Assembly: GCA_027186245.1 (NCBI GenBank)
Contig: CP114485.1
Span: 7,592,001 to 7,656,000 of the forward strand
Reading direction: 5' to 3'
DNA: 64,000 nucleotides
DNA from: Coriaria nepalensis
Taxonomy: Eukaryota; Streptophyta; Magnoliopsida; Cucurbitales; Coriariaceae
Numbering within the stretch: position 1 is the stretch's first letter; every line of letters starts with the position of its first letter. A model generated the notes under the pieces. The model ran no database searches. It saw nothing but the letters and a program-made list of their open reading frames with translations, and was not told the origin of the DNA. Below, piece by piece: positions 1 through 64,000 of this stretch. A program made the translations under genes and the position numbers.

Positions 1-1022
1 ATTTGATTCAAAAGAATAATAAAAAGGGAATGATTTTTTTTAAGTTCTTTGATGAGAATAAAAATATATATCTCATTTACATGAATTTTTTTCTTATTTT
101 TTAAATTATATTATGATTGATATTTATATAATTTTAATTTTAATTTTTTTCAAAATAAATATAAAAAATTATTATTATTTTATTTATATTTATATTCATT
201 CTCTATATAACTAAATAAATATCAAAATATTATAATTCTTATTTTCTTTCTATTTTTTTTTTCATTCATATTTTAATTATCACAAAGAAATTGAATCAAA
301 CAAATTCTTTGATTATTCAATTTATATGCAAAAGTCTCACTAATTGATTGTCCCATGTTTATCGTATTGGTTAATATTTACTATACAACTTCAGTATCAT
401 GCGACGATAATTGAACATAAATGTGTTTGAAAGAATATATATTTTTTAATTATAAAATGTTAACTACAAATTATAGTTAGCAAGTAATTATTATTATAAC
501 ATGTAATTACCATTCAAAGAGTGTTAGTACATTAATTTGATATTAATATCATCGGTAATTAACAATTTAAGTAACTAACGAGTCCCCCCTCCAACCCCGT
601 TACTTTTCACGACTTCCGCAACTTTCTCTTCCATTAAAAAATGACACCTCGCCCGGTCTCCTTCAGTAACGCCGTCAAAAGTAACGGCAAAAGTACCATC
701 AACCCCTCAATCTCACCTATTCATCATCACATCTGCATCTTCATCCTCATCTTCATCTTCTTCTGGCAACTCTTTTTCTCTCTCTTGGAAAAGGGAAGAA
801 ACAAATAATCTCTCTCTCTGAGCGAGTCTCAGAGAGACTCTGAGTTGAGAGTTTAATGACACGAACCCCAATCCCAAATTTTCCCACCTACCAAACGCCA
901 ACACTTCTACAATTCCAGACCATAATCATCACCACCATACACCTAATCTCTTCCGCAAATTTTCCTTCACATTCCCACGCTTCCCCACCTTGAGAGTCAC
1001 CATCCCTCTCCCTTCCCCTTCC
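1..1022. other. Upstream region of the GT14 gene
   Basis: No coding region is visible. The first 560 bases are AT-rich and featureless to my eye. From about 580 the composition changes, and 760-1022 is strongly pyrimidine-rich on the plus strand (CT runs near 770-825), as is common in plant 5' leaders. The leader and core promoter of the gene starting at 1023 should lie here, but I could not single out a convincing TATA box. The minus-strand open frames across this stretch are the complement of CT-rich DNA and look like shadows. Confidence 0.5.
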
Positions 1023-2123
1023 ATGTTCTCAAACCCATTCTTCCTCTCATTCTTCCTCCTCTTCTCTCTCTCCATCCTCTTCTTCCTCGCCCCTCGCCTC
1101 CTCCCTTCCTCCCCTAAACCCCAATCCATACCTCTCTCCCTCCCCGATGAGCTTGACGATCTCACTCTCTTTCATCGCGCTATCTCTCTCTCTAACAACA
1201 ATAACAACCCGTCTAAATTCTCTCACCTCTCTTCCCCTAACCCTAAGCTCAAGATCGCTTTCCTCTTCCTCACTAACTCTGACCTCCATTTCGCTCCACT
1301 CTGGAACCGATTCTTCCCAAATAACTCCGATCTCTACAACGTATACGTCCACGCCGATCCCTCTGTGAATATCACGCGCCCTGGAGGCGTGTTTCAAGAC
1401 CGTTTCATCGAAGCGAAACGAACTTACCGCGCTTCTCCTACTCTCATCTCCGCCACTCGCCGCCTGATAGCAACTGCACTCATCGACGATCCCGCCAATG
1501 CGTTCTTCGCCGTGCTGTCTCAGGTCTGCATACCTCTTCACTCCTTCAAGTATGTTTACAACTCACTCGTTGTCTCCACCACATTCGATCCCTCTTCCGC
1601 CGAGTCAGATCCCGAGTCGACTCGGCTCGGTTTCCGAGTTCGGTACAAGAGTTTCATCGAGATCATCTCCAAAGACCGGAATCTGTGGAAGCGGTATGCC
1701 GCGAGAGGTCAGTTCGCGATGATGCCTGAGATTCCGTTCGACAAGTTTCGAGTCGGATCTCAGTTTTTTGTTCTGACGCGACGTCATGCTCTGGTCATCG
1801 TCGCCGATCGGACGTTATGGAGGAAATTCAAACTGCCTTGTTATCGAGAAGATGAGTGCTATCCAGAAGAACACTATTTTCCAACGCTAATATCAATGTC
1901 CGATCCGGACGGTTCGACCCGATACACTCTGACTCGGGTCGATTGGACTGGCACGGTTAACGGGCATCCGTACACGTATAGACCGGCAGAAATCTCGCCG
2001 GAGCTGATTTATCAACTGAGGGTTTCGAATCACTCCGAATCGTACTTGTTCGCGAGAAAATTCACACCGAATTGCTTGAAAAATTTGATGAGCATCGCCG
2101 ATTCGGTCATTTTTCGCGATTGA
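1023..2123 (+). CDS. Family GT14 glycosyltransferase (core-2/I-branching type, BC10-like)
   Basis: Predicted type II membrane glycosyltransferase of CAZy family GT14 (old name DUF266), a plant family typified by rice BC10 and placed in the Golgi. The exact donor and acceptor are unknown. The frame is intronless and gives 366 residues. I start at the ATG at 1023; the open frame extends to a TTG at 990, but that is not a likely plant start. Residues about 3-24 form one hydrophobic anchor after a very short N-tail. Family blocks follow in order: FLFLTNSDLHFAPLW, then YNVYVHADPS, FFAVLSQVCIPLHSF, GSQFFVLTRRHAL, and CYPEEHYFPTL, with the conserved acidic pair in the last block, and TRVDWT near the C-terminus. 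The length suits the family and no lesion is seen. The family call is firm; the specific enzyme activity is not. Confidence 0.93.
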   Translation: MFSNPFFLSFFLLFSLSILFFLAPRLLPSSPKPQSIPLSLPDELDDLTLFHRAISLSNNNNNPSKFSHLSSPNPKLKIAFLFLTNSDLHFAPLWNRFFPNNSDLYNVYVHADPSVNITRPGGVFQDRFIEAKRTYRASPTLISATRRLIATALIDDPANAFFAVLSQVCIPLHSFKYVYNSLVVSTTFDPSSAESDPESTRLGFRVRYKSFIEIISKDRNLWKRYAARGQFAMMPEIPFDKFRVGSQFFVLTRRHALVIVADRTLWRKFKLPCYREDECYPEEHYFPTLISMSDPDGSTRYTLTRVDWTGTVNGHPYTYRPAEISPELIYQLRVSNHSESYLFARKFTPNCLKNLMSIADSVIFRD

Positions 2124-3284
2124 AGACATCTCTTCGGTAAGTCAAAATTCTCAATTTTCTCGTTATTCTAGTGAGTTCTGAGTTAACTCGGGATCAAACT
2201 CGCTCATTGGTTTACAGCGGTATTATCAAAGGGAGCATTGTTTTAAGGAAATTGCTTTTTAGATTTTACCCATTTGTACCAATTAATGTACGTATATATA
2301 TATATATCAATTAGTTAATATAATTCTTTAGATGAATTGCAAAATATGATTTTACATTTTTGGCAGGTAAAATGGAAGTTATGTATTTTTGTTCCGATTC
2401 ATTGTTAGTACTTTTTTGTTCCTCTAGATTAGAGATGGTAATTCTGGCAGGTAAAAGCCCATTCTTCGGCCCGGCCCGATTCCAAATTCATATACATCCT
2501 AGGAATGGGCTTTTTGTTTTTTGAAAAAGTAGTCGTATTTCATATTAAATAAATTTTACGATTTAATAAAGAGATTTTATAACATAAAAGAATTTTATTA
2601 TCATTAATAACTGCAAATTGAAATGGAGACATGTTTTTAATAACTACTAACCACACATAATCTTATTAAGTTATTATTGTGAAATAGATAGACTTATAAC
2701 TAATTGGTGCTTTAAGAGATGTCGGCACAAATGGTTATTTCCATTTTGAAGATTTCCATAAAAAACTTGAGTGCACACGAGATATCGTGCTAGTCGTTTT
2801 GTCACTACAGTCTCCTAGTTGGTCTAATATAATTCAATAAAGTGATTCCAAATAATGTGTCTTAAATGTTGAGGACTAGTACCATCCATTTCTTATATTA
2901 AATATAACAAGTTAAAACACTAAACATATTAAATATGTAAAATTAAATATAAGAATTTGATAAATAAATAGAACTATCTAAAGAAAAGCTAAATGAAGAT
3001 GTGATTATGGCCTCAGGGATGAATTGAATTAAGTGGCGAGACTTGAGGGGGAGGGAAGGGAAGGGGGGTATTAATATAAACGAGGGTGTTAGGTAACGAG
3101 AAAATAAGTGAAATGAGAAAAAGAGATATGGTAAGATAATAAATATGAATAATTGAATTAAATGGTGAAATAAATATTTTAAAGATTTATAATTTTATTA
3201 TAATTTTTTTTTAATTTATACCTTGTGAGTTGTGATTTTTTTTTAAATTGTATTATTTGAAAGACTTATAATTTAGTATATTAT
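2124..3284. other. Downstream region of GT14; no gene seen
   Basis: This holds the 3' untranslated region of the GT14 gene and then AT-rich intergenic DNA. A short (TA)n tract lies near 2292-2306 and a purine-rich patch with G runs lies near 3046-3070. I see no coding region, RNA gene or recognisable element apart from the small hairpin listed at 2453-2514. Confidence 0.5.
2453..2514. repeat. Short hairpin with 12-base arms
   Basis: AAAAGCCCATTC at 2453-2464 is followed by its exact reverse complement at 2503-2514, with a 38-base loop containing GGCCCGGCCCG. The second arm runs into a T-rich tract. It may be the edge of a degraded mobile element (GGCCCGGCCC patches occur in several plant transposons) or chance. 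No function is assigned. Confidence 0.5.
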
Positions 3285-3399
3285 TAGTAAGGAGTTGGTC
3301 AAAAAATAATTTTATTATGATTTGTAATGATAGATAATTATGTCAAAAAATATTTCTAGCTTTAAAGATGAAAAAACATAAACTAAAATAAAGTCTTAA

Positions 3400-3900
3400 A
3401 AATAATGAAAAAAATACAATATTAAAATTATATTCTAATCTATAATTTCTAATGGGAGGTTGAATTATTTCCTATCCCATAATTAAGATCCACGTATTTA
3501 GATTTGAGATATATATTATCAAATATTATGTACATTTCTTTTTTATTCGTTATTTGATGTTGGTTTTGTTGATTTGCACATTCCTAATATTTGATGCATG
3601 ATAGTATCTCAACTATTTCAAATATTAATTTAGTTCTTATATTAGAAATGATTATCCCACTTATGCTAAATGTTAATTCTGAAAACAATGTTGAGACGGA
3701 GACGATCAAGACGTCATGTGCAAGTCGAGCTAGTATAAAAAACATTCTTGAATTATACTTCTACTATTGCAAGATATTAAAGTCATATGAAGTATCACTA
3801 CTGAAAAACTCTTCTTCTTGTTGAAAATATTTTATATCGTTTTCTTTAATCATTTATTTTGTTGATCGGATCGTCGAGGTCGCAAGTTGCTATCTTTATT
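3400..3900 (-). pseudogene. hAT dimerisation-region remnant (minus copy)
   Basis: The minus strand here aligns base for base, with scattered changes, to the plus-strand hAT C-terminus at about 6140-6650. For example, the sequence around 3850-3870 is the complement of the CTCGACGAT block near 6150. Stops interrupt every frame. The plus-strand open frame at 3591-3824 is antisense to this remnant and is not a gene. Confidence 0.65.
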
Positions 3901-4375
3901 TTTATAAACAATAAAAAATTCATGCAACTTTATATTTGCATTAGTGATTATTTTATCATAAGAAATATCTAATTCTGTACCTATAAAATAAATAACCTAA
4001 CTAAAACATTCATACTCAAGTCTAGGATCCAATAAAACTTTAAAACATTATAAAAGTGAAATTTATTTCTAATATTTAAAGTATTTTATTTTTATTTTTT
4101 CTATAATAGATGTAAAAACAATATATCATCATCATAAGTAATAAATATTTGAAAAATATCAATAAATTATGCAATAACTAACGGTGATGTAGGATAATAA
4201 ATATTCGATAAAAATATAATAGATTTGTAAAAAAATTTTAAAAATTTGTTAAATTTTTCAATAATATCCTAATCGTTTCATGCAATGTAGTAAATGTATT
4301 TTGTTTTAGATGAAAAAATATAGTAATCTTATCTTTATATGGAATAGTTTGTTGTAACATTATATAAGTCGAGTT

Positions 4376-4650
4376 TCATCTTATGTTTATATCAAGTGCA
4401 CACTTTCGAGGTTTTTTACTTGTATTCTTACATAATTTTCTAAATACAGTTATACGAGGATTAAAGCTAACTATGAAAGTTAATGCATCTCGAATATTTG
4501 TAATTTCATTTGTTACCAATTTCATACATACTTTGACAATGATGTTTATTATGATATAGACAGAACGTTGATGTAGAAATATTTCATCATTGTGCCCACT
4601 AAGTTGACCATCAAACAATGATATTGCCTTCATATTTATAGAAGTATTAT
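4376..4650 (-). pseudogene. hAT transposase central fragment
   Basis: An open stretch of about 85 codons on the minus strand carries the pattern IRDALTFIVSFNPRITVF followed by a Cys/Lys-rich segment and a DINIRW-like end. This resembles the region just before the RWNST-type motif of plant hAT (ZBED/RICESLEEPER) transposases. It lies at the position expected between the BED region upstream (about 5.1-5.4 kb) and the dimerisation region downstream (about 3.5-3.9 kb). It is not an independent gene. Confidence 0.6.
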
Positions 4651-5120
4651 TTAATGTTATTGATATTATATGTTATTTTTTTATCAAATTCATTCAAAAC
4701 TTTCATAATTATCATAAATATTTTCAGTATTATGTTAAGTCTCAATAACTCTAAAACCTATGATTTTTTTTTTCATATATCATTCAGCATTTAAATAATG
4801 ACTAATTACAGATAAATAATATTCCTTAGACTTTAAACTCCAAATATCAGATGTTAATGCAATAGCAACATGAGATGAACCTAATTCTATTCATAATGCA
4901 TCACATTATTTATTTAAACATGCTTCTATATCACTTGTAATTGTATTTCTACTTACTCTCTTAGAGGAAGGACAATATGAGTCCCGAATAAAGTTTTCAT
5001 AATATTTAGAGTCAGCAAAACCAATAAGCAAATCAAAATAAGTAATCAACTTAACAAAGTTATGTCTCGATCTCACTTCGTTATATGACCATATAGAGAC
5101 TGAACTATCAGGTTGAAAAT

Positions 5121-5430
5121 TTAATTAAATTTAAGTTGTACTATTACGGATGTGGGATTATGAATGCATTTATCTTTATGATGTTTTAAGTGAGTAATTC
5201 CACCTCTCCCGAAAGCAGTTAGTGTTTTTTTGCGTACTTTACATATAATATATTTTTTAATTTTTATCATGGTTATTTGGCTTGTACAAATTGTCAAAAC
5301 AAAATCAAACTTTTGACGTTGTCTTTTTGCGTTTTGTTGAAGCAATTATACTCGCTGTAGTTGTTTCTTCATCGTCGATATTGACCTCATCCTCGTCTAT
5401 ATCCGGAAAATGACTATCATCCAATTTCAT
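5121..5430 (-). pseudogene. hAT transposase N-terminus with BED-type zinc finger (broken)
   Basis: A minus-strand start near 5430 opens an acidic segment of about 40 codons that runs into a stop. The homology then continues in another frame into a segment containing CKVRKKTLTAFGRGGITHLK followed by HKDKC. This fits the C-x2-C ... H-x3-5-[HC] layout of a BED finger, with the second Cys of the first pair replaced by Arg. BED fingers bind DNA in hAT transposases and in host proteins domesticated from them. The frame break and the lost ligand mark this one as decayed. Confidence 0.65.
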
Positions 5431-5822
5431 ATATTATGTTCTATAAAATTGCAATTTTGACTATCCTCTGAAATCATGCATGATATTCAAGTTATCTATT
5501 TTCTAGATTATTAAAAAAAATAGATATTAGAATTAATTAGAAGATAAAATGAAAAAAAAAAATGATAATAAAGATTAAAACACATTACAACAAATTAGAA
5601 AAATTTAACCAACCTTAAATTTGATTTTGGAACTTGAGACTTGAGAGTCAAAACTAGATAATTTAGATTTCAGACTAGAATCAGAAATTGTAAAATTGAG
5701 ACTTTAAAATAGTAGAAACAAAAGAAATATAGAATAAGAATAGAGAGAATTGAGACTTGTAAATTGTGATTTATGAAGATGATTTTGAGGTATTTATATG
5801 AAAAATAATAAAGGGAAAAATC

Positions 5823-6766
5823 TGAATTGTTTTACAATTTGACTGCTTCACCGTTAGTTATTGAACAATTTGTTTATATTGTTCAGATATTTATTCCTCA
5901 TGATGATGTTGTTGTTTTTAAACCTATTGTAGAAAAAATGAAGATAAAATACTTTAAATATTGCAAAGAAATTTTACTTTTGTATTATTTTGGAGTTCTA
6001 TTAGGTTCTAGACTTAAGTATGAAAGTTTTAGTAAAATTATTTCTTTTATAGGAAGAGAATTAGACATTTATTATGATGAACTAATCGCTAATACAAATA
6101 TAAAGTTCCATGAAATATTTGTTGTTTATGAAAATAAATATAGCAGCCTCGACGATCTGATCAACAAAATGAACGACCAAAGAAGGTGATACAAAATATT
6201 TACAACAAAAAGAAGAGTTCTTCAAGTAGTGGTTCTCCATAATACGAGAAGTTTCATAAATACCTTGAATCTCCAGATGATAAGGATGAAGATGAATTTA
6301 ATATCTTGTAATGGTGGAAGTATACTTCAAAAGGGTTTCATATATTAGCTCGACTCACACATGACGTCTTGACCATCTCCGTCTCAATAATGTCTTTTAA
6401 ATCAATATTTAGCATAGGTGAGAGAATCATTTCTGATAGAAGAAATAAATTAACGCATGAAATGGTTGAGATACTATCGTGCATCGGAGATTGAGAATGT
6501 GTAAATCAGCAAAACCAATATCAAATGACGGATAAAAAAGAAATGTACAGAGCATTTGATCATTTATATCTCAAATATGAAGCTCCAAATTATGGGGTAA
6601 TAAGTAGTTCAACCCCTATTAGAAAATAGAGATTATAATGTAATTTTAATAATGTATTTGTTTTTCTTATTTTCTTATGAGTCATTCTTAAAGTTATTTT
6701 GACGGAACTATTTATCATTATAAAATCATAATAAAGTTTTTTTTGGCCAACTCTATATTACCTCCA
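5823..6766 (+). mobile_element. Truncated second hAT copy, plus strand
   Basis: This is a 3' part only of a hAT element, in the opposite orientation to the 3285-5800 copy. Coding resemblance starts abruptly near 5823. It continues through an open frame to 6189 (with PRLK-like and FIGREL-type patterns) and, after frame breaks, into a C-terminal dimerisation segment with WWKYTSKGFH near 6312 and SIFSIGERIISDRRNKLT near 6400. The non-coding tail to about 6766 matches the outer edge of the first copy. No 5' half is present. Confidence 0.7.
5827..6498 (+). pseudogene. hAT transposase C-terminal half (broken)
   Basis: An open frame of about 120 codons (5827-6189) is followed, after stops and a frame change, by the hAT dimerisation domain (about 6309-6495), which ends in a natural-looking stop after ILSCIGD. 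In the superfamily this domain mediates transposase multimerisation. The N-terminal BED finger and most of the catalytic core are absent, so no activity is expected. Confidence 0.68.
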
Positions 6767-6939
6767 CTTATCTGGCTTTAACATGAAAATCATATCAGAA
6801 CACCTGTGCCTGATTTACAGAGTCTGTTATAAAACAAAGAGTACCCTGATTCCTGAGAGATAGCCCCTTCCACAACAAATTAAGCCGGGATAAACAACTC
6901 TCTTCATTGCGAATCCAGAAAAAATGAGGTAGTAGTTCC

Positions 6940-7640
6940 TCAGATTACAAAATGGAAGGATGTAAAGTACCATGAGAAATGGATCTCGGAGCAAGCAGTG
7001 CCTGAGAACAAGGTAAGATAGAGAAATCTATCCCACATCACCGAGCGTGGGGATGAGAGTGTGGAAATAAGCTTTTCCACGGGTAGAAGGATCAGCTTGG
7101 GAGAAGTCGGCCCCTCAGTCACTAGAGTGGCAAGTTCTAGACATTCCACAACGTCTATACCAGAGCATCTCGAGAGCTTGCGAAGACAAGAGGACTTATA
7201 CCAACCCTAGTACATAGTGGATTCACCTACTCCATCTTTAGAAGCAGCCCCGGAGAGAAGAGGCTCTCCGACCATGTTAGAAATGGGATACGCTCCTAGC
7301 CAAAGTGACCTCCTGGTACTAACCGCACAGGATAATCCCTGTCTACAGCAAGGGATTGATAATCTATATAAGTGCTAGAAAAACAGCCTCAAGAGAAACT
7401 GGTTCGAGAATATACTCTCAAAAGAAGAGTAGAAGTACTGGAAAAATGCTTTTAACCAGTACATAGAGACCTTTGGAAAGTCATACGAGGATAAGCTAAA
7501 GGTCCTCACAAGGACCAATAAGTTTGACCTTTTTGATGGCTGCCAAAAGGTTTTGCCAGAAAAAGCCTCGCTTACCCAGACTTTGAGAATGACTCAGAGT
7601 CGATCCTGGAAATAATCAATCATCCAGACAAAAGGGATAT
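6940..7640 (+). pseudogene. Pararetroviral polyprotein segment upstream of coat region
   Basis: One plus-strand frame across this stretch is mostly open but broken by several stops. It reads like a hydrophilic linker rich in Ser, Glu and Lys and ends in an aromatic/charged block near 7450-7550. No counterpart exists in the minus-strand copy, which is truncated before this point. I place it in the same polyprotein only from its position; no specific domain is recognised. Confidence 0.4.
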
Positions 7641-7875
7641 ATTGAGGTCCTTTCAAAGGCTAGCAAGCGGCGAAAACTACTGCTCAATGTTAAGCCAAGC
7701 TCAGCAGACTTCCAAGAGTGAAATAAAGGCAGTAGTACATCCGCCAGCTATGAACCTCGAACTCCAGCTCGAAGATGGAATAAGTCTGGATGCAACCCCC
7801 TTTAAATGAGAAGAAAGGGAGGTAATTAAGGTAGTAAATCAGATTACTACTCAAGTTAATTATTCTAACCTGCAT

Positions 7876-8970
7876 TTGCAAACCATTGGAAGTCAGCTAA
7901 ATAGGGTAGAAGCGACAATGAGTTCAATAGCCACCACCAAATCCCCTCCCATAAGGAGAGCTGCAGCCCAGCCAGAGGTCCCTGTTATTAAACTACCAGA
8001 CCACGTACAATTAGACTGGTTAGCAAAGAAAGTGACCAAACGAATGCTCGAAAAGCTAACCAGCAGGTTAGAGAAATTAGGAATAAAAGAATCCGAACTC
8101 CAAGCCATCGAAGAAGAATCCAGGGAAAAAATAGACCCCTAGCTAGAAAGGATAGGTTGGAGAAGAAAGGGTCCAGAAAAGGCGTACTACCATCGCCCTA
8201 CCCCAGTAGATGTTACGTTTGAGGAAAGCCATCACTACGATCTTATGGCCTTTACTGGTAAGGCTATCACATAATTGAATCTAGATGGAATGTCATAATA
8301 TCAAATCTGGCATATGGCTTCCCACATGATGATGTTCGCAGAAGCCTGTAGGCTGCATGAAAAGGGTGCTTCAGACGCGAACATAGCCCAAGTCATGATA
8401 TGTTTGATTTTCGGGACAACTAAAGGGCTGGTGGGATTTTGCCCTCAGCGATGATGATAAGTATAGGATCATGAGTGCCTCTAAAGAAATCACAAGAGTC
8501 GAGAACAATCAACAGGTTCAAACAGCCGTATCAGATGCGGTAAATACTTTGGTATATGTTATTACTCTATTTTTCTGTGGAAATAATAATAGCAGGGTAG
8601 CAAAAACCTATGAACAACTAATAAGGCTTAGGTGCCCAGATCTATCCCATTACAAGTGGTATAAGGATGTTTTCCTTACCAAGGTCCTCCAACGACCAGA
8701 CTGTAATGCTGAATACCGGAAGCATCATTTTGTTGCAGAACTCCCCTAACTCTTCGCCACTAGGGTCACAGATAAAATCAAGGTAAATGGTTATGTCCCT
8801 TGGAATAACTATACTTATGGTGAATTATCTCAAGCGATAGAAGAGAAAGCAGTTCAACTTTGCAATGATATCCTATTCCGTTCTAAGCTCGCCAAACAAA
8901 AGCTAGAATGGAGAAGAGCGCTAAGTGATGTTTGCGAGCAAATGGGATTAAACCAATTGCAGGCCAAATT
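7876..8970 (+). pseudogene. Pararetroviral coat-protein-like region (plus copy, broken)
   Basis: An open frame at 7876-8142 (hydrophilic, with a Lys/Glu-rich helix-like end) is followed by a conserved block at 8471-8749 containing LSHYKWYKDVFLTKVL. Homology resumes beyond the stop at 8749 to about 8970 in a basic stretch. I recognise the WYKDVF-type block as the coat-protein domain of plant Caulimoviridae-like polyproteins. Compared with the minus-strand copy (12351-12911) this one has extra frame breaks, for example near 8400-8420 just before the 8471 frame. Confidence 0.62.
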
Positions 8971-9061
8971 AAGAGGTAGAAAGAAATCCTCAAAATGAAT
9001 CAAGAGAAGAGGAATCCTAAAGGAATAAGGAGATAGGTATAAACCCAAAAGGAGAAAGAAC

Positions 9062-9514
9062 TTGGGAAAGGCTAGAGTGAAAGGAGAAGGCTCTTCATTT
9101 AAAAGGAAGAGAATTCCTGTTTGCTTCAAATGTAGCAAGCCAGGGCACTATACAGACCAATGCAGAATGAAGGAGAAAATTAACAAACTCTCCATTGATG
9201 AAGGATTGAAAATAAGCCTTTGCGATATTCTGCTAGAGAGCTCAGAGTCTGAAGAAGAAATAATGATCTTACAAATAGAGAACTCATCCGAATCCTCCTC
9301 CTCAGAAAGTATGTCCGATTGTGAATGTGGAGGAATTTGCCACGATTGCTCCATAAATACAATAAAGGAGATAAATGGGTTAAGCATCAATGTACTTACC
9401 CGTGACGAAGAAGACATGCTGGAAATTGTAGACAACATCCCCGACAAAGAAGCAAAGCTTAAGCTAATAAAATATCAATACAGGGCGACGCTAAAAGGGA
9501 AAAGTCCCATTTAG
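9062..9514 (+). pseudogene. Pararetroviral zinc-knuckle region (plus copy)
   Basis: An open frame of 150 codons carries a CCHC knuckle, CFKCSKPGHYTDQC (C-x2-C-x4-H-x4-C, near 9122-9163). It lies after a basic stretch and before an acidic Ser/Glu stretch ending about 9520. A knuckle after the coat domain is the nucleic-acid-binding end of gag- or coat-like proteins in retroelements and Caulimoviridae. The frame opens without an ATG, so it is a surviving fragment of a longer polyprotein and not a gene of its own. Confidence 0.68.
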
Positions 9515-9839
9515 AGCACAAGATCGAGGAAAGTACCTCGGCCATCAGATACTCCATCTCAGAAATTCAGCGAAGACATGCTAAACCAAAAGGGTCATCT
9601 TCAAGGAAGGAAACTACCCTAGAAGATCTAAAAAGGGAGATAAAGGAATTAAAGATAATCTGAAGCGAAGGATGACAGACCTATAAGCTATTGAAGAAAT
9701 TCATTGGGAATCCCTCACGGGATGGATTGAAGAAGGGAAAGAAGATCTTGCCACCACAAAAGGCGAGGAAATGAATATATTCTATCTCGTCAAGAATGTA
9801 TCTGGATTAATAAGATAGATAGGGTGATTAGCCAAAAAT

Positions 9840-10420
9840 GGTATTATCTAGTGACAATAGTGGTTAATAGAGAATACACCCTGAAAATAGAGGCTCTAAT
9901 AGACTTAGGAGCATACTTGAATTGCATTAATGAGAGAATGATTCTCTCGAAATACTTCTCTAAAACAACATAGATTCTAAATACAGCAAATGATACTAAG
10001 CTATTAATAGAATATAAGTTGTCCGATGCTACAGTATGCAATAGCGGTATTTGTTTGTAGATGTCTTTTATAATGGTGAAGAATATATTGGAAAGAGTCA
10101 TCCTAGGAAATCCGTTCCTACGCATGCTTTATCCCATTCAGCAAATAAATGATGAAGGGATAGTTGTGGAAATCCAAGGCCACAAGCTCAACTTCACCTT
10201 CTCTCAAAGGCCTAAATACCACAAAATCCCAGTTAAAACAGAAGGAAAAGCTCCCTCTCTCCCTCCAGGAAGAAGCAACCTCCAGAAGAATAGAAGCTCT
10301 CCTAAAAACTCCTAAGATTCAAGCAAGGATTCACCACCTTGAATTGAAGTTGAAGTCTGAGATATGCTTAGAAGTCCCTAACGCATTTTGGAGAAGAAAG
10401 CAGTGTGAAGTAAGTCTGCC
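9840..10420 (+). pseudogene. Retropepsin-like protease region and beyond (plus copy)
   Basis: The frame reads IEALIDLGAYLNCINE near 9886-9933, the position of the D-[ST]-G active-site motif of retroviral-type aspartic proteases. Here the middle residue is Leu, so the motif is damaged. Stops follow near 9973 and 10060. A second open piece (10061-10315) continues the homology, with frame changes, towards the reverse transcriptase. The matching motif in the inverted copy reads DSGAD (about 11285-11299), so the damage in this copy arose after the duplication or was not shared. Confidence 0.58.
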
Positions 10421-10541
10421 CTACGAGCCTGATTTTAAAGAAAAAAGCATCCCCACTAAGGCTTGACCAGCAGCCATGAATGCATAACTCCTGGCAATCT
10501 GTAAGAAGGAAATTGAGGACCTTCTAGCCAAAGGACTTATA

Positions 10542-10690
10542 GTTTATCACTAACCGGGGTGCTCCTCTCTCGAGCTCCGCAACATTCTGGACATAGAACT
10601 CCGTACAACTCCATGGGCTGGAACTTTTCCTTATAAGTCCTTTGGCTAGAAGGTCCTCAATTTCCTTCTTACAGATTGCCAGGAGTTATG
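10542..10690 (-). pseudogene. Start of pararetroviral reverse transcriptase (minus copy)
   Basis: The minus strand encodes CKKEIEDLLAKGLI, then SSSPWSCTEFYVQN, then RGAPRLVIN. These are the first conserved blocks of a Caulimoviridae-type reverse transcriptase, ending before the catalytic aspartates. The fragment stops at 10542, the junction with the plus copy. This is the best single piece of evidence that the element is pararetroviral. Confidence 0.68.
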
Positions 10691-10979
10691 CATTCATGGC
10701 TGCTGTTCGAGCCTTAGTGGGGATGTTTTTTTCTTTAAAATCAGGCTCGTAGGGCAGACTTACTTCATGTTGCTTTCCTCCCCAAAATGCATTAGGGACT
10801 TCTAAGCATATCTCAGACTTCAACTTCGATTCAAGGTGGTGAATCCTTGCTTGAATCTTGGGAGTTTTTAGGAGAGCTTCTATTCTCCTAGAGGTTGGTT
10901 CTTCCTGGAGGGAGAGAAGGAACTTTTCCTTCTGTTTTAACTGGGATTTTACCACATTAATATTATGGTATTTAGGCCT

Positions 10980-11390
10980 TTAAGAGAAGGTGAAGTTGAG
11001 CTTGTGGCCTTGGATTTCCGTGACTATCCCTTCATCATTTATTTGCTTAATGGGATAAAGTATGTGTAGGAACGGATTTCCTAGGATGACTCCTTGCGAT
11101 AGATTGTTCACCACTATAAAAGGCATCTGCAAACAAATACCGCTATTGCATACTGCAACATCAAACAACTTATATTCTATTAATAGCTTAGTACCATTTG
11201 TAGTATTTAGAATCTCTGTTATTTTAGAGAAGTATTTCGAGGGAATCATTCTCTCATTAATGCAGTTCAAGTCTGCTCCTGAGTCTATTATAGCCTCTAT
11301 TTTTAGGGTGTGTCATCTATTAACCACTATGGTCACTAGAGAATACCATTTTTGGCTAATCACCCTATTTATCTCATTTGTCTAGATACA
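10980..11390 (-). pseudogene. Retropepsin-like protease region (minus copy)
   Basis: A minus-strand frame (11270 down to 10980, with the homology starting upstream near 11390) contains the active-site-type motif DSGADLNCIN at about 11270-11299. A later hydrophobic block, GVILGNPFL, resembles the I-[IL]-G flap region of retroviral aspartic proteases. The D-S-G triad is kept here but lost in the plus copy. The piece is isolated by stops on both sides, so no protein is expected from it. Confidence 0.6.
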
Positions 11391-12062
11391 TTCTTTACCG
11401 GATAGAATATTCATTACCTCGCCTTTTGTGGTGGCTATGTCTTCTTTCACTTCTTCAATCCTTCCTAGGAGGGGTTCCTAGTGAATTTCTTATTTTGGGG
11501 AGGACGGAGTGCTGTCAAAGTTGTGAAGGTTGTCTATTGCTTCTAGGTCTGTCATCCGTCACTTCAGATTACCTTTAATTCCTTTATCTCCCTTTTTAGA
11601 TCTTGTAGGGTAGTTTCCTTTCTTGAAGATGACCCTTTTGGTTTAGCATGTCTTCGCTGAATTTCTGAGATGGATTATCTGATGGCCAAGGTACTTTCCT
11701 CGATCTTGTGCTCTAAATGGGACTTTTCATTTTTAGCGTCGCTCTGTACTAATATTTTATTAGCTTTTAAGCTTTGCTTCTTTGTCGGGGATGCTGTCTA
11801 CAATTTCCAGCATGTCTTCTTTGTCACGGGTAAGTACATTGATGCTTAACCCATTTATCTCCTTTATTGTATTTATGGAGCAATCGTGGCAAATTCCTCC
11901 ATATTCACAATCAGACAGACTTTCCGAGGAGGAGGAGGAGGAGCTCTCTATCTATATGATCATTCTTTCTTCTTCAGACTCTGAGCTCTCTAGCAGAATA
12001 TTGCAAAGGCTTCTTTTCAATCATTCGTCAATGGAGAGTTCGTTAATTTTCTCCTTCATTCT

Positions 12063-12107
12063 GCATTGGTCTTTATAGTGCACTGGCTTGCTACATTTGA
12101 AGCAAAC
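12063..12107 (-). pseudogene. CCHC zinc knuckle (minus copy)
   Basis: The minus strand encodes CFKCSKPVHYKDQC. All four metal ligands of the C-x2-C-x4-H-x4-C knuckle are kept. The Gly before the His in the plus copy is Val here. It sits in the same place relative to coat and protease segments as the knuckle at 9122-9163. Confidence 0.62.
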
Positions 12108-12350
12108 ATGAATTCTCTTCCTTTTAAATGAAGAGCCTTCTCCTTTTACTCTGGCCTTTCCAAAGTTCTTTCTCTACTTGGGTTTATACCCATCTCCTTG
12201 TTCTTATAGGAATCCTCTTCTCTTGATTTGTTTTGAGAATTTCTTTGTACCTCTTAATTTGGCCTGCAATGGGTCTAATCCCATTTGCTCACAAAAATCT
12301 CCCAACGCTCTTCTCCCTTCTAGCTTCTGTTTGGCGAGCTTAGAACGGAG

Positions 12351-12911
12351 TCAGATATCATTGCAGAGTTGAACTGTTTCCTCTTCTATCGCCTGAGATA
12401 ATTCACCATAAGTATAGTTATTCCAAGGGACAAAACCATTTACCTTGATTTTATCTGTCACCCTGGTGGCGAAGAGTTGGGGGAGTCCTGCAATAAAATG
12501 TTGCTTCCAGTATTCAGCATTACAGTCTGGTCGTTGGAGGACCTTGGTAAGGAAAACATCCTTATACCTCTTGTAATGGGATAAATCTAGGCACCTAAGC
12601 ATCATCAACTGTTCGTAGGTTTTTGCTACCCTGTTATTATTATTTCCACAGAAAAATAGAGTAATAGCATATACCAAAGTATTTACCGCATCTGATACGG
12701 CTGTTTGAACTTGTTGATTGTTCTTGACTCTTGTGATTTCTTTAAAGGCACTCATGATCCTATACTTATCTCCATCGCTGAGGGAAAAATCCCACCAACC
12801 CTTTAGTTGTCCCAAAAATCCACATATCATGGCTTGGGCTATGTTCGCATCCGAAGCACCCTTTTCGTGCAGCCTACAGGCTTCTGCGAACATCATTATG
12901 TGGGAAGCCAT
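12351..12911 (-). pseudogene. Pararetroviral coat-protein-like region (minus copy)
   Basis: This is the longest intact frame of the viral insertion, 186 codons. It includes LSHYKRYKDVFLTKVL and, further on, a YTYGELSQAIEEETVQLCND segment typical of this coat-like region. It extends across the sites where the plus copy is broken near 8400-8420 and at 8749. The frame then ends at 12351 with a stop inside what should continue into a basic stretch and the zinc knuckle. A plus-strand open frame at 12718-12924 is antisense shadow. Confidence 0.65.
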
Positions 12912-13333
12912 CTGCCAGATTTGATATTATGACATTCCATCTAGATTCCATTCTGTGATAGCCTTACCAGTAAAGGCTATAGGATCGTAGTGATGGCTTT
13001 CCTCAAACGTAACATCTACTGGGGTAGGGCGATGGTAGTACGCCTTTTATGGACCCTTTCTTTTCCAGCCTATCCTTTCTAGTTGGGAGTCTATTTCTTC
13101 CCTGGGTTCTTCTTCGATGGCTTGGAGTTGGGATTCTTTTATTCCCAATTTCTCTAACTTGCTGGTTAGTTCTTCGAGCATTCCTTTGGTCACTTTACAA
13201 GGGATTTATACACAACCCATTCAACATGCATCACTAGAAGCAATTTCAAAATATATGAGACATTGTAGCTTCATATTTGCATTATGTATGCAGCCACTGG
13301 AGGTGAAATCCCAACAATCCATTCCGACAAACA

Positions 13334-14090
13334 TGCAGTTCCTATTGAAGGCCTTAGATGACATATTTGAAGAACCACAACAATTACCATCGGCATGTGA
13401 GGTTGGCCATTATATTCCTCTCAAAGATGGAACAAAACTAATCAATGTATGTCCCTATAGGTATGCCTATTTTTAAAAAGTTAAAATTGAAAAACAAGTT
13501 CTTAACATGTTAAAATTGGGGCTTATACTACCAAGTACTAGTCCTTTTTCGTCTCCTATTTTGCTTGTTAAAAAATAAGATGGTTCATGGCTTTTTTTTA
13601 CTGATTATCGGGCCCCTAATGTTGTTACCATCAATATAGGTTTCCTATTCCAACAGTCGATACCATGTTTGATGAACTCCATGAGAGCATCTTATTTTAC
13701 TAAATTAGACCTACGAGCTGGCTACCATTAGGTACGAGTACAACTAACCAATATTCATAAAACTGTCATTCGTACTCACAACGGATATTATGAGTATCTG
13801 GCTAATGTCTTTTGGCCTTTACAATGCTCCCTCTACTTTTCAAGCCATTATGAACTCCCTATTCCACCCTTCTCTTTGTAAATTCATTTTAGTATTCTTT
13901 GATATTTTAGTCTATAGCCCCAATTGGAACATGCATCTTGAACATGTTAAGAAAGCTTTTGAAAATTTAAGACAACACAAATTTTATCTTAAACTCAATA
14001 AATGTGCCTTTGGACAACAAAAATTAGAATACTTGGGACATATTGTTACTGACCAAAGAGTTAAGGGTTGATCAAAACACAATTAAAGTC
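13334..14090 (+). pseudogene. Ty3-gypsy reverse transcriptase (broken)
   Basis: Recognisable blocks are PLKDGTKLINVCPYRY near 13420-13462, a PSTSPFSSPILLVKK block near 13532-13577, and then an open frame (13790-14071) with SFGLYNAPSTFQAIM. The catalytic site near 13895-13915 reads VFFDILVYS where active Ty3-gypsy enzymes have two adjacent aspartates (FDDIL), so one catalytic Asp is missing. Stops at about 13473 and 13576 also interrupt the domain. Confidence 0.8.
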
Positions 14091-14159
14091 ATGCTTGATT
14101 GGCCTCGACCTATTAATGTTTCAGAATTACGTGGGTTTTTAGGTCCTATATATAGTACA

Positions 14160-14660
14160 TAAAATTTGTTCGCGACTATGGGATCTTGGCTAGACCACTT
14201 ACTAATCTTTTACAGAAAGGCCAAGTTGGGTGGGCTCAAGAAGTTGAGACCTCCTTCAAACTCCTCAAGCAAGCCATGAATTCCACTCCCACCCTTGCTA
14301 TGTCAAACTTTCATGAGCCCTTCATTATCGCATCTGATGCTTCCACAGATGGAATTGGGGTGACGCTCACCCAATAAGGAAAGCCAATTGCCTTCATTAG
14401 CCGAGCCTTAAGAGTATCTAAATTAGCATGATCCACTTATGCTAAGAAAATGGTTGCCATTATTCATGCCATACGAACTTCGTATCCCTATCTCTTAGAG
14501 CAAAAATTATACATTTAAACAGATCAACGAAGACGTGGTCATACCTGAATAACATAAATGGGTTGCAAAGCTGTTAGGATATGATTATGAGATAATCTAT
14601 GAATCGGGAAGAGAAAATTTTGTTGCTGATGCACTTTCCCATATATGGAGCTCTCCCACT
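14160..14660 (+). pseudogene. Ty3-gypsy RNase H (broken)
   Basis: An open frame at 14186-14377 includes a connection segment (TNLLQKGQVGWAQE) and the first RNase H block, FIIASDASTDGIGVTLTQ, with the usual catalytic Asp. A stop follows at 14375. The homology continues past it, with breaks, to about 14640, where a DALS-type block ends the domain. Confidence 0.72.
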
Positions 14661-14678
14661 CTTAATGCTTTATTTATT

Positions 14679-15735
14679 TTGCAGGCTCAAATCTGGGATG
14701 AAATTAAGAAAATAGTTGTTGGACATGCTTATATGGAGCAAATCGGTAAGTTGGCCTCTAGTAAATCAGGTCTTCCCTACACAAGGCGTAACGGGTTAAT
14801 CCTATACAAAAACCGAGTGGTCGTGCCTACTAAGTCTCCTATCACTGCTCAACTACTATGTGAGTTCCATGACTTACCTCTTAGGGGCCACTCAAGTGTG
14901 CTTCGCACCTATAAATGTATTGCTCAACAATTTTATTGGCCATCTATATATCAAATGGTGCATGATTATGTTTCCTCTTATGATGTGTGTCAACGAGCTA
15001 AGGCATCCACATTGTCCCATGATGGCCTCCTATAGTCACTTCCCATTCCATGTCAAGTATGGGACGACATTACCATGGATTTTATTGAAGGGCTTCCACC
15101 ATCCAACGGCAAGAACACCATTTCTGTTATCGTCGACCACCTTAGCAAGTTAGCCCATTTCTTAGCCTTGGCTCATCCTTTTACTGCTAAGATTGTGGCT
15201 GAAAAATTCGTATAAGGTGTCGTTAAACTACACGGTATGCCAAGATCCATCATTAGTGACTGTGATTCGATTTTTACAAGCAACTTTTTGGCGTGAGTTT
15301 TTAAAATTGTCAGGCACCCAACTAAAGATGAGTTCACCTTACCATCCATAAGCGGATGACCAATTTGAAGTAGTCAATTGATGCATCAAGCAATATCTTT
15401 GTTGTTTCTTTCACCAACAGCCACATAAATAACATTCTCTTCTTCCTTGGGCTGAGTTTTGGTATAATACGGCTTATCATACATAGACTGACATGACGTC
15501 CTTTCAAGCTTTGTATGGTCGACCTCCGCCCATGATTCCTCACTATCAATTTGGCACCTCCTATATTCATGAAGTAGACCAAAATCTGGCCACACGTGAT
15601 GACATATTGCACCAGCTCAAGCTCAATTTACATGCGGCTTCTAACCACATGAAACAGGTAGCCGATTCAAAATGGCGTGACGTCGAATTCGATGAAGGTG
15701 ATCTTGTTTTTCTTAAACTCCACCTTTACCACTAG
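14679..15735 (+). pseudogene. Ty3-gypsy integrase (broken)
   Basis: A frame at 14679-15035 carries the zinc-binding part, with HDLPLRGHSS and later SYDVCQRAK, where the first Cys of the usual C-x2-C pair is Tyr. After a stop the catalytic core appears near 15050-15290 with TMDFIEGLPPS and SIISDCDSIF, showing two acidic positions. The third is not seen because of frame breaks. A last open piece (15493-15735) has the FQALYGRPPP block that follows the core. Active integrase needs the D-D-E triad, so this copy is dead. Confidence 0.76.
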
Positions 15736-15859
15736 CAAACAGTCTTCAACGGCCTCTCAGAAATTGGCTAGTAGGTTTTATGGTCCATATGTCATTGAGA
15801 AGCGCATTAGCAAGGTGGCATATCAACTCTGACTTCTTGCTAACTATCGCACCCATCCT

Positions 15860-16100
15860 ATATTCCATGTTTCCTTACTAAAAAGGAAGGTCGGTGATTC
15901 TTGTGCCCCTTGCCCTGACTTACCACCTGTCACTGATGATGGTGTCATTATTATAAAGCCCAAAGCAATCATGGATACATGTTGGATTAAAAGGGGTCCA
16001 AATTTATTGATGAAATCTTGGTCAAATGGAAACATTTCCCAATTGAGGATCTCATATGGGAGAATGCACATGAGCTCACGATAAGTTCCCTACATTAAAC
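15860..16100 (+). pseudogene. Chromodomain-like C-terminal remnant
   Basis: In shifting frames the sequence reads as FHVSLLKR-type and LVKWKHFPIEDLIWENAHEL-like blocks near 15865-15890 and 16015-16080. This is the usual integrase tail and chromodomain of plant chromoviruses, thought to steer insertion to marked chromatin. The minus-strand open frame over 15844-16071 is a shadow. Confidence 0.6.
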
Positions 16101-16117
16101 CTTGAGGATGAGTTTTC

Positions 16118-16130
16118 AGAAGGGGATGGT
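16118..16130 (+). other. Polypurine tract of the Ty3-gypsy element
   Basis: AGAAGGGGATGG-type purine run directly before the 3' LTR. In LTR retrotransposons this RNase H-resistant tract primes plus-strand synthesis and ends one to three bases before the LTR, as here. Confidence 0.6.
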
Positions 16131-16132
16131 AT

Positions 16133-16499
16133 TGATAAACCACGAAGATCTCAAAGGGCTTCTATGCCAAATCAAAAGTATATGGGCTGAGCATGATGGG
16201 TAATGTGTCTATATACACGAAGAAGAGAAGAAGTTAAGTGTCCATCATTGCTTACTTCCTATTTTTTTGCCTGTTAGTTATTTCTTTTTCACGTAGTAGT
16301 TTCTGTTTTATGCATGTTTGTTTAATGTAAGTAGTGGTCATTATATGTAGGAAGTATTGTTAAGTTTATGTGTATTAAATTCTATTCAATGAAAGAAAGA
16401 GGCAATCAGAAATTTCTTCAAATATTTTGTGGTCTGTTCTTGCCCCAAGAGAACCAAATTCTTATTCGTATTTTCTTAAACTCTGGCTGGGATCTATCA
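16133..16499 (+). repeat. 3' LTR of the Ty3-gypsy element
   Basis: It starts TGATA just after the polypurine tract and ends TATCA, a perfect 5-base terminal inverted repeat with the TG...CA ends expected of an LTR. Length is 367 bases. No left LTR is in the window to compare with, so the right border rests on the terminal motif alone. Confidence 0.6.
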
Positions 16500-17700
16500 C
16501 ATCCTTATGCTTCTTTGTAGTGATAGGATATTGCAAGATGCATTTTTTATTCCCGTTTTGGCATCTTTGATATCTTTAAGGAATGAGAGGTCGATTGGTT
16601 CGGTATATTTTTCAAGTGCATTTGTCTAAATGAAGAGAGGATTTTTTTTTTTTTTTTTGCGTTCAGTTTCTTGAACTTTCTTAAAATATAAATTGAATGC
16701 CAATATATTTTTAATAAATGTCGACATTTATTGGATGTCTGTAAAAAAAAAAAATTAGATAGATGGAAGAATTATTTCTCGAACCTACTTAATGGGATCC
16801 ATATAAAGGAGTTAAACTTAAAGGGATATACTTTGTTGGAAGGGAAGAAGGAAGAGAAGCTTTAAAACAATGAAGTCTAGTAAGAAGGCGATTCGAGTAG
16901 ATGATCGACTAATTGAGTCGTGGAAGTGTTTGGAAGAAGTTGAAATTTAATGGTTGACTAGGCTTGTCCTGCCCCGCCCCAAACCTTCAAATCGAACACG
17001 TGATATCACCGCATACATTTGATTTGAATCCACATGAATATAAGGGTACAAAACATGTCTATAATTTCACAAAATGAAATGAAACTATATTCACATATGA
17101 TAACATCCAACAGAGTGCATAATTATAAATAGTATCATAACCAAATATAGATACGATTTTACTTCTAAAATACTAAACTAAAAGAGGGTTATTATCTTGA
17201 GCCCAAGAGTCTCGTGTAAAATTTAAATATCATCTGAAAGAGAAAAAGGGATAGACGATATTTCTTTCCGATCATGCCTAACTTTGTAAGACTTTAAATA
17301 AACTGACTTTTAACAAAATCATATATATAATTTAAAGATATTATCGAATATCAAAAGAAACATTTGAAACAATTTTAAATAAATAGTCAACAATATTTCC
17401 ATACAAATGTAAATGAATTTTTCATTATTTACGAAATGACTAAGGCCACACTCTAGCGATATATGTCAAAATATTCCAGAACAAAAAATATGAAAATTTT
17501 CCAATAATCACACCATTTACTAGATCTAAACAATATCTTGCATTAATGCTAACCCTATTAGGAAATGGATGTACGTATATAAATAAAATAAATATTAAAA
17601 AATTTATTCAAATCATATCCTAACATGCATAATTTTTATCCAGACCGATTATGCAACAATTATATCACAGATAATCAATTTTACAGAAAATACAGTAAAT
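16500..17700. other. Intergenic, no supported gene
   Basis: A 41-codon open stretch runs from the LTR edge to about 16628 on the plus strand, but I cannot tie it to a family. Homopolymers (T near 16640, A near 16744) and AT-rich DNA follow. The CCCCGCCCC patch near 16972 and the sequence after it may be the edge of the copia-related remnant listed next. Confidence 0.4.
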
Positions 17701-19060
17701 CTCATCAATATTAAATCAAGGTTTAGGAAAAGGGACTACTTCTTTTGAATTATGAAACTTTTCTTGAATAACATGGGGAGGCGCCTACATGTTCTCCCTC
17801 TAACCGTTATCCACGTGATTCGTTTCACACGGTTAATTTTCTACTTAAGATCTCAACTCATGAGATAATAACTTCAGAAAAAATGAATAAAAAATACTCT
17901 ATTTTCTCTTTTTAATTTTCGGCCAATAGGCTTGTGTGAGTACTTGTTAATTTTGGCCACAATATGCCTTGTATTTATAGCCAAATGCTTGGTCATACTT
18001 TTCTAATTTCATTAGGAATCATAATTGGCTTAAAACATAAAACTAAGATGGGCTAAAGCTCTTCAATGGCCGACCGCCCATGAATTATTTAATCAAAACT
18101 TTGTTTAATTTTGATACATGAAAATTCAATTAATAATCCGGCCTATTAACTTTTTAATGTCTGATTATTAATTATGAATCTTTCTGACCCTTTTATAATT
18201 AAATTAAAGTTCTTATGTAACTTATTAATTTCTAATTAATTCAATGCCACACTTAGTTGTGCTAGTAGAGCTAGTAGAGCTACATGAAATTAAGTTAACA
18301 AATTAATAATTACAACTTTGCCCTTATCATCAAACTATAGGTCAAATTACCATTTTACTCATAAAATAGTTTTGGTCCATTTTTCATTTTTCTTTGATGA
18401 AACTTTAACTCAATTACTATAAACCTTATATGTGTGACCATTAGGTTTTATATCAGGCCGACAAGAGAATTTCATAATCACTTTTATGATTTTATTTAAT
18501 AATCTAAAACAATATTTTTCAATTTAAATAATTAACTTAATCATCTTATAATTAAATAACTTTAAACTTCCAAATCAAGATTGACTTCTAGTAAAGTAGC
18601 AAAACTACATAGAAGATAAGAAGTATCATATTTCGAAAGAACCAGTTTGTGACCATCGTATACTTACAATAACAATCCTTCCATCTTAATAATATGTGAT
18701 TCGTCATAGGACATAATTTAACTATTAAACCATAATAAATAAATTATACGGATCATCATACTTTTATTAAATATCGATAATAGATTTACAAAAACTTATT
18801 GTAAACCGCATAAATTCCAAACAAAGGACTAATTGAACTATTTAAATAAAAGTAGCTTCTAGATTTTTAAAAGTAAGTAATTAGATCATCCTAAGCAAGT
18901 TGATTGATCTAGACTTCACCCAGCATTTAAGTGGGACCAAGTATAAGAGATGTACTAGTTGCATAGTACGACCACTTCTTATTCTCTAATTAGCTTATAC
19001 TTAGTTCATCATGTAATATTAATTATTAAATCATAATAATAATAAAACAAGAGTTAGTGA
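17700..19060 (-). repeat. Copia-LTR-related remnant
   Basis: The sequence shares ordered short blocks with the minus-strand copia region at 57.9-59.1 kb and with 53.2-54.4 kb. These include GATCTCAACTCATGAG (17850-17865 and near 58107), a TTCAATGCCACACTTAGTTG-like block (near 18240, compare 53587 and 58567), and a CCTAGGGCATAATTTAA-like block (near 18710, compare 59000). On the minus strand it has a TATA-like CTATAAATACAAGG near 17968-17981. I read it as an old LTR or 3'-end fragment of the same family; borders are approximate. Confidence 0.42.
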
Positions 19061-19752
19061 ACGTATTAAATATACATAGCTTATTTTATTTTTGTCAATA
19101 AGTAAGTGAGTATGAAAGCACCAAATGATTTTCATAGCTCATTAAAGTTGTACAGGTAGGTTTGACCGTCTATGGATATCTCCTGCTAGGTCAATTTACA
19201 TCTCTTGCTTATATTAAATACAATTTTAATATAAGAAAGCCACGTATGTTTCATAGTTAAAGACATCATGATAATTTCCTATTTTTTAGATATCCATCTT
19301 TTTCTTTTGCTTCTTCCCTTATGTTCGCAGCTCTCCTTTTAGAAATAAGTTGGTTAATTAAGTTAGCCTATAATTAAGGGACAAGCATGATAAGAGTTAA
19401 TGAGTAAGTAAACATCTAATCTTTATCTTCTTAAGTTATTGATATAATTTATTTATATCATGTATTTAGCATGCGCTATTATAACTTGATAGGAAATTTC
19501 ATATCAGTATGAGATTAGTAAAAATATGAAGTTAATAATTAGAATATTCAAGTTGAGCATGATCAATTCAGGATTTATATGTTTAAGTCACAATTTGAAA
19601 AAAAAAATTGAAACAAAACAGAACAATAGATTCTTAGAATAATCCAATTATGGAAAGCTTCAAACAGTGATAATTTTATGTCATAGTTATATTAAGAAAC
19701 TCCACTCTTGTAGCATTCTAGGGACACCAAGAACACCCAAACAGATTAATAA

Positions 19753-20340
19753 TCATTGAGATCCAAAATTCTGAATTCTAGAAGTTAACGTGAATGGCTC
19801 AACATATTTGACGCCTAGATGCCTCAATGCCTCGATGCATCGATGTCTCGATGTACACGACTCCTTCAATCTACAAAACCCTCGATGCCTCGACATACTT
19901 AATGTACTCGATGGCTCGATATACTCGATGGCTTGACGTACTCGACGCACTCAAAGCCACATAGGTCTTAGAAAGAAATTCAAAACTCAGACATATGAAA
20001 ATAAGAAATGAAAATAGAATATAAGTTAACATGAAGGCCTCGACGTACTTGACGGCTCAACATACTCAACGCCTCTGATATTCGAAGTACTCGACGCCTC
20101 CAATATGCGAAGTACTCGACGCTTTGATGGCTCGACGTACTCGAGGGCGTGACGTATTTGATGCCTCTGATATGCAAAGTACTCAACACCTCCAATATGC
20201 GAAGTACTCGACACCTCGACATACTTGACGCCTCTAACATGCGAAGTACTCGATGTCTCCAATATGTGAAGTATTTGATAGCTCGACGTACTCGACGGCT
20301 CGGCTTGATGTACTCGACGCCTCAAAATATGCTATATCAA
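19753..20340. repeat. Degenerate minisatellite rich in TCGACG and TACTCGA
   Basis: From about 19800 the sequence is built of short words such as CTCGATG, TCGACGTACTCGACG and CCTCCAATATGCGAAGTA. The clearest unit, about 24-25 bases (CCTC[TC][GA]ATATGCGAAGTACTCGAC), recurs about seven times between 20070 and 20290, mixed with 15-18-base GCTCGACGTACTCGA words. CpG is far commoner than in the flanks. Open frames on both strands here encode repetitive Ser/Thr/Arg/Val strings and result from the repeat. Confidence 0.72.
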
Positions 20341-20533
20341 CAATAAAACTATTTAGATGGGTTAGCTATAACGGCTTGAATCATAAGGTAAAGATGATAA
20401 TCTAGAAGAAAAAACCTTGGCAAAAGTTACTCATTTAATCAAACAAGTTATAATAAGAAAATATTTGGAATTAGATTTCTAAAAATAAATGAAAAATGCA
20501 TAGTGAGATAAGTTAAATAACTTATGGAAAGTT

Positions 20534-20680
20534 AAGCTTTTATTAAGCTAAGATAAATTATTGATTTGAATAGGCTAGCAGCTGACCAATGTCCTAAAGG
20601 TTTGCAAAGCTTTTATTAAGCTAAGATAAATTCTTGATTTGAATAGGCTAGCAGCTAGACCAATGTCCTAAAGGTTTGCA
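20534..20680. repeat. 73-base tandem duplication
   Basis: A unit starting AAGCTTTTATTAAGCTAAG occurs at 20534-20606 and again at 20607-20680. The copies differ by one substitution and one inserted A, so the duplication is recent compared with the surrounding remnants. Confidence 0.85.
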
Positions 20681-20776
20681 AGAAAACTCTTGCTTGAAGG
20701 CTTAGAATCCAAGTAAGTATAGATGTCACCTATAATATGAAATATGATTTTCAAAATTTAATGAGTGGTTGAATTA

Positions 20777-20985
20777 ATTGACTGCTAAGATAATAATGTT
20801 GCTTTATTAGTCATTGAAAATTGATTGACTGCTAAGATGGTTAATATTACCTTATCAATCATCGTGAATTGATTGACTACTGAGATGTTGATGTTGCGGT
20901 ATGAGTCATCGAGAACTTAATTGACTTCTAAGGTGATAATGTTGCTTTATGAGTCATCATGAATTGATTGACAATAACAAATGCT
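20777..20985. repeat. 47-48-base tandem array, about four copies
   Basis: The word ATTGACTGCTAAG or a close variant recurs at 20777, 20824, 20872, 20920 and 20967, giving periods of 47-48 bases. Each unit also holds an AATGTTGCTTTATGAGTCATC-like part. Copies are imperfect. It lies just downstream of the 73-base duplication. Confidence 0.8.
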
Positions 20986-21200
20986 AAATTAGCTATGGAT
21001 GATTGATTCTTGAATTATATAATAGCATATGTTCATTCATGAATTATGCGCATTTACCTCATATCCATATTAGGAAATTGAGTGGAATAAAATGTGAAGT
21101 GAGAAATGAAACCTCTCGAAGGAAGCAAATGTCTTGAAGAGAGAGATAAGGATAAGTTACCTTTAGAAGGAAGGGCCGAGACTTAATGAAGAGAGGATTA

Positions 21201-22224
21201 TGTAACGACCTCTCGAAAGACAAGAGGCTCAATGAAGAGGTGATCATGATAAGTTATGCAAAGATACAATAAGAAAAAGTAAGTACAAACCTCACCTACA
21301 ACATGAAAACTATTTTTGAAACTTGATGAGTTGTTTCTCATGATTGTATGGTCGTTCATGTTATTAATTGATTTGTAGTTAAGAAATGATTGACTGTTAT
21401 CAGTGGTATAATTATTATAGTTGTTGTTTATAGAAAATTATTGAACAATATATGTACTCATGAGCATCATACAAATTTTACCTCACATTTCATGTTGAGA
21501 AACTAAGAGGTATATGAATATATAGATAGAATAGTAAAGTGTCATACCGACCTCTCAAAGGAAGAGCTGAGGCCCAATGAAGATAAGATTATGTAAAGCG
21601 CTCAACTGGTACGTATACATGGCCCAATAAAAAAAAAAGTAAGAAAGTATAAGAAATAGTAAGATATAAGCATGTATGTGTTTTAAGAAGAAAATGGGTT
21701 TTAAGATTTTTATATCTTACATGTTTCATATATCGTATGCATTTATAACAGGTTTTTGAGTTAGGTGAGTAATTGTTTAGCGAAAGCTCATATATTATGT
21801 TCTATGTTGTAGGCACTACGAGTAAGCAACTAATCTAATTACCTTGACAAACTTACCGAGAAAGTGAAATGATTGCGATGAAGAGAGTGGTACCAGTATT
21901 ATAACTACACTATAAACTTTCACTTTAATATCGTAAACAAGAATAGTTATAAATATTTAGATGCATCGTGAAGACTCAGCCAATGTCTTGAGAACCTTCT
22001 CGTAAATGGTTTGAGATCTCATAGTCGACACGTGTATATTTAATAGTAGCACTATAACATAATTTTTTCTTATATGATAGATGTTGCTATTAATCAAAAA
22101 ACTCTTTTAAGAAGGTTTTAAAAAGTTTCTTTTAAACTGAGACCTTAGTGGAAAAAAAAAATACTCTGATTTTAGTCGGAAAAAATTTATTGAAGTAACG
22201 GCTCAAACAGTGCGGGTCGTTATA
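21201..22224. repeat. Possible LTR-like segment bounded by TGTAACGACC / GGTCGTTATA
   Basis: TGTAACGACC at 21201 and GGTCGTTATA ending near 22224 are near-perfect inverted termini of the kind seen on many plant Ty3-gypsy LTRs. Inside, a CCTCTCGAAAGGAAG-like word with a following CAATGAAGA block is repeated (near 21111, 21208 and 21553). No primer-binding site or coding remnant was found next to it, so the call is weak. Confidence 0.28.
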
Positions 22225-23500
22225 CTCATTTCAAACTATACTATTTGTAAAGATTCATTGTTTAATAAAATATAAAATCCATAGGACCTTATTCCAAATA
22301 CATAAGCAATAGATTCCTTCTTTACCACTCATAATTCTTAACACACAACACTTCATACCAAATGGTTTCACCCATAACTATGGCTAATAGGAATGATGTC
22401 AAGATATGAAGTTTAGTACTCAAGGAAACCATCGTGTCTCAGATCGGAGGATCACATGTAAAATAGTCACTAGATAATTATCATTAACAGTTATTATGAA
22501 TTATCATTGAGAATTATGTAAGTGTCACGTTCAACATCATTAGTCTTTACTAAGTGCACACAATCATCATGGTATTTTATTAATAGCACTAGCTGTGAGA
22601 TCAGCCATCCTAATAATTAGGTGATGAACTACATGATTGTCTATCCAAATCAATTGATGTCTATTCTCGAGATCCTATGACAATGAATCATTTGTATTTT
22701 AAGAGTTTTTAGCTATTTGAGTCTCTACTAGCATGATCTCTATCATAATCTTCAGAGTACATAACTCAAGATATTGAATTTTATCATGATATATACATAT
22801 ATAGAATATGTAATATTAATTTAAATAAAATTAATAAATAAAATAAATAAGAACTGATTTTTATTAATAACAATAAATAATATCTTACTAATATTCAGAT
22901 AAAAATAATATTACATAAAATATTTTTCTATTGGATGAAAATCCTATTGACTTAACAAAAATACATTTTCAAACTCCCATTAATAAGGTCTAAAACTTAC
23001 ACAATATCAATATTAAACTCTCATGGTCGGTTCAAATGTCATTTATCAAGGTCAAATAATATACTTACACGTAAAGTATATTCAAAACACGAGTTCAAAG
23101 ATGTTACTAGTTCGGCCTATTGTAAAACATTTTTTTGTTTATCTTAAATAAAGCTTTAGAAGTACTTCACGGTTCAATTCAACATAAAATCTAAGAAAAC
23201 AAATTATTTAAAAATCATTATTATACAATCTCAATGTTATAAATAAAAATTGCGTGTATGGCATGAATTTATCTTAGAATGTGCTTTATTATATAATAAG
23301 TATGAAATATTCTTAGAAAATCTTAATTGATGATACACAGTCAAGCAAACATATCGAGAGAAATGAGGGTTAAAGCCTAAAAGTTATTATATAATTAATT
23401 AAATTTTAATTGATTATATTATAAAATACTTAAAAATTTTAAGAAAAGATAAATATATTAATACATATATAATAATATACATATATTTACTTATTTATTA
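22225..23500. other. AT-rich intergenic DNA, possible copia remnant
   Basis: The stretch 22260-22800 resembles in style and some short words the copia 3' region at 59.1-59.7 kb (for instance GTCACGTTCAA near 22527 compared with 59406). I could not align it end to end. No gene is seen. Beyond 23100 it becomes simple AT-rich DNA. Confidence 0.3.
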
Positions 23501-24021
23501 TAGGGTATTAAAGTTTTGTCAATGGAAAACAGTAGGGAAATACCATAGAACCCTAGCACCTTTGTTAATTTAGAGCTTATTTTTAAAAAGGACTACACAG
23601 TCATCACTTTTTAATAATCACCCTCCTAATCATATATCCGAGTCACTTAATATTTTCTCTCACGTATGTATGTATGGGTTTTTGAATCTCAAGTATATCT
23701 TATACAAAATGTATGGGGTCCATTCTAATATTGTATAAATATAATTTGAAGGCAAATTTTGATTTTTCGTTTTTTGTCTTTATTTGTGAAATATCCCGCG
23801 TCCGCTTTCCCCCGCCGCCGAGTCCCAAATTTTCATCCAAGAAAGGAACCAGAAACCCATGGAGGTTGAGTTTTCTCAACCAGATAGGTAGCGGTTTCTA
23901 GGTTTTCGGCCGTGCTACGATATTTATTTATTTATTTTTTTCACAGAGAGAAGAGAAAGGGAAAAAGGAGAGGAAGAAGAGCACTCCTCGACCACTAAGC
24001 TTTTGAGTTTTCGAAGCAACA
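23501..24021 (+). promoter_or_regulatory. Promoter and leader region of LSG1
   Basis: An AACCCTAG element (telo-box-like) lies at 23549-23556, and a CTAGGTTT variant lies near 23897 in the probable leader. Telo-boxes are a known feature of plant promoters for translation and ribosome-biogenesis genes, which fits the downstream gene. A GC-rich patch (CCCCCGCCGCCG, near 23810) and a GAGAAG-rich purine stretch (23946-23980) precede the ATG. The transcription start is not determined. The open frame 23713-23901 has no family resemblance and probably lies in the leader. Confidence 0.42.
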
Positions 24022-27000
24022 ATGGGGAATAACGACAAGACGGCATTAGGTCGAGCTCTGGTGAAGCAGCACAACCAGTTGATTCAGAAAACCAAGGAAA
24101 AAGGTAGATTCTATCGGTCACAGCAATATACGGTTCTAGAATCAGTAACCGAGGTCAGTGACATTGACGCTATTATCGAACAAGCCGATGAGGCGGAGCG
24201 CCTCTTCTCCATGGACCACCCTGCCCCCAGTATCCGCATCGATCTGTGAGTTGTATTACCGGTTTTTTATTTGATGTTCGTTTACAAGTATCAGATGGTA
24301 ATTGACGGTTTGATTGAGCTTACTGTTCTAAAGTATATGGTTTGTTAATGTACACAGCCGTTAGACAACGAAATTGGCTTCAGTTTGAACCTTTTAAGTG
24401 TATAATTTGTTTAATTTCATGTGGTGGAGGAAGAGTAGTACAAATTTTCAAAGTTGTGCACTTATTTCTTTCTCGTTTCAAATTGGGTTGCAAATCTTTT
24501 CGTGCTTCCGTAGTGAGGGAAATATTCTAATTGCTTAAGCCTCGGGTCTAGGCTCACTTCATCAGTTTCATTGGTTATGAATGTTTTCTCCTTTTGATCA
24601 TTCTTTGTTTTTGAATACTTCAACTTTTATGTTTTTTATTTTATTGTCCTGGGCGTGTGGTCTTGTTTTTGGTATGTTTTTGTATGTATGCAGCCAATTT
24701 TTTAGACTTAATATTTTATAATTACCTTTTGCTATATAGATCTTTCTCTAATGTGGGATTATGGAAATGGGGATGGAAGCTTGAGCACTGGTGAATTGAC
24801 ATTAGAACGGAAGGAGGAAGAGTCATTGCATGCTAGTTGTCTCCGAGTCCCACGCAGGTTTCTCCTTTTCTCATTGGATCCACCTGTGCAATATATTCAG
24901 TTATCTGTGTAGTGGGACTAAGATTTTTGAATTGTTTCAGGCCACCTTGGAATGCTCAAATGACAGTGGAAGAACTTGACTCAAATGAGCGGCGAGCCTT
25001 CTTGTCCTGGCGTCGGGGCCTTGCAATGTTAGTTCTGACATTAGTTTTTAGCTTGTCTTGCTAAAATGAACACTTCTGAAAAACCCACAAAAACAGAGGA
25101 AGTGAAAATTTAATTAAGAGTTGAACAACGTGATCTTTACATTTTTCCTCCCTATTGTAGAGACATTAATGAACATATGGTTTTAATTGCCCTCCTCTTA
25201 CATTTTATGTCTTATGTAAAATAGTAACGTCAATGGAAGAGTGGGTCAATAAAGATTCTTGGGATAGGCTTTTTTTCTTGCTTCTGCAATGAGAATTGCC
25301 TCAAGCACTTGAATCTTCTCTTACTAGGACACAATTTATCCAGGCCAATATAAATGAAGAGAAATTATTGTATGCACCATGTGCATGGCCATGTGACACA
25401 CCAAGTACGATCATAATCTCAAACTTCACTTTCATACATCACATCACTTATGACATTTGTAGTTGTGATCGTACTTGGTGTGCCACGTGGCCATGTACAT
25501 GGTGCATATAAAAATCTCTCATAAATGAATAAGCTCGGTAGTGTGAAACTTCTCATCGGTGCTTTAGTGTATATTTCTTCTAAATTGATCTGCACACTAG
25601 TAAATGGATTTTATCATTTTATTAGCGGTTCCATGCTTGAATAAAGTGTTTGAACTTGTATATTATGATTGTTCCCTAGGTTGTACTATTGTAGTTTTTG
25701 CGCTTATTCTCATATTTTTGCTGCAGTCTTGAGCAGAATGATAAACTTGTCATTACCCCATTTGAGAAGAATCTGGATATCTGGAGGCAGCTTTGGCGAG
25801 TGGTTGAACGTAGCGATCTGGTAGGCTAAGTTGTCTTTACGTGGATTTAAAGTTCAGATGTAAATATTCATTAAATACTCTTATCCTTTATAGGTCGATT
25901 TATTCTGGTTCTTCAGCTTCTGTTCATGAATTCCCATAATCAATTAAACTCCTGTTGGACTTGCTATCCTTCATTTGTCAGGAATAGATTACTGAATACT
26001 TAGTAGTACCAGTAACTTGATGATGTCGTCTGTGGGGATACCCTAATAACCGCTTATATGATGTTCAGCTTTTGATTAACTAGGCACTGTTATTTTTTTT
26101 TCTTATCCTGTTGTACTGTCTATTCATGCTGATCTAATCTGAGATGTCCTTTTCAGCTTGTAATGGTTGTTGATGCTCGAGACCCACTTTTCTACCGCTG
26201 TCCCGATCTTGAGGTAGTAATTTACTCATCATTTGTTGAATACCTAAGACTCACCAAGTTACTGCTGCTTCCTATAGTTCTCAAATTAGTACCTTTATTT
26301 GCAAGATACTACAGTTGCAGTTTCTATCATTTGAAATAATACAGTGGTCATCCTGCCATTGAGAACCTCATTTTGAGGATTCAGATCAAAAACTAAAATT
26401 AGAAAAATCTATAGCTAGCTATTTGCTTTGTCTTGACATAATTTGGAAGTTTTTAAATGGCACTGTCATATTTCTTTTACTGTCTCCTACAAAAATCAAG
26501 ACAATTAATATTGTTAATAAGCCTTCTTGTTCCCTATTGGCCATACAAGTTATTTTGGTACTACTGATTGCTGTTGCAATATCGATATTACTGTTCTTAT
26601 TATTGAGAGAATACTGTGACAAGATCCGCACATACATAATTTAGCACCTGTTCCGAACCTACATCAAATACATGAGGATATACCGTAATCATATTTTCTG
26701 AATCTAAATTGCAGTTGCACCTAATGGCGACAGGGCACCATGTTTTCTTTTACTTAATCCTTTGAAATCTGGAAATAGTTCCTCTAAATATTGAACACCA
26801 TTAATTTTTTGCCTCACAGGCATATGCAAGAGAGGTTGATGAGCACAAAAGGACATTGCTCCTTGTTAACAAAGCAGACCTTTTACCATATCGTGTCAGG
26901 TTAGTATCTCTGTCATCGGGCATGTGCTTTTGTTCGATCAGATATCCAGTACAAGTCGCCAAGATTTGTAATAGCTTGGTGTTATCTACAGAGAGAAATG

Positions 27001-28141
27001 GGCACATTTCTTCTGCCTTCACAATATACTATTCCTATTCTGGTCAGCTAAAGCAGCTACAGCAACTCTCGAAGGGAAAATGCTTTCTACCCCATGGAGC
27101 ACACAAGACACCTCGCCATATGTGGAAGACCCTGATACAAAGATCTATGGCAGGGAAGAGCTCTTGTCTCGTTTGCAGTTTGAGGCTGAAGAGGTAGCCA
27201 AGATGAGAAGAAAAAAACCTTCCTTCATTGAGTCAGAACCATCAAACTCTAATTCTCATGATGGAAACAATTTTGAAAAATCAACAACACGAAACAATGT
27301 TATTGTCGGATTTGTAGGGTATCCAAATGTAGGAAAGAGTTCTACAATCAATGCCCTAGTAGGCCAGAAAGAGACGGGAGTCACCTCCACTCCTGGAAAA
27401 ACAAAGCACTTCCAAACATTGATCATTTCAGATGAGCTAACTCTATGCGATTGCCCCGGGCTGGTTTTTCCATCTTTTTCAAGCTCACGATACGAGATGA
27501 TTGCTGCAGGTGTATTGCCTATTGATCGAATGACCGAGCATCGAGAGGCCATAAAAGTTGTAGCCAATCGGGTCCCACGAGTAGTCATTGAAAGTACCTA
27601 TAACATCAATCTGCCTAAACCTAAACCATATGAGCCACAATCTCGCCCCCCTCTAGCTTCCGAGATTTTGAGGGCTTATTGTGCTTCACGTGGCTATGTT
27701 GGCTCTAGCGGGCTGCCTGATGAAACTCGGGCTGCCCGGCAGATTTTGAAGGATTACATCGATGGGAAGCTTTGGCACTATGAAATGCCCACAGGGATGT
27801 CCCTTGAAGAAGAAGAAAATGGTTTACAACAACCTGGGACTCTGCCACCTAGGTTGTCTGAAATGGATGAGTCGGATTCATCTGATGTGGAGAGCCTGCT
27901 GGAAATTGAAGGGGGAGGAAGTGGGCTTGTTTCTGAGCATGTGTTGGAGGACCTTAATTCGTTTGATATGCAAAACGGACTTGCAACTAAAAAACCGGTT
28001 GTCAAGAAGGTGACTGCATCGCACAAAAACCATAAAAAGCCACAAAGGAAGAAGGATCGGACTTGGAGGGTTGGAAATGATGGTGGTGATGGAATGCCCG
28101 TGGTTAGGGTTTTTCAGAAGCCGGTAAACTCAGATCCTTGA
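24022..28141 (+). CDS. LSG1: Large subunit GTPase 1 (LSG1), ribosome biogenesis
   Basis: Circularly permuted GTPase of the YlqF/LSG1 group. In yeast and plants it acts in the cytoplasm on late 60S subunits, promoting release of the export adaptor NMD3. Exons by GT-AG and frame: 24022-24245, about 24780-24857, 24941-25027, 25727-25820, 26157-26213, 26820-26899, 26992-28141; total 1770 bases, 589 residues. The N-terminus MGNNDKTALGRALVKQ is characteristic. The G motifs come in permuted order: VNKADLL (G4, end of exon 6), GYPNVGKSSTINALVG (G1, near 27320), DCPGL (G3, near 27449). The C-terminus is acidic then lysine-rich (KKPQRKKDRTWRV), as in LSG1. Exon 2 is the weak point: an acceptor at 24779 keeps frame, whereas the better-looking TATAG acceptor at 24740 leads to a stop. 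It lies upstream of BSL2 on the same strand. Confidence 0.93.
25371..25508. repeat. Foldback element in LSG1 intron 3
   Basis: A 44-45-base arm (25371-25414, starting TATGCACCATGTGCATGGCC) is matched by its reverse complement at 25464-25508 with only a few mismatches. The loop is 49 bases. This looks like a small MITE or a self-complementary insertion inside the third intron (25028-25726). The transcript of LSG1 would fold here into a stem of miRNA-precursor size. No target duplication could be fixed. Confidence 0.75.
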
Positions 28142-28600
28142 GTAAAACTCAATGAGATAGAGGAGAGAGTTAGGGAGAGAGTAGATCAGAGAAACATATC
28201 AAATGCTTGAATTATTATCTGAATAGAAAAAGTCTGTATGTTCAGGGTCTTATATTTGATGTAACCTGAAGTGAATTTATCTACCACTATAATTATATCA
28301 TATTTTTACTCTCAAGTCAATGAAATAATTAGCCGTGGATAAAAGTCCGGTCGGGATTGAGATACGATGGTACCGGTCTTGATTATCCTAGTACCGGCAC
28401 CAAAATAATTAATATCGACCCAATATTTAGTCTTGTTATTATCAGTAAAATATTGGAACGGTATCTATAGAGTTCTGGTCATAATTTTTTTTTTTAATAT
28501 TAATTAATGTTAAAGAAGAAGAGAAAAAGAAATAAGAAAATAAAAAGAAAGTGAATAGGAAGAGAAGAAAAAGAGAAAGAAGGATTGGGAAAAGGAAGAG
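28142..28600 (+). other. 3' region of LSG1 and intergenic DNA
   Basis: The LSG1 3' untranslated region is expected in the first 150-250 bases, where the sequence is not repetitive. From about 28330 a sequence with repeated TACCGG words and then a purine-rich (GAAGAGAAAA) stretch follows. No gene is seen. Confidence 0.4.
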
Positions 28601-28609
28601 AAGAAAATA

Positions 28610-29460
28610 AGACATTTTAAGTGAAAATTTTTAAAATTTAAGTATAAATTATATTGAATACTTAAAAATTTTGGTATTTATAATGAAAATTAAATTTTAA
28701 ATTTAAATTATAATGAATTTCTAATTTCATTAAAATAGATAGAATAGTCGCATATATCATATGATTGTTAATTGATTATTAAAATTTCAAATTTAACTCA
28801 ACTTAAAAATTTTATTTATATGATTATCCTTTTTAATTTAAATTTAATATTTTTTTAATCTATTTTTAAAAAAAAAAATTATTCTCTATTTTCATCACAT
28901 CGGCCACCACCACTATCATTCACTGCCGCTACCATCACCCTCTCCGCTATCATTACAACCAACATATAAATTTAAAATTTAAAAATTAATTTTTCAATAT
29001 TTGAGAGATAGAGAGAGAAATAGAGAGAAAATAATTAAAATTTTAATATTTTTATATCGGCAGTGAAGATTGGCAATGGCAGTGGCCTACTACTTATATA
29101 AAAATTTAATATTTTAATATTTAAGAAATAGAGAAAAAAAATAATTACAACTTTAATATTCATATATTGGCTGTAAAGGTTGGCGGTAACGATGATAAAG
29201 AAGGATGGTGGTGATCGGTAATGTGGAAATAAAGAAGAAATAAATAAATAAATAGGTTAAAATTTTATTTAAATTAAATAGAAATAAAAATTTTAAATTG
29301 TATTAATTTAAAATCTAATAATAAATTAATGATCATATAATATGTATATAATTATTTTATCTATTTTTAACGAAATTTAAAATTTATTATAATTTAAATT
29401 TAAAATTATATATTTATTATAATTTTTATTAAATTTTGAGAATATATCTTAATTTTTCCA
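28610..29460. repeat. MITE-like foldback element, copy A
   Basis: An AT-rich element of about 850 bases with long imperfect inverted halves. The left half contains TTTTCATCACATCGGCCACC (near 28890). The right half contains its approximate complement (GGTGGTGATCGGTAATGTGG near 29207). AAATTTAAGTATAAATTA-like sequence near the left edge has an inverted match near 29400-29450. A diverged second copy in the same orientation lies at 31960-32830. It has no coding capacity. Confidence 0.55.
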
Positions 29461-30500
29461 AAATTTTATATTTCTTTCTTTTCTTTCCTTATTATTAACA
29501 AATATTTGAAACTAGGAGAATTTATTCAATACCGAACCCCAATTCAAAATTTCTTTGGTGATAAAAAATTTTGTCCATCCCTAATGAAACTTAATAGATT
29601 CAAAGTAGTTGAACATGTTTTTTTCCCCTTTACGGATTCACAGTTTTGGTAAAAGTCTGGATATAGCATTTTCTAGATTTTGATATATTTTAGTCATGTG
29701 ATAAATGAGAGTTTAGTTTGTACATATTTTGTATTTTGTTTTGTTCTATTTTGTCGTGAGCATATTAAGATCAACAAAGTAAAAATGCATCTTTCCTATG
29801 CATGAGTAATTTAATATGTATTCTACCAATTTAAAGTTAGTAGTAGTTGGACACTCTTACAGTTGGAACAAACCCACTTACTTACCAGTTCTATTTGTAC
29901 TCTTGCAGTGCGGTCATTATGCAGACACAACAAAATAACTAATAATAATAAATAAGCATTTGATTTGAGAGTCAAATGGGATTGCAAATTGAGAAAGAAG
30001 ACATCATATCATATCAATCACAGTTTTGAATTTGACATATCAACCTTATAAGAATAATACATTGTTAAGGTTTTTTAAATTGTATTTGGAGTAGAAATAT
30101 TGTTTATAATCTAATCAATAATTTTTAAATATATTTTTGATTGTGTTAACTTCATTAATATTAGGTTAACATAATTAAGAATATGTGATGCAAATGGAAT
30201 ATTGTTATATTTCATCCACCAACAAATTAATTGACTATATTTAGAAATTTGGGACTTGGGTAACGTGTTTTGACGAGATGTTACGATTTAAAGTGTGACA
30301 TAAATATATCAAATCATATCAAGTTTTTATTTATTTTTTATTTAACTTTTTGTGGGACTTTTCAAAATAATAGTTAAAGTGTAAATAAATGAAATGTTCT
30401 AAGTCTAAAAAATATTTTATAAATATAATTAAATGCATCTCACATTAAAAAAGAAGAAAATTTTCAAAACATTTATAAGTGATTGTAAAGAATTGGTATT
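29461..30500. other. AT-rich intergenic DNA
   Basis: I see no gene, RNA or clear repeat structure. The few short open frames have no conserved features. Confidence 0.45.
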
Positions 30501-30529
30501 TGTAATAATAAATAAAGGTTGAGGTCTAA

Positions 30530-31030
30530 CTGAAACTCACACACGCGCACGTGTGCACGCGTGGCATAGGCGTGAGGCACACTCAACACTTGGCATGTTT
30601 TCGACGTGGTGGCTCGTGGCTGCCGGCCGACACATGCTATGGTTAATCGACTTAATTTTATTATTTTTATCGAACGGTTGACAGTTAAAACGGTTAGCTA
30701 TAGTTAGAATTTGAATTCTGGGAATTCAAATATATGACCGTTAAAACAGTTTAACTATTTTTTCAAGATGTGTGACTGTTCGTGAAATAATATATTGTTT
30801 CACAAACATGTGTCAACTTCTCCTATAAATATGAGCAATCTGGAGAAAAGAAACATAACTTTTTCCTCTATTTGTTTTCTCACTATTAGAAACTAAACAT
30901 ATACCTATATTTCAGAACAAAGTTTCACTATTACTTGTGAGACTATGTAAAAACTTGTCATATCCTGAAAACTATTTCACAGTAATCTATAAGCAATTCG
31001 GGAAGGTGAAAATATTATTTTTTTAAAAAA
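30530..31030 (+). repeat. Possible LTR-like fragment
   Basis: A GC-richer patch (ACACGCGCACGTGTGCACGC, self-complementary, near 30540) is followed by paired AACGGTT words. Then come a TATA-like CCTATAAATATGAGC near 30823 and, about 100 bases further, a leader-like T/C-rich stretch. This layout is typical of plant copia LTR promoters. No partner LTR or coding remnant was found, so it could equally be unrelated promoter-like DNA. Confidence 0.25.
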
Positions 31031-31077
31031 TATATCTATTATGTATTTCAAGTCTCAATAACAATACTATCAACACT

Positions 31078-31330
31078 TTTAATAATTATAAAAAGTACTT
31101 CTAAAATTTTAAAAATTAAATTTCGATTTATTCCTTAATTTCTTGTTGCCGTTTCCACTGTTGAAAAAAAAAAAAAAAAAACTGAGCATCGAGCTCCAAG
31201 GTTCATTGATGGAGCTTGATGCTCTTTTTTTTTTTTTTTTTTGTAGGGAAGGCGATAGTAAGAAACTTGAGAAAAAATTGAAAATATAATTTTTAAATAT
31301 TTAAAAATATTTTTATAATTATTAAAAATT
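31078..31330. repeat. Foldback element with A-run and T-run arms
   Basis: The inner hairpin is GAGCATCGAGCTCCA (31184-31198) against TGGAGCTTGATGCTC (31210-31224). It is flanked by about 18 A on the left (31164-31181) and about 18-20 T on the right (31225-31242). Outside this the complementarity continues: TTTTAATAATTATAAAAA near 31078 pairs with the complement near 31310-31328, and CTTGTTGCCGTTTCC pairs imperfectly with GGAAGGCGATAGTAAG. The total is about 250 bases, MITE-like. Confidence 0.68.
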
Positions 31331-31959
31331 AAAAATGTTTTTATATAATACATTAAATCATATCTACTAACAATATATTTCATATTTTAAAAATACTAAT
31401 CAAAAAGAGTTTTAGTTTTCCGGATATTTCACTTACATACTAAAAATATTTCAAGTGGTTGTTATCGAAACTTAAGGTTGTAAATAATTGAGAATGATAG
31501 AAGAAAAATCAAATTGAAATAAAATTGTGAATTAATTTAAAAAATATTAATTTTAAGTACATTAATGTTGTTTAGATAATATTAGATGTTTTGATTTTAG
31601 TATTTATAAATTTTAGATGTCATTTTTTTAATTTTATATCTATAAAATAATTAAAAGGACTAAAATAGAACATTTTGAAAATACTAAAAAGGGAAACTTA
31701 ACCGTTAAAAAATTAGAAAACAAAAAAGAGCAAATATATAAAAATCTAGGGACTAAAATAATAATTTAACTTATTAAAATATTTATATGTAAACTCAAAA
31801 TTAAATCACATCCAAACGGCCATATTAAAAATAATACCTCTCACAATGGAAATGTGTAACTTGAAAATCACTTAGTAAAATAATTAATTCTTTCCATTTA
31901 ATGAAAGTCGATGGTATCACTCCTTATAAAAAAATTAACTAATCTCACTCACACATACT

Positions 31960-32830
31960 AAATTTAGGAGAAATTGAGATAAATTCTTAAAATTTAATAT
32001 AAATTATAATAAATTTTTAATTTTATTAAAAATAAATAGAATAATAATGTATATGTAATATGACTGTTATATAATTATGAAAAGTTTAAATTTAACCTAA
32101 TTTAAAATTTATATTTATATTTTTATTCATTAATTTAAATTTAATATTTTAACTCGTATATTTTTTTTTTAAATTCTTTCTCCATTTTCATCACATTGGC
32201 CGCCACCATTCATTATCTGTCACTATCACCACTCTCTTCACCGTTGCTACCGTCAATCTCTACCGTCAATATAAAATTTAAAATTTTTAATATTCTAAAA
32301 GATAGAAAGAGAAAGAGAGAGGGAGAATTAAAATTTTGATATTTTTATATCGACAGTAAAAGTTGGTAGCAGTGATTGCGGAGTGCAAATATACAAATTT
32401 AATATTTTAATATTTAATAGATTAGAGAGACAGAAAACTTAAAGTTTTATATGATTTTTATGTCGGGAATGAAAATTATCAATAAGCAGAAAATGGTGAT
32501 GTAGCGGTGAAGAAAGATGGTGATAGCAATTGATATGGTGGAAATAGAGAAAAATAAAAAAAAAATAAAAAAAGTTTAAAAAATAAATTTAAAATTAAAA
32601 TTAAAATGAGTAAATATATAAATAAAAATTTTAAATTTAATCAAAATTTAAAATGTAGTACTAACTTAATAATTATTTGATATGTGTATAATAATTTTAT
32701 CAATTTTGAATTGAATTAAAAATTTATAATAATTTAAAATTAAATATTTATTATAATTATTAAATTTTATTTTTAATATTCATTTTATAATAAGTCGTAA
32801 AAATTTATTATAATTTCTCGCAAATTGAAT
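31960..32830. repeat. MITE-like foldback element, copy B
   Basis: This is a diverged direct copy of the 28610-29460 element. Shared blocks in order are TTTTCATCACATTGGCCGCC (near 32187), the AGAGAGAAAGAGAG stretch (near 32300), GATATTTTTATATCG (near 32338) and GGTGATAGCAAT (near 32519). Its ends are inverted: GAGAAATTGAGATAAATT near 31970 faces AATTTATTATAATTTCTC near 32803-32820. Confidence 0.58.
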
Positions 32831-32956
32831 ATCGTATAAATAATATTAATCGCTGTAAGTTTTTCAACTTTAATTTTTTCACTATTTAATGAATATCTAA
32901 AAAAAAATAATTTATACATTCTTTTTGTTTATATCGGAATTATAATGACCACGATA

Positions 32957-32998
32957 TTGGAGGTTGGAGGTTGGAGGTTGGAGGTTGGAGGTTGGAGG
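32957..32998. repeat. (TTGGAGG)6 microsatellite
   Basis: Six perfect tandem copies of the heptamer TTGGAGG. Perfect copies imply recent expansion. The G-rich strand has six GG pairs with short spacing. Confidence 0.95.
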
Positions 32999-33339
32999 AT
33001 AATCAAGAAAATTAGGATCACTTATCTGAGCGTGTTTTATTCACACACGCGTGTAGCTCACTCTCGTCGTCGAGCGCTGAGCTATGCACTTGCTACTTGT
33101 GAGGGCATTGTTGCAATATTCTTGAGAATACAACCCGGTAATTACCGTTTGATAGCAACACCATTTTTCCCGGTAATTCCGGTAATCAATTTCTTCCCTC
33201 GCCGGTCTCCGCCAAAAAAACGGCCGGCCCCGTTCAAACACAGTAATCAGCTGATACTGGTCATGACTAAAATAAAAACAAAATATAAAATAAAGAAAGT
33301 ATGAGATTATATCACGGTACAGTATTTTTTAATTAAAAA

Positions 33340-33803
33340 ATAGAAAAAGAAGTGGGGGGAAAAAAAAAGAGAAGGAAAAGAAAAAGAATCCGAGAGAAAA
33401 AAACATTTTTTTTTGGAGAGAGAGAGAGTGATGGATTTTTAGAGAGGGAGGGAGGGAGGGAGATTTTTCCCTCACTTTGATGAGTGTTTTGTTCGTTAAG
33501 TCGCTTTGAAATTGCCTCCGTTCCGTTCATAGTTCATTGAGGCTCAGGCAGAGAAAGTTCGGGAGAGAGATATATTCATTCTTCTTGTGTGATTTTCATT
33601 TTCTTGAATTGAAGGAATCGAGGATCTCAGCTAGGGTTTAGGTTGTGGATAGGCTCTTTAGCTATTCCGTGTTGCGGAAAAAATTGTCGAGGTCGGAGTT
33701 TGGATTTTACGTAAACCGATGCGGAATGTTGATTTGGAGTTGTAATTCGATGGAATTCGTGTTTCGATCTCGAGTTTAGGGTTCTGAACATTAAGTAGAA
33801 GAA
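33340..33803 (+). promoter_or_regulatory. Probable 5' leader of BSL2 with short upstream ORFs
   Basis: The region has GA repeats (33416-33430 and GGGA repeats near 33443-33460), common in plant leaders, and telo-box-like CTAGGGTTTA at 33631-33640 and TTTAGGGTTC near 33775. ATG triplets that open and close before the main start lie at 33431-33442 (3 codons plus stop), 33480-33509 (9 plus stop), 33719-33745 (8 plus stop) and 33726-33779 (17 plus stop). If the transcript starts upstream of them, they could lower translation of the main frame. The transcription start and any leader intron are not determined. Confidence 0.45.
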
Positions 33804-36800
33804 ATGGTTGTTGATTCGTCTATGGCGACGGATACCGATAACGATCCAGCGGTTCAGAACCACAACACGGCTTCATCTACAGCGGCGATGGAGAGAGACC
33901 AGCTAGGGGAGCAATTTCAAACGGAAAGTGGAACCCCGGCTCAACCTCCGGTGCTACCACAGCAGCAGCAAGCCGTGGCACAGGTGCAGCAGAGTCCAGT
34001 GGTAGGGCCAAGACACGCTCCTACTTACTCGGTTGTAAATGCGATTTTGGAAAAGAAAGAAGACGGTCCAGGGCCTAGATGCGGCCACACTTTGACAGCG
34101 GTGGGGCCTGTTGGCGAGGAGGGGACTACTGGATATATTGGACCCAGGTTAATTTTGTTTGGTGGTGCCACTGCGCTTGAGGGCAACTCAGCTGCTTCAG
34201 GCACTCCTTCAGCTGGAAGTGCTGGAATCCGTAATTTTTTATTTATTTTTTATTTATCTACTTTTCTTTCTGTTAATTTGTAACTTCTACAGAAAAAAAA
34301 TGGTTATAAGCTGCATTTTCGTTGTTTCTTGTGCTGTTTACAAGCTAAAGCCCTAATTTTTTTTGCTTCTTGAAAATTAGTTCCAATAAGCCCAGCCTTC
34401 CTTTCTCAGCTTTTTCTCAATCTTGAGTTTCTTTTGCCATTCTTTTTGGAATATCTCGGGCTCTAATCCTCTTTGTTCGAGTAGTAAAGAGGCAACTCTT
34501 TTGTTATGTGCTGATTAAGAAATTTCTAAACTGAAAAACACCTCCAATAACTTGGTTACATATCACAGCTGCTGTTTGCTGTTATGCAAGTAGTTTTAGT
34601 TGCATGCTTTGGTCGTTTTTCCTATCACTAGAGTAGTGAGCTTCTCCTTCTTTGCTAGTGTGGTTCTTAAGGATAGGCAGAGTAAAAGTTTCAGAGAATG
34701 CGTAGCCTTCTTCAAGTAGGAGTAGTTCAATGTGAGTGATTTTACTTATCTATTGGGATATAGATACTCATAGCACTGATTGTGTTATATTTACATGTTG
34801 GCTGCGATCATGTGTGAGCCAAACATCCAAATGGAAATTAATTTATGTCGATTTTTTCCTACCACATCACTTGTAGACCTACACTTTGGTTGTATGATAT
34901 TTGTTACGGCCTTGAATCCATTATTTAGACCTACACTTTGGTTGTATGATATTTGTTACAGCCTTGAATCCATTATTTTGTCATTGTTTTTTGAGCTCCA
35001 GTGACGGAGAGCTAGTTTCATAGTCTTAAGTTTCTACTTTCCCTAAAGTTGTAAGAATTCAAATTGTTAGTTGCACTCTTGTGCTATAGAAGTGCAAATA
35101 ATTTTGTAGTTGTCAAACTCCAATAGGACATGTTTAGTTTAGTTAAAAGTACAAACCTATAATCTGGAGTTTGACCATTGTCTTAATATTTTCTTTTAAA
35201 AAGAATTGATGGATTTTCTCATGGAGTGTTAAAATGGCTGTTTAAAAAAAATATAATTTTTTTCACCCTTTTTTGTCTCCTTGCTCTGATGACTATTTTG
35301 ATAAATTGATTGCAGGACTAGCTGGTGCCACTGCTGATGTTCACTGCTATGATGTTTTAACAAATAAATGGTCGAGGTAATTATGTGCCCTTTGTTTTTA
35401 TTGGCTATCTTTTCTTCCCTCCATTCCCTTATGGAATAAATTTGTACTTACAGGATTACTCCATTTGGAGAACCACCTACCCCAAGGGCTGCACATGTGG
35501 CTACTGCTGTGGGAACCATGGTTGTTATTCAGGTTAGTATACATGAATTTGTCTATTTTAAATTTATGTAATTCCCAAAGTCGCGTTTCTGTGACAGTCT
35601 GATTTGTTTTTCTAAACTTCTCACCGGAGTTCCTTATTGCAATGCAGGGTGGAATAGGCCCGGCCGGTTTGTCTGCCGAGGATCTTCATGTACTTGATCT
35701 CACACAACAGCGCCCACGATGGCATAGGTTAGACATTTTTGATATCTGTTTTTTCATTCTTTGTGATTTGCTATGTGGGTTGTGGTAAATGGACTATGAT
35801 TCTTTGTAGAGTTGTCGTGCAAGGCCCTGGCCCAGGGCCACGATATGGGCATGTCATGGCTTTGGTGGGACAAAGGTATCTCATGGCAATTGGTGGTAAT
35901 GATGGTAAGTTGCTTTGTAACTTCATCATATTGTTTTCTATGAAATGTAATTGTGTGTTAACTCTTTCTATGCAAAATCTTTTGTACACTTTCCAGGAAA
36001 GCGTCCTTTAGCTGATGTATGGGCATTGGACACAGCTGCCAAGCCTTATGAATGGCGTAAGTTGGAACCTGAAGGAGAGGGTCCACCTCCATGCATGTAA
36101 ATCTCTCTTAATCTCTCTTTGACAGTGCATGCATTTGCACAGACACAGGTGCAAACGTAAAACTTTTTCTTGATTTTTGCTGGAGAATTTTATGTCTTAT
36201 TACCTGTTTAGATACTCTATATGGTCGTCTTCTCTGTCTGTCATCGTAAATCTTGTCTAAAGCTTTGATGGACATGTGCTTTTTGAACTATGCAACCAAG
36301 ATCACATGCATTTCTGTACTGTTTTGAAAATTTCATAACCATGTTTGGTCAACTCATTCTGTAGCTAAAAACATGATGGCTTTGTGACACCATCTTCCGT
36401 ATTCTAGAGGCAAGATAAACTAAAATGAAGAAAAGAAAGCATGAGATACTTGCTAAAATACCTTGTTTTGGTATATAGAGAACACCAACAAGACCAAATG
36501 GAAGCTTTGATCCTTAGACCTAATTTTATTTCTGAAAGTAACTCTGCCTCTGGAGTGGAAATTTGATGTGCTCAACAGGAACTCCTGATTTGTTGTTCTT
36601 AATTTTGTTCTTGTCAATGACAACTGTGAATTGTAGAGGAATAAAATTCGTATTCACTTGATAAAAACAGAGTACATCTTAGAGCCCCTTTTATAGGAGG
36701 GAAACCCTATCAACATGAAGGAAAAATACTACCTGTACACCTATCAACACGAAGGAAAAATACTACCTGTACACCTATCATGAAGGAAAAATACTACCTG

Positions 36801-39800
36801 TACACCTAAAAGGAAATAACAAGAATCCCTAATTATACGCAGCTAATCAGCAAACAAATCAATCTAATTTGTTTGCTGGCAGTGTCTTAAATATATTCTA
36901 CAACAACTAAGCAACCAGTGAAATATAAGGGAATTTGGAAAGCAAAAACCTCTCATATTGCTGATGTTAAATCAAGTCTATATCTCCCGTTTCTAAAAAG
37001 AAAAATAAATAAATCTTCGTTGTTTTCTTAATTATCATTTATTATTATTTTTTCCGTACCTCTTTTTTTTTTCATTTGGATCTTGTTATTTACATTGTTC
37101 ATATTTGACTAGGTATGCTACTGCAAGTGCACGATCTGATGGTCTTCTCCTACTTTGTGGAGGGAGGGATGCAAACAGTGTGGTAAGTTAAAGTCATGCT
37201 TGTACAAAATTTGGCTGTTGTTGGGTATCAAACTTGGCAGGTGGTCCAGACGATGTGGTTTTATGTTATTAATTGTGTATTTGGGCTATTGTTGGGTATT
37301 GAACTTGGCACTTGTTTATATCAAGATTGGGCTGTTTTCATGTGTGGCTTAGTTTCTATACTAATACCAATTGTGCCCAATCCTCGCAGCCACTAGCAAC
37401 TGCTTATGGACTTGCAAAACATAGAGATGGTCGTTGGGAATGGGCAATTGCTCCTGGTGTCTCACCATCTCCTAGATATCAACATGCTGCAGTGAGTTCT
37501 GATTTTTTTTTTCTCTCTCCCTAGTTGTTCTCTACTTCAAGGAAAGACCAACTACTGCACATGCCATATTTCCAGGTCTTTGTAAATGCGCGGCTACATG
37601 TGTCTGGAGGGGCTCTTGGTGGCGGCCGCATGGTGGAAGACTCATCAAGTATCGCAGGTACTTAATTAGGTTTCTAAATTTGGGTGATTTCTTTTCTTCA
37701 TATCCATATATCGTTGCATTTTGCTAGACAAGTTATTCTTGATTGGTCTACAAGCAGTTCTTTAGTTCTAGATGCTCAATACCCACCCTCTTCTCCTGGA
37801 AGGGAGCCCTCTACAGATGCATTTATATTGATTCAGGTTCAATAGATGTGTATCTAATATCTATACCAAGTAGTTCTTATGTCTAAACCATTTTGACTTA
37901 TATAGTTACATGTCAACTTTAAATCATGATTCAGTGAACCAGTCTTGAAAAAGAGTTGTTTGACACTCAGTATACAAACAAGTCGTATGAAACTTTTCAA
38001 AATGATTGCTGTCTGCCTTTTGAATTCAATATTCAAATGGTTTTAATGATCACTTCACAGCCATATATCCTATTATACACTTGTCCTCTTCATAGCCATA
38101 TTTCAGCTTTGTTAACCTACAGATGCTCTAGATAACTGATCTGTTTCAATTTATATTATTTACTTGAGGGTCTTACATGAAAGTAGACTTTCTTTCTATT
38201 GGAATCATATCCACTTTAGTGCTATTTTTTGTTTTTGTTTTTATTAGGTTCTTTTTATGCTTTAAGTAGTTTCATGAATACAAGTTTTGCTCCAGGCTTT
38301 TTTCTCCGTCACAAGTTTTGCTGAATTTTTATGCTTCTCCTGTTCACAGTGTTGGATACAGCAGCTGGTGTTTGGTGCGATACGAAATCTGTCATCACCA
38401 GTCCTAGAACAGGTAGGTACAGTGCTGATGCTGCTGGTGGTGATGCTGATGTAGAGTTGACAAGACGATGCAGGCATGCAGCTGCCGCAGTTGGGGATTT
38501 AATCTTTATTTATGGTGGTTTACGAGGAGGTAAAAGATAAATGAGCTTGGCTTATGAATATGTTTCTGGTTTCTGGTTTCTGCATGTACAGGCACGGCAT
38601 TATGCTCACAGCCATAATGAGAAACAATCTTAAAAACAAATATTTGAAGTTTGCTACAGATCTACATAGACTTGAGCTTGTTCAAAATTACTAAACAAGA
38701 GGAGTTTGTAGGATAATGCGGCTGCAGTTTTGAGATGTGCTGGTTATCTTTCATCTTAATTGTGAAAACGTCTTATATAGGTTCATGTCTTCGAAGAGTA
38801 CCAAATTTTTTTTTTTTATGCTTATATGAAATGAATATTTCATGCGTTCATGTCTTCGAAGATTACTAAATTGTTTGTTTTGATACTTATATGAAATGAA
38901 TATTTTGTGCTCAACAATGGGAGAAGGACAAGACCTGACAATGTACAATTTGCTAGGATTCCACCTAGGAGATGTAGCTTGTAAGCTTAAAATGAAAAAA
39001 TTTAACCACATGGATATGCACACAAACCTGTGAAATGTGTTTAGCTTTGGCTCATACTGGAGATGTTTTGTTTTTACAATTCTTATCTCTGTTTGGAGTG
39101 GCAAGTTTCATAGAAATCATTTGTTATACCGTAATTTTACCCCATAATTCATGATATTGCAGCTTGGTAATGTCTAGTATTTTAATCTCATAGGGGTTTT
39201 GCTCGATGACCTCCTCGTTGCTGAAGATCTTGCTGCTGCCGAAACAACGACTGCAGCCTCACATGCCGCGGCAGTAGCCGCTGCATCTCATGTACAATCT
39301 GGGAGGCTACCTTCAAGGTACGGCTTCATTGATGCAAAGCAAGCAATGACTGAAGCAGCTTCTGATGGTGCAGTGGTTCTGGGGAGTCCGGTTGCTCCCC
39401 CAATAAATGGTGATATGTATACTGATATAAGCACTGAAAATGCTATGCTTCAGGGACCTCGGTAAGTTAGTTTATTTATCTGCAATTTTATTCTTTATTT
39501 GGTTTCTTCTTGTTGGCCTTTATTTGAAGGGATACTGCAAATGAATACCATGCAGGCGAACGAGCAAAGGTGTTGAATATTTGGTTGAAGCCTCAGCTGC
39601 AGAAGCTGAGGCTATCAGTGCCGCCTTGGCTGCAGCGAAGGCGCGGCAAGTTAATGGGGAGGTTGAACTTCCTGACAGGGACCGTGGGGCAGAGGCTACT
39701 CCAAGTGGGAAACAGATATCCAGCTTAATAAGGCCTGATTCTGCTGTGTCCAATAATGTTGCTCCAGCTGGAGTTCGGCTGCATCATAGGGCTGTCAGTA

Positions 39801-42800
39801 TTACACTGTGGTTACCCTTTTGAATGTTATCTCAAGTCATTTGATGCATCTAAGTTCTTGGTAAGACTAAACTCTACAGCTCATATATAATTGCATGCTT
39901 TATTAGGTTGTTGTAGCTGCCGAGACGGGTGGAGCTTTAGGTGGGATGGTTAGACAGCTTTCAATTGATCAGTTCGAAAATGAAGGTCGACGAGTCAGCT
40001 ATGGGACTCCAGAAAATGCTACAGCAGCAAGGAAACTGTTGGATCGACAGATGTCCATCAATAGTGTGCCAAAAAAGGTATGAAGTACCTAACACAGACT
40101 GTAATCATAATAAGTTCCATGCTTCTGTAAATTTCAGTGGAACTCTGTCTATTTAGTGTAATGTCGTGGAAGAAGAAAGAACAAAGGGATAGTGACTGCA
40201 CCTGGTCACAGATAGAGAAACTTACTCTGTTCTTAATATGGTCATCCTGACATGCTATAAAGGGCATTTTTTTGGTATAAATTAGAATTATATGAGTTAA
40301 AAAGTGATTTTTTCCCTTAACTATAAACTGAAAAGAGATTTTATTACTAAATACATGTAGATTATAGAGAGTGAAAATCTCATCTTTATGCTGCTAGTGC
40401 TGCCCTTTTTCCAGTTATTCCCCTTTCCCCTTTCTTGCTTGTGGCATTTTTACGGAGCTTACTTTTTACTTTATATCAGGTCATAGTGCATTTGTTGAAG
40501 CCTCGTGGTTGGAAACCTCCAGTACGCCGGCAGTTTTTCTTAGATTGCAATGAAATAGCTGATCTCTGTGACAGTGCTGAGAAGATATTTTCCAATGAGC
40601 CAAGTGTATTACAGCTGAAGGCTCCTATCAAGATATTTGGTGATCTGCACGGTCAATTTGGAGATCTTATGCGTCTTTTTGATGAGTATGGTGCACCTTC
40701 AACTGCTGGAGACATTGCGTAAGTTTGACATTATTGTGGAGCTTTCATATCAGGAATACATGTTATGCTATATGTTTGTTAAATTTATTGTGTAATATCT
40801 TTTATTGTAATAATGTGACATCCATGGATTAAATAGATATATATATATATATTTAAAAGGTAAGTCATAATAATATCTATTTTATGCTTGGAATATCTGT
40901 TCTGTGGTCTCTTTTATTTTATCTCTTTTGATCGGCATCTTTAAGACATATTTAAGTAGGATTCCCTGTACTTGACTCTATTTCTTAAATAAACGTAAAG
41001 CATATCTTAAAGGTCAGTATTTTAGTTGTATAGTGGTTTGCTTGGATTTACTAAATCCAAATATAGAATTGAGGGTAGTGGCGTATGCTCCTACCAATTG
41101 TTTTTTTTTTCCCTACTTGTATGTGATGTCTCCTGTATAACAGCATCTTTGCAGATCAGATATGCATATGCTAATTACTTGCTCATTCTCTTCAAAATGT
41201 AATAATTCCACGCTCTCCTTTTTCGATTAAGAGGATTCATAACATTTTTTTTTCTTTATTTCTAATGAGAATTTTTTATGAACGACAATTAGATACATCG
41301 ATTACCTCTTTCTAGGAGATTATGTTGATAGAGGCCAACACAGTTTAGAAACTATCACCCTTCTGCTCGCTTTAAAGGTACATAATTGCCTACATGTATT
41401 TGAACTATTTAACTTTTTCCACGAGATTTATCACATTTCTCTTAATAGATCAATAATTTGTATGCATATGCAGGTTGAGTATCCCCTAAATGTACATTTG
41501 ATTCGTGGGAATCATGAAGCTGCTGATATTAATGCCCTATTTGGCTTTCGTATTGAGTGCATCGAGCGAATGGTATAGTGTCAACATATTTATTGTAAAT
41601 AATGTCTATTCCCTCTTGTATCACATGGTTCCAGCTACCTACTTGGTTACTTGCTGAACAGGGAGAGAGAGATGGAATTTGGGCATGGCATAGGATAAAC
41701 CGGCTGTTTAATTGGCTCCCTCTGGCAGCTCTGATTGAGAAGAAAATCATCTGTATGCATGGTGGTATTGGTCGGTCAATTAATCATGTGGAGCAGATCG
41801 AGAATCTACAGCGCCCAATTTCAATGGAGGCAGGGTCAATTGTGCTCATGGATTTGTTGTGGTAAGTGCATGCTCGTGTACAAGTTTGCAATTCTAACTA
41901 CAACCATATACCTATTTGATGTGTCATTGACTTGTTCATTTGATTCTTCATAGGTCCGACCCAACAGAAAACGATAGTGTGGAAGGACTTCGACCAAATG
42001 CTAGAGGTCCGGGTTTGGTTACTTTCGGGGTGAGTATTGTCACTTGCTTTAGTTCCATCTTGTATCTTGTGTTGTTCAGTTTTTAGTATTCACAACAATA
42101 TAGTGAGGAATTCCAACTCTCTTAATTGAAAAGAAATATGCCAAATTATACTTGGAACAGTGATTGTTATGGAAAGTTCCTGTTACTGTTGATACTGAGT
42201 TTGAAATAAGCATTACTCTTACTTTGTACTGGAACCATGTCTTGCAAGTGTATTGAGATTTTAATGTCCACTGTTCTGTTGATATTCAGAAATCTAGGAA
42301 ACACTTTTGTCACTTTTAACGGTCCAGGGCAGAGTAAATCGATTTCTCAGAAATTTGTCGATGGCATCTTGGTTTCTATTGTGAACATATCCCTAATGAA
42401 CATGTTAAAACATCTTATCAACTATGTCCGTGTAGTTTATTTGTTCATTACCTTAGCTTTGCTATAATAAGGCAGCCCGAATGATAAATTGCTTATAATA
42501 CTTGAAAATGTTGTTTCTGCAGCCTGATCGTGTCATGGAGTTCTGCAACAACAACGATCTTCAGTTGATAGTACGGGCTCATGAATGTGTAATGGATGGT
42601 TTCGAACGTTTTGCTCAGGGTCATCTTATTACTCTCTTCTCTGCTACCAATTACTGTGGTATATTTCTGCCCACGCCCTCCCTCCTGTCTCCCTATTTCA
42701 AATACCCATTTGGCTTTTCATCTCCTCTCTTTCTTTCAGGCACTGCGAATAATGCTGGGGCAATTTTAGTTTTAGGTAGAGATCTTGTGGTTGTTCCAAA

Positions 42801-43336
42801 ATTGATTCACCCCTTACCCCCTGCAATGTCATCACCTGAGGCATCACCTGAGCGCCACATAGAAGATACATGGATGCAGGTAACTTCAAAGCAATTTTCC
42901 AGCTTCAGGCAAATTTACTTTGAGCATTTTCTTTAACTGGAGTTAGGGAATTTGGAGTTTAGTATATATTATTCAGTGTTCCGAATGCTTTGCAAATTGA
43001 AAACACACATCTTCTGTATCCCAGTTTAACACAGTAATTGGAAAATTAATTTAATCCTCTATGGTGTATTTGGGTAAGCTGTGAAAATTGGTTCAGATAA
43101 ACTGGAATTAGGTAAGATTTTGTTAGATTATGTGGGTCAAAAATGATTTGTGTGTCCAATCTAGATTTTATTCTCAAATTGAATTCAAACTGGAGTTTAA
43201 GAAATTTACCAATAGTAATCCTCCTGTGCTGGTTCTCTTTTTTTTGGATCAGGAGCTAAATGCTAACAGGCCTCCAACACCAACTAGAGGTCGTCCACAA
43301 GTTGCAAATGATCGAGGCTCTTCAGCTTGGATATAG
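33804..43336 (+). CDS. BSL2: BSU1-like Ser/Thr protein phosphatase with Kelch repeats (BSL2/BSL3 type)
   Basis: Plant-specific phosphatase with an N-terminal Kelch propeller and a C-terminal PPP catalytic domain. BSU1-family members act in brassinosteroid signalling by dephosphorylating the GSK3-like kinase BIN2. Twenty-one exons by GT-AG and frame: 33804-34230, 35316-35376, 35454-35532, 35648-35727, 35810-35904, 35997-36096, 37113-37182, 37390-37491, 37576-37657, 38350-38529, 39194-39461, 39556-39793, 39907-40077, 40480-40718, 41293-41377, 41474-41572, 41662-41861, 41954-42029, 42523-42658, 42740-42879, 43253-43336; 3012 bases, 1003 residues. Kelch repeats run about residues 75-420. An Ala-rich linker with [11 protein letters not shown] follows. 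PPP motifs: [10 protein letters not shown] (exon 14), GDYVDRG (15), [10 protein letters not shown] (16), then [14 protein letters not shown] and FSATNYCG. All metal-binding residues are intact. The Gln-rich N-terminal extension and length favour BSL2/BSL3 over BSU1 or BSL1. Confidence 0.95.
34875..34978. repeat. 52-base tandem duplication in BSL2 intron 1
   Basis: A unit beginning AGACCTACACTTTGGTTG occurs at 34875-34926 and 34927-34978 with one difference (ACGGCC against ACAGCC). It lies in the first intron, well away from the splice sites. Confidence 0.9.
36707..36805. repeat. 34-base tandem triplication in BSL2 intron 6
   Basis: Units of 34, 34 and 31 bases (CTATCAACATGAAGGAAAAA start; the third lacks three bases) are directly adjacent. 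The intron (36097-37112) is among the longer ones of the gene. The flanks (GAGCCCCTTTTATAGGAGG before the array) look like part of an inserted repeat. Confidence 0.9.
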
Positions 43337-44600
43337 TACATCCCTTCAACTTTTTCCCATAATATTGATTGCTCGGGTTGATGTTCCTCCCTTGGGGTTT
43401 TCTCGGCATTCTGAATAGAGCACAACTCCTTACAGAAATTCCTGGAGAAATTCTGATCTTCATTTCCAATACAAAGGATGAAAGGCTGGTAGTTCCGAGT
43501 TTCGTCATGTCATCAATGAGACACAGGTGATGAGTTTGAAAACCGGGATAAGCCGGCGGCAGTTGAGTTTTCAGTTAGTTTGATGTTGTAGAAGACGCAG
43601 CTGTGGGGTCTGCCCTCGCGTGTAAATTTGTGCCACATGCAGGTATAGAAGTATTGGTATTGGTTGTTTCCTTGTCTGGGTGCTTCTTTTGTCTAAAGTA
43701 ATTTGATATCATTTTTTTCCACCCATATTCCTCGTTTAGGCCTATTATCGGTATTATTTTGTTTTTCCGTCTCTGTTTATGCTCTGGGTTGCCTTCTGAA
43801 AAGACACATCTGGGATGTCAGGTCATGGTTAGGGAATTTTTTTTTTTTGGAAAAATCTTTATGATGCTGATGTATTGCTTGTTGTAATTTTCAGCTTCTC
43901 TGTTTTTATGCAATGTTGTAACTTTTGTGTAAGATGAAAAAGATCCTTGGCTCGTTACATTCAAATATATGCAGTTTTGGTCACATGACGTTATGTTCTT
44001 GTCTGTATTGGAGCCCCCAAATGAGAGAATTGGACCATTTAAGTCTTCTTTGGATAATAGTTTTAAAAAATGCCTAATTTTGAAGAAAAAAAAGAAGGAT
44101 CACATTTGTTAGTACATATGCGATGATCCAAGTTATCTTGGTCGTATATATACGAGATCTAATTCAATAGTCTTTTTCTTTTTCTTTCTTTTCTTTTGTA
44201 CATGATTAGTGTTTCCATGTACTAATATGGTGAACACTCAACATCGACTTGTGGTGGTCCTGAGCTACCCATAAAAGTTCTCTCTCTCCCACCCTGTTTC
44301 TTCTCCGCGCTTTTGCTTAGGAATTCTAGGTGAACAAACGCGGGCTGGAGATTTTCGGGTTTTTGTTGGTTATAGGGAAACCTTTAACCGTTGATACAAA
44401 TGGATGGAACTGGGTATGCAATCGTAAGTGTCGAGTGTATCATGACTGGGTATGATGACTAGTTTTGTTAAGTTTTGCTGGATGACATTTGTGAATGTAT
44501 TAGGATTTGACAATTAGGACATGTTATGACAATGAATAGAATCCCAGTTTATGTTATTTGCTACTTACATCCCAGTTTATGTTATTATTATTTTTTTTTT
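43337..44600 (+). other. 3' region of BSL2 and gap to the convergent gene
   Basis: This is the 3' untranslated region of BSL2, probably several hundred bases of non-repetitive sequence, then AT-rich DNA. No further gene is seen. The next gene (44601-44972) is on the other strand, so the two are convergent. Confidence 0.5.
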
Positions 44601-44972
44601 TCAAATGTATGGCTGCCTAACAATAGTGGACCCGGGATTATGAACATCGCCGTAGCTCGGTGGGGTGGTATATGAAAGATGATAACATGGCAGAGACCGT
44701 GCCACATCAACTCGAGACAGCAACAAATCCTCCATGGATGGATGAACTCCTGTTACAGGATCAATAAGCCCATTGTCATCATCCAAGTTCAAAACATGAT
44801 CCGGACCGATTTGGGAGGTGTCTGTCCTGAAGTGGTTGGTGGGGTTGTGGAAATTCGTCTTTTCTTCTTCATCGTCACTTGAAAGAGGGTTCTGATTGGA
44901 CGTGTCAGAGGGTACCAGAAGCCGAGGTTTTACCATACAAGATCCCAAGTTTGTCATAGTGGAAGCACCCAT
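44601..44972 (-). CDS. Small protein of unknown function
   Basis: A 123-residue frame on the minus strand from the ATG at 44972. I prefer this start because a good acceptor (T-rich tract plus CAG, intron side at 45004) lies about 30 bases upstream. The longer open frame to 45032 begins inside that intron. The protein has an N-terminal GASTMTNLGSCMVKP segment, an acidic patch (SSDDEEEK, about residues 32-39), then LDDDNGLIDPVTGVHPSMED and a Tyr/Pro-rich end. No signal peptide or membrane segment is seen and I do not recognise the family. A leader exon may lie upstream at about 45612-45900, making an intron of about 600 bases in the leader. Composition and the splice site favour a real gene, but transcription is not shown. 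Confidence 0.5.
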   Translation of the reverse strand: MGASTMTNLGSCMVKPRLLVPSDTSNQNPLSSDDEEEKTNFHNPTNHFRTDTSQIGPDHVLNLDDDNGLIDPVTGVHPSMEDLLLSRVDVARSLPCYHLSYTTPPSYGDVHNPGSTIVRQPYI

Positions 44973-45188
44973 TTTTTCGAAATTGCGTGTACTTCTTATT
45001 CTTCTGAAAAAAGTAAACAAAGAATAAATCATTATTTAATTTAATAAGGTCTAGCAAGATGTGTGATAATAATCAAACTGTGATAGTAGTCAATCTGTGA
45101 TAGTAATCATCACATAAGATTATTCAAGAAATGCAAGCAATGTGTGAGAGTAATCATCGTCTAAGATTATCAATCCCTACAATGCACG

Positions 45189-45510
45189 ATCCAAAATGCG
45201 ACCTATGGATACAAAAGCATACTTCAATGAGAAGAAGGCCGAATGCATCAGTATGGAAATAACATCATTGCATACAAATGATGATGCAATATGGTTTCAT
45301 TTCAGTATGACCCTTTCATCAATCAATGACACACAAAATCAATAACTGAGTCATGAATGATCCATAATGCAACCAATGTAGACGATAGCATACTGTAGTG
45401 AGGATAATGTATGCAACATTAATGGAAATAACAGCATAATGTGTTATGATGCAATTTCTTTCTTTTAAGTATAACCAATTCACCCATCATTAAACAAATG
45501 ACTTAGAGTT
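45189..45510. repeat. Diverged tandem duplication of about 165 bases
   Basis: Segments at about 45189-45345 and 45358-45512 share blocks in order: GATCCAAAATGC / GATCCATAATGC, AGCATACT[TG][CT]A, TATGGAAATAACA / AATGGAAATAACA, GATGCAAT, and AGTAT[GA]ACC. Copies have drifted considerably. The pair lies in the presumed leader intron of the minus-strand gene at 44601-44972. Confidence 0.62.
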
Positions 45511-45611
45511 AGAAAAATCAAACAAATGATGTTGGTTCTTCAAAAAACAGAGTTTGGAGCTTAAAAAATTATATGTTACAACCTTCGAGAAGAATAAGAA
45601 CAGAGGGTAAC

Positions 45612-45900
45612 CTTCTACTTTCGACCTTCAGCTTTAAATGGAGCTTCAACAAACGTTACGAACTTCAGCTTCTTCTTCGACCCTCGGATCTGGGATTTCA
45701 AGGACCACTCCACCAGCTTTTGGAGGTTGGGGCTTGTTAGAAATGAGGGAAAATGGAGATGACGGACATGAAGGTTACACTTCTCCTTCAATGGAGGTTA
45801 ACCCATTGTCGTCTGCTTCGAGAGGTTGAAGATGGAATAGTTGAGAGCTTGGGGTTTTTCGCCTGACGATGAGTTTGAGAGCTTGAAGATGGGATTTTTG
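45612..45900 (-). other. Possible leader exon of the 44601-44972 gene
   Basis: On the minus strand a GTAGAAG|GTTACC sequence at 45612/45611 is a fair splice donor, in the right orientation for the acceptor at 45004. Sequence upstream of it is less AT-rich than the surroundings. The opposing plus-strand open frame at 45638-45829 (63 codons, Ser/Thr-rich, RTTPPAFGGWGLLEM) could instead be coding, but no family supports it. Confidence 0.25.
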
Positions 45901-46444
45901 CCTGGTATAAAAAAGTAAACGATAAATTAAAAAAGGTGGTCAGTCATGATCTGAGATTCAAAAGTGCAGCGTGGTTATATACAAAGACATGAATAGTGCA
46001 AAAAGTGATTTAAATTGCATAATTTAAGGCTGGAAACCCAAACTCATAAAAAGTGGCTCTCAGAAAACGTGATTAAAAATGAAAAAAATGTAATTTAAAA
46101 TCTGACATAAAAAAAGGGCCCAAACAAAGTTGTCAGACCCCTGCACCGTGTTTTGTCTTTTAAATAAAATTATTTGTTTTTGACCTTTAATCCAATATAA
46201 TCAGAAGTGGCCAAGGTCGTGGGGGTAAAGAGCATTCCACATTCTAATACAAAAAAACAAAAATTTACCATCTTGAAGGAGCTTTTGACTGAGTAAACTA
46301 ATGCTGTTAACTAGATTGATCTTTTCAAATTTCAACGAGTAATTTGAGTGATAATTACAAGTATAGGAGGTGAATTCAAATATGAATCTCTCCACTTTCC
46401 TGAAGAATTGACCGATTTCTTCAAATTAATTAGGCCAACGAAAA

Positions 46445-47233
46445 AGTCACTTTACCCTTCTCATATTTTTTAAATTCATTTTTAACTATAGAGTAATTCA
46501 TTTTTTTAATCTTAATCTTCAAAATTTTATTATTATATTATTTAACTCAATTCATTATTTTTTTATGTAAAATTTTCATCAATCCATCATTTTACCACAA
46601 CCTCCACCGATCCCTCCATAGCCGCCGTCTTTGACCATCGTTATCGGAAATAATTTTACTTTTATTTATATATCCTTAATTTTTATGTTTGTATTTTTAA
46701 TCCCAAATTTTATTATTTCTTATTTATTCACCTCCTAAGACAATATTCTCTACCTTTCCTCGATGCTATCATTTTTAACCGGAAAATAGCTTTCTATCTA
46801 TTAAAAAAAGAAAAGAAATAGAGTCTAGATGGTTCGAGCAGGGCTCGGTGAGAGAAAGACAAAGAGTTATTTCCGACGATGAATGATGGTGGTGGTAGGT
46901 GGCGGTAGCAAAGGAGGAAGAAGAGGAGATTGTTTTGCAATGATAGTAAAAGATATTAAAATTGTAATTAAAAATATAAAAAATAAAAATTAAAGATATA
47001 AAAATAAATCAGATTCTAAATATAAATTATATTTTTGGCGACAATGATCAAAGGAAGCAACAACAGATGGGTTGGTGGTATGATGGTGGGGATGTATCGG
47101 GGAGAAAATAATTTAAAATAATAAAATAGATTAAAAACGTGAAAATAAAATTTTGGGAATATAAATTATAAAATAATTATTTTAATATTAAAAAATAGCT
47201 TAAAAAATATATAAGTAGGGCAAAGTCTCTTTT
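46445..47233. repeat. MITE-like element with about 30-base terminal inverted repeats
   Basis: The left end ACTTTACCCTTCTCATATTT (from about 46449) is matched by the inverted right end (complement ACTTTGCCCTACTTATATAT, near 47207-47230). Inside, GCCGCCGTCTTTGACCATCG-like sequence near 46621 faces GGTGGTGGTAGGTGGCGGTA near 46889, so much of the element is imperfectly self-complementary. In layout it resembles the elements at 28.6 and 32.0 kb but its ends differ. About 790 bases, no coding region. Confidence 0.55.
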
Positions 47234-47656
47234 TTTTCATAGTTTAAAAAGGATTTTTAGAGGTAAGTTTAATTTTTTCAAATAATTAATATTAAAGCTT
47301 TGTGATGAATTTTACATTTCAATTAAAGAAACCCTATTATGGAGATCTTATAACAAAATTGTCTCCGTTCAATTTATTAGGAAATTGGAAATGAGTTCAA
47401 TCTAGAGACTTCATAGTTTTTAAGAGACTAAGAAAACTTTATATGATATTTACCAATTAATATGGCTGGTTAAAGCCTCAATGGTTGCGTTGGATCATAT
47501 TTAGAACAGAAAAGTTGGTAAAATTGATATATAGATTTTTATGTATACATGAAAACCATTTATGTCATATCCCATTGATATTTCAAACCAAAGTATCATC
47601 TCTAGTAACATATTTGGATTGAAAATTAATCATACTTGGGGGATGTGACTTTATTC

Positions 47657-48967
47657 TTAAGAACTGGCAATGCAGTAGGGCTCCCAAAGCAACAAATATC
47701 TTCTAAGCTTAGGCACCTTGCAGCCGCCTCTCGACCCATCAGAGATCTCCTGTCCCGGGTGAATATCCCAAGATGTGGGTTCCTCCATCGCCTCTTTGTC
47801 CCAAATGGTGACAGGCTTGGGCTTGGGCCTCCAATGATAATCGCTCATGTCTAAGGAGGCTGATGTTGCGGGCGTTGCCGTCGGTCCTGGCGGCTTGATC
47901 CAAGATACCACTTGGCACATCGGAAGCGACTGTGCAAGTGGGGCTGCTTCTTTTGGATCATGTTCTTCCTCCTCCACTTCTTCAAAATCAACTTCTTCTC
48001 CTCCTTCATTTCCTTCCACAGAGATTAAAAAGTTTGCTTCAGACTGATCTTCTTCAACCACCTTTTCGTTCTTCCTTTCGGGTTTGTCCAAGGAGGAAAG
48101 AGAGAGAACAAGGCGGCCATCTCCCCGTTGAGTTTGAAAGTTAGTTTTTGAAGAGAACATGGACACGGCGTCGAGGAATAATCTTCCATCATCACGACGA
48201 GATTGCATACGAAGAATAGATCCGTCCTCGTAGTCGGACAATGAAGAGAGCGGTGGAGGGTATGATCGACGGAAGGACAACTTCTTCTCGCACTTTCCCA
48301 ACCGTGGGGCCCGCTCCAGGATTGCTTGTTCATTACTTTTTCTTTCTTTTTTTTCTTCTTCCTTATTCTTCTTTAATTCTTCGGGAGGAGAGACTTCATC
48401 GGAGCCGGTCTCGGATCCGACACTTTCCGTACAAATCTCAAGACTCTCTTTACACAAAGTGCTTGATGATGTTTTCACAAGGGAGTGGATATAAGGAGGG
48501 GGAAGTGGTAATAGTGAATTGGTGTCATTCTTATTCTTACACTGAATAGAGCTCCATATATTCACTTCCCCTGTTTTCTCCGTATCTTTCTTATTCTTCT
48601 TTTCGTCTCGAATTTCCCTCCAAACATTATGAAAGTCTCCGTACTCTTGATCTTCTTCTTCATCATCAGAAGACGAAGAGTAAGAAGAGGATTCATGTGG
48701 GTTATTAGGGGAGATCGCTGACATCTCTTCTGATGATGCAATCTTTTTCATGGGAAAATATAAGAGACCTTGTTGAGCCATCCAATTCTTGGATGACATG
48801 TCAGCCGACAGAGTTCGTCGCAACGAGGAACCGCGACCGTTAGATGTCGGCTTTTCCATGTCTGGACGGACCAGAATTGTGAGTATGCCTCGCTGATCAG
48901 TGATTGTAGACACCTCAAGCATGTTCTTCATGAATGATGAAGAAGAAAGCTGAAGGATGTTCTTCAT
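47657..48967 (-). CDS. FANTASTIC FOUR (FAF)-like protein
   Basis: Single-exon frame of 436 residues with the plant FAF domain (about residues 234-290): YPPPLSSL, then RRDDGRLFLDAV, then RGDGRLVLSL. In Arabidopsis, FAF proteins modulate shoot meristem size by affecting the WUSCHEL-CLAVATA circuit; the function of this paralogue is inferred only. Before the domain there is a Ser-rich and acidic stretch (SSSYSSSSDDEEEDQEYGDF, residues 93-112) and a Lys/Glu coiled-coil-like run. After it comes a Glu-rich block (about 320-350). LVLSL inside the domain fits an LxLxL repression motif, possibly by chance. No signal peptide or membrane segment. The start is uncertain: the first ATG (48967) lies only 20 bases from a TATA-like box, so Met13 (48931) may be used. 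The acidic stretches make plus-strand shadow frames. Confidence 0.86.
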   Translation of the reverse strand: MKNILQLSSSSFMKNMLEVSTITDQRGILTILVRPDMEKPTSNGRGSSLRRTLSADMSSKNWMAQQGLLYFPMKKIASSEEMSAISPNNPHESSSYSSSSDDEEEDQEYGDFHNVWREIRDEKKNKKDTEKTGEVNIWSSIQCKNKNDTNSLLPLPPPYIHSLVKTSSSTLCKESLEICTESVGSETGSDEVSPPEELKKNKEEEKKERKSNEQAILERAPRLGKCEKKLSFRRSYPPPLSSLSDYEDGSILRMQSRRDDGRLFLDAVSMFSSKTNFQTQRGDGRLVLSLSSLDKPERKNEKVVEEDQSEANFLISVEGNEGGEEVDFEEVEEEEHDPKEAAPLAQSLPMCQVVSWIKPPGPTATPATSASLDMSDYHWRPKPKPVTIWDKEAMEEPTSWDIHPGQEISDGSRGGCKVPKLRRYLLLWEPYCIASS

Positions 48968-48986
48968 GAGTGTGGCGAATGTGGGA

Positions 48987-48993
48987 ATTTATA
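48987..48993 (-). promoter_or_regulatory. TATA-like box of the FAF-like gene
   Basis: Minus-strand CTCCTATAAATTCCC gives a TATAAAT core at 48993-48987. With the usual 25-35-base distance, transcription would start near 48952-48965, at or after the first ATG (48967). This affects which methionine is used. Confidence 0.5.
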
Positions 48994-48999
48994 GGAGAT

Positions 49000-50030
49000 T
49001 TTTAAGGAATCTTGTCCAGTGGGACCCACCTAAATTTTTTACTGTAAACCATTCTGTGTTTTTTTGTTAAATATAAAATCACGCAGGACGGGCAGGAGTT
49101 GAAGTTTTTTTTTTTTTTTTTTTTTTGGCGTAATTTTAAAAAAAATTATTTAGGAGAAGAAAATAATTATAATCCAATATTTTCTTAAACAAATTAAAAA
49201 GAACTGAGAAGGGAAAAAATCTTCCTAAAATCACATCATTTAAATTAAATCTTAAAATAAATTTAAGAGAATAATAATAAATATTTCAAATTTAAGAATA
49301 AATATTTAAAATTATTATTTATTCAACGTTTTTAAAGAATTGAATTATTTGGATAAATAAATGATAAATATCATTATTGAAGACTTAAAAACTCAGTATA
49401 AATATTGTAAAAAATTCTTAAAAAGAAAGAAAACGAATTTCAAGTTGAGATTAAAATATTCAAAAAAGATGAAAAAGAATTTAAGTCCTTGAGAGCAAAA
49501 ACTCTAAAGAAAAGGACCCAAGAAGGAGGGGCTACTTCTAAGTCAAGAGATGAGAAAAAGAGGCTCCTATGATTATTTTTTTCTTAATTCAATTTTTACG
49601 ATAGTATACATATAAACCTATTAGCTTTAATATTATAGGATTGTAATGATATGAGATATTCTAATATTAGTATACATCAATTTTAGATGGTTTTGATCTC
49701 AACCTTTTGATCAAGTAAGTTTGGATGGGGGAAAACAAGGGAGCTAGTGTTTTAGAGGATCAAAATGTTCATACCTTCAATGGAGATATTGAAGCCTTTA
49801 TACTAATCTTTCAGGAGACGGCCTATGTGCTCTTATCGACGTGGTCCTTCTTGTTGGGTCGGATTCTACTTGGTTAGAAGATCAAACTTCACTTATTTTT
49901 CTAACTCTTACATGAGAATATCAGCTCCCACTTTGAGACTTGTTCGTTGTCCCCCTTAATCTTTAATGTACTATTTGTCAAAGAGCATATCTCTTTACCT
50001 TCGGCTCCGATGATTTGATCGCTGTATAGA
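49000..50030. other. Intergenic, no gene seen
   Basis: A T run of about 22 bases lies at 49106-49127, followed by A-rich DNA. I see no coding region or RNA gene. The FAF-like gene's distal promoter would be in the first part. Confidence 0.45.
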
Positions 50031-50039
50031 TCGTCGTGA

Positions 50040-50350
50040 GGTCCAATGAATCGGCCGAAGAGACTCTCGGCCTCGGCCGTTTCCTTTCATGGACTCAAAA
50101 CTATTCAATCCCATAGGACTAGCATTGGGCTCAACCAGAGGCTAGCATTGGGCTTGGCTCAAACTGGATGGGCCATGAGTGCCTTGGCCCAAGTGGGCGG
50201 GTTGAGGCTGTCTTCGGCTTGGTCGAGACTGGCCTTGGGATCAGCCTAAGTGGGGCGGACAGGCATATTCTTGGCTTGACCGAGGCTGTCCTTAGGCTCC
50301 GAGCTTGAGTGAGTTGGCTAACCAAATGCCGGGCACACCCAATTTCCCTT
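50040..50350. repeat. GC-richer patch with GGGCTTGGC / CTTGG words
   Basis: Words such as CTAGCATTGGGCT (50119 and 50143) and GGCTTGG / CGAGGCTG recur. Composition stands out from the AT-rich flanks. Similar patches occur in plant LTRs, but no termini or coding remnant were found, so the identity is open. Confidence 0.35.
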
Positions 50351-52220
50351 CTATAATCGAGGCTTTTGTTTGACTGGGAACGTAGCCTTAATCGTACAAA
50401 ATCCTCGTGATCCACAATAAACAATGACGTATTAAGATAATACAACCATATGACAAGGAATGCAAGTGAAATCTAGCACATTGATGTCACATAAACCAAA
50501 AGGTACTCCACTTTTGTGTATCTAGGTGCAATTAGGGTAGAGAGTGAATTTATTTTGCTTAAGGAGTAAGCAAAATATTAACTTTGAGAAAGAACCTAAT
50601 CCCAAGTTTAAGGAAAATGAAGTTACAAATAAACTTAGGCTTCTCATTTTTCCTAATGGTATATTGGTTGCTTTGGTTTGGCCAAAAATATGCATGGTTT
50701 GATTGGAATATATTGGATCTACCTATTTTATAGATATTTCATATTTGGATTACTATTTAATTCAATTGAAGGTTAGTGCAGTACTATAGAGAGGGTTTCC
50801 ACTACATAAAGACTAATTCAAGGACTAGTACATATTAATTGTTTATTTGGTCTCGATCCATATTTAAACTAATCTAACTTTATCAACTTGAGTTGGACGA
50901 ATCAATTCAATTCAATCAGAGTTGACTCTCACATTTATAAATGAGAGAGAATAATCAACCATCCATACTTTCATTGTATATTAATGTTTATATAGATGAA
51001 AAATAGAAAAATTATACTACGCTAGTTAATTAAATATTTTGATTATTGTTAATTGTAGGTCTTATCATTACTATTACTTGTGCAGTATGTGTGTGTCATA
51101 TACTTTATACAATCTTTGGCTAAATTTTATGTTCACTTCGCCACTGAGGTGATCTAGCCTGAGTTGGTAAGAAAATTCATCTTTATCTTGTGCCTTATAC
51201 TCTATGAGATCTAGAAAGAAGTAATTACTAGTCTTATATGTTATATTGATTTCATTTATGTGTATTGTTGGTTTATTGTTGTGGCACGAAAACCGAGTGA
51301 AGACCAAAACCGGTTGAGGCCCATTTAAGCTTAATGAGTTTAAATATTAAACTTAATCTTGACTATTGGTTTTCACCGGTTTAATTTTAATCATATGTTG
51401 CTCTCATACTTAATCATCTTTTTCTCTCCTCATCTGAGTCATTCGAGTAAGGGTTAAAGTTTGTGCCATTTGGGTGATCTCTCTAGTTTTTCTTTACCTT
51501 TCTATAAATCTAGGGTTATGCTAGTATGCTCGGTTGATGATTGAAGTTGTGTTGCTTTAATGGTGAGATCTATTTGTATTTCTATAGGCAGAATACTAGG
51601 TTGATAGATTTGATTCGGTTAAGTATTGTTGATTAATGTTTTTGATCTATAAATATACATGAACGGTTGATCTAGTATACATAGAGTCTAACAAGTTGTT
51701 AGAACTCAACATGGTTTTGATCAATAATAATATATTTAAAATAATTATATAAGAATTTATCATTTTATTAGTTTCACAAAACAATACTCATCACATATTT
51801 TTAAGATATCATGTTCAATATTTTGTTCTTAGGATAAAATAATGTTATGATATTGAAATGCAAGTTTGCAATTCTTAAACTATCAACCAATTAAGAAGAA
51901 GTATAAAATAGTAAGACCAAAAGAAAAGGGTTATATTTTGAATTAAAAAGTCATTTTACCATTTGGATCCTACCATGTATTTATAATATATGAAAGTTAC
52001 AACACTCAGGTAATAAATTGCATGTAGTTATAAAATTGTAAATAATAATTGTGACATAAAACAAACCAGATGCTTTATTCGTTTCTATGCAATGCAATGA
52101 ATGTTTTGGACTTGTTGATCGATAAAGTATTTTTGAATGCATAAATTTCCAAGAAATGAAGCTATTGCTTTAGACTAAATACTAATTGGTCGGTCAAAGT
52201 GCTCTGAATATCGAGACTTC
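50351..52220. other. AT-rich intergenic DNA, no gene seen
   Basis: Short open frames on both strands have no conserved features. No structured repeat was recognised. Confidence 0.4.
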
Positions 52221-52224
<4 letters not shown>

Positions 52225-52270
<46 letters not shown>

Positions 52271-52272
52271 TA
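52225..52272. repeat. Poly(A) tract followed by (AT)n
   Basis: About 29 consecutive A are followed directly by about ten AT repeats. This combination often marks the 3' end of a retroposed sequence or a replication-slippage hotspot. No retroposon body was recognised upstream. Confidence 0.9.
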
Positions 52273-53200
52273 TTATTCAATGTTAAATTAAAATATTTAT
52301 CTCATAAAATAAATATTATTTAAAATAATCCAATATAATACTGATTTAAAAAAGAAGAAGAAGGAGATAATCTTCCTTTTATCAGCGACCAAATATAATT
52401 GAAAAGTTTATCTTCGACAACCTTATCTATTCACCTCCAAAAAAACGATAGAAGTAGTCTTCCTAACAATCCTAGTTTAGTGACATAAACACAGACAAAT
52501 TTAACATAAGAATCTTATCCATTAAAGAGAATCTTAGTGCAACTATAAAGTTGTATGACGCTATCTTATATGTATAAATAGATTAAAAAATTTAGTCATT
52601 TATCGAGCCCACTTAAATCTTCAGGAAGCTCTTTCCAAATAAATAAAAACTTTGAAAGTGGAAATGAAAAGAACCAGTTATGAAAGAGAGAACATGGTTC
52701 TGTCTGTGAAGTGCCAATCCCACTTGCACTCACATGCACATGCACATGCACAAAGGAAAGGAATTAAGCATATTAGATTAATTTCAAGTCTAAGTAAGAA
52801 CATGATCATAGACCTAAATTTAATAGCATTCCAATTTGTTTGTCAAGCTGTTGATTACCTTGTAATTTACGTTCTTGACATCGTCAACTGGTGCGAGGGA
52901 AACTTTTTGTTGAGATTAAGATAGTGTTAAAGGAAGGATAAATCAGGTACGTGTGAGGCAAAAGAGTAGATATTCTCACCCGACAAGAATTTGCTTATAA
53001 TTTCACTTCTTTTAGGCAAAAAATAAAATATTCCATCAGTCTTATAGTATTTTTCTCGAAATGTCACGATCAACACTTGAAGGGATTTAAAAATATATGA
53101 AACAGTAACAATAAAATTGTGCCACATAATTTCTAACTTAAGATATTCAACTCATAAATTGTTTAATTTTAAACTGAAAAGAAAAGAGATTAATGATAGA
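52273..53200. other. Intergenic, no supported gene
   Basis: It contains a CACATG/GCACAT hexamer run (52729-52753). A 90-codon plus-strand open frame at 52652-52924 spans it. It has a hydrophobic C-terminal half but no recognisable family, and I do not call it a gene. Confidence 0.35.
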
Positions 53201-53239
53201 ACGACACAGAGGAGAAGAACTATTAGGGTCTGTTGTCCA

Positions 53240-54370
53240 CACTAATAGTTCTTACGTAGGACACCTTTTTCAACTAGGTCTAATTCTAATTAGATTCTAA
53301 TTCATCTTAATTAATTATTAATTAATTAAACTGGACCTAATTAAAAAAGACTCCAGTTTAAACTCTACAACATTTCATTGCAGGCCCTTGGGTTTTTTAT
53401 TAATTACAAATAATTAATTAATATGAGCCCAATAGACAAGTTTCATTTACCCTACTAAATAGTAATGTTTTACTGAACCTTGTAAAATCATATGTAAATT
53501 TAACAAATTTAAAAATTAATTAAAGTTAATACTAATAATTTACTATTTCAATATCATTCATAAATTAATTAATTACTAATTAAAACAATGCCAACTACGT
53601 AGTTGTGCTACATGAAATCAACTTTAAAGAACTAATTGAATTTATCCTATGTGCAATAATTCCATTATCAATTTCCCTATAGAACATGGTTCATTTCTTT
53701 CCAATAATCAAATTATGCTCAAGTTACGTTCGTTAGTAATAGGAATCATAACCTTCGTGATTTTATCTTAAACCTTCTATACCAAAATTGATTTCTGATA
53801 AAATGTCAAGGCTATCCGTGAGATGAGAATTGTAAAATCTTCTACGAGAACCTACATGACTAATACCCTGCAATTCAACTCTTCTTTTAGACCAATGCCT
53901 AGAATTTAATATCTTACGATATTTTTTATCTATTAAATCTACCGGATAAATCATATAAAATATTATATGATTTATGCAATTTAAATAATGGATCTAAACT
54001 ATTTTCATATCATACTATATCACACATTAATTTTATTATTGTATTAGACGTCAGAATTCACAAGACTTACTATTTTAAAATATATGAGCGATCAATACCA
54101 TCTTGATTACTCACAATATTCATATATAATAATTTTATACCTAATAGTTCACCTTTTATTATCTTTCATCAGAATTTTTACAGTATAACATTCTCTACAT
54201 AAGTGTATATGGTTATCTAAAATATGATAATCACAAGTATATTAAGTCATTAAATAATACTAATTAACAACTAATATTAATTATATTTAATTTGGTCCTA
54301 GAACACCTTCATTAATAAGAGCTCCAAAATGAAGAATCGACAAATATTCTCACCTTTGTTCTCACCCGAT
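53240..54370 (-). repeat. Copia-related LTR remnant
   Basis: It shares ordered words with 17.7-19.0 kb and 57.9-59.1 kb, for example CAATGCCAACTACGTAGTTG followed by TGCTACATGAAAT near 53587-53617, compared with 18241-18290. An AATTAATTAATT-rich stretch precedes it, as at the other loci. Stops are everywhere and no domain is left. Borders are approximate. Confidence 0.4.
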
Positions 54371-56740
54371 ACAATTTTTTGGACGCTGGTGGCCTCTTAT
54401 GAAAAGTAATTGATTATATTTATGTTTTACATTACTTTGAAAGAGAAGAAGGTTATAAAGTATTATATATATGACAACTTTTCCTATCCATATTTTAGGA
54501 GATAGCCCATTTTGCATCATTTTTGGATCTCGCCCTTATTCTTAGAAACCCGTGACACTCTTAACGATTCTCCGCTACCCGTATGGACGAAAAAGAATTT
54601 CGGATCTATAAATGCAATATAAACCTCAAGTTTTTAGAGTTTGATATTAATTTTTATTTTAATAAAAATATAAGAGCAGTCGGATTAATCGGATCAGATC
54701 TATCGATTTTCAAATGTAAGTTGGATCGGATCTAACCAAAATCAATTTTATTTTAGTTTGAGATTTTTTTTAAGGTAATTTGGTTTGTATTTTGTAGGTA
54801 GTATTAAACGTACAGAAGTTTCTTGTATTAAATTGTTTAATATGTTTAATTGAAGATTGTAATTTTTTAGAGTAAAATACATATTTTAAGAAAGAATAAT
54901 ATGGAAAAGTTCAACTATCATTTGAAGAAAGAATTAATTAATAATTTGATTTAATAAAATAATTAATAGAAATGTCTTAGAAAGAAAAAAAAAAAGGTTA
55001 TAAATGTAACACAATTTTTTTTTAATTTTTTTGTTTTGTATTTAATAGAGCAATCACGTCATGTATTTAGGGAAAGAAATTAAAAAAAAAATTATATAAG
55101 AAAAGAAATGAATGTAAAACACATTAAAAAGAAATAAATATTAAAGGAAAAATGGTATATTATCTTACTAAATAAGAAAAGAACTTAAATCAAATTTAAA
55201 AATACATAATGAAAAAAAAAAAAAAAATCAATCGAATACACTATCTGACTATATTAATATTGGATAATCAAATTAGATCGGATCTGACAAATTCAGATCA
55301 CAACATGATCTTATTATCGAATTTAACCTTGGGACAAAAACGTTTATGAGTCGAATTGTTAGATCCCGTATAAACATTAAATGTTGTAGCCTTTTATTTG
55401 TGTAGTTAGGTCATAGAGGTTCAAAAAGATGAAATGTAGAACTTAAAGAGAAGGGTTTTTAATCTACAAAGTTTGAAGATCAATCTTAAATGAATTTTGA
55501 TTTTTGTAGGGCATGCATTATGTACATTGCAAGTTACACTGTTAACTAACAATACATTACTCCAAAGTGTACTATTCACCAGATTTCTTAGAATCATACA
55601 AGTTATAAAGTCCGGTCGGAGTCTTAATCTTGTTATCCTTCATAACTGCATGTTGGTCGCCGGCGGCCTCTCAAATTCCATAATTTAATCTAACACTGTT
55701 ATACCGTATACGGCCAAAAAAAAAAGAGTCAAATTTCCTAAATCCTTTAGTTTTTAAATTTTATTTTTAAATAAAGAAACATTCGGGTAAGAAGTCTTCA
55801 TATTCCCCCTCCATATGAATGGTCAAAGTGGATGCACGTACGAAGAACATAATAATCCTAATGCATGGCTGTCGATCACATTTAGCAATATTCTGCCCCT
55901 AAGAACAAAGAAGTTTAGGTATTGTGTTGGGGTTAATTAATAAATTTATAGCATGCTTAAAGTTATTACCAGTAAGATCATCCACTAGTTAAATGATTTA
56001 TTATATTTTTGTGGAGTATATAGTGCATTGGCTTAGCTACCTAGCATAAGCAATTATCCCTTTGACAACTTGAATTAGGAAAAGGTGGCCGACATTATAA
56101 GAATTTGTACCTTCTTTATAGTCTATGTTCGGAAAGAACAGAGTCAATCATCCTCGACGATCCAATCAAAATCTGGATATATATCCAATTAATATTTATT
56201 AACAAGAAGCTAAAAAAGTCACCAAGAAGCAAGGCAAAGCCATAACCGAGAAAGCAATAATAAAAAAATATAGCAAAATCAAGATTTCAAATGCACACAA
56301 TATACACTAGCTATGAATCTCCGAATTATGTTTATTGTGATTGTATTGCTCTTAACCGTACTCAAATTATCTTCAAAGACAAAAACGAACAACTAATTTG
56401 TCTATCTATCCTACATTGTTAATGTATGGTTACAATGTTGAAGTTAGCTTCTAATTCTTGGGACTGATGCATGGTTGTGTAAGGTAGACCCTAATTTTAA
56501 GAGATAAGAAAGTATGGTCATGTATAAGTTATTTTTTAATGAAAGATAGATTCTTGGTTATGACATGAACGGACCCCCATAAGGCAGAGAAGGAGGTTAC
56601 AACTTACAATAACCCTAACCGATTCGTTAGAGAGTGTGAGCAGCAGCTCATACAATTTAGCCAAACCATTCTTAAAATACATATTCATTACAGAGAAAAT
56701 AACACTATTAATCAGACTTCAGACGACCTAGGCCAATACA
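54371..56740. other. Intergenic, no gene seen
   Basis: AT-rich. A region of repeated GATCGGATC / CGGATCAGATC words near 54690-54735 has inverted relatives near 55264-55310 (AGATCGGATCTGACAAATTC), suggesting the ends of a degraded foldback element of about 620 bases. I could not fix the borders. The rest shows nothing I can name. Confidence 0.35.
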
Positions 56741-56743
56741 AAT

Positions 56744-57660
56744 TTAGACTCCCCCTGCTGGGGCCAACACATGCATCCAGTCCATTGATTCCAACTCCAA
56801 CCACAAACCATCAAATCTTCTTTCATATTCAGTATAAACCCATTCGATCAACAACGTTGTTTGGTGAAACATGTCAAGTAATAAATGGGTTCTTTCAGAA
56901 GCTTTAATCAAAAAATAAGAATACATAAGCACCTTATTATAACTTCTAATTCACGAAATAAAAGAGGCTTCTCCGAAATCTTGATAGCTTCTAACATGAT
57001 GAACACCATCTTCTCCAAAATCACAAGAAAAAAAAAAGAGTTACCAATTTGACAAGATGGAATACATAACAAAAAGCTCCATTAAGTTAATTTGACCGGA
57101 AAATCCATAGGGAACCTTAATATATAAGTTGCCCCACTTCTCAGTATACATTTCCAAAAATTTTTCAAGCAAGTCACTAATAAGAAGCGATAAAACCTTT
57201 ATGATCAGACAATTTAATAATCTGATCATAAAGCGGACAAAGATGACAAACTGTAATAATCTGCATGTTGATCAATCTAAACCAAGTGGATAAAACCTTT
57301 ATGGTCAGACAATTTAAGCTAAAAAATATGCACTACCATAATACGCATAAAACCTATTGCACTATCAGACAACTTGTTCCATTATAATCCATTTTTGCCT
57401 ATTTTACTTCCTAGAGCAATCAACTATATTTGCTATATCTTTCTGGAGCTGAAGATGCATTTCTGACATTTGTGGCGTCAATTCACATCGGTCTGCCTAC
57501 ATTATTGGCAGAGAAGTTAAGGGCCTCATTGTTACACTACACAATTGCATCATTTACTATAAAGAGCATCTTCATTCTACACGTGAACTTAATTTCAACC
57601 ATTGGAAAAACCCATAGACAAACCAAAATAAAAAAAAAGATCAACTCTTAAAACAGAAAC
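56744..57660 (-). other. Unresolved stretch with short conserved-looking open frames
   Basis: The minus-strand frame at 56744-56932 (containing SERTHLLLDMFHQTTLLIEW) and the one at 57041-57229 have protein-like composition. A 29-base word GATAAAACCTTTATG[AG]TCAGAC repeats at 57187 and 57291. I could not tie these to a family or build an exon chain, so they may be debris of a gene or of an element. Confidence 0.22.
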
Positions 57661-57899
57661 ACTAAATTTTGCACAAAAGAGAAATATAATTTTGAGGTAA
57701 AAGATCAAACTTACTTTGATTAGCTAAATGCAAGCTCAAAACTTTGATGGTGAAACTGTAAGACGATAAACTTCAACTCATAGTAGAAGTACTATTTAAA
57801 ATTTTAGCATCCGAGTTCTCGGTTACTAACTTGACCGAGATCAAGGGACATGCAATAAGGAACGATTCCTCATCCAGAAATCGAGTTACATATTACAAT

Positions 57900-59706
57900 C
57901 AACAAACAACTTAAAGAGAAGTAGAAGAGGCAGGGGATAAGAGACTTATACCAAGCCTAAACTCCTCCTTCAAGCTATCGACCACCTTAAGCACCGTTGT
58001 CCACTTCCACTCCTTACTACGGCCGTCGCTGGTTCTAAGGCATCACATGGCCTCTAATCTTATTCCACATAAATGATTAACTCAAGAGTGTTTTTTCTAG
58101 TTCTGATCTCAACTCATGAGAAGTGAACTTTGAGAGGGAAATGATATTTGAAAAAGATGAAAACTTTTCTCTCTCTCTCTCTCTTTGTCTTAATTGGGCA
58201 GCTAGGTTAGGGTTCATAGGAATGAGTGCCTTGCTTTTATAAACAACTCTCCCTTAGGCCTATCCCTTTGAGGTCTCTAAGATTATGTCCACTTTTAATG
58301 AATGCTCGAGATTAGTTCTAGGTCCATTCGTTTTTACAACTTTTATCATAAAGACAAAACCAACAATAATCCCAAATTAAATATCTAATTTTATTTGAAA
58401 AATTCAAACCTAATTTGGGCCTAGCCCACTAGTGTGGTTCGACCTATTAACTCTTTAATAACAATAAAAAAATTATATCATTTGACTTTAAATTAATAAA
58501 ATCACCATTTAATAAACATAATGCTAAATCAAATTTTTTAATTAATTATTAAATTTCAAATTAAATCAATATCACACATTTGTTATACTAGTAGTGCGAT
58601 GTGATAAACAGTTAAAAATTAAACTAATTAATGATTTAATTCTTAAATCAAGTTCTCTAAAAAGAAGTCAATTTCTCCAACTTAGATTTCAACCGAGATC
58701 CTAGCATTCTTAGTGTGTGTGACCGATTAGATTCTACGCTACGCCAGTAGGTAGGCCTCACAAGAGCTTGTGATGTTTATCCATTATGATGAATGGATCA
58801 TTTTACCCTTAATTTTTTTTTTCAAGTTAAACAGTTAATTTGATCATCGTTATGATCAATTAAGCTAAATCACCAGATAGATATTGGCTTCTAACAAGGC
58901 ATATGGGCCACACATGCAATGAAAAATATTAGCACTTCTAAAAGAGCCCGTGATGACTATTATAGTACTAGATTGATCATTCCATCTATGCAAAAGTCTT
59001 AGTCAGTCCTAGGGCATAATTTAATTGTTAAACTTATCAGACTGACCATATGAATTATTTGATCTCTTATGCAATTTAGACAATGGGTTTGTAAAAACTC
59101 ATTTCTAATTATTTTACTTTCCAAAGATTCCTTATTGCACAAAATTACATAACTCGTAGGAATTATATTTTAATACAGAGGTGATGGATCACATCTTATT
59201 ACCCTACATACTATCCATAAAAGAACACATGCATAATGGTTCATTCATAGTAACCCATGGCTAGGGTCACGTCGAGTAATATCAAAACATGGTATCTCAT
59301 ACGTCAATATTGTGGTAATCTCAAGTTTGAGAATCTCAAGTACAATAGTTATCAGACATGTCTCAATAACAGTCAATATTATTACTAATGAGATTTGTTT
59401 AGTGATCACGTTCAATGATTAATTCTCTACGAATCACCTACATATCTAAACTGATATTCTATAATATCGATGATTATGAGAATATCACTCTTCCCAAAAA
59501 GAAAAAAGCACATGAAATAGTCTTTCCGAATTATCAATATCTCATCATGATAATCCTATGACTATTAACAGTTTAGATCTTAGGTATTAAGCTACTTAGA
59601 TCTCATCGAGTGTGATCACTATCACGGTTCTAAGTGTATGACTTAAGACCTAGGAATCCATTATGCATGTTATACAGTCAATATACACGCAATATCATTT
59701 CTAACA
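57900..59706 (-). repeat. LTR and 3' untranslated part of a copia element (minus strand)
   Basis: Minus-strand sequence downstream of the RNase H remnant at 59.9-60.1 kb. Candidate LTR starts are TGTTAG at 59706 and at 58896; both resemble copia LTR starts (TGTTAGAA). A TATA-like TTTATAAAAGC at about 58234-58244 lies where an LTR promoter should be, with a CT-rich leader-like tract (58165-58187 region) after it. Relatives occur at 17.7 and 53.2 kb. Confidence 0.42.
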
Positions 59707-59879
59707 TAATAACAAGCAAAATGATAGATTAAATGCTCAAACAAATACAATATTTATAGTTCATTGATAAGTATACATTTAAGATTGAATCACTAAAAGT
59801 CTATGACCCGATCGGCTATATCCAAGTGGCTTGTACTTTTAGTTTCCCATTTTCACTAAAACAAATTGTATCTCAATTA

Positions 59880-60125
59880 CAATCCAATTTTTTTAAAATG
59901 ACGATCAAAATTTTGTTGGGAAAGTGACTTAGTGAATGTCCCTATTATGTTGTCGTATTTGTCAACTCTCTCTATGTTTACCTCTCTTCTTTAGACTATC
60001 TTTCTGACTAGGTGGTACCGACGTAGAATGTGTTTGGACTTTTGATGAGACTTAAGTTCCTTTGCTTACACAGTTGCACCCTTGTTATCACAATATGCTA
60101 CTATGAGGTCAAGGATACTAGAAAT
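59880..60125 (-). pseudogene. Ty1-copia RNase H C-terminal remnant
   Basis: The minus strand reads VAYCDNKGAT near 60110-60080, then KSKHILRRYHLVRKIV and later VDKYDNIIGTFTKSLSQQNF down to about 59890. These match the last blocks of copia RNase H (a catalytic Asp in the CDN block, the H-x-KY-H-LVR-type block, and the TKSL/TKPL block). In-frame stops near 60074 and 60020 break it. The family is clear; the rest of the polyprotein is not recognisable further upstream (beyond 60.2 kb). Confidence 0.72.
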
Positions 60126-62690
60126 CACACTAAGTTTAAAGATGACCTTTCTCATTATCAAAGTTAAGCTTCTGTAATTCGGGTAGGTGGTTAAGCTCTT
60201 GGATTCAGGTGGTATTGTTTAGGACAATAATGGCCCGGTACTGGGTCAGACAGTTTCAAAATTGCCTCAAAATTGTTTGATCTGAATCAATGTTCAGCTC
60301 TAGTTACTCTAATCTTTGAACTCAATAAGAGGCGAAGAAGTTTGCTTTGCTACCACCTTGCTTTACTCATCATAGAAGAACTTCTTGTCATGAAAAAAAT
60401 GTAATTTGTATAAGTACGCTTACCAGGGCTCCACCAGGCATGCCAATTTATTAATGCTATAAAATTGTTGACCAACTTGGCCTTCGCAAAGGGAAAAATA
60501 CCTAGAGTTGGTGATTATATTTTTATATATATGTGCTAGAAATACTTAAGAAGAGTATTTCAAAGAAAAATATATGAAGGAAAACTAGCTAAAGGCTCAT
60601 AGAAAATCTCAAAGATAAGGAATCTAACTTCTAACCAAAGTGTGATCGAAGTTGGGCAAAGGTTCACAAATTCTACCCTTCTTCGATTTTGAATATACAT
60701 TAAAAGCGATAGTAAGATTAAAATATAATATTGAAACAAAGGATATATTGTGTATATCAATGCTCATAAGGCAAAACCATACAATTCCAAAAGGACAATG
60801 AATTACCTAAAGGAAACTAAACATAAAAACAAATCTCAAGAAAAATTCATAAGCGCTAAGCCTTGTATGAACATGAGTTTAAAGAAAAGCTTAAAAAGAT
60901 AATTTTTTGGAGGAAGGGTGTTTTTTGTCATGTTGAGACAATCCTTGCAAATGGAGACTTTGTCTCTATTTATATGCAATATTTCATATTGGCCGACGTA
61001 TACATTTTTTGGCCGCCTTGGCAATTTCACACGTTTAGTTAGACATTGTGGGTTGTTCATTCCAAATATCCGACAACGTGCACTAACTTCCCGTATCCAC
61101 TAGCCATTAACAATGGTAACACCCACGCCTCAAACTTAAACCACATGTGCTATTTTCCTAGATGCACTCTGAATTTATAGTAAGATATTCATTGATTCTA
61201 TTTAAGCCGAATGGACACTTTCTACTAGGCTGACACATGGCTAGATCTGCCAATCTACATCTTCTCTTCATTCTTGATCCCTAGCCATCTGATTTTCTAT
61301 ATCATCGATCCACTCAGATGTCCTTTAACATGCATAACTAAATTAACATACTTTATGAAATACTCAGAACCAAGTACACCACACTTGACGACTTCACCTA
61401 AGCAAACTTGACCAATATAAGGTTTACTTTCATTTTTCTCTTTGACTTCCATAGCTCCATGTCACGGGTCAAAATACTTATTTTGTCATTAACAATAGGT
61501 ATTGGACTAGGTTAGACTTTCCTGCCATCAACTTTTCTCTAATCTTGTGCTCATTTACTTTTTATATTGTGACTTTTTTTAAAGAATTTTTCAAGTATGC
61601 TCGAGTAGAGTACTCCTCTACTAGGATTAATTTTTCCACCTTTGTTGGGAACATTTCAGTGGTAAGAGTGCAGATTCCCAAGATAGTCAATGGTCATTTG
61701 CCAAGGCTGGGGGCTCTCACTAGTTCTTTGGCTTGCCTCATATAACTAAGAGAGTTCATCTCTTATATAGTTTTAGATTGTGGTGGTGGCATGATTTGAC
61801 CTTCAAACTCTTAATCCCCAAGATTAGTACTAAACTACTGTGTAAAAAGTTGGTCTCCTAGTAGTATGTCATGAATCGTCATAGAATTTCGAAAAATAAA
61901 ATAAGGAGGAGTCATCAGGATTTTTTTGCAACAAACTACCTCGGATGGTATATTCACTTTAGTTTATAGGAGAGGAAGGAAGTAGCGATGGTGGTATAAC
62001 ATGAAGTGTCATCTCCCACTATTTTTGTACAGTTCCTGAAGTGTCATGATTATCCTCCACCTTCAAAAAAGCTACATATCACATGCCATTTAATAGGTGG
62101 TATGTGAGAAGATCTCCTTTTTATCCTTATCTATGATATGTGTTTGGGCTCGATCTCCAGCCCACTCCACCTGTGATCTTTTTCTTTCCCTATGGGTTCG
62201 ACATCATCGGCTTACTTTGACACAAGCTGAGAAGCTAGTCCATTTCTCAACCAAGCTGCCCTAATTGCCACTTAGTTAGTCATTATCTCTAAATCCTCAG
62301 TTATGGCCTTGATGTAATCGACTAGCCCAAATCTTTTTTACGGCCGTCATCAACATTAATCCAGTGGAAGATTGATGCCTAAGACTTATCCCAAACGAAA
62401 TAGTATAAAAATAAAAGTAGAAAAAAGTAAATATAGAGACTGTTTGGATTCACAGCGTGTTCTCCTACACAAGAGGTGATAGAAAGAATCAATGGAAGTG
62501 GTCTCACTATAATTTTTATTCTACAATGGAACGACACAAATTATTATAGCTTACATGCAAGAAATGGAAGGTAAAACAAAAACATGGATCAAACTTCTCT
62601 TCATAGAAGAGTATCAACGAAGAAGAAATTGGGGGTTAAAATGTAGGAAATGTTTACATATTAGTGTAAAATTTTAAATTACTAGCATAT
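60126..62690. other. Repeat-rich intergenic DNA, no gene seen
   Basis: I found no convincing coding domain. A minus-strand TATA-like GCATATAAATAGAGAC near 60966-60982, followed by leader-like sequence, may be another decayed LTR. The plus-strand open frame at 61545-61745 and a less AT-rich stretch near 62150-62310 do not match any family I know. Confidence 0.3.
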
Positions 62691-62691
62691 A

Positions 62692-63137
62692 CAATAAAAC
62701 CTCGGTAAATTAATAATCTATGAACTAAGAAATCTATTAATTTAGTAAAATATTAAATACTCGATAGATTAATATATTTTAATTAATTTATCGATTAATT
62801 ATCAACTTATTAATTTATTAATGTATGTCTAATTTATTACGCTCATTTAAAAGCTAATTAACTATGAAAAGAGAGTATAGAACCACAATACCTCAATTCT
62901 AAGAAAATGCAAATCCCAAATACAAGTAATGACTAAGAAAAGTTAGAGATGAGATCGAAATTAATGTCAAAAATAATTGAGTCATATTTTAAGAAGTCTC
63001 ATAGTTTAATCATAAGTACTATGCGTTGGCAAAATTATTAATTCATACAATATGTCAGATCTATATGAATTATTTTTTATACATTGTTTGATAAATTTGG
63101 TGAAATACTAATTAAGTACATTATCAAGATTCTACTG
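62692..63137. mobile_element. Emigrant-like MITE (pogo/Tc1-mariner type)
   Basis: The left end CAATAAAACCTCGGTAAATT and the inverted right end (complement CAGTAGAATCTTGATAATGT) are close to the CAGTARAACCTCTATAAATT terminus of Arabidopsis Emigrant and Medicago Lemi1 elements. TA dinucleotides flank both ends (62690-62691 and 63138-63139), the expected target duplication. Length is 446 bases with no coding region. Some internal inverted TTAATTTATTAA words are present. Confidence 0.7.
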
Positions 63138-63280
63138 TATTGGGGATTAAAATAATATAATAACCTGATTCCTAACTTTTTTAGCTAATCAAATGATATG
63201 TTATATTTGTATACGATCTTTATTCAATTTCTTCTTCTTTACAATGTATTAATATACAAATCCATGTTCAAGAATTTTGC

Positions 63281-63803
63281 AGAACCACAAATCATTAACA
63301 AAAGTCAGAGAGATAGAGAGAAACACAAAGCACGATTTTACCGTATTTCACGTCTCAAGATTGTAAATTGATCAATTAAGGCTACATTCCACATTGAGCT
63401 CCACCAAATTAGTGAATCTTGCTGCATTATATCTCTCACACGATTACTCACAGATCTTTACCTAACATTTAAACAAGTAAGATATACACATAATCTTAAA
63501 GCGAGAAAGATGACTCACTCTGATCAAGATGGTCATTTGAACCTAAATACCATAAAAACGGAACTTGAATATCACAAACCCTAGTAATCGCGAGGAGAAA
63601 CCACGATGTAAGAAAATGATTGTTTGAATCAACAAATACACAAAATATGTTTATAAATATGAGATCGTGTTAAGTGTGTCAAACCAAGTAAAGCCTTAAA
63701 CAAATTTTCCACAATTGGATTAAATAATTTTAACCCAATGAGCCATACCAAGCATTTAGGCTTCACCTAATTTATTCTTGAGTTTATCAAAATAAATCAA
63801 CAA
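63281..63803 (-). repeat. Probable 3' LTR of a copia element running off the window
   Basis: On the minus strand it starts TGTTGATTTATTTTGATAAA right after a purine-rich AAGTGGAG (63812-63805), and TTCTGCA at about 63281 is a plausible end (TG...CA). A TATA-like ATATTTATAAAC lies near 63649-63660. The copia RNase H end lies upstream on the same strand. The right border is a guess from the terminal motif. Confidence 0.45.
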
Positions 63804-63829
63804 ACTCCACTTGAAGCATAAATCCGTCA

Positions 63830-64000
63830 ATCTCATATATATAACCATCCTTGTAACTTAATGCAGTGAAAGTTGTCCTAATTTAGTTTCATTGCTCAAA
63901 GAACGCTCATGGTGAAGTGGTATTTCACATCAACATGCTTAGTTCGCTCATGGTGTACCTGATTTTTACTCGAGTGTATTTCACTTTGACTATCTGAGAA
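63830..64000 (-). pseudogene. Ty1-copia RNase H end (continues beyond the window)
   Basis: The minus strand from the window edge reads SDSQSEIHSSKNQVHHERTK and then HVDVKYHF. This is the HERTKH[VI]D[VI]KYHF block near the end of copia RNase H. A stop follows near 63890. The rest of the element lies past 64000. Confidence 0.7.

Follow-up and report, generated by a model that had tools for sequence, protein, structure and literature searches.

The inverted repeat at 8029-13196 of the window (the whole 64,000-nt stretch of Coriaria nepalensis DNA analysed) is probably an old, rearranged caulimovirid integration, which was joined tail to tail and has since decayed neutrally. The repeat itself is confirmed and far above chance. 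An earlier sequence-only reading had placed it at 8027..13198, and self-BLAST and a repeat search agree, with arms at 8029-10541 and 10632-13196. Self-BLAST of 8029-13196 returned a single minus-strand match (5238 columns, 89.2% including gaps, E=0), and in the repeat search these arms came back split into seven gap-free segments with 86-96% complementarity. Aligned as reverse complements, the arms (left 2513 bases, right 2565 bases) differ by substitution at 191 of 2507 positions (7.6%) and show six internal gaps, the largest of 42 bases. The 90-base separation proposed earlier was recovered at 10542-10631, and its sequence belongs to the reverse transcriptase (RT) of the right copy. The features of the locus are as follows.

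6884..8028, plus strand: outer part of the left copy, unpaired in the right copy; region ahead of the coat domain
8029..10541, plus strand: left arm, a degenerate caulimovirid segment running from coat (DUF7746 and a weak Caulimovir_coat_dom) through a putative CCHC zinc knuckle and an aspartic protease to the RT start
10542..10631, minus strand: spacer or loop, 30 codons of the right copy's RT, fused to the left copy where that is broken off
10632..13196, minus strand: right arm, the same viral segment, with coat, protease and RT-start pieces partly still open
13197..16120, plus strand: degenerate LTR retrotransposon remnant of Ty3/gypsy type, its right limit approximate and set by eye

Domain content supports derivation of the arms from an endogenous caulimovirid (pararetrovirus). 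In the right arm, Pfam detected DUF7746 at 12351-12926 (E 1.3e-13, 51.3 bits, cut-off 27), and in the same piece Caulimovir_coat_dom fell under its cut-off of 27 (E 3.5e-5, 24.6 bits). The aspartic protease RVP was above its cut-off (E 9.3e-6). The pararetroviral identity proposed earlier is supported. A zf-CCHC match was under its cut-off of 20.8 (E 0.0045, 17.5 bits). After the protease comes the start of an RT, which matches 8r0s_A ('Enzymatic polyprotein', E 5.9e-5). The RT is represented by its initial portion only (46 residues aligned to 8r0s_A), and the 53-aa RT piece alone hit no Pfam family. Most of the viral pol is missing from both copies, and the sole integrase match falls in the adjacent gypsy remnant. 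Pfam matches in 10689-10979 and 13198-13473 were all far under cut-off.

A profile search found 703 related proteins. Among the best 120 of these, nearly all carry both DUF7746 and Caulimovir_coat_dom, the named ones are nearly all from flowering plants, and the best identity is 52%. IMG/VR scans with pattern stretches 2, 21 and 53 each confirmed 0 relatives. TBLASTN searches of the window for further copies of seven viral or gypsy pieces gave, beyond the two arms, a best E of 0.062; this match covers 41 residues of the zinc-knuckle piece, at 29834-29956. The window contains no Rfam family at gathering score and no tRNA gene.

Both copies read from coat through protease to RT towards the centre. 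The copies had been described as head to head; since the frames of both point inward, that reading was rejected and the arrangement is tail to tail. The left arm is broken within the RT. The open minus-strand piece 10527-10685, which carries the 8r0s_A match, aligns gap-free across the whole spacer; the RT of the right copy thus continues through it, and an unrelated insert was rejected as its source. PMC10377300, in its accessible parts, records caulimovirid integrations that have been rearranged, duplicated and inverted. The locus probably began as two incomplete viral molecules, or as a single one plus its inverted copy, nearly identical in sequence. Their tail-to-tail joining within the RT gene would have taken place upon or soon after entry into the chromosome. 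End joining at a microhomology of a few bases, TATAA(G), is the probable mechanism; the microhomology was judged against the conserved RT motif and not against the DNA of a relative.

The left copy extends about 1.1 kb beyond its arm. In a comparison of this outer part with 121 relatives, three of 19 plus-strand pieces gave E <=0.02, and the controls (18 minus-strand pieces and 13 pieces from 4400-5900) gave nothing under E 0.03. The open piece 6884-7018 matches residues 26-54 of the caulimovirid relative P0124 (E 2e-6), and the piece 7022-7207 matches residues 65-129 of the same protein (E 0.011), with the order kept. A third match, at 7810-8100, is to the caulimovirid relative P0152 (E 3.5e-10), and its frame (7810-8142) crosses the arm boundary at 8029. 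Protein similarity thus shows the outer left part to be viral from ~6.88 kb, and its outer limit lies approximately, somewhere at ~6.76-6.88 kb. The right copy ends at 13196 and abuts the decayed Ty3/gypsy element. In that remnant, Pfam found RVT_1 at 13748-14071 (E 3.1e-13) and Integrase_H2C2 at 14553-15035 (E 5.8e-16), and it was assigned to Ty3/gypsy because RT precedes integrase. The remnant lacks its part ahead of the RT, and TBLASTN with two of its pieces found no other copy in the window.

Differences between the arms are scattered, as first described, with 11-27 substitutions in each of ten full 250-base blocks. The least diverged block is the one adjoining the spacer (11/250), and another block has 12. 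The bases beside the spacer had been described as identical over 50 bases; the identity holds, but the perfect stretch is longer, at 74 bases. A run of this length has p ~0.003 for a given end, but over the arms as a whole ~0.5 would be expected, and a 79-bp perfect run occurs elsewhere in them. Palindromes are a known class of assembly artefact, and a fold-back or chimeric read could in principle have produced the inverted copy. An artefact would be nearly identical to its template, whereas here there are changes in every full block in addition to the six gaps, and the arms have different end points and adjoin different sequence. The 7.6% divergence and the unequal ends make an artefact highly improbable.

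The arm differences also bear on how the copies arose. In four non-overlapping pieces of known frame, they are distributed over the three codon positions as 42/30/37 (n=109). The left coat piece 8408-8746 was excluded from this sum because it overlaps the right coat piece; alone it gave 7/8/8, and when it replaced the right coat piece the sum was 38/28/28. There is no third-position excess (p=0.92, in a test run without a positive control). The lack of codon-position bias suggests that the copies were nearly identical when coding ceased. The different end points of the copies would also suit two separate infections, in which copies from two viral strains integrated next to each other in opposite directions. 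Selection on the proteins of two strains should have piled differences at third positions, which hold 37/109, and tail-to-tail breaks merely 30 codons apart in the RT would be a coincidence. Two infections are therefore unlikely.

The composition of the arms resembles that of DNA decaying under neutrality, consistent with the preferred reading of a decayed, rearranged integration. C>T changes affect 13-16% of CG sites vs 5-6% of CHH sites (Fisher p=1.5e-4 and 0.015, with each arm in turn as reference). The values are given per reference arm because a pooled test counts shared sites from both sides. CHG sites show no clear rise (pooled p=0.11). The CpG observed/expected ratio is 0.41-0.47 in the arms vs 1.31 in a host gene. 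This CG depletion suggests that the arms are probably methylated. Silent chromatin would be their ordinary state. After the joining, both copies would have decayed as neutral, CG-depleted and probably methylated DNA. The age of the decay is inferred to be ~3-6 million years if substitutions occur at 6.5e-9 to 1.3e-8 per site per year (assumed rates). Arms homogenised by gene conversion, of which the low divergence beside the spacer might be a trace, would seem younger than they are. The two arms act as a mutual clock and display how such a locus decays: no codon bias, a bias to CG sites, and pairing that is not visibly selected.

Folding prediction for a transcript spanning the locus gave -4168.5 kcal/mol, with 2362/2399 pairs in arm register, in line with the ~2.5-kb duplex proposed earlier. 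The predicted fold has 2368 inter-arm pairs. Two equally long control sequences, one from 38000-43167 of the window and one made by turning round the right arm of the locus, each gave ~-1330 kcal/mol and 0 helices >=21 bp. By this prediction, a read-through transcript would be able to form a ~2.5-kb imperfect duplex that is almost wholly inter-arm. If the locus is transcribed across its centre, the duplex could be cut by DCL2/3/4 into 21-24-nt siRNAs, and these would act on their own locus and on close relatives.

The locus could accordingly be read as an active one like the tomato TSAs: transcribed in some tissue, cut mainly by DCL2 into 22-nt siRNAs (also 21 and 24 nt), and silencing related viral sequences in trans as a heritable antiviral memory. 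This is possible but doubtful. Pairing in the predicted fold is almost complete, 38 uninterrupted helices >=21 bp (G-U allowed) cover 1738 bp, and a like architecture in tomato and soybean accompanies 22-nt siRNAs in the accessible text of PMC10377300. However, only 507/2492 of the left-arm 22-mers are found exactly in the right arm, no viral promoter region was recognised in the viral part that is present, and the 52% top identity and the 0 IMG/VR relatives reported above leave no close viral target found. Maintained pairing also received no support: transitions that keep G-U pairing number 67 vs 62 that break pairing (p=0.72), so no selection on the hairpin was seen. This comparison is a simple sequence test for separating maintained hairpins from fossils. 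It is very unlikely that the locus, in a rosid lineage beyond those studied, is transcribed as an antiviral hairpin acting in trans and still makes siRNAs derived from an infection of its ancestors a few million years back, as an independent RNA-based heritable virus memory. If siRNAs are made, the locus would be an independent, roughly datable case for rearranged endogenous pararetroviruses as heritable RNA-based immunity; a silent locus would be a viral fossil of the ordinary sort.

The idea of hairpin-forming pararetrovirus loci with 22-nt siRNAs is not new and is already published, as the available parts of PMC10377300 show. The accessible portion of PMC8256270 does not contain the words 'inverted' and 'hairpin'. 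Tomato TSAs (Valli et al. 2023, Mol Biol Evol) are described, in the sections available, as rearranged pararetrovirus loci in inverted-repeat form with dense 22-nt siRNAs that can degrade matching transcripts (PMC10377300, PMC12904150). The Coriaria locus likewise has the inverted-repeat form of a rearranged EPRV, built of endogenous caulimovirid pieces, and a long-hairpin capacity that is predicted only. In contrast to the TSAs, of which 22-nt siRNAs are a feature, it is known from sequence alone, and its host is probably a rosid, whereas tomato is a nightshade. Soybean inverted repeats derived from caulimovirids and TEs give DCL2-dependent 22-nt siRNAs (Jia et al. 2020, Plant Cell; in the accessible text of PMC10377300). 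The present locus resembles them as a long inverted repeat of caulimovirid origin, but there the siRNAs and their DCL2 dependence were demonstrated, and here the comparison is by sequence. For endogenous banana streak viruses (eBSV), the same source, as far as available, describes viral fragments copied in both the same and the opposite orientation; these integrations are replication-competent and supposedly recent (PMC10377300). Duplicated viral fragments in opposite directions at one locus are common to both, but the Coriaria locus is incomplete and broken, and its arm divergence puts its age in the millions of years. In maize, Muk (Mu killer) is a transcribed long hairpin that silences MuDR in trans; it too is an inverted duplication of a mobile element, and in Coriaria a transcript would, by prediction, fold into a comparable hairpin.

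Self-comparison of the window found a single long inverted repeat at 8029-13196, which agrees with the sequence-only reading of two arms separated by 90 bases. It is listed here with the other features of the window.

Features of the window
849-2123, Core-2/I-branching glycosyltransferase, uninterrupted frame (Pfam, 9.7e-56)
3285-4192 and 5843-6760, second inverted pair with about 1.65 kb between its halves, more diverged (74.7% identity)
8029-10541, plus strand, left arm, 2513 bases
10542-10631, spacer between the arms, 90 bases
10632-13196, minus strand, right arm, 2565 bases
13197-16120, plus strand, decayed LTR retrotransposon (RVT_1, 3.1e-13, then Integrase_H2C2, 5.8e-16)
26975-28138, plus strand, likely host gene, GTPase (MMR_HSR1, 1.2e-15)
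47660-48988, minus strand, likely host gene, FAF (Fantastic Four) protein (4.2e-15)

By its sequence the window is plant DNA. Among the 120 listed of 853 relatives of the glycosyltransferase, the best-scoring come from Cucumis (72% identity, 95% covered) and from Morella, Humulus, Ziziphus and further rosids, which makes a rosid the probable host.

Where the arms are still open, DUF7746 (Pfam, 1.3e-13) was matched above its cut-off, as was a retroviral-type aspartic protease (9.3e-6). The match to the caulimovirid coat domain, at 3.5e-5, fell short of its cut-off, and so did that to a CCHC zinc knuckle, at 0.0045. An initial protein search returned three relatives (41-42% identity, one from Prunus dulcis) and a profile search 703 proteins. 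Among the 120 of these that were listed, nearly all carry DUF7746 and the coat domain, those with named sources come almost entirely from flowering plants, and the top identity is 52% (Jatropha). These domain matches and relatives uphold the earlier identification of an endogenous pararetrovirus, and the arms are assigned to a widespread kind of endogenous caulimovirid. Both viral copies are broken, since open stretches end and change frame inside each arm. One relative with DUF7746 and the coat domain (P0164) is recorded as Salmonella enterica on a 1336-base contig; this is probably plant DNA contaminating a bacterial entry.

The order coat, zinc knuckle, protease, reverse transcriptase (RT) start runs toward the centre on both sides. 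The copies are therefore tail to tail, and not head to head as had been proposed. The minus-strand piece 10527-10685 aligns ungapped (residues 7-52, E 5.9e-5) to the "Enzymatic polyprotein" 8r0s_A, which we take to be the RT of cauliflower mosaic virus, and the alignment crosses the entire spacer (residues 19-48). The spacer is thus identified as viral sequence, and the right copy reaches 30 codons deeper into RT than the left. On this alignment, the right copy's end meets the point at which the left copy is broken. The join reads TATAAG, which agrees with the end of the left copy as well as with the conserved Tyr-Lys expected in the right copy's RT motif, and is compatible with microhomology-mediated joining.

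The left copy continues outward, with matches to caulimovirid relatives at 6884-7018 (E 2e-6), 7022-7207 (0.011) and 7810-8100 (3.5e-10), the first two matching one caulimovirid-related protein (P0124) in order. These were the best of 19 pieces tested; in two control sets, one of 18 pieces and one of 13, no match to caulimovirid relatives fell below 0.03. The right copy stops at 13196. The LTR remnant that begins at 13197 is classed as Ty3/gypsy by its RT-then-integrase order. It lacks its pre-RT part, the loss falling exactly at the viral junction, and neither its RT piece nor its integrase piece occurs again within the 64-kb window. The virus may have inserted into the element, or the two may have been brought together by a subsequent deletion. 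The second inverted pair (3285-4192/5843-6760) ends near the start of the viral sequence. An RNase-H domain of hAT type is matched weakly within it (E 0.018), and no clear target-site duplication was seen by eye at its ends.

The arms differ at 191 of 2507 aligned positions (7.6%; 129 transitions, 62 transversions; K2P 0.081), with six internal gaps of 1, 2, 2, 3, 14 and 42 bases. They are identical over the final 74 bases adjoining the spacer; the identity noted earlier stands, and its length was 50 bases in that reading. In four pieces of known frame, 109 differences fall 42/30/37 over codon positions 1/2/3. The third-position excess expected of strains diverging while coding is absent (binomial p=0.92), which suggests that the copies were nearly identical when coding stopped. 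CG sites show C>T changes more often (15/93 and 11/82) than CHH sites do (37/776 and 45/788), with Fisher p=1.5e-4 and 0.015 taking each arm in turn as reference; CHG sites show no clear rise (pooled p=0.11). The arms have a CpG observed/expected ratio of 0.41-0.47 and the gypsy element one of 0.49, against 1.31 for the glycosyltransferase gene. The CG loss and low CpG of the arms look like the pattern of methylated, silenced DNA. If substitutions are assumed to accrue at 6.5e-9 to 1.3e-8 per site per year, the arm divergence corresponds to 3.1-6.2 million years.

The best supported account is that two viral fragments were joined tail to tail, at integration or soon after, and would then have decayed neutrally in silenced chromatin; siRNA production would be possible if the locus were transcribed. 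Folded as RNA, the 5168-base natural stretch is predicted to reach -4168.5 kcal/mol with 2399 pairs, 2368 of them between the arms (2362 in register), with 38 uninterrupted helices of at least 21 bp (1738 bp in total, longest 135 bp, G-U counted). Another window stretch of equal length and the natural stretch with its right arm turned round gave -1336.6 and -1324.4 kcal/mol, and neither control formed a helix of at least 21 bp. The long inter-arm duplex anticipated earlier is thus recovered as a prediction, and Dicer-like enzymes could use a transcript that spans the centre as their substrate. The main rival, an active trans-silencing locus with siRNAs made in some tissue, is possible but doubtful, and an antiviral effect would be far less probable still. 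Selection preserving the duplex left no sign in the transition classes: in a plus-strand transcript 67 transitions preserve a G-U pair vs 62 that break pairing (p=0.72), and in a minus-strand transcript the classes swap with the same outcome.

Tomato TSAs, inverted-repeat pararetrovirus loci (Valli et al. 2023), are described in the review PMC10377300 as rearranged caulimovirid sequences with dense 22-nt siRNAs that can trigger breakdown of matching transcripts. The review also describes soybean caulimovirid- and TE-derived inverted repeats that feed DCL2-dependent 22-nt siRNAs. In tomato hybrids, PMC9124383 reports, EPRVs give rise to 22-nt sRNAs that depend on DCL2, and PMC12904150 repeats the idea of immunity. 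The Coriaria locus shares the inverted-repeat structure of the TSAs and soybean repeats and is therefore, by structure, a further member of that published kind and a candidate for its functional features.

Three AT-rich stretches (28632-29468, 31971-32767 and 46441-47234) each align with their reverse complement at 62-65%, and the first aligns with the second as well, at 65-70.5%; all three are probably low-complexity AT-rich DNA. A viral zinc-knuckle piece has a weak tblastn match at 29834-29956 (E 0.062).
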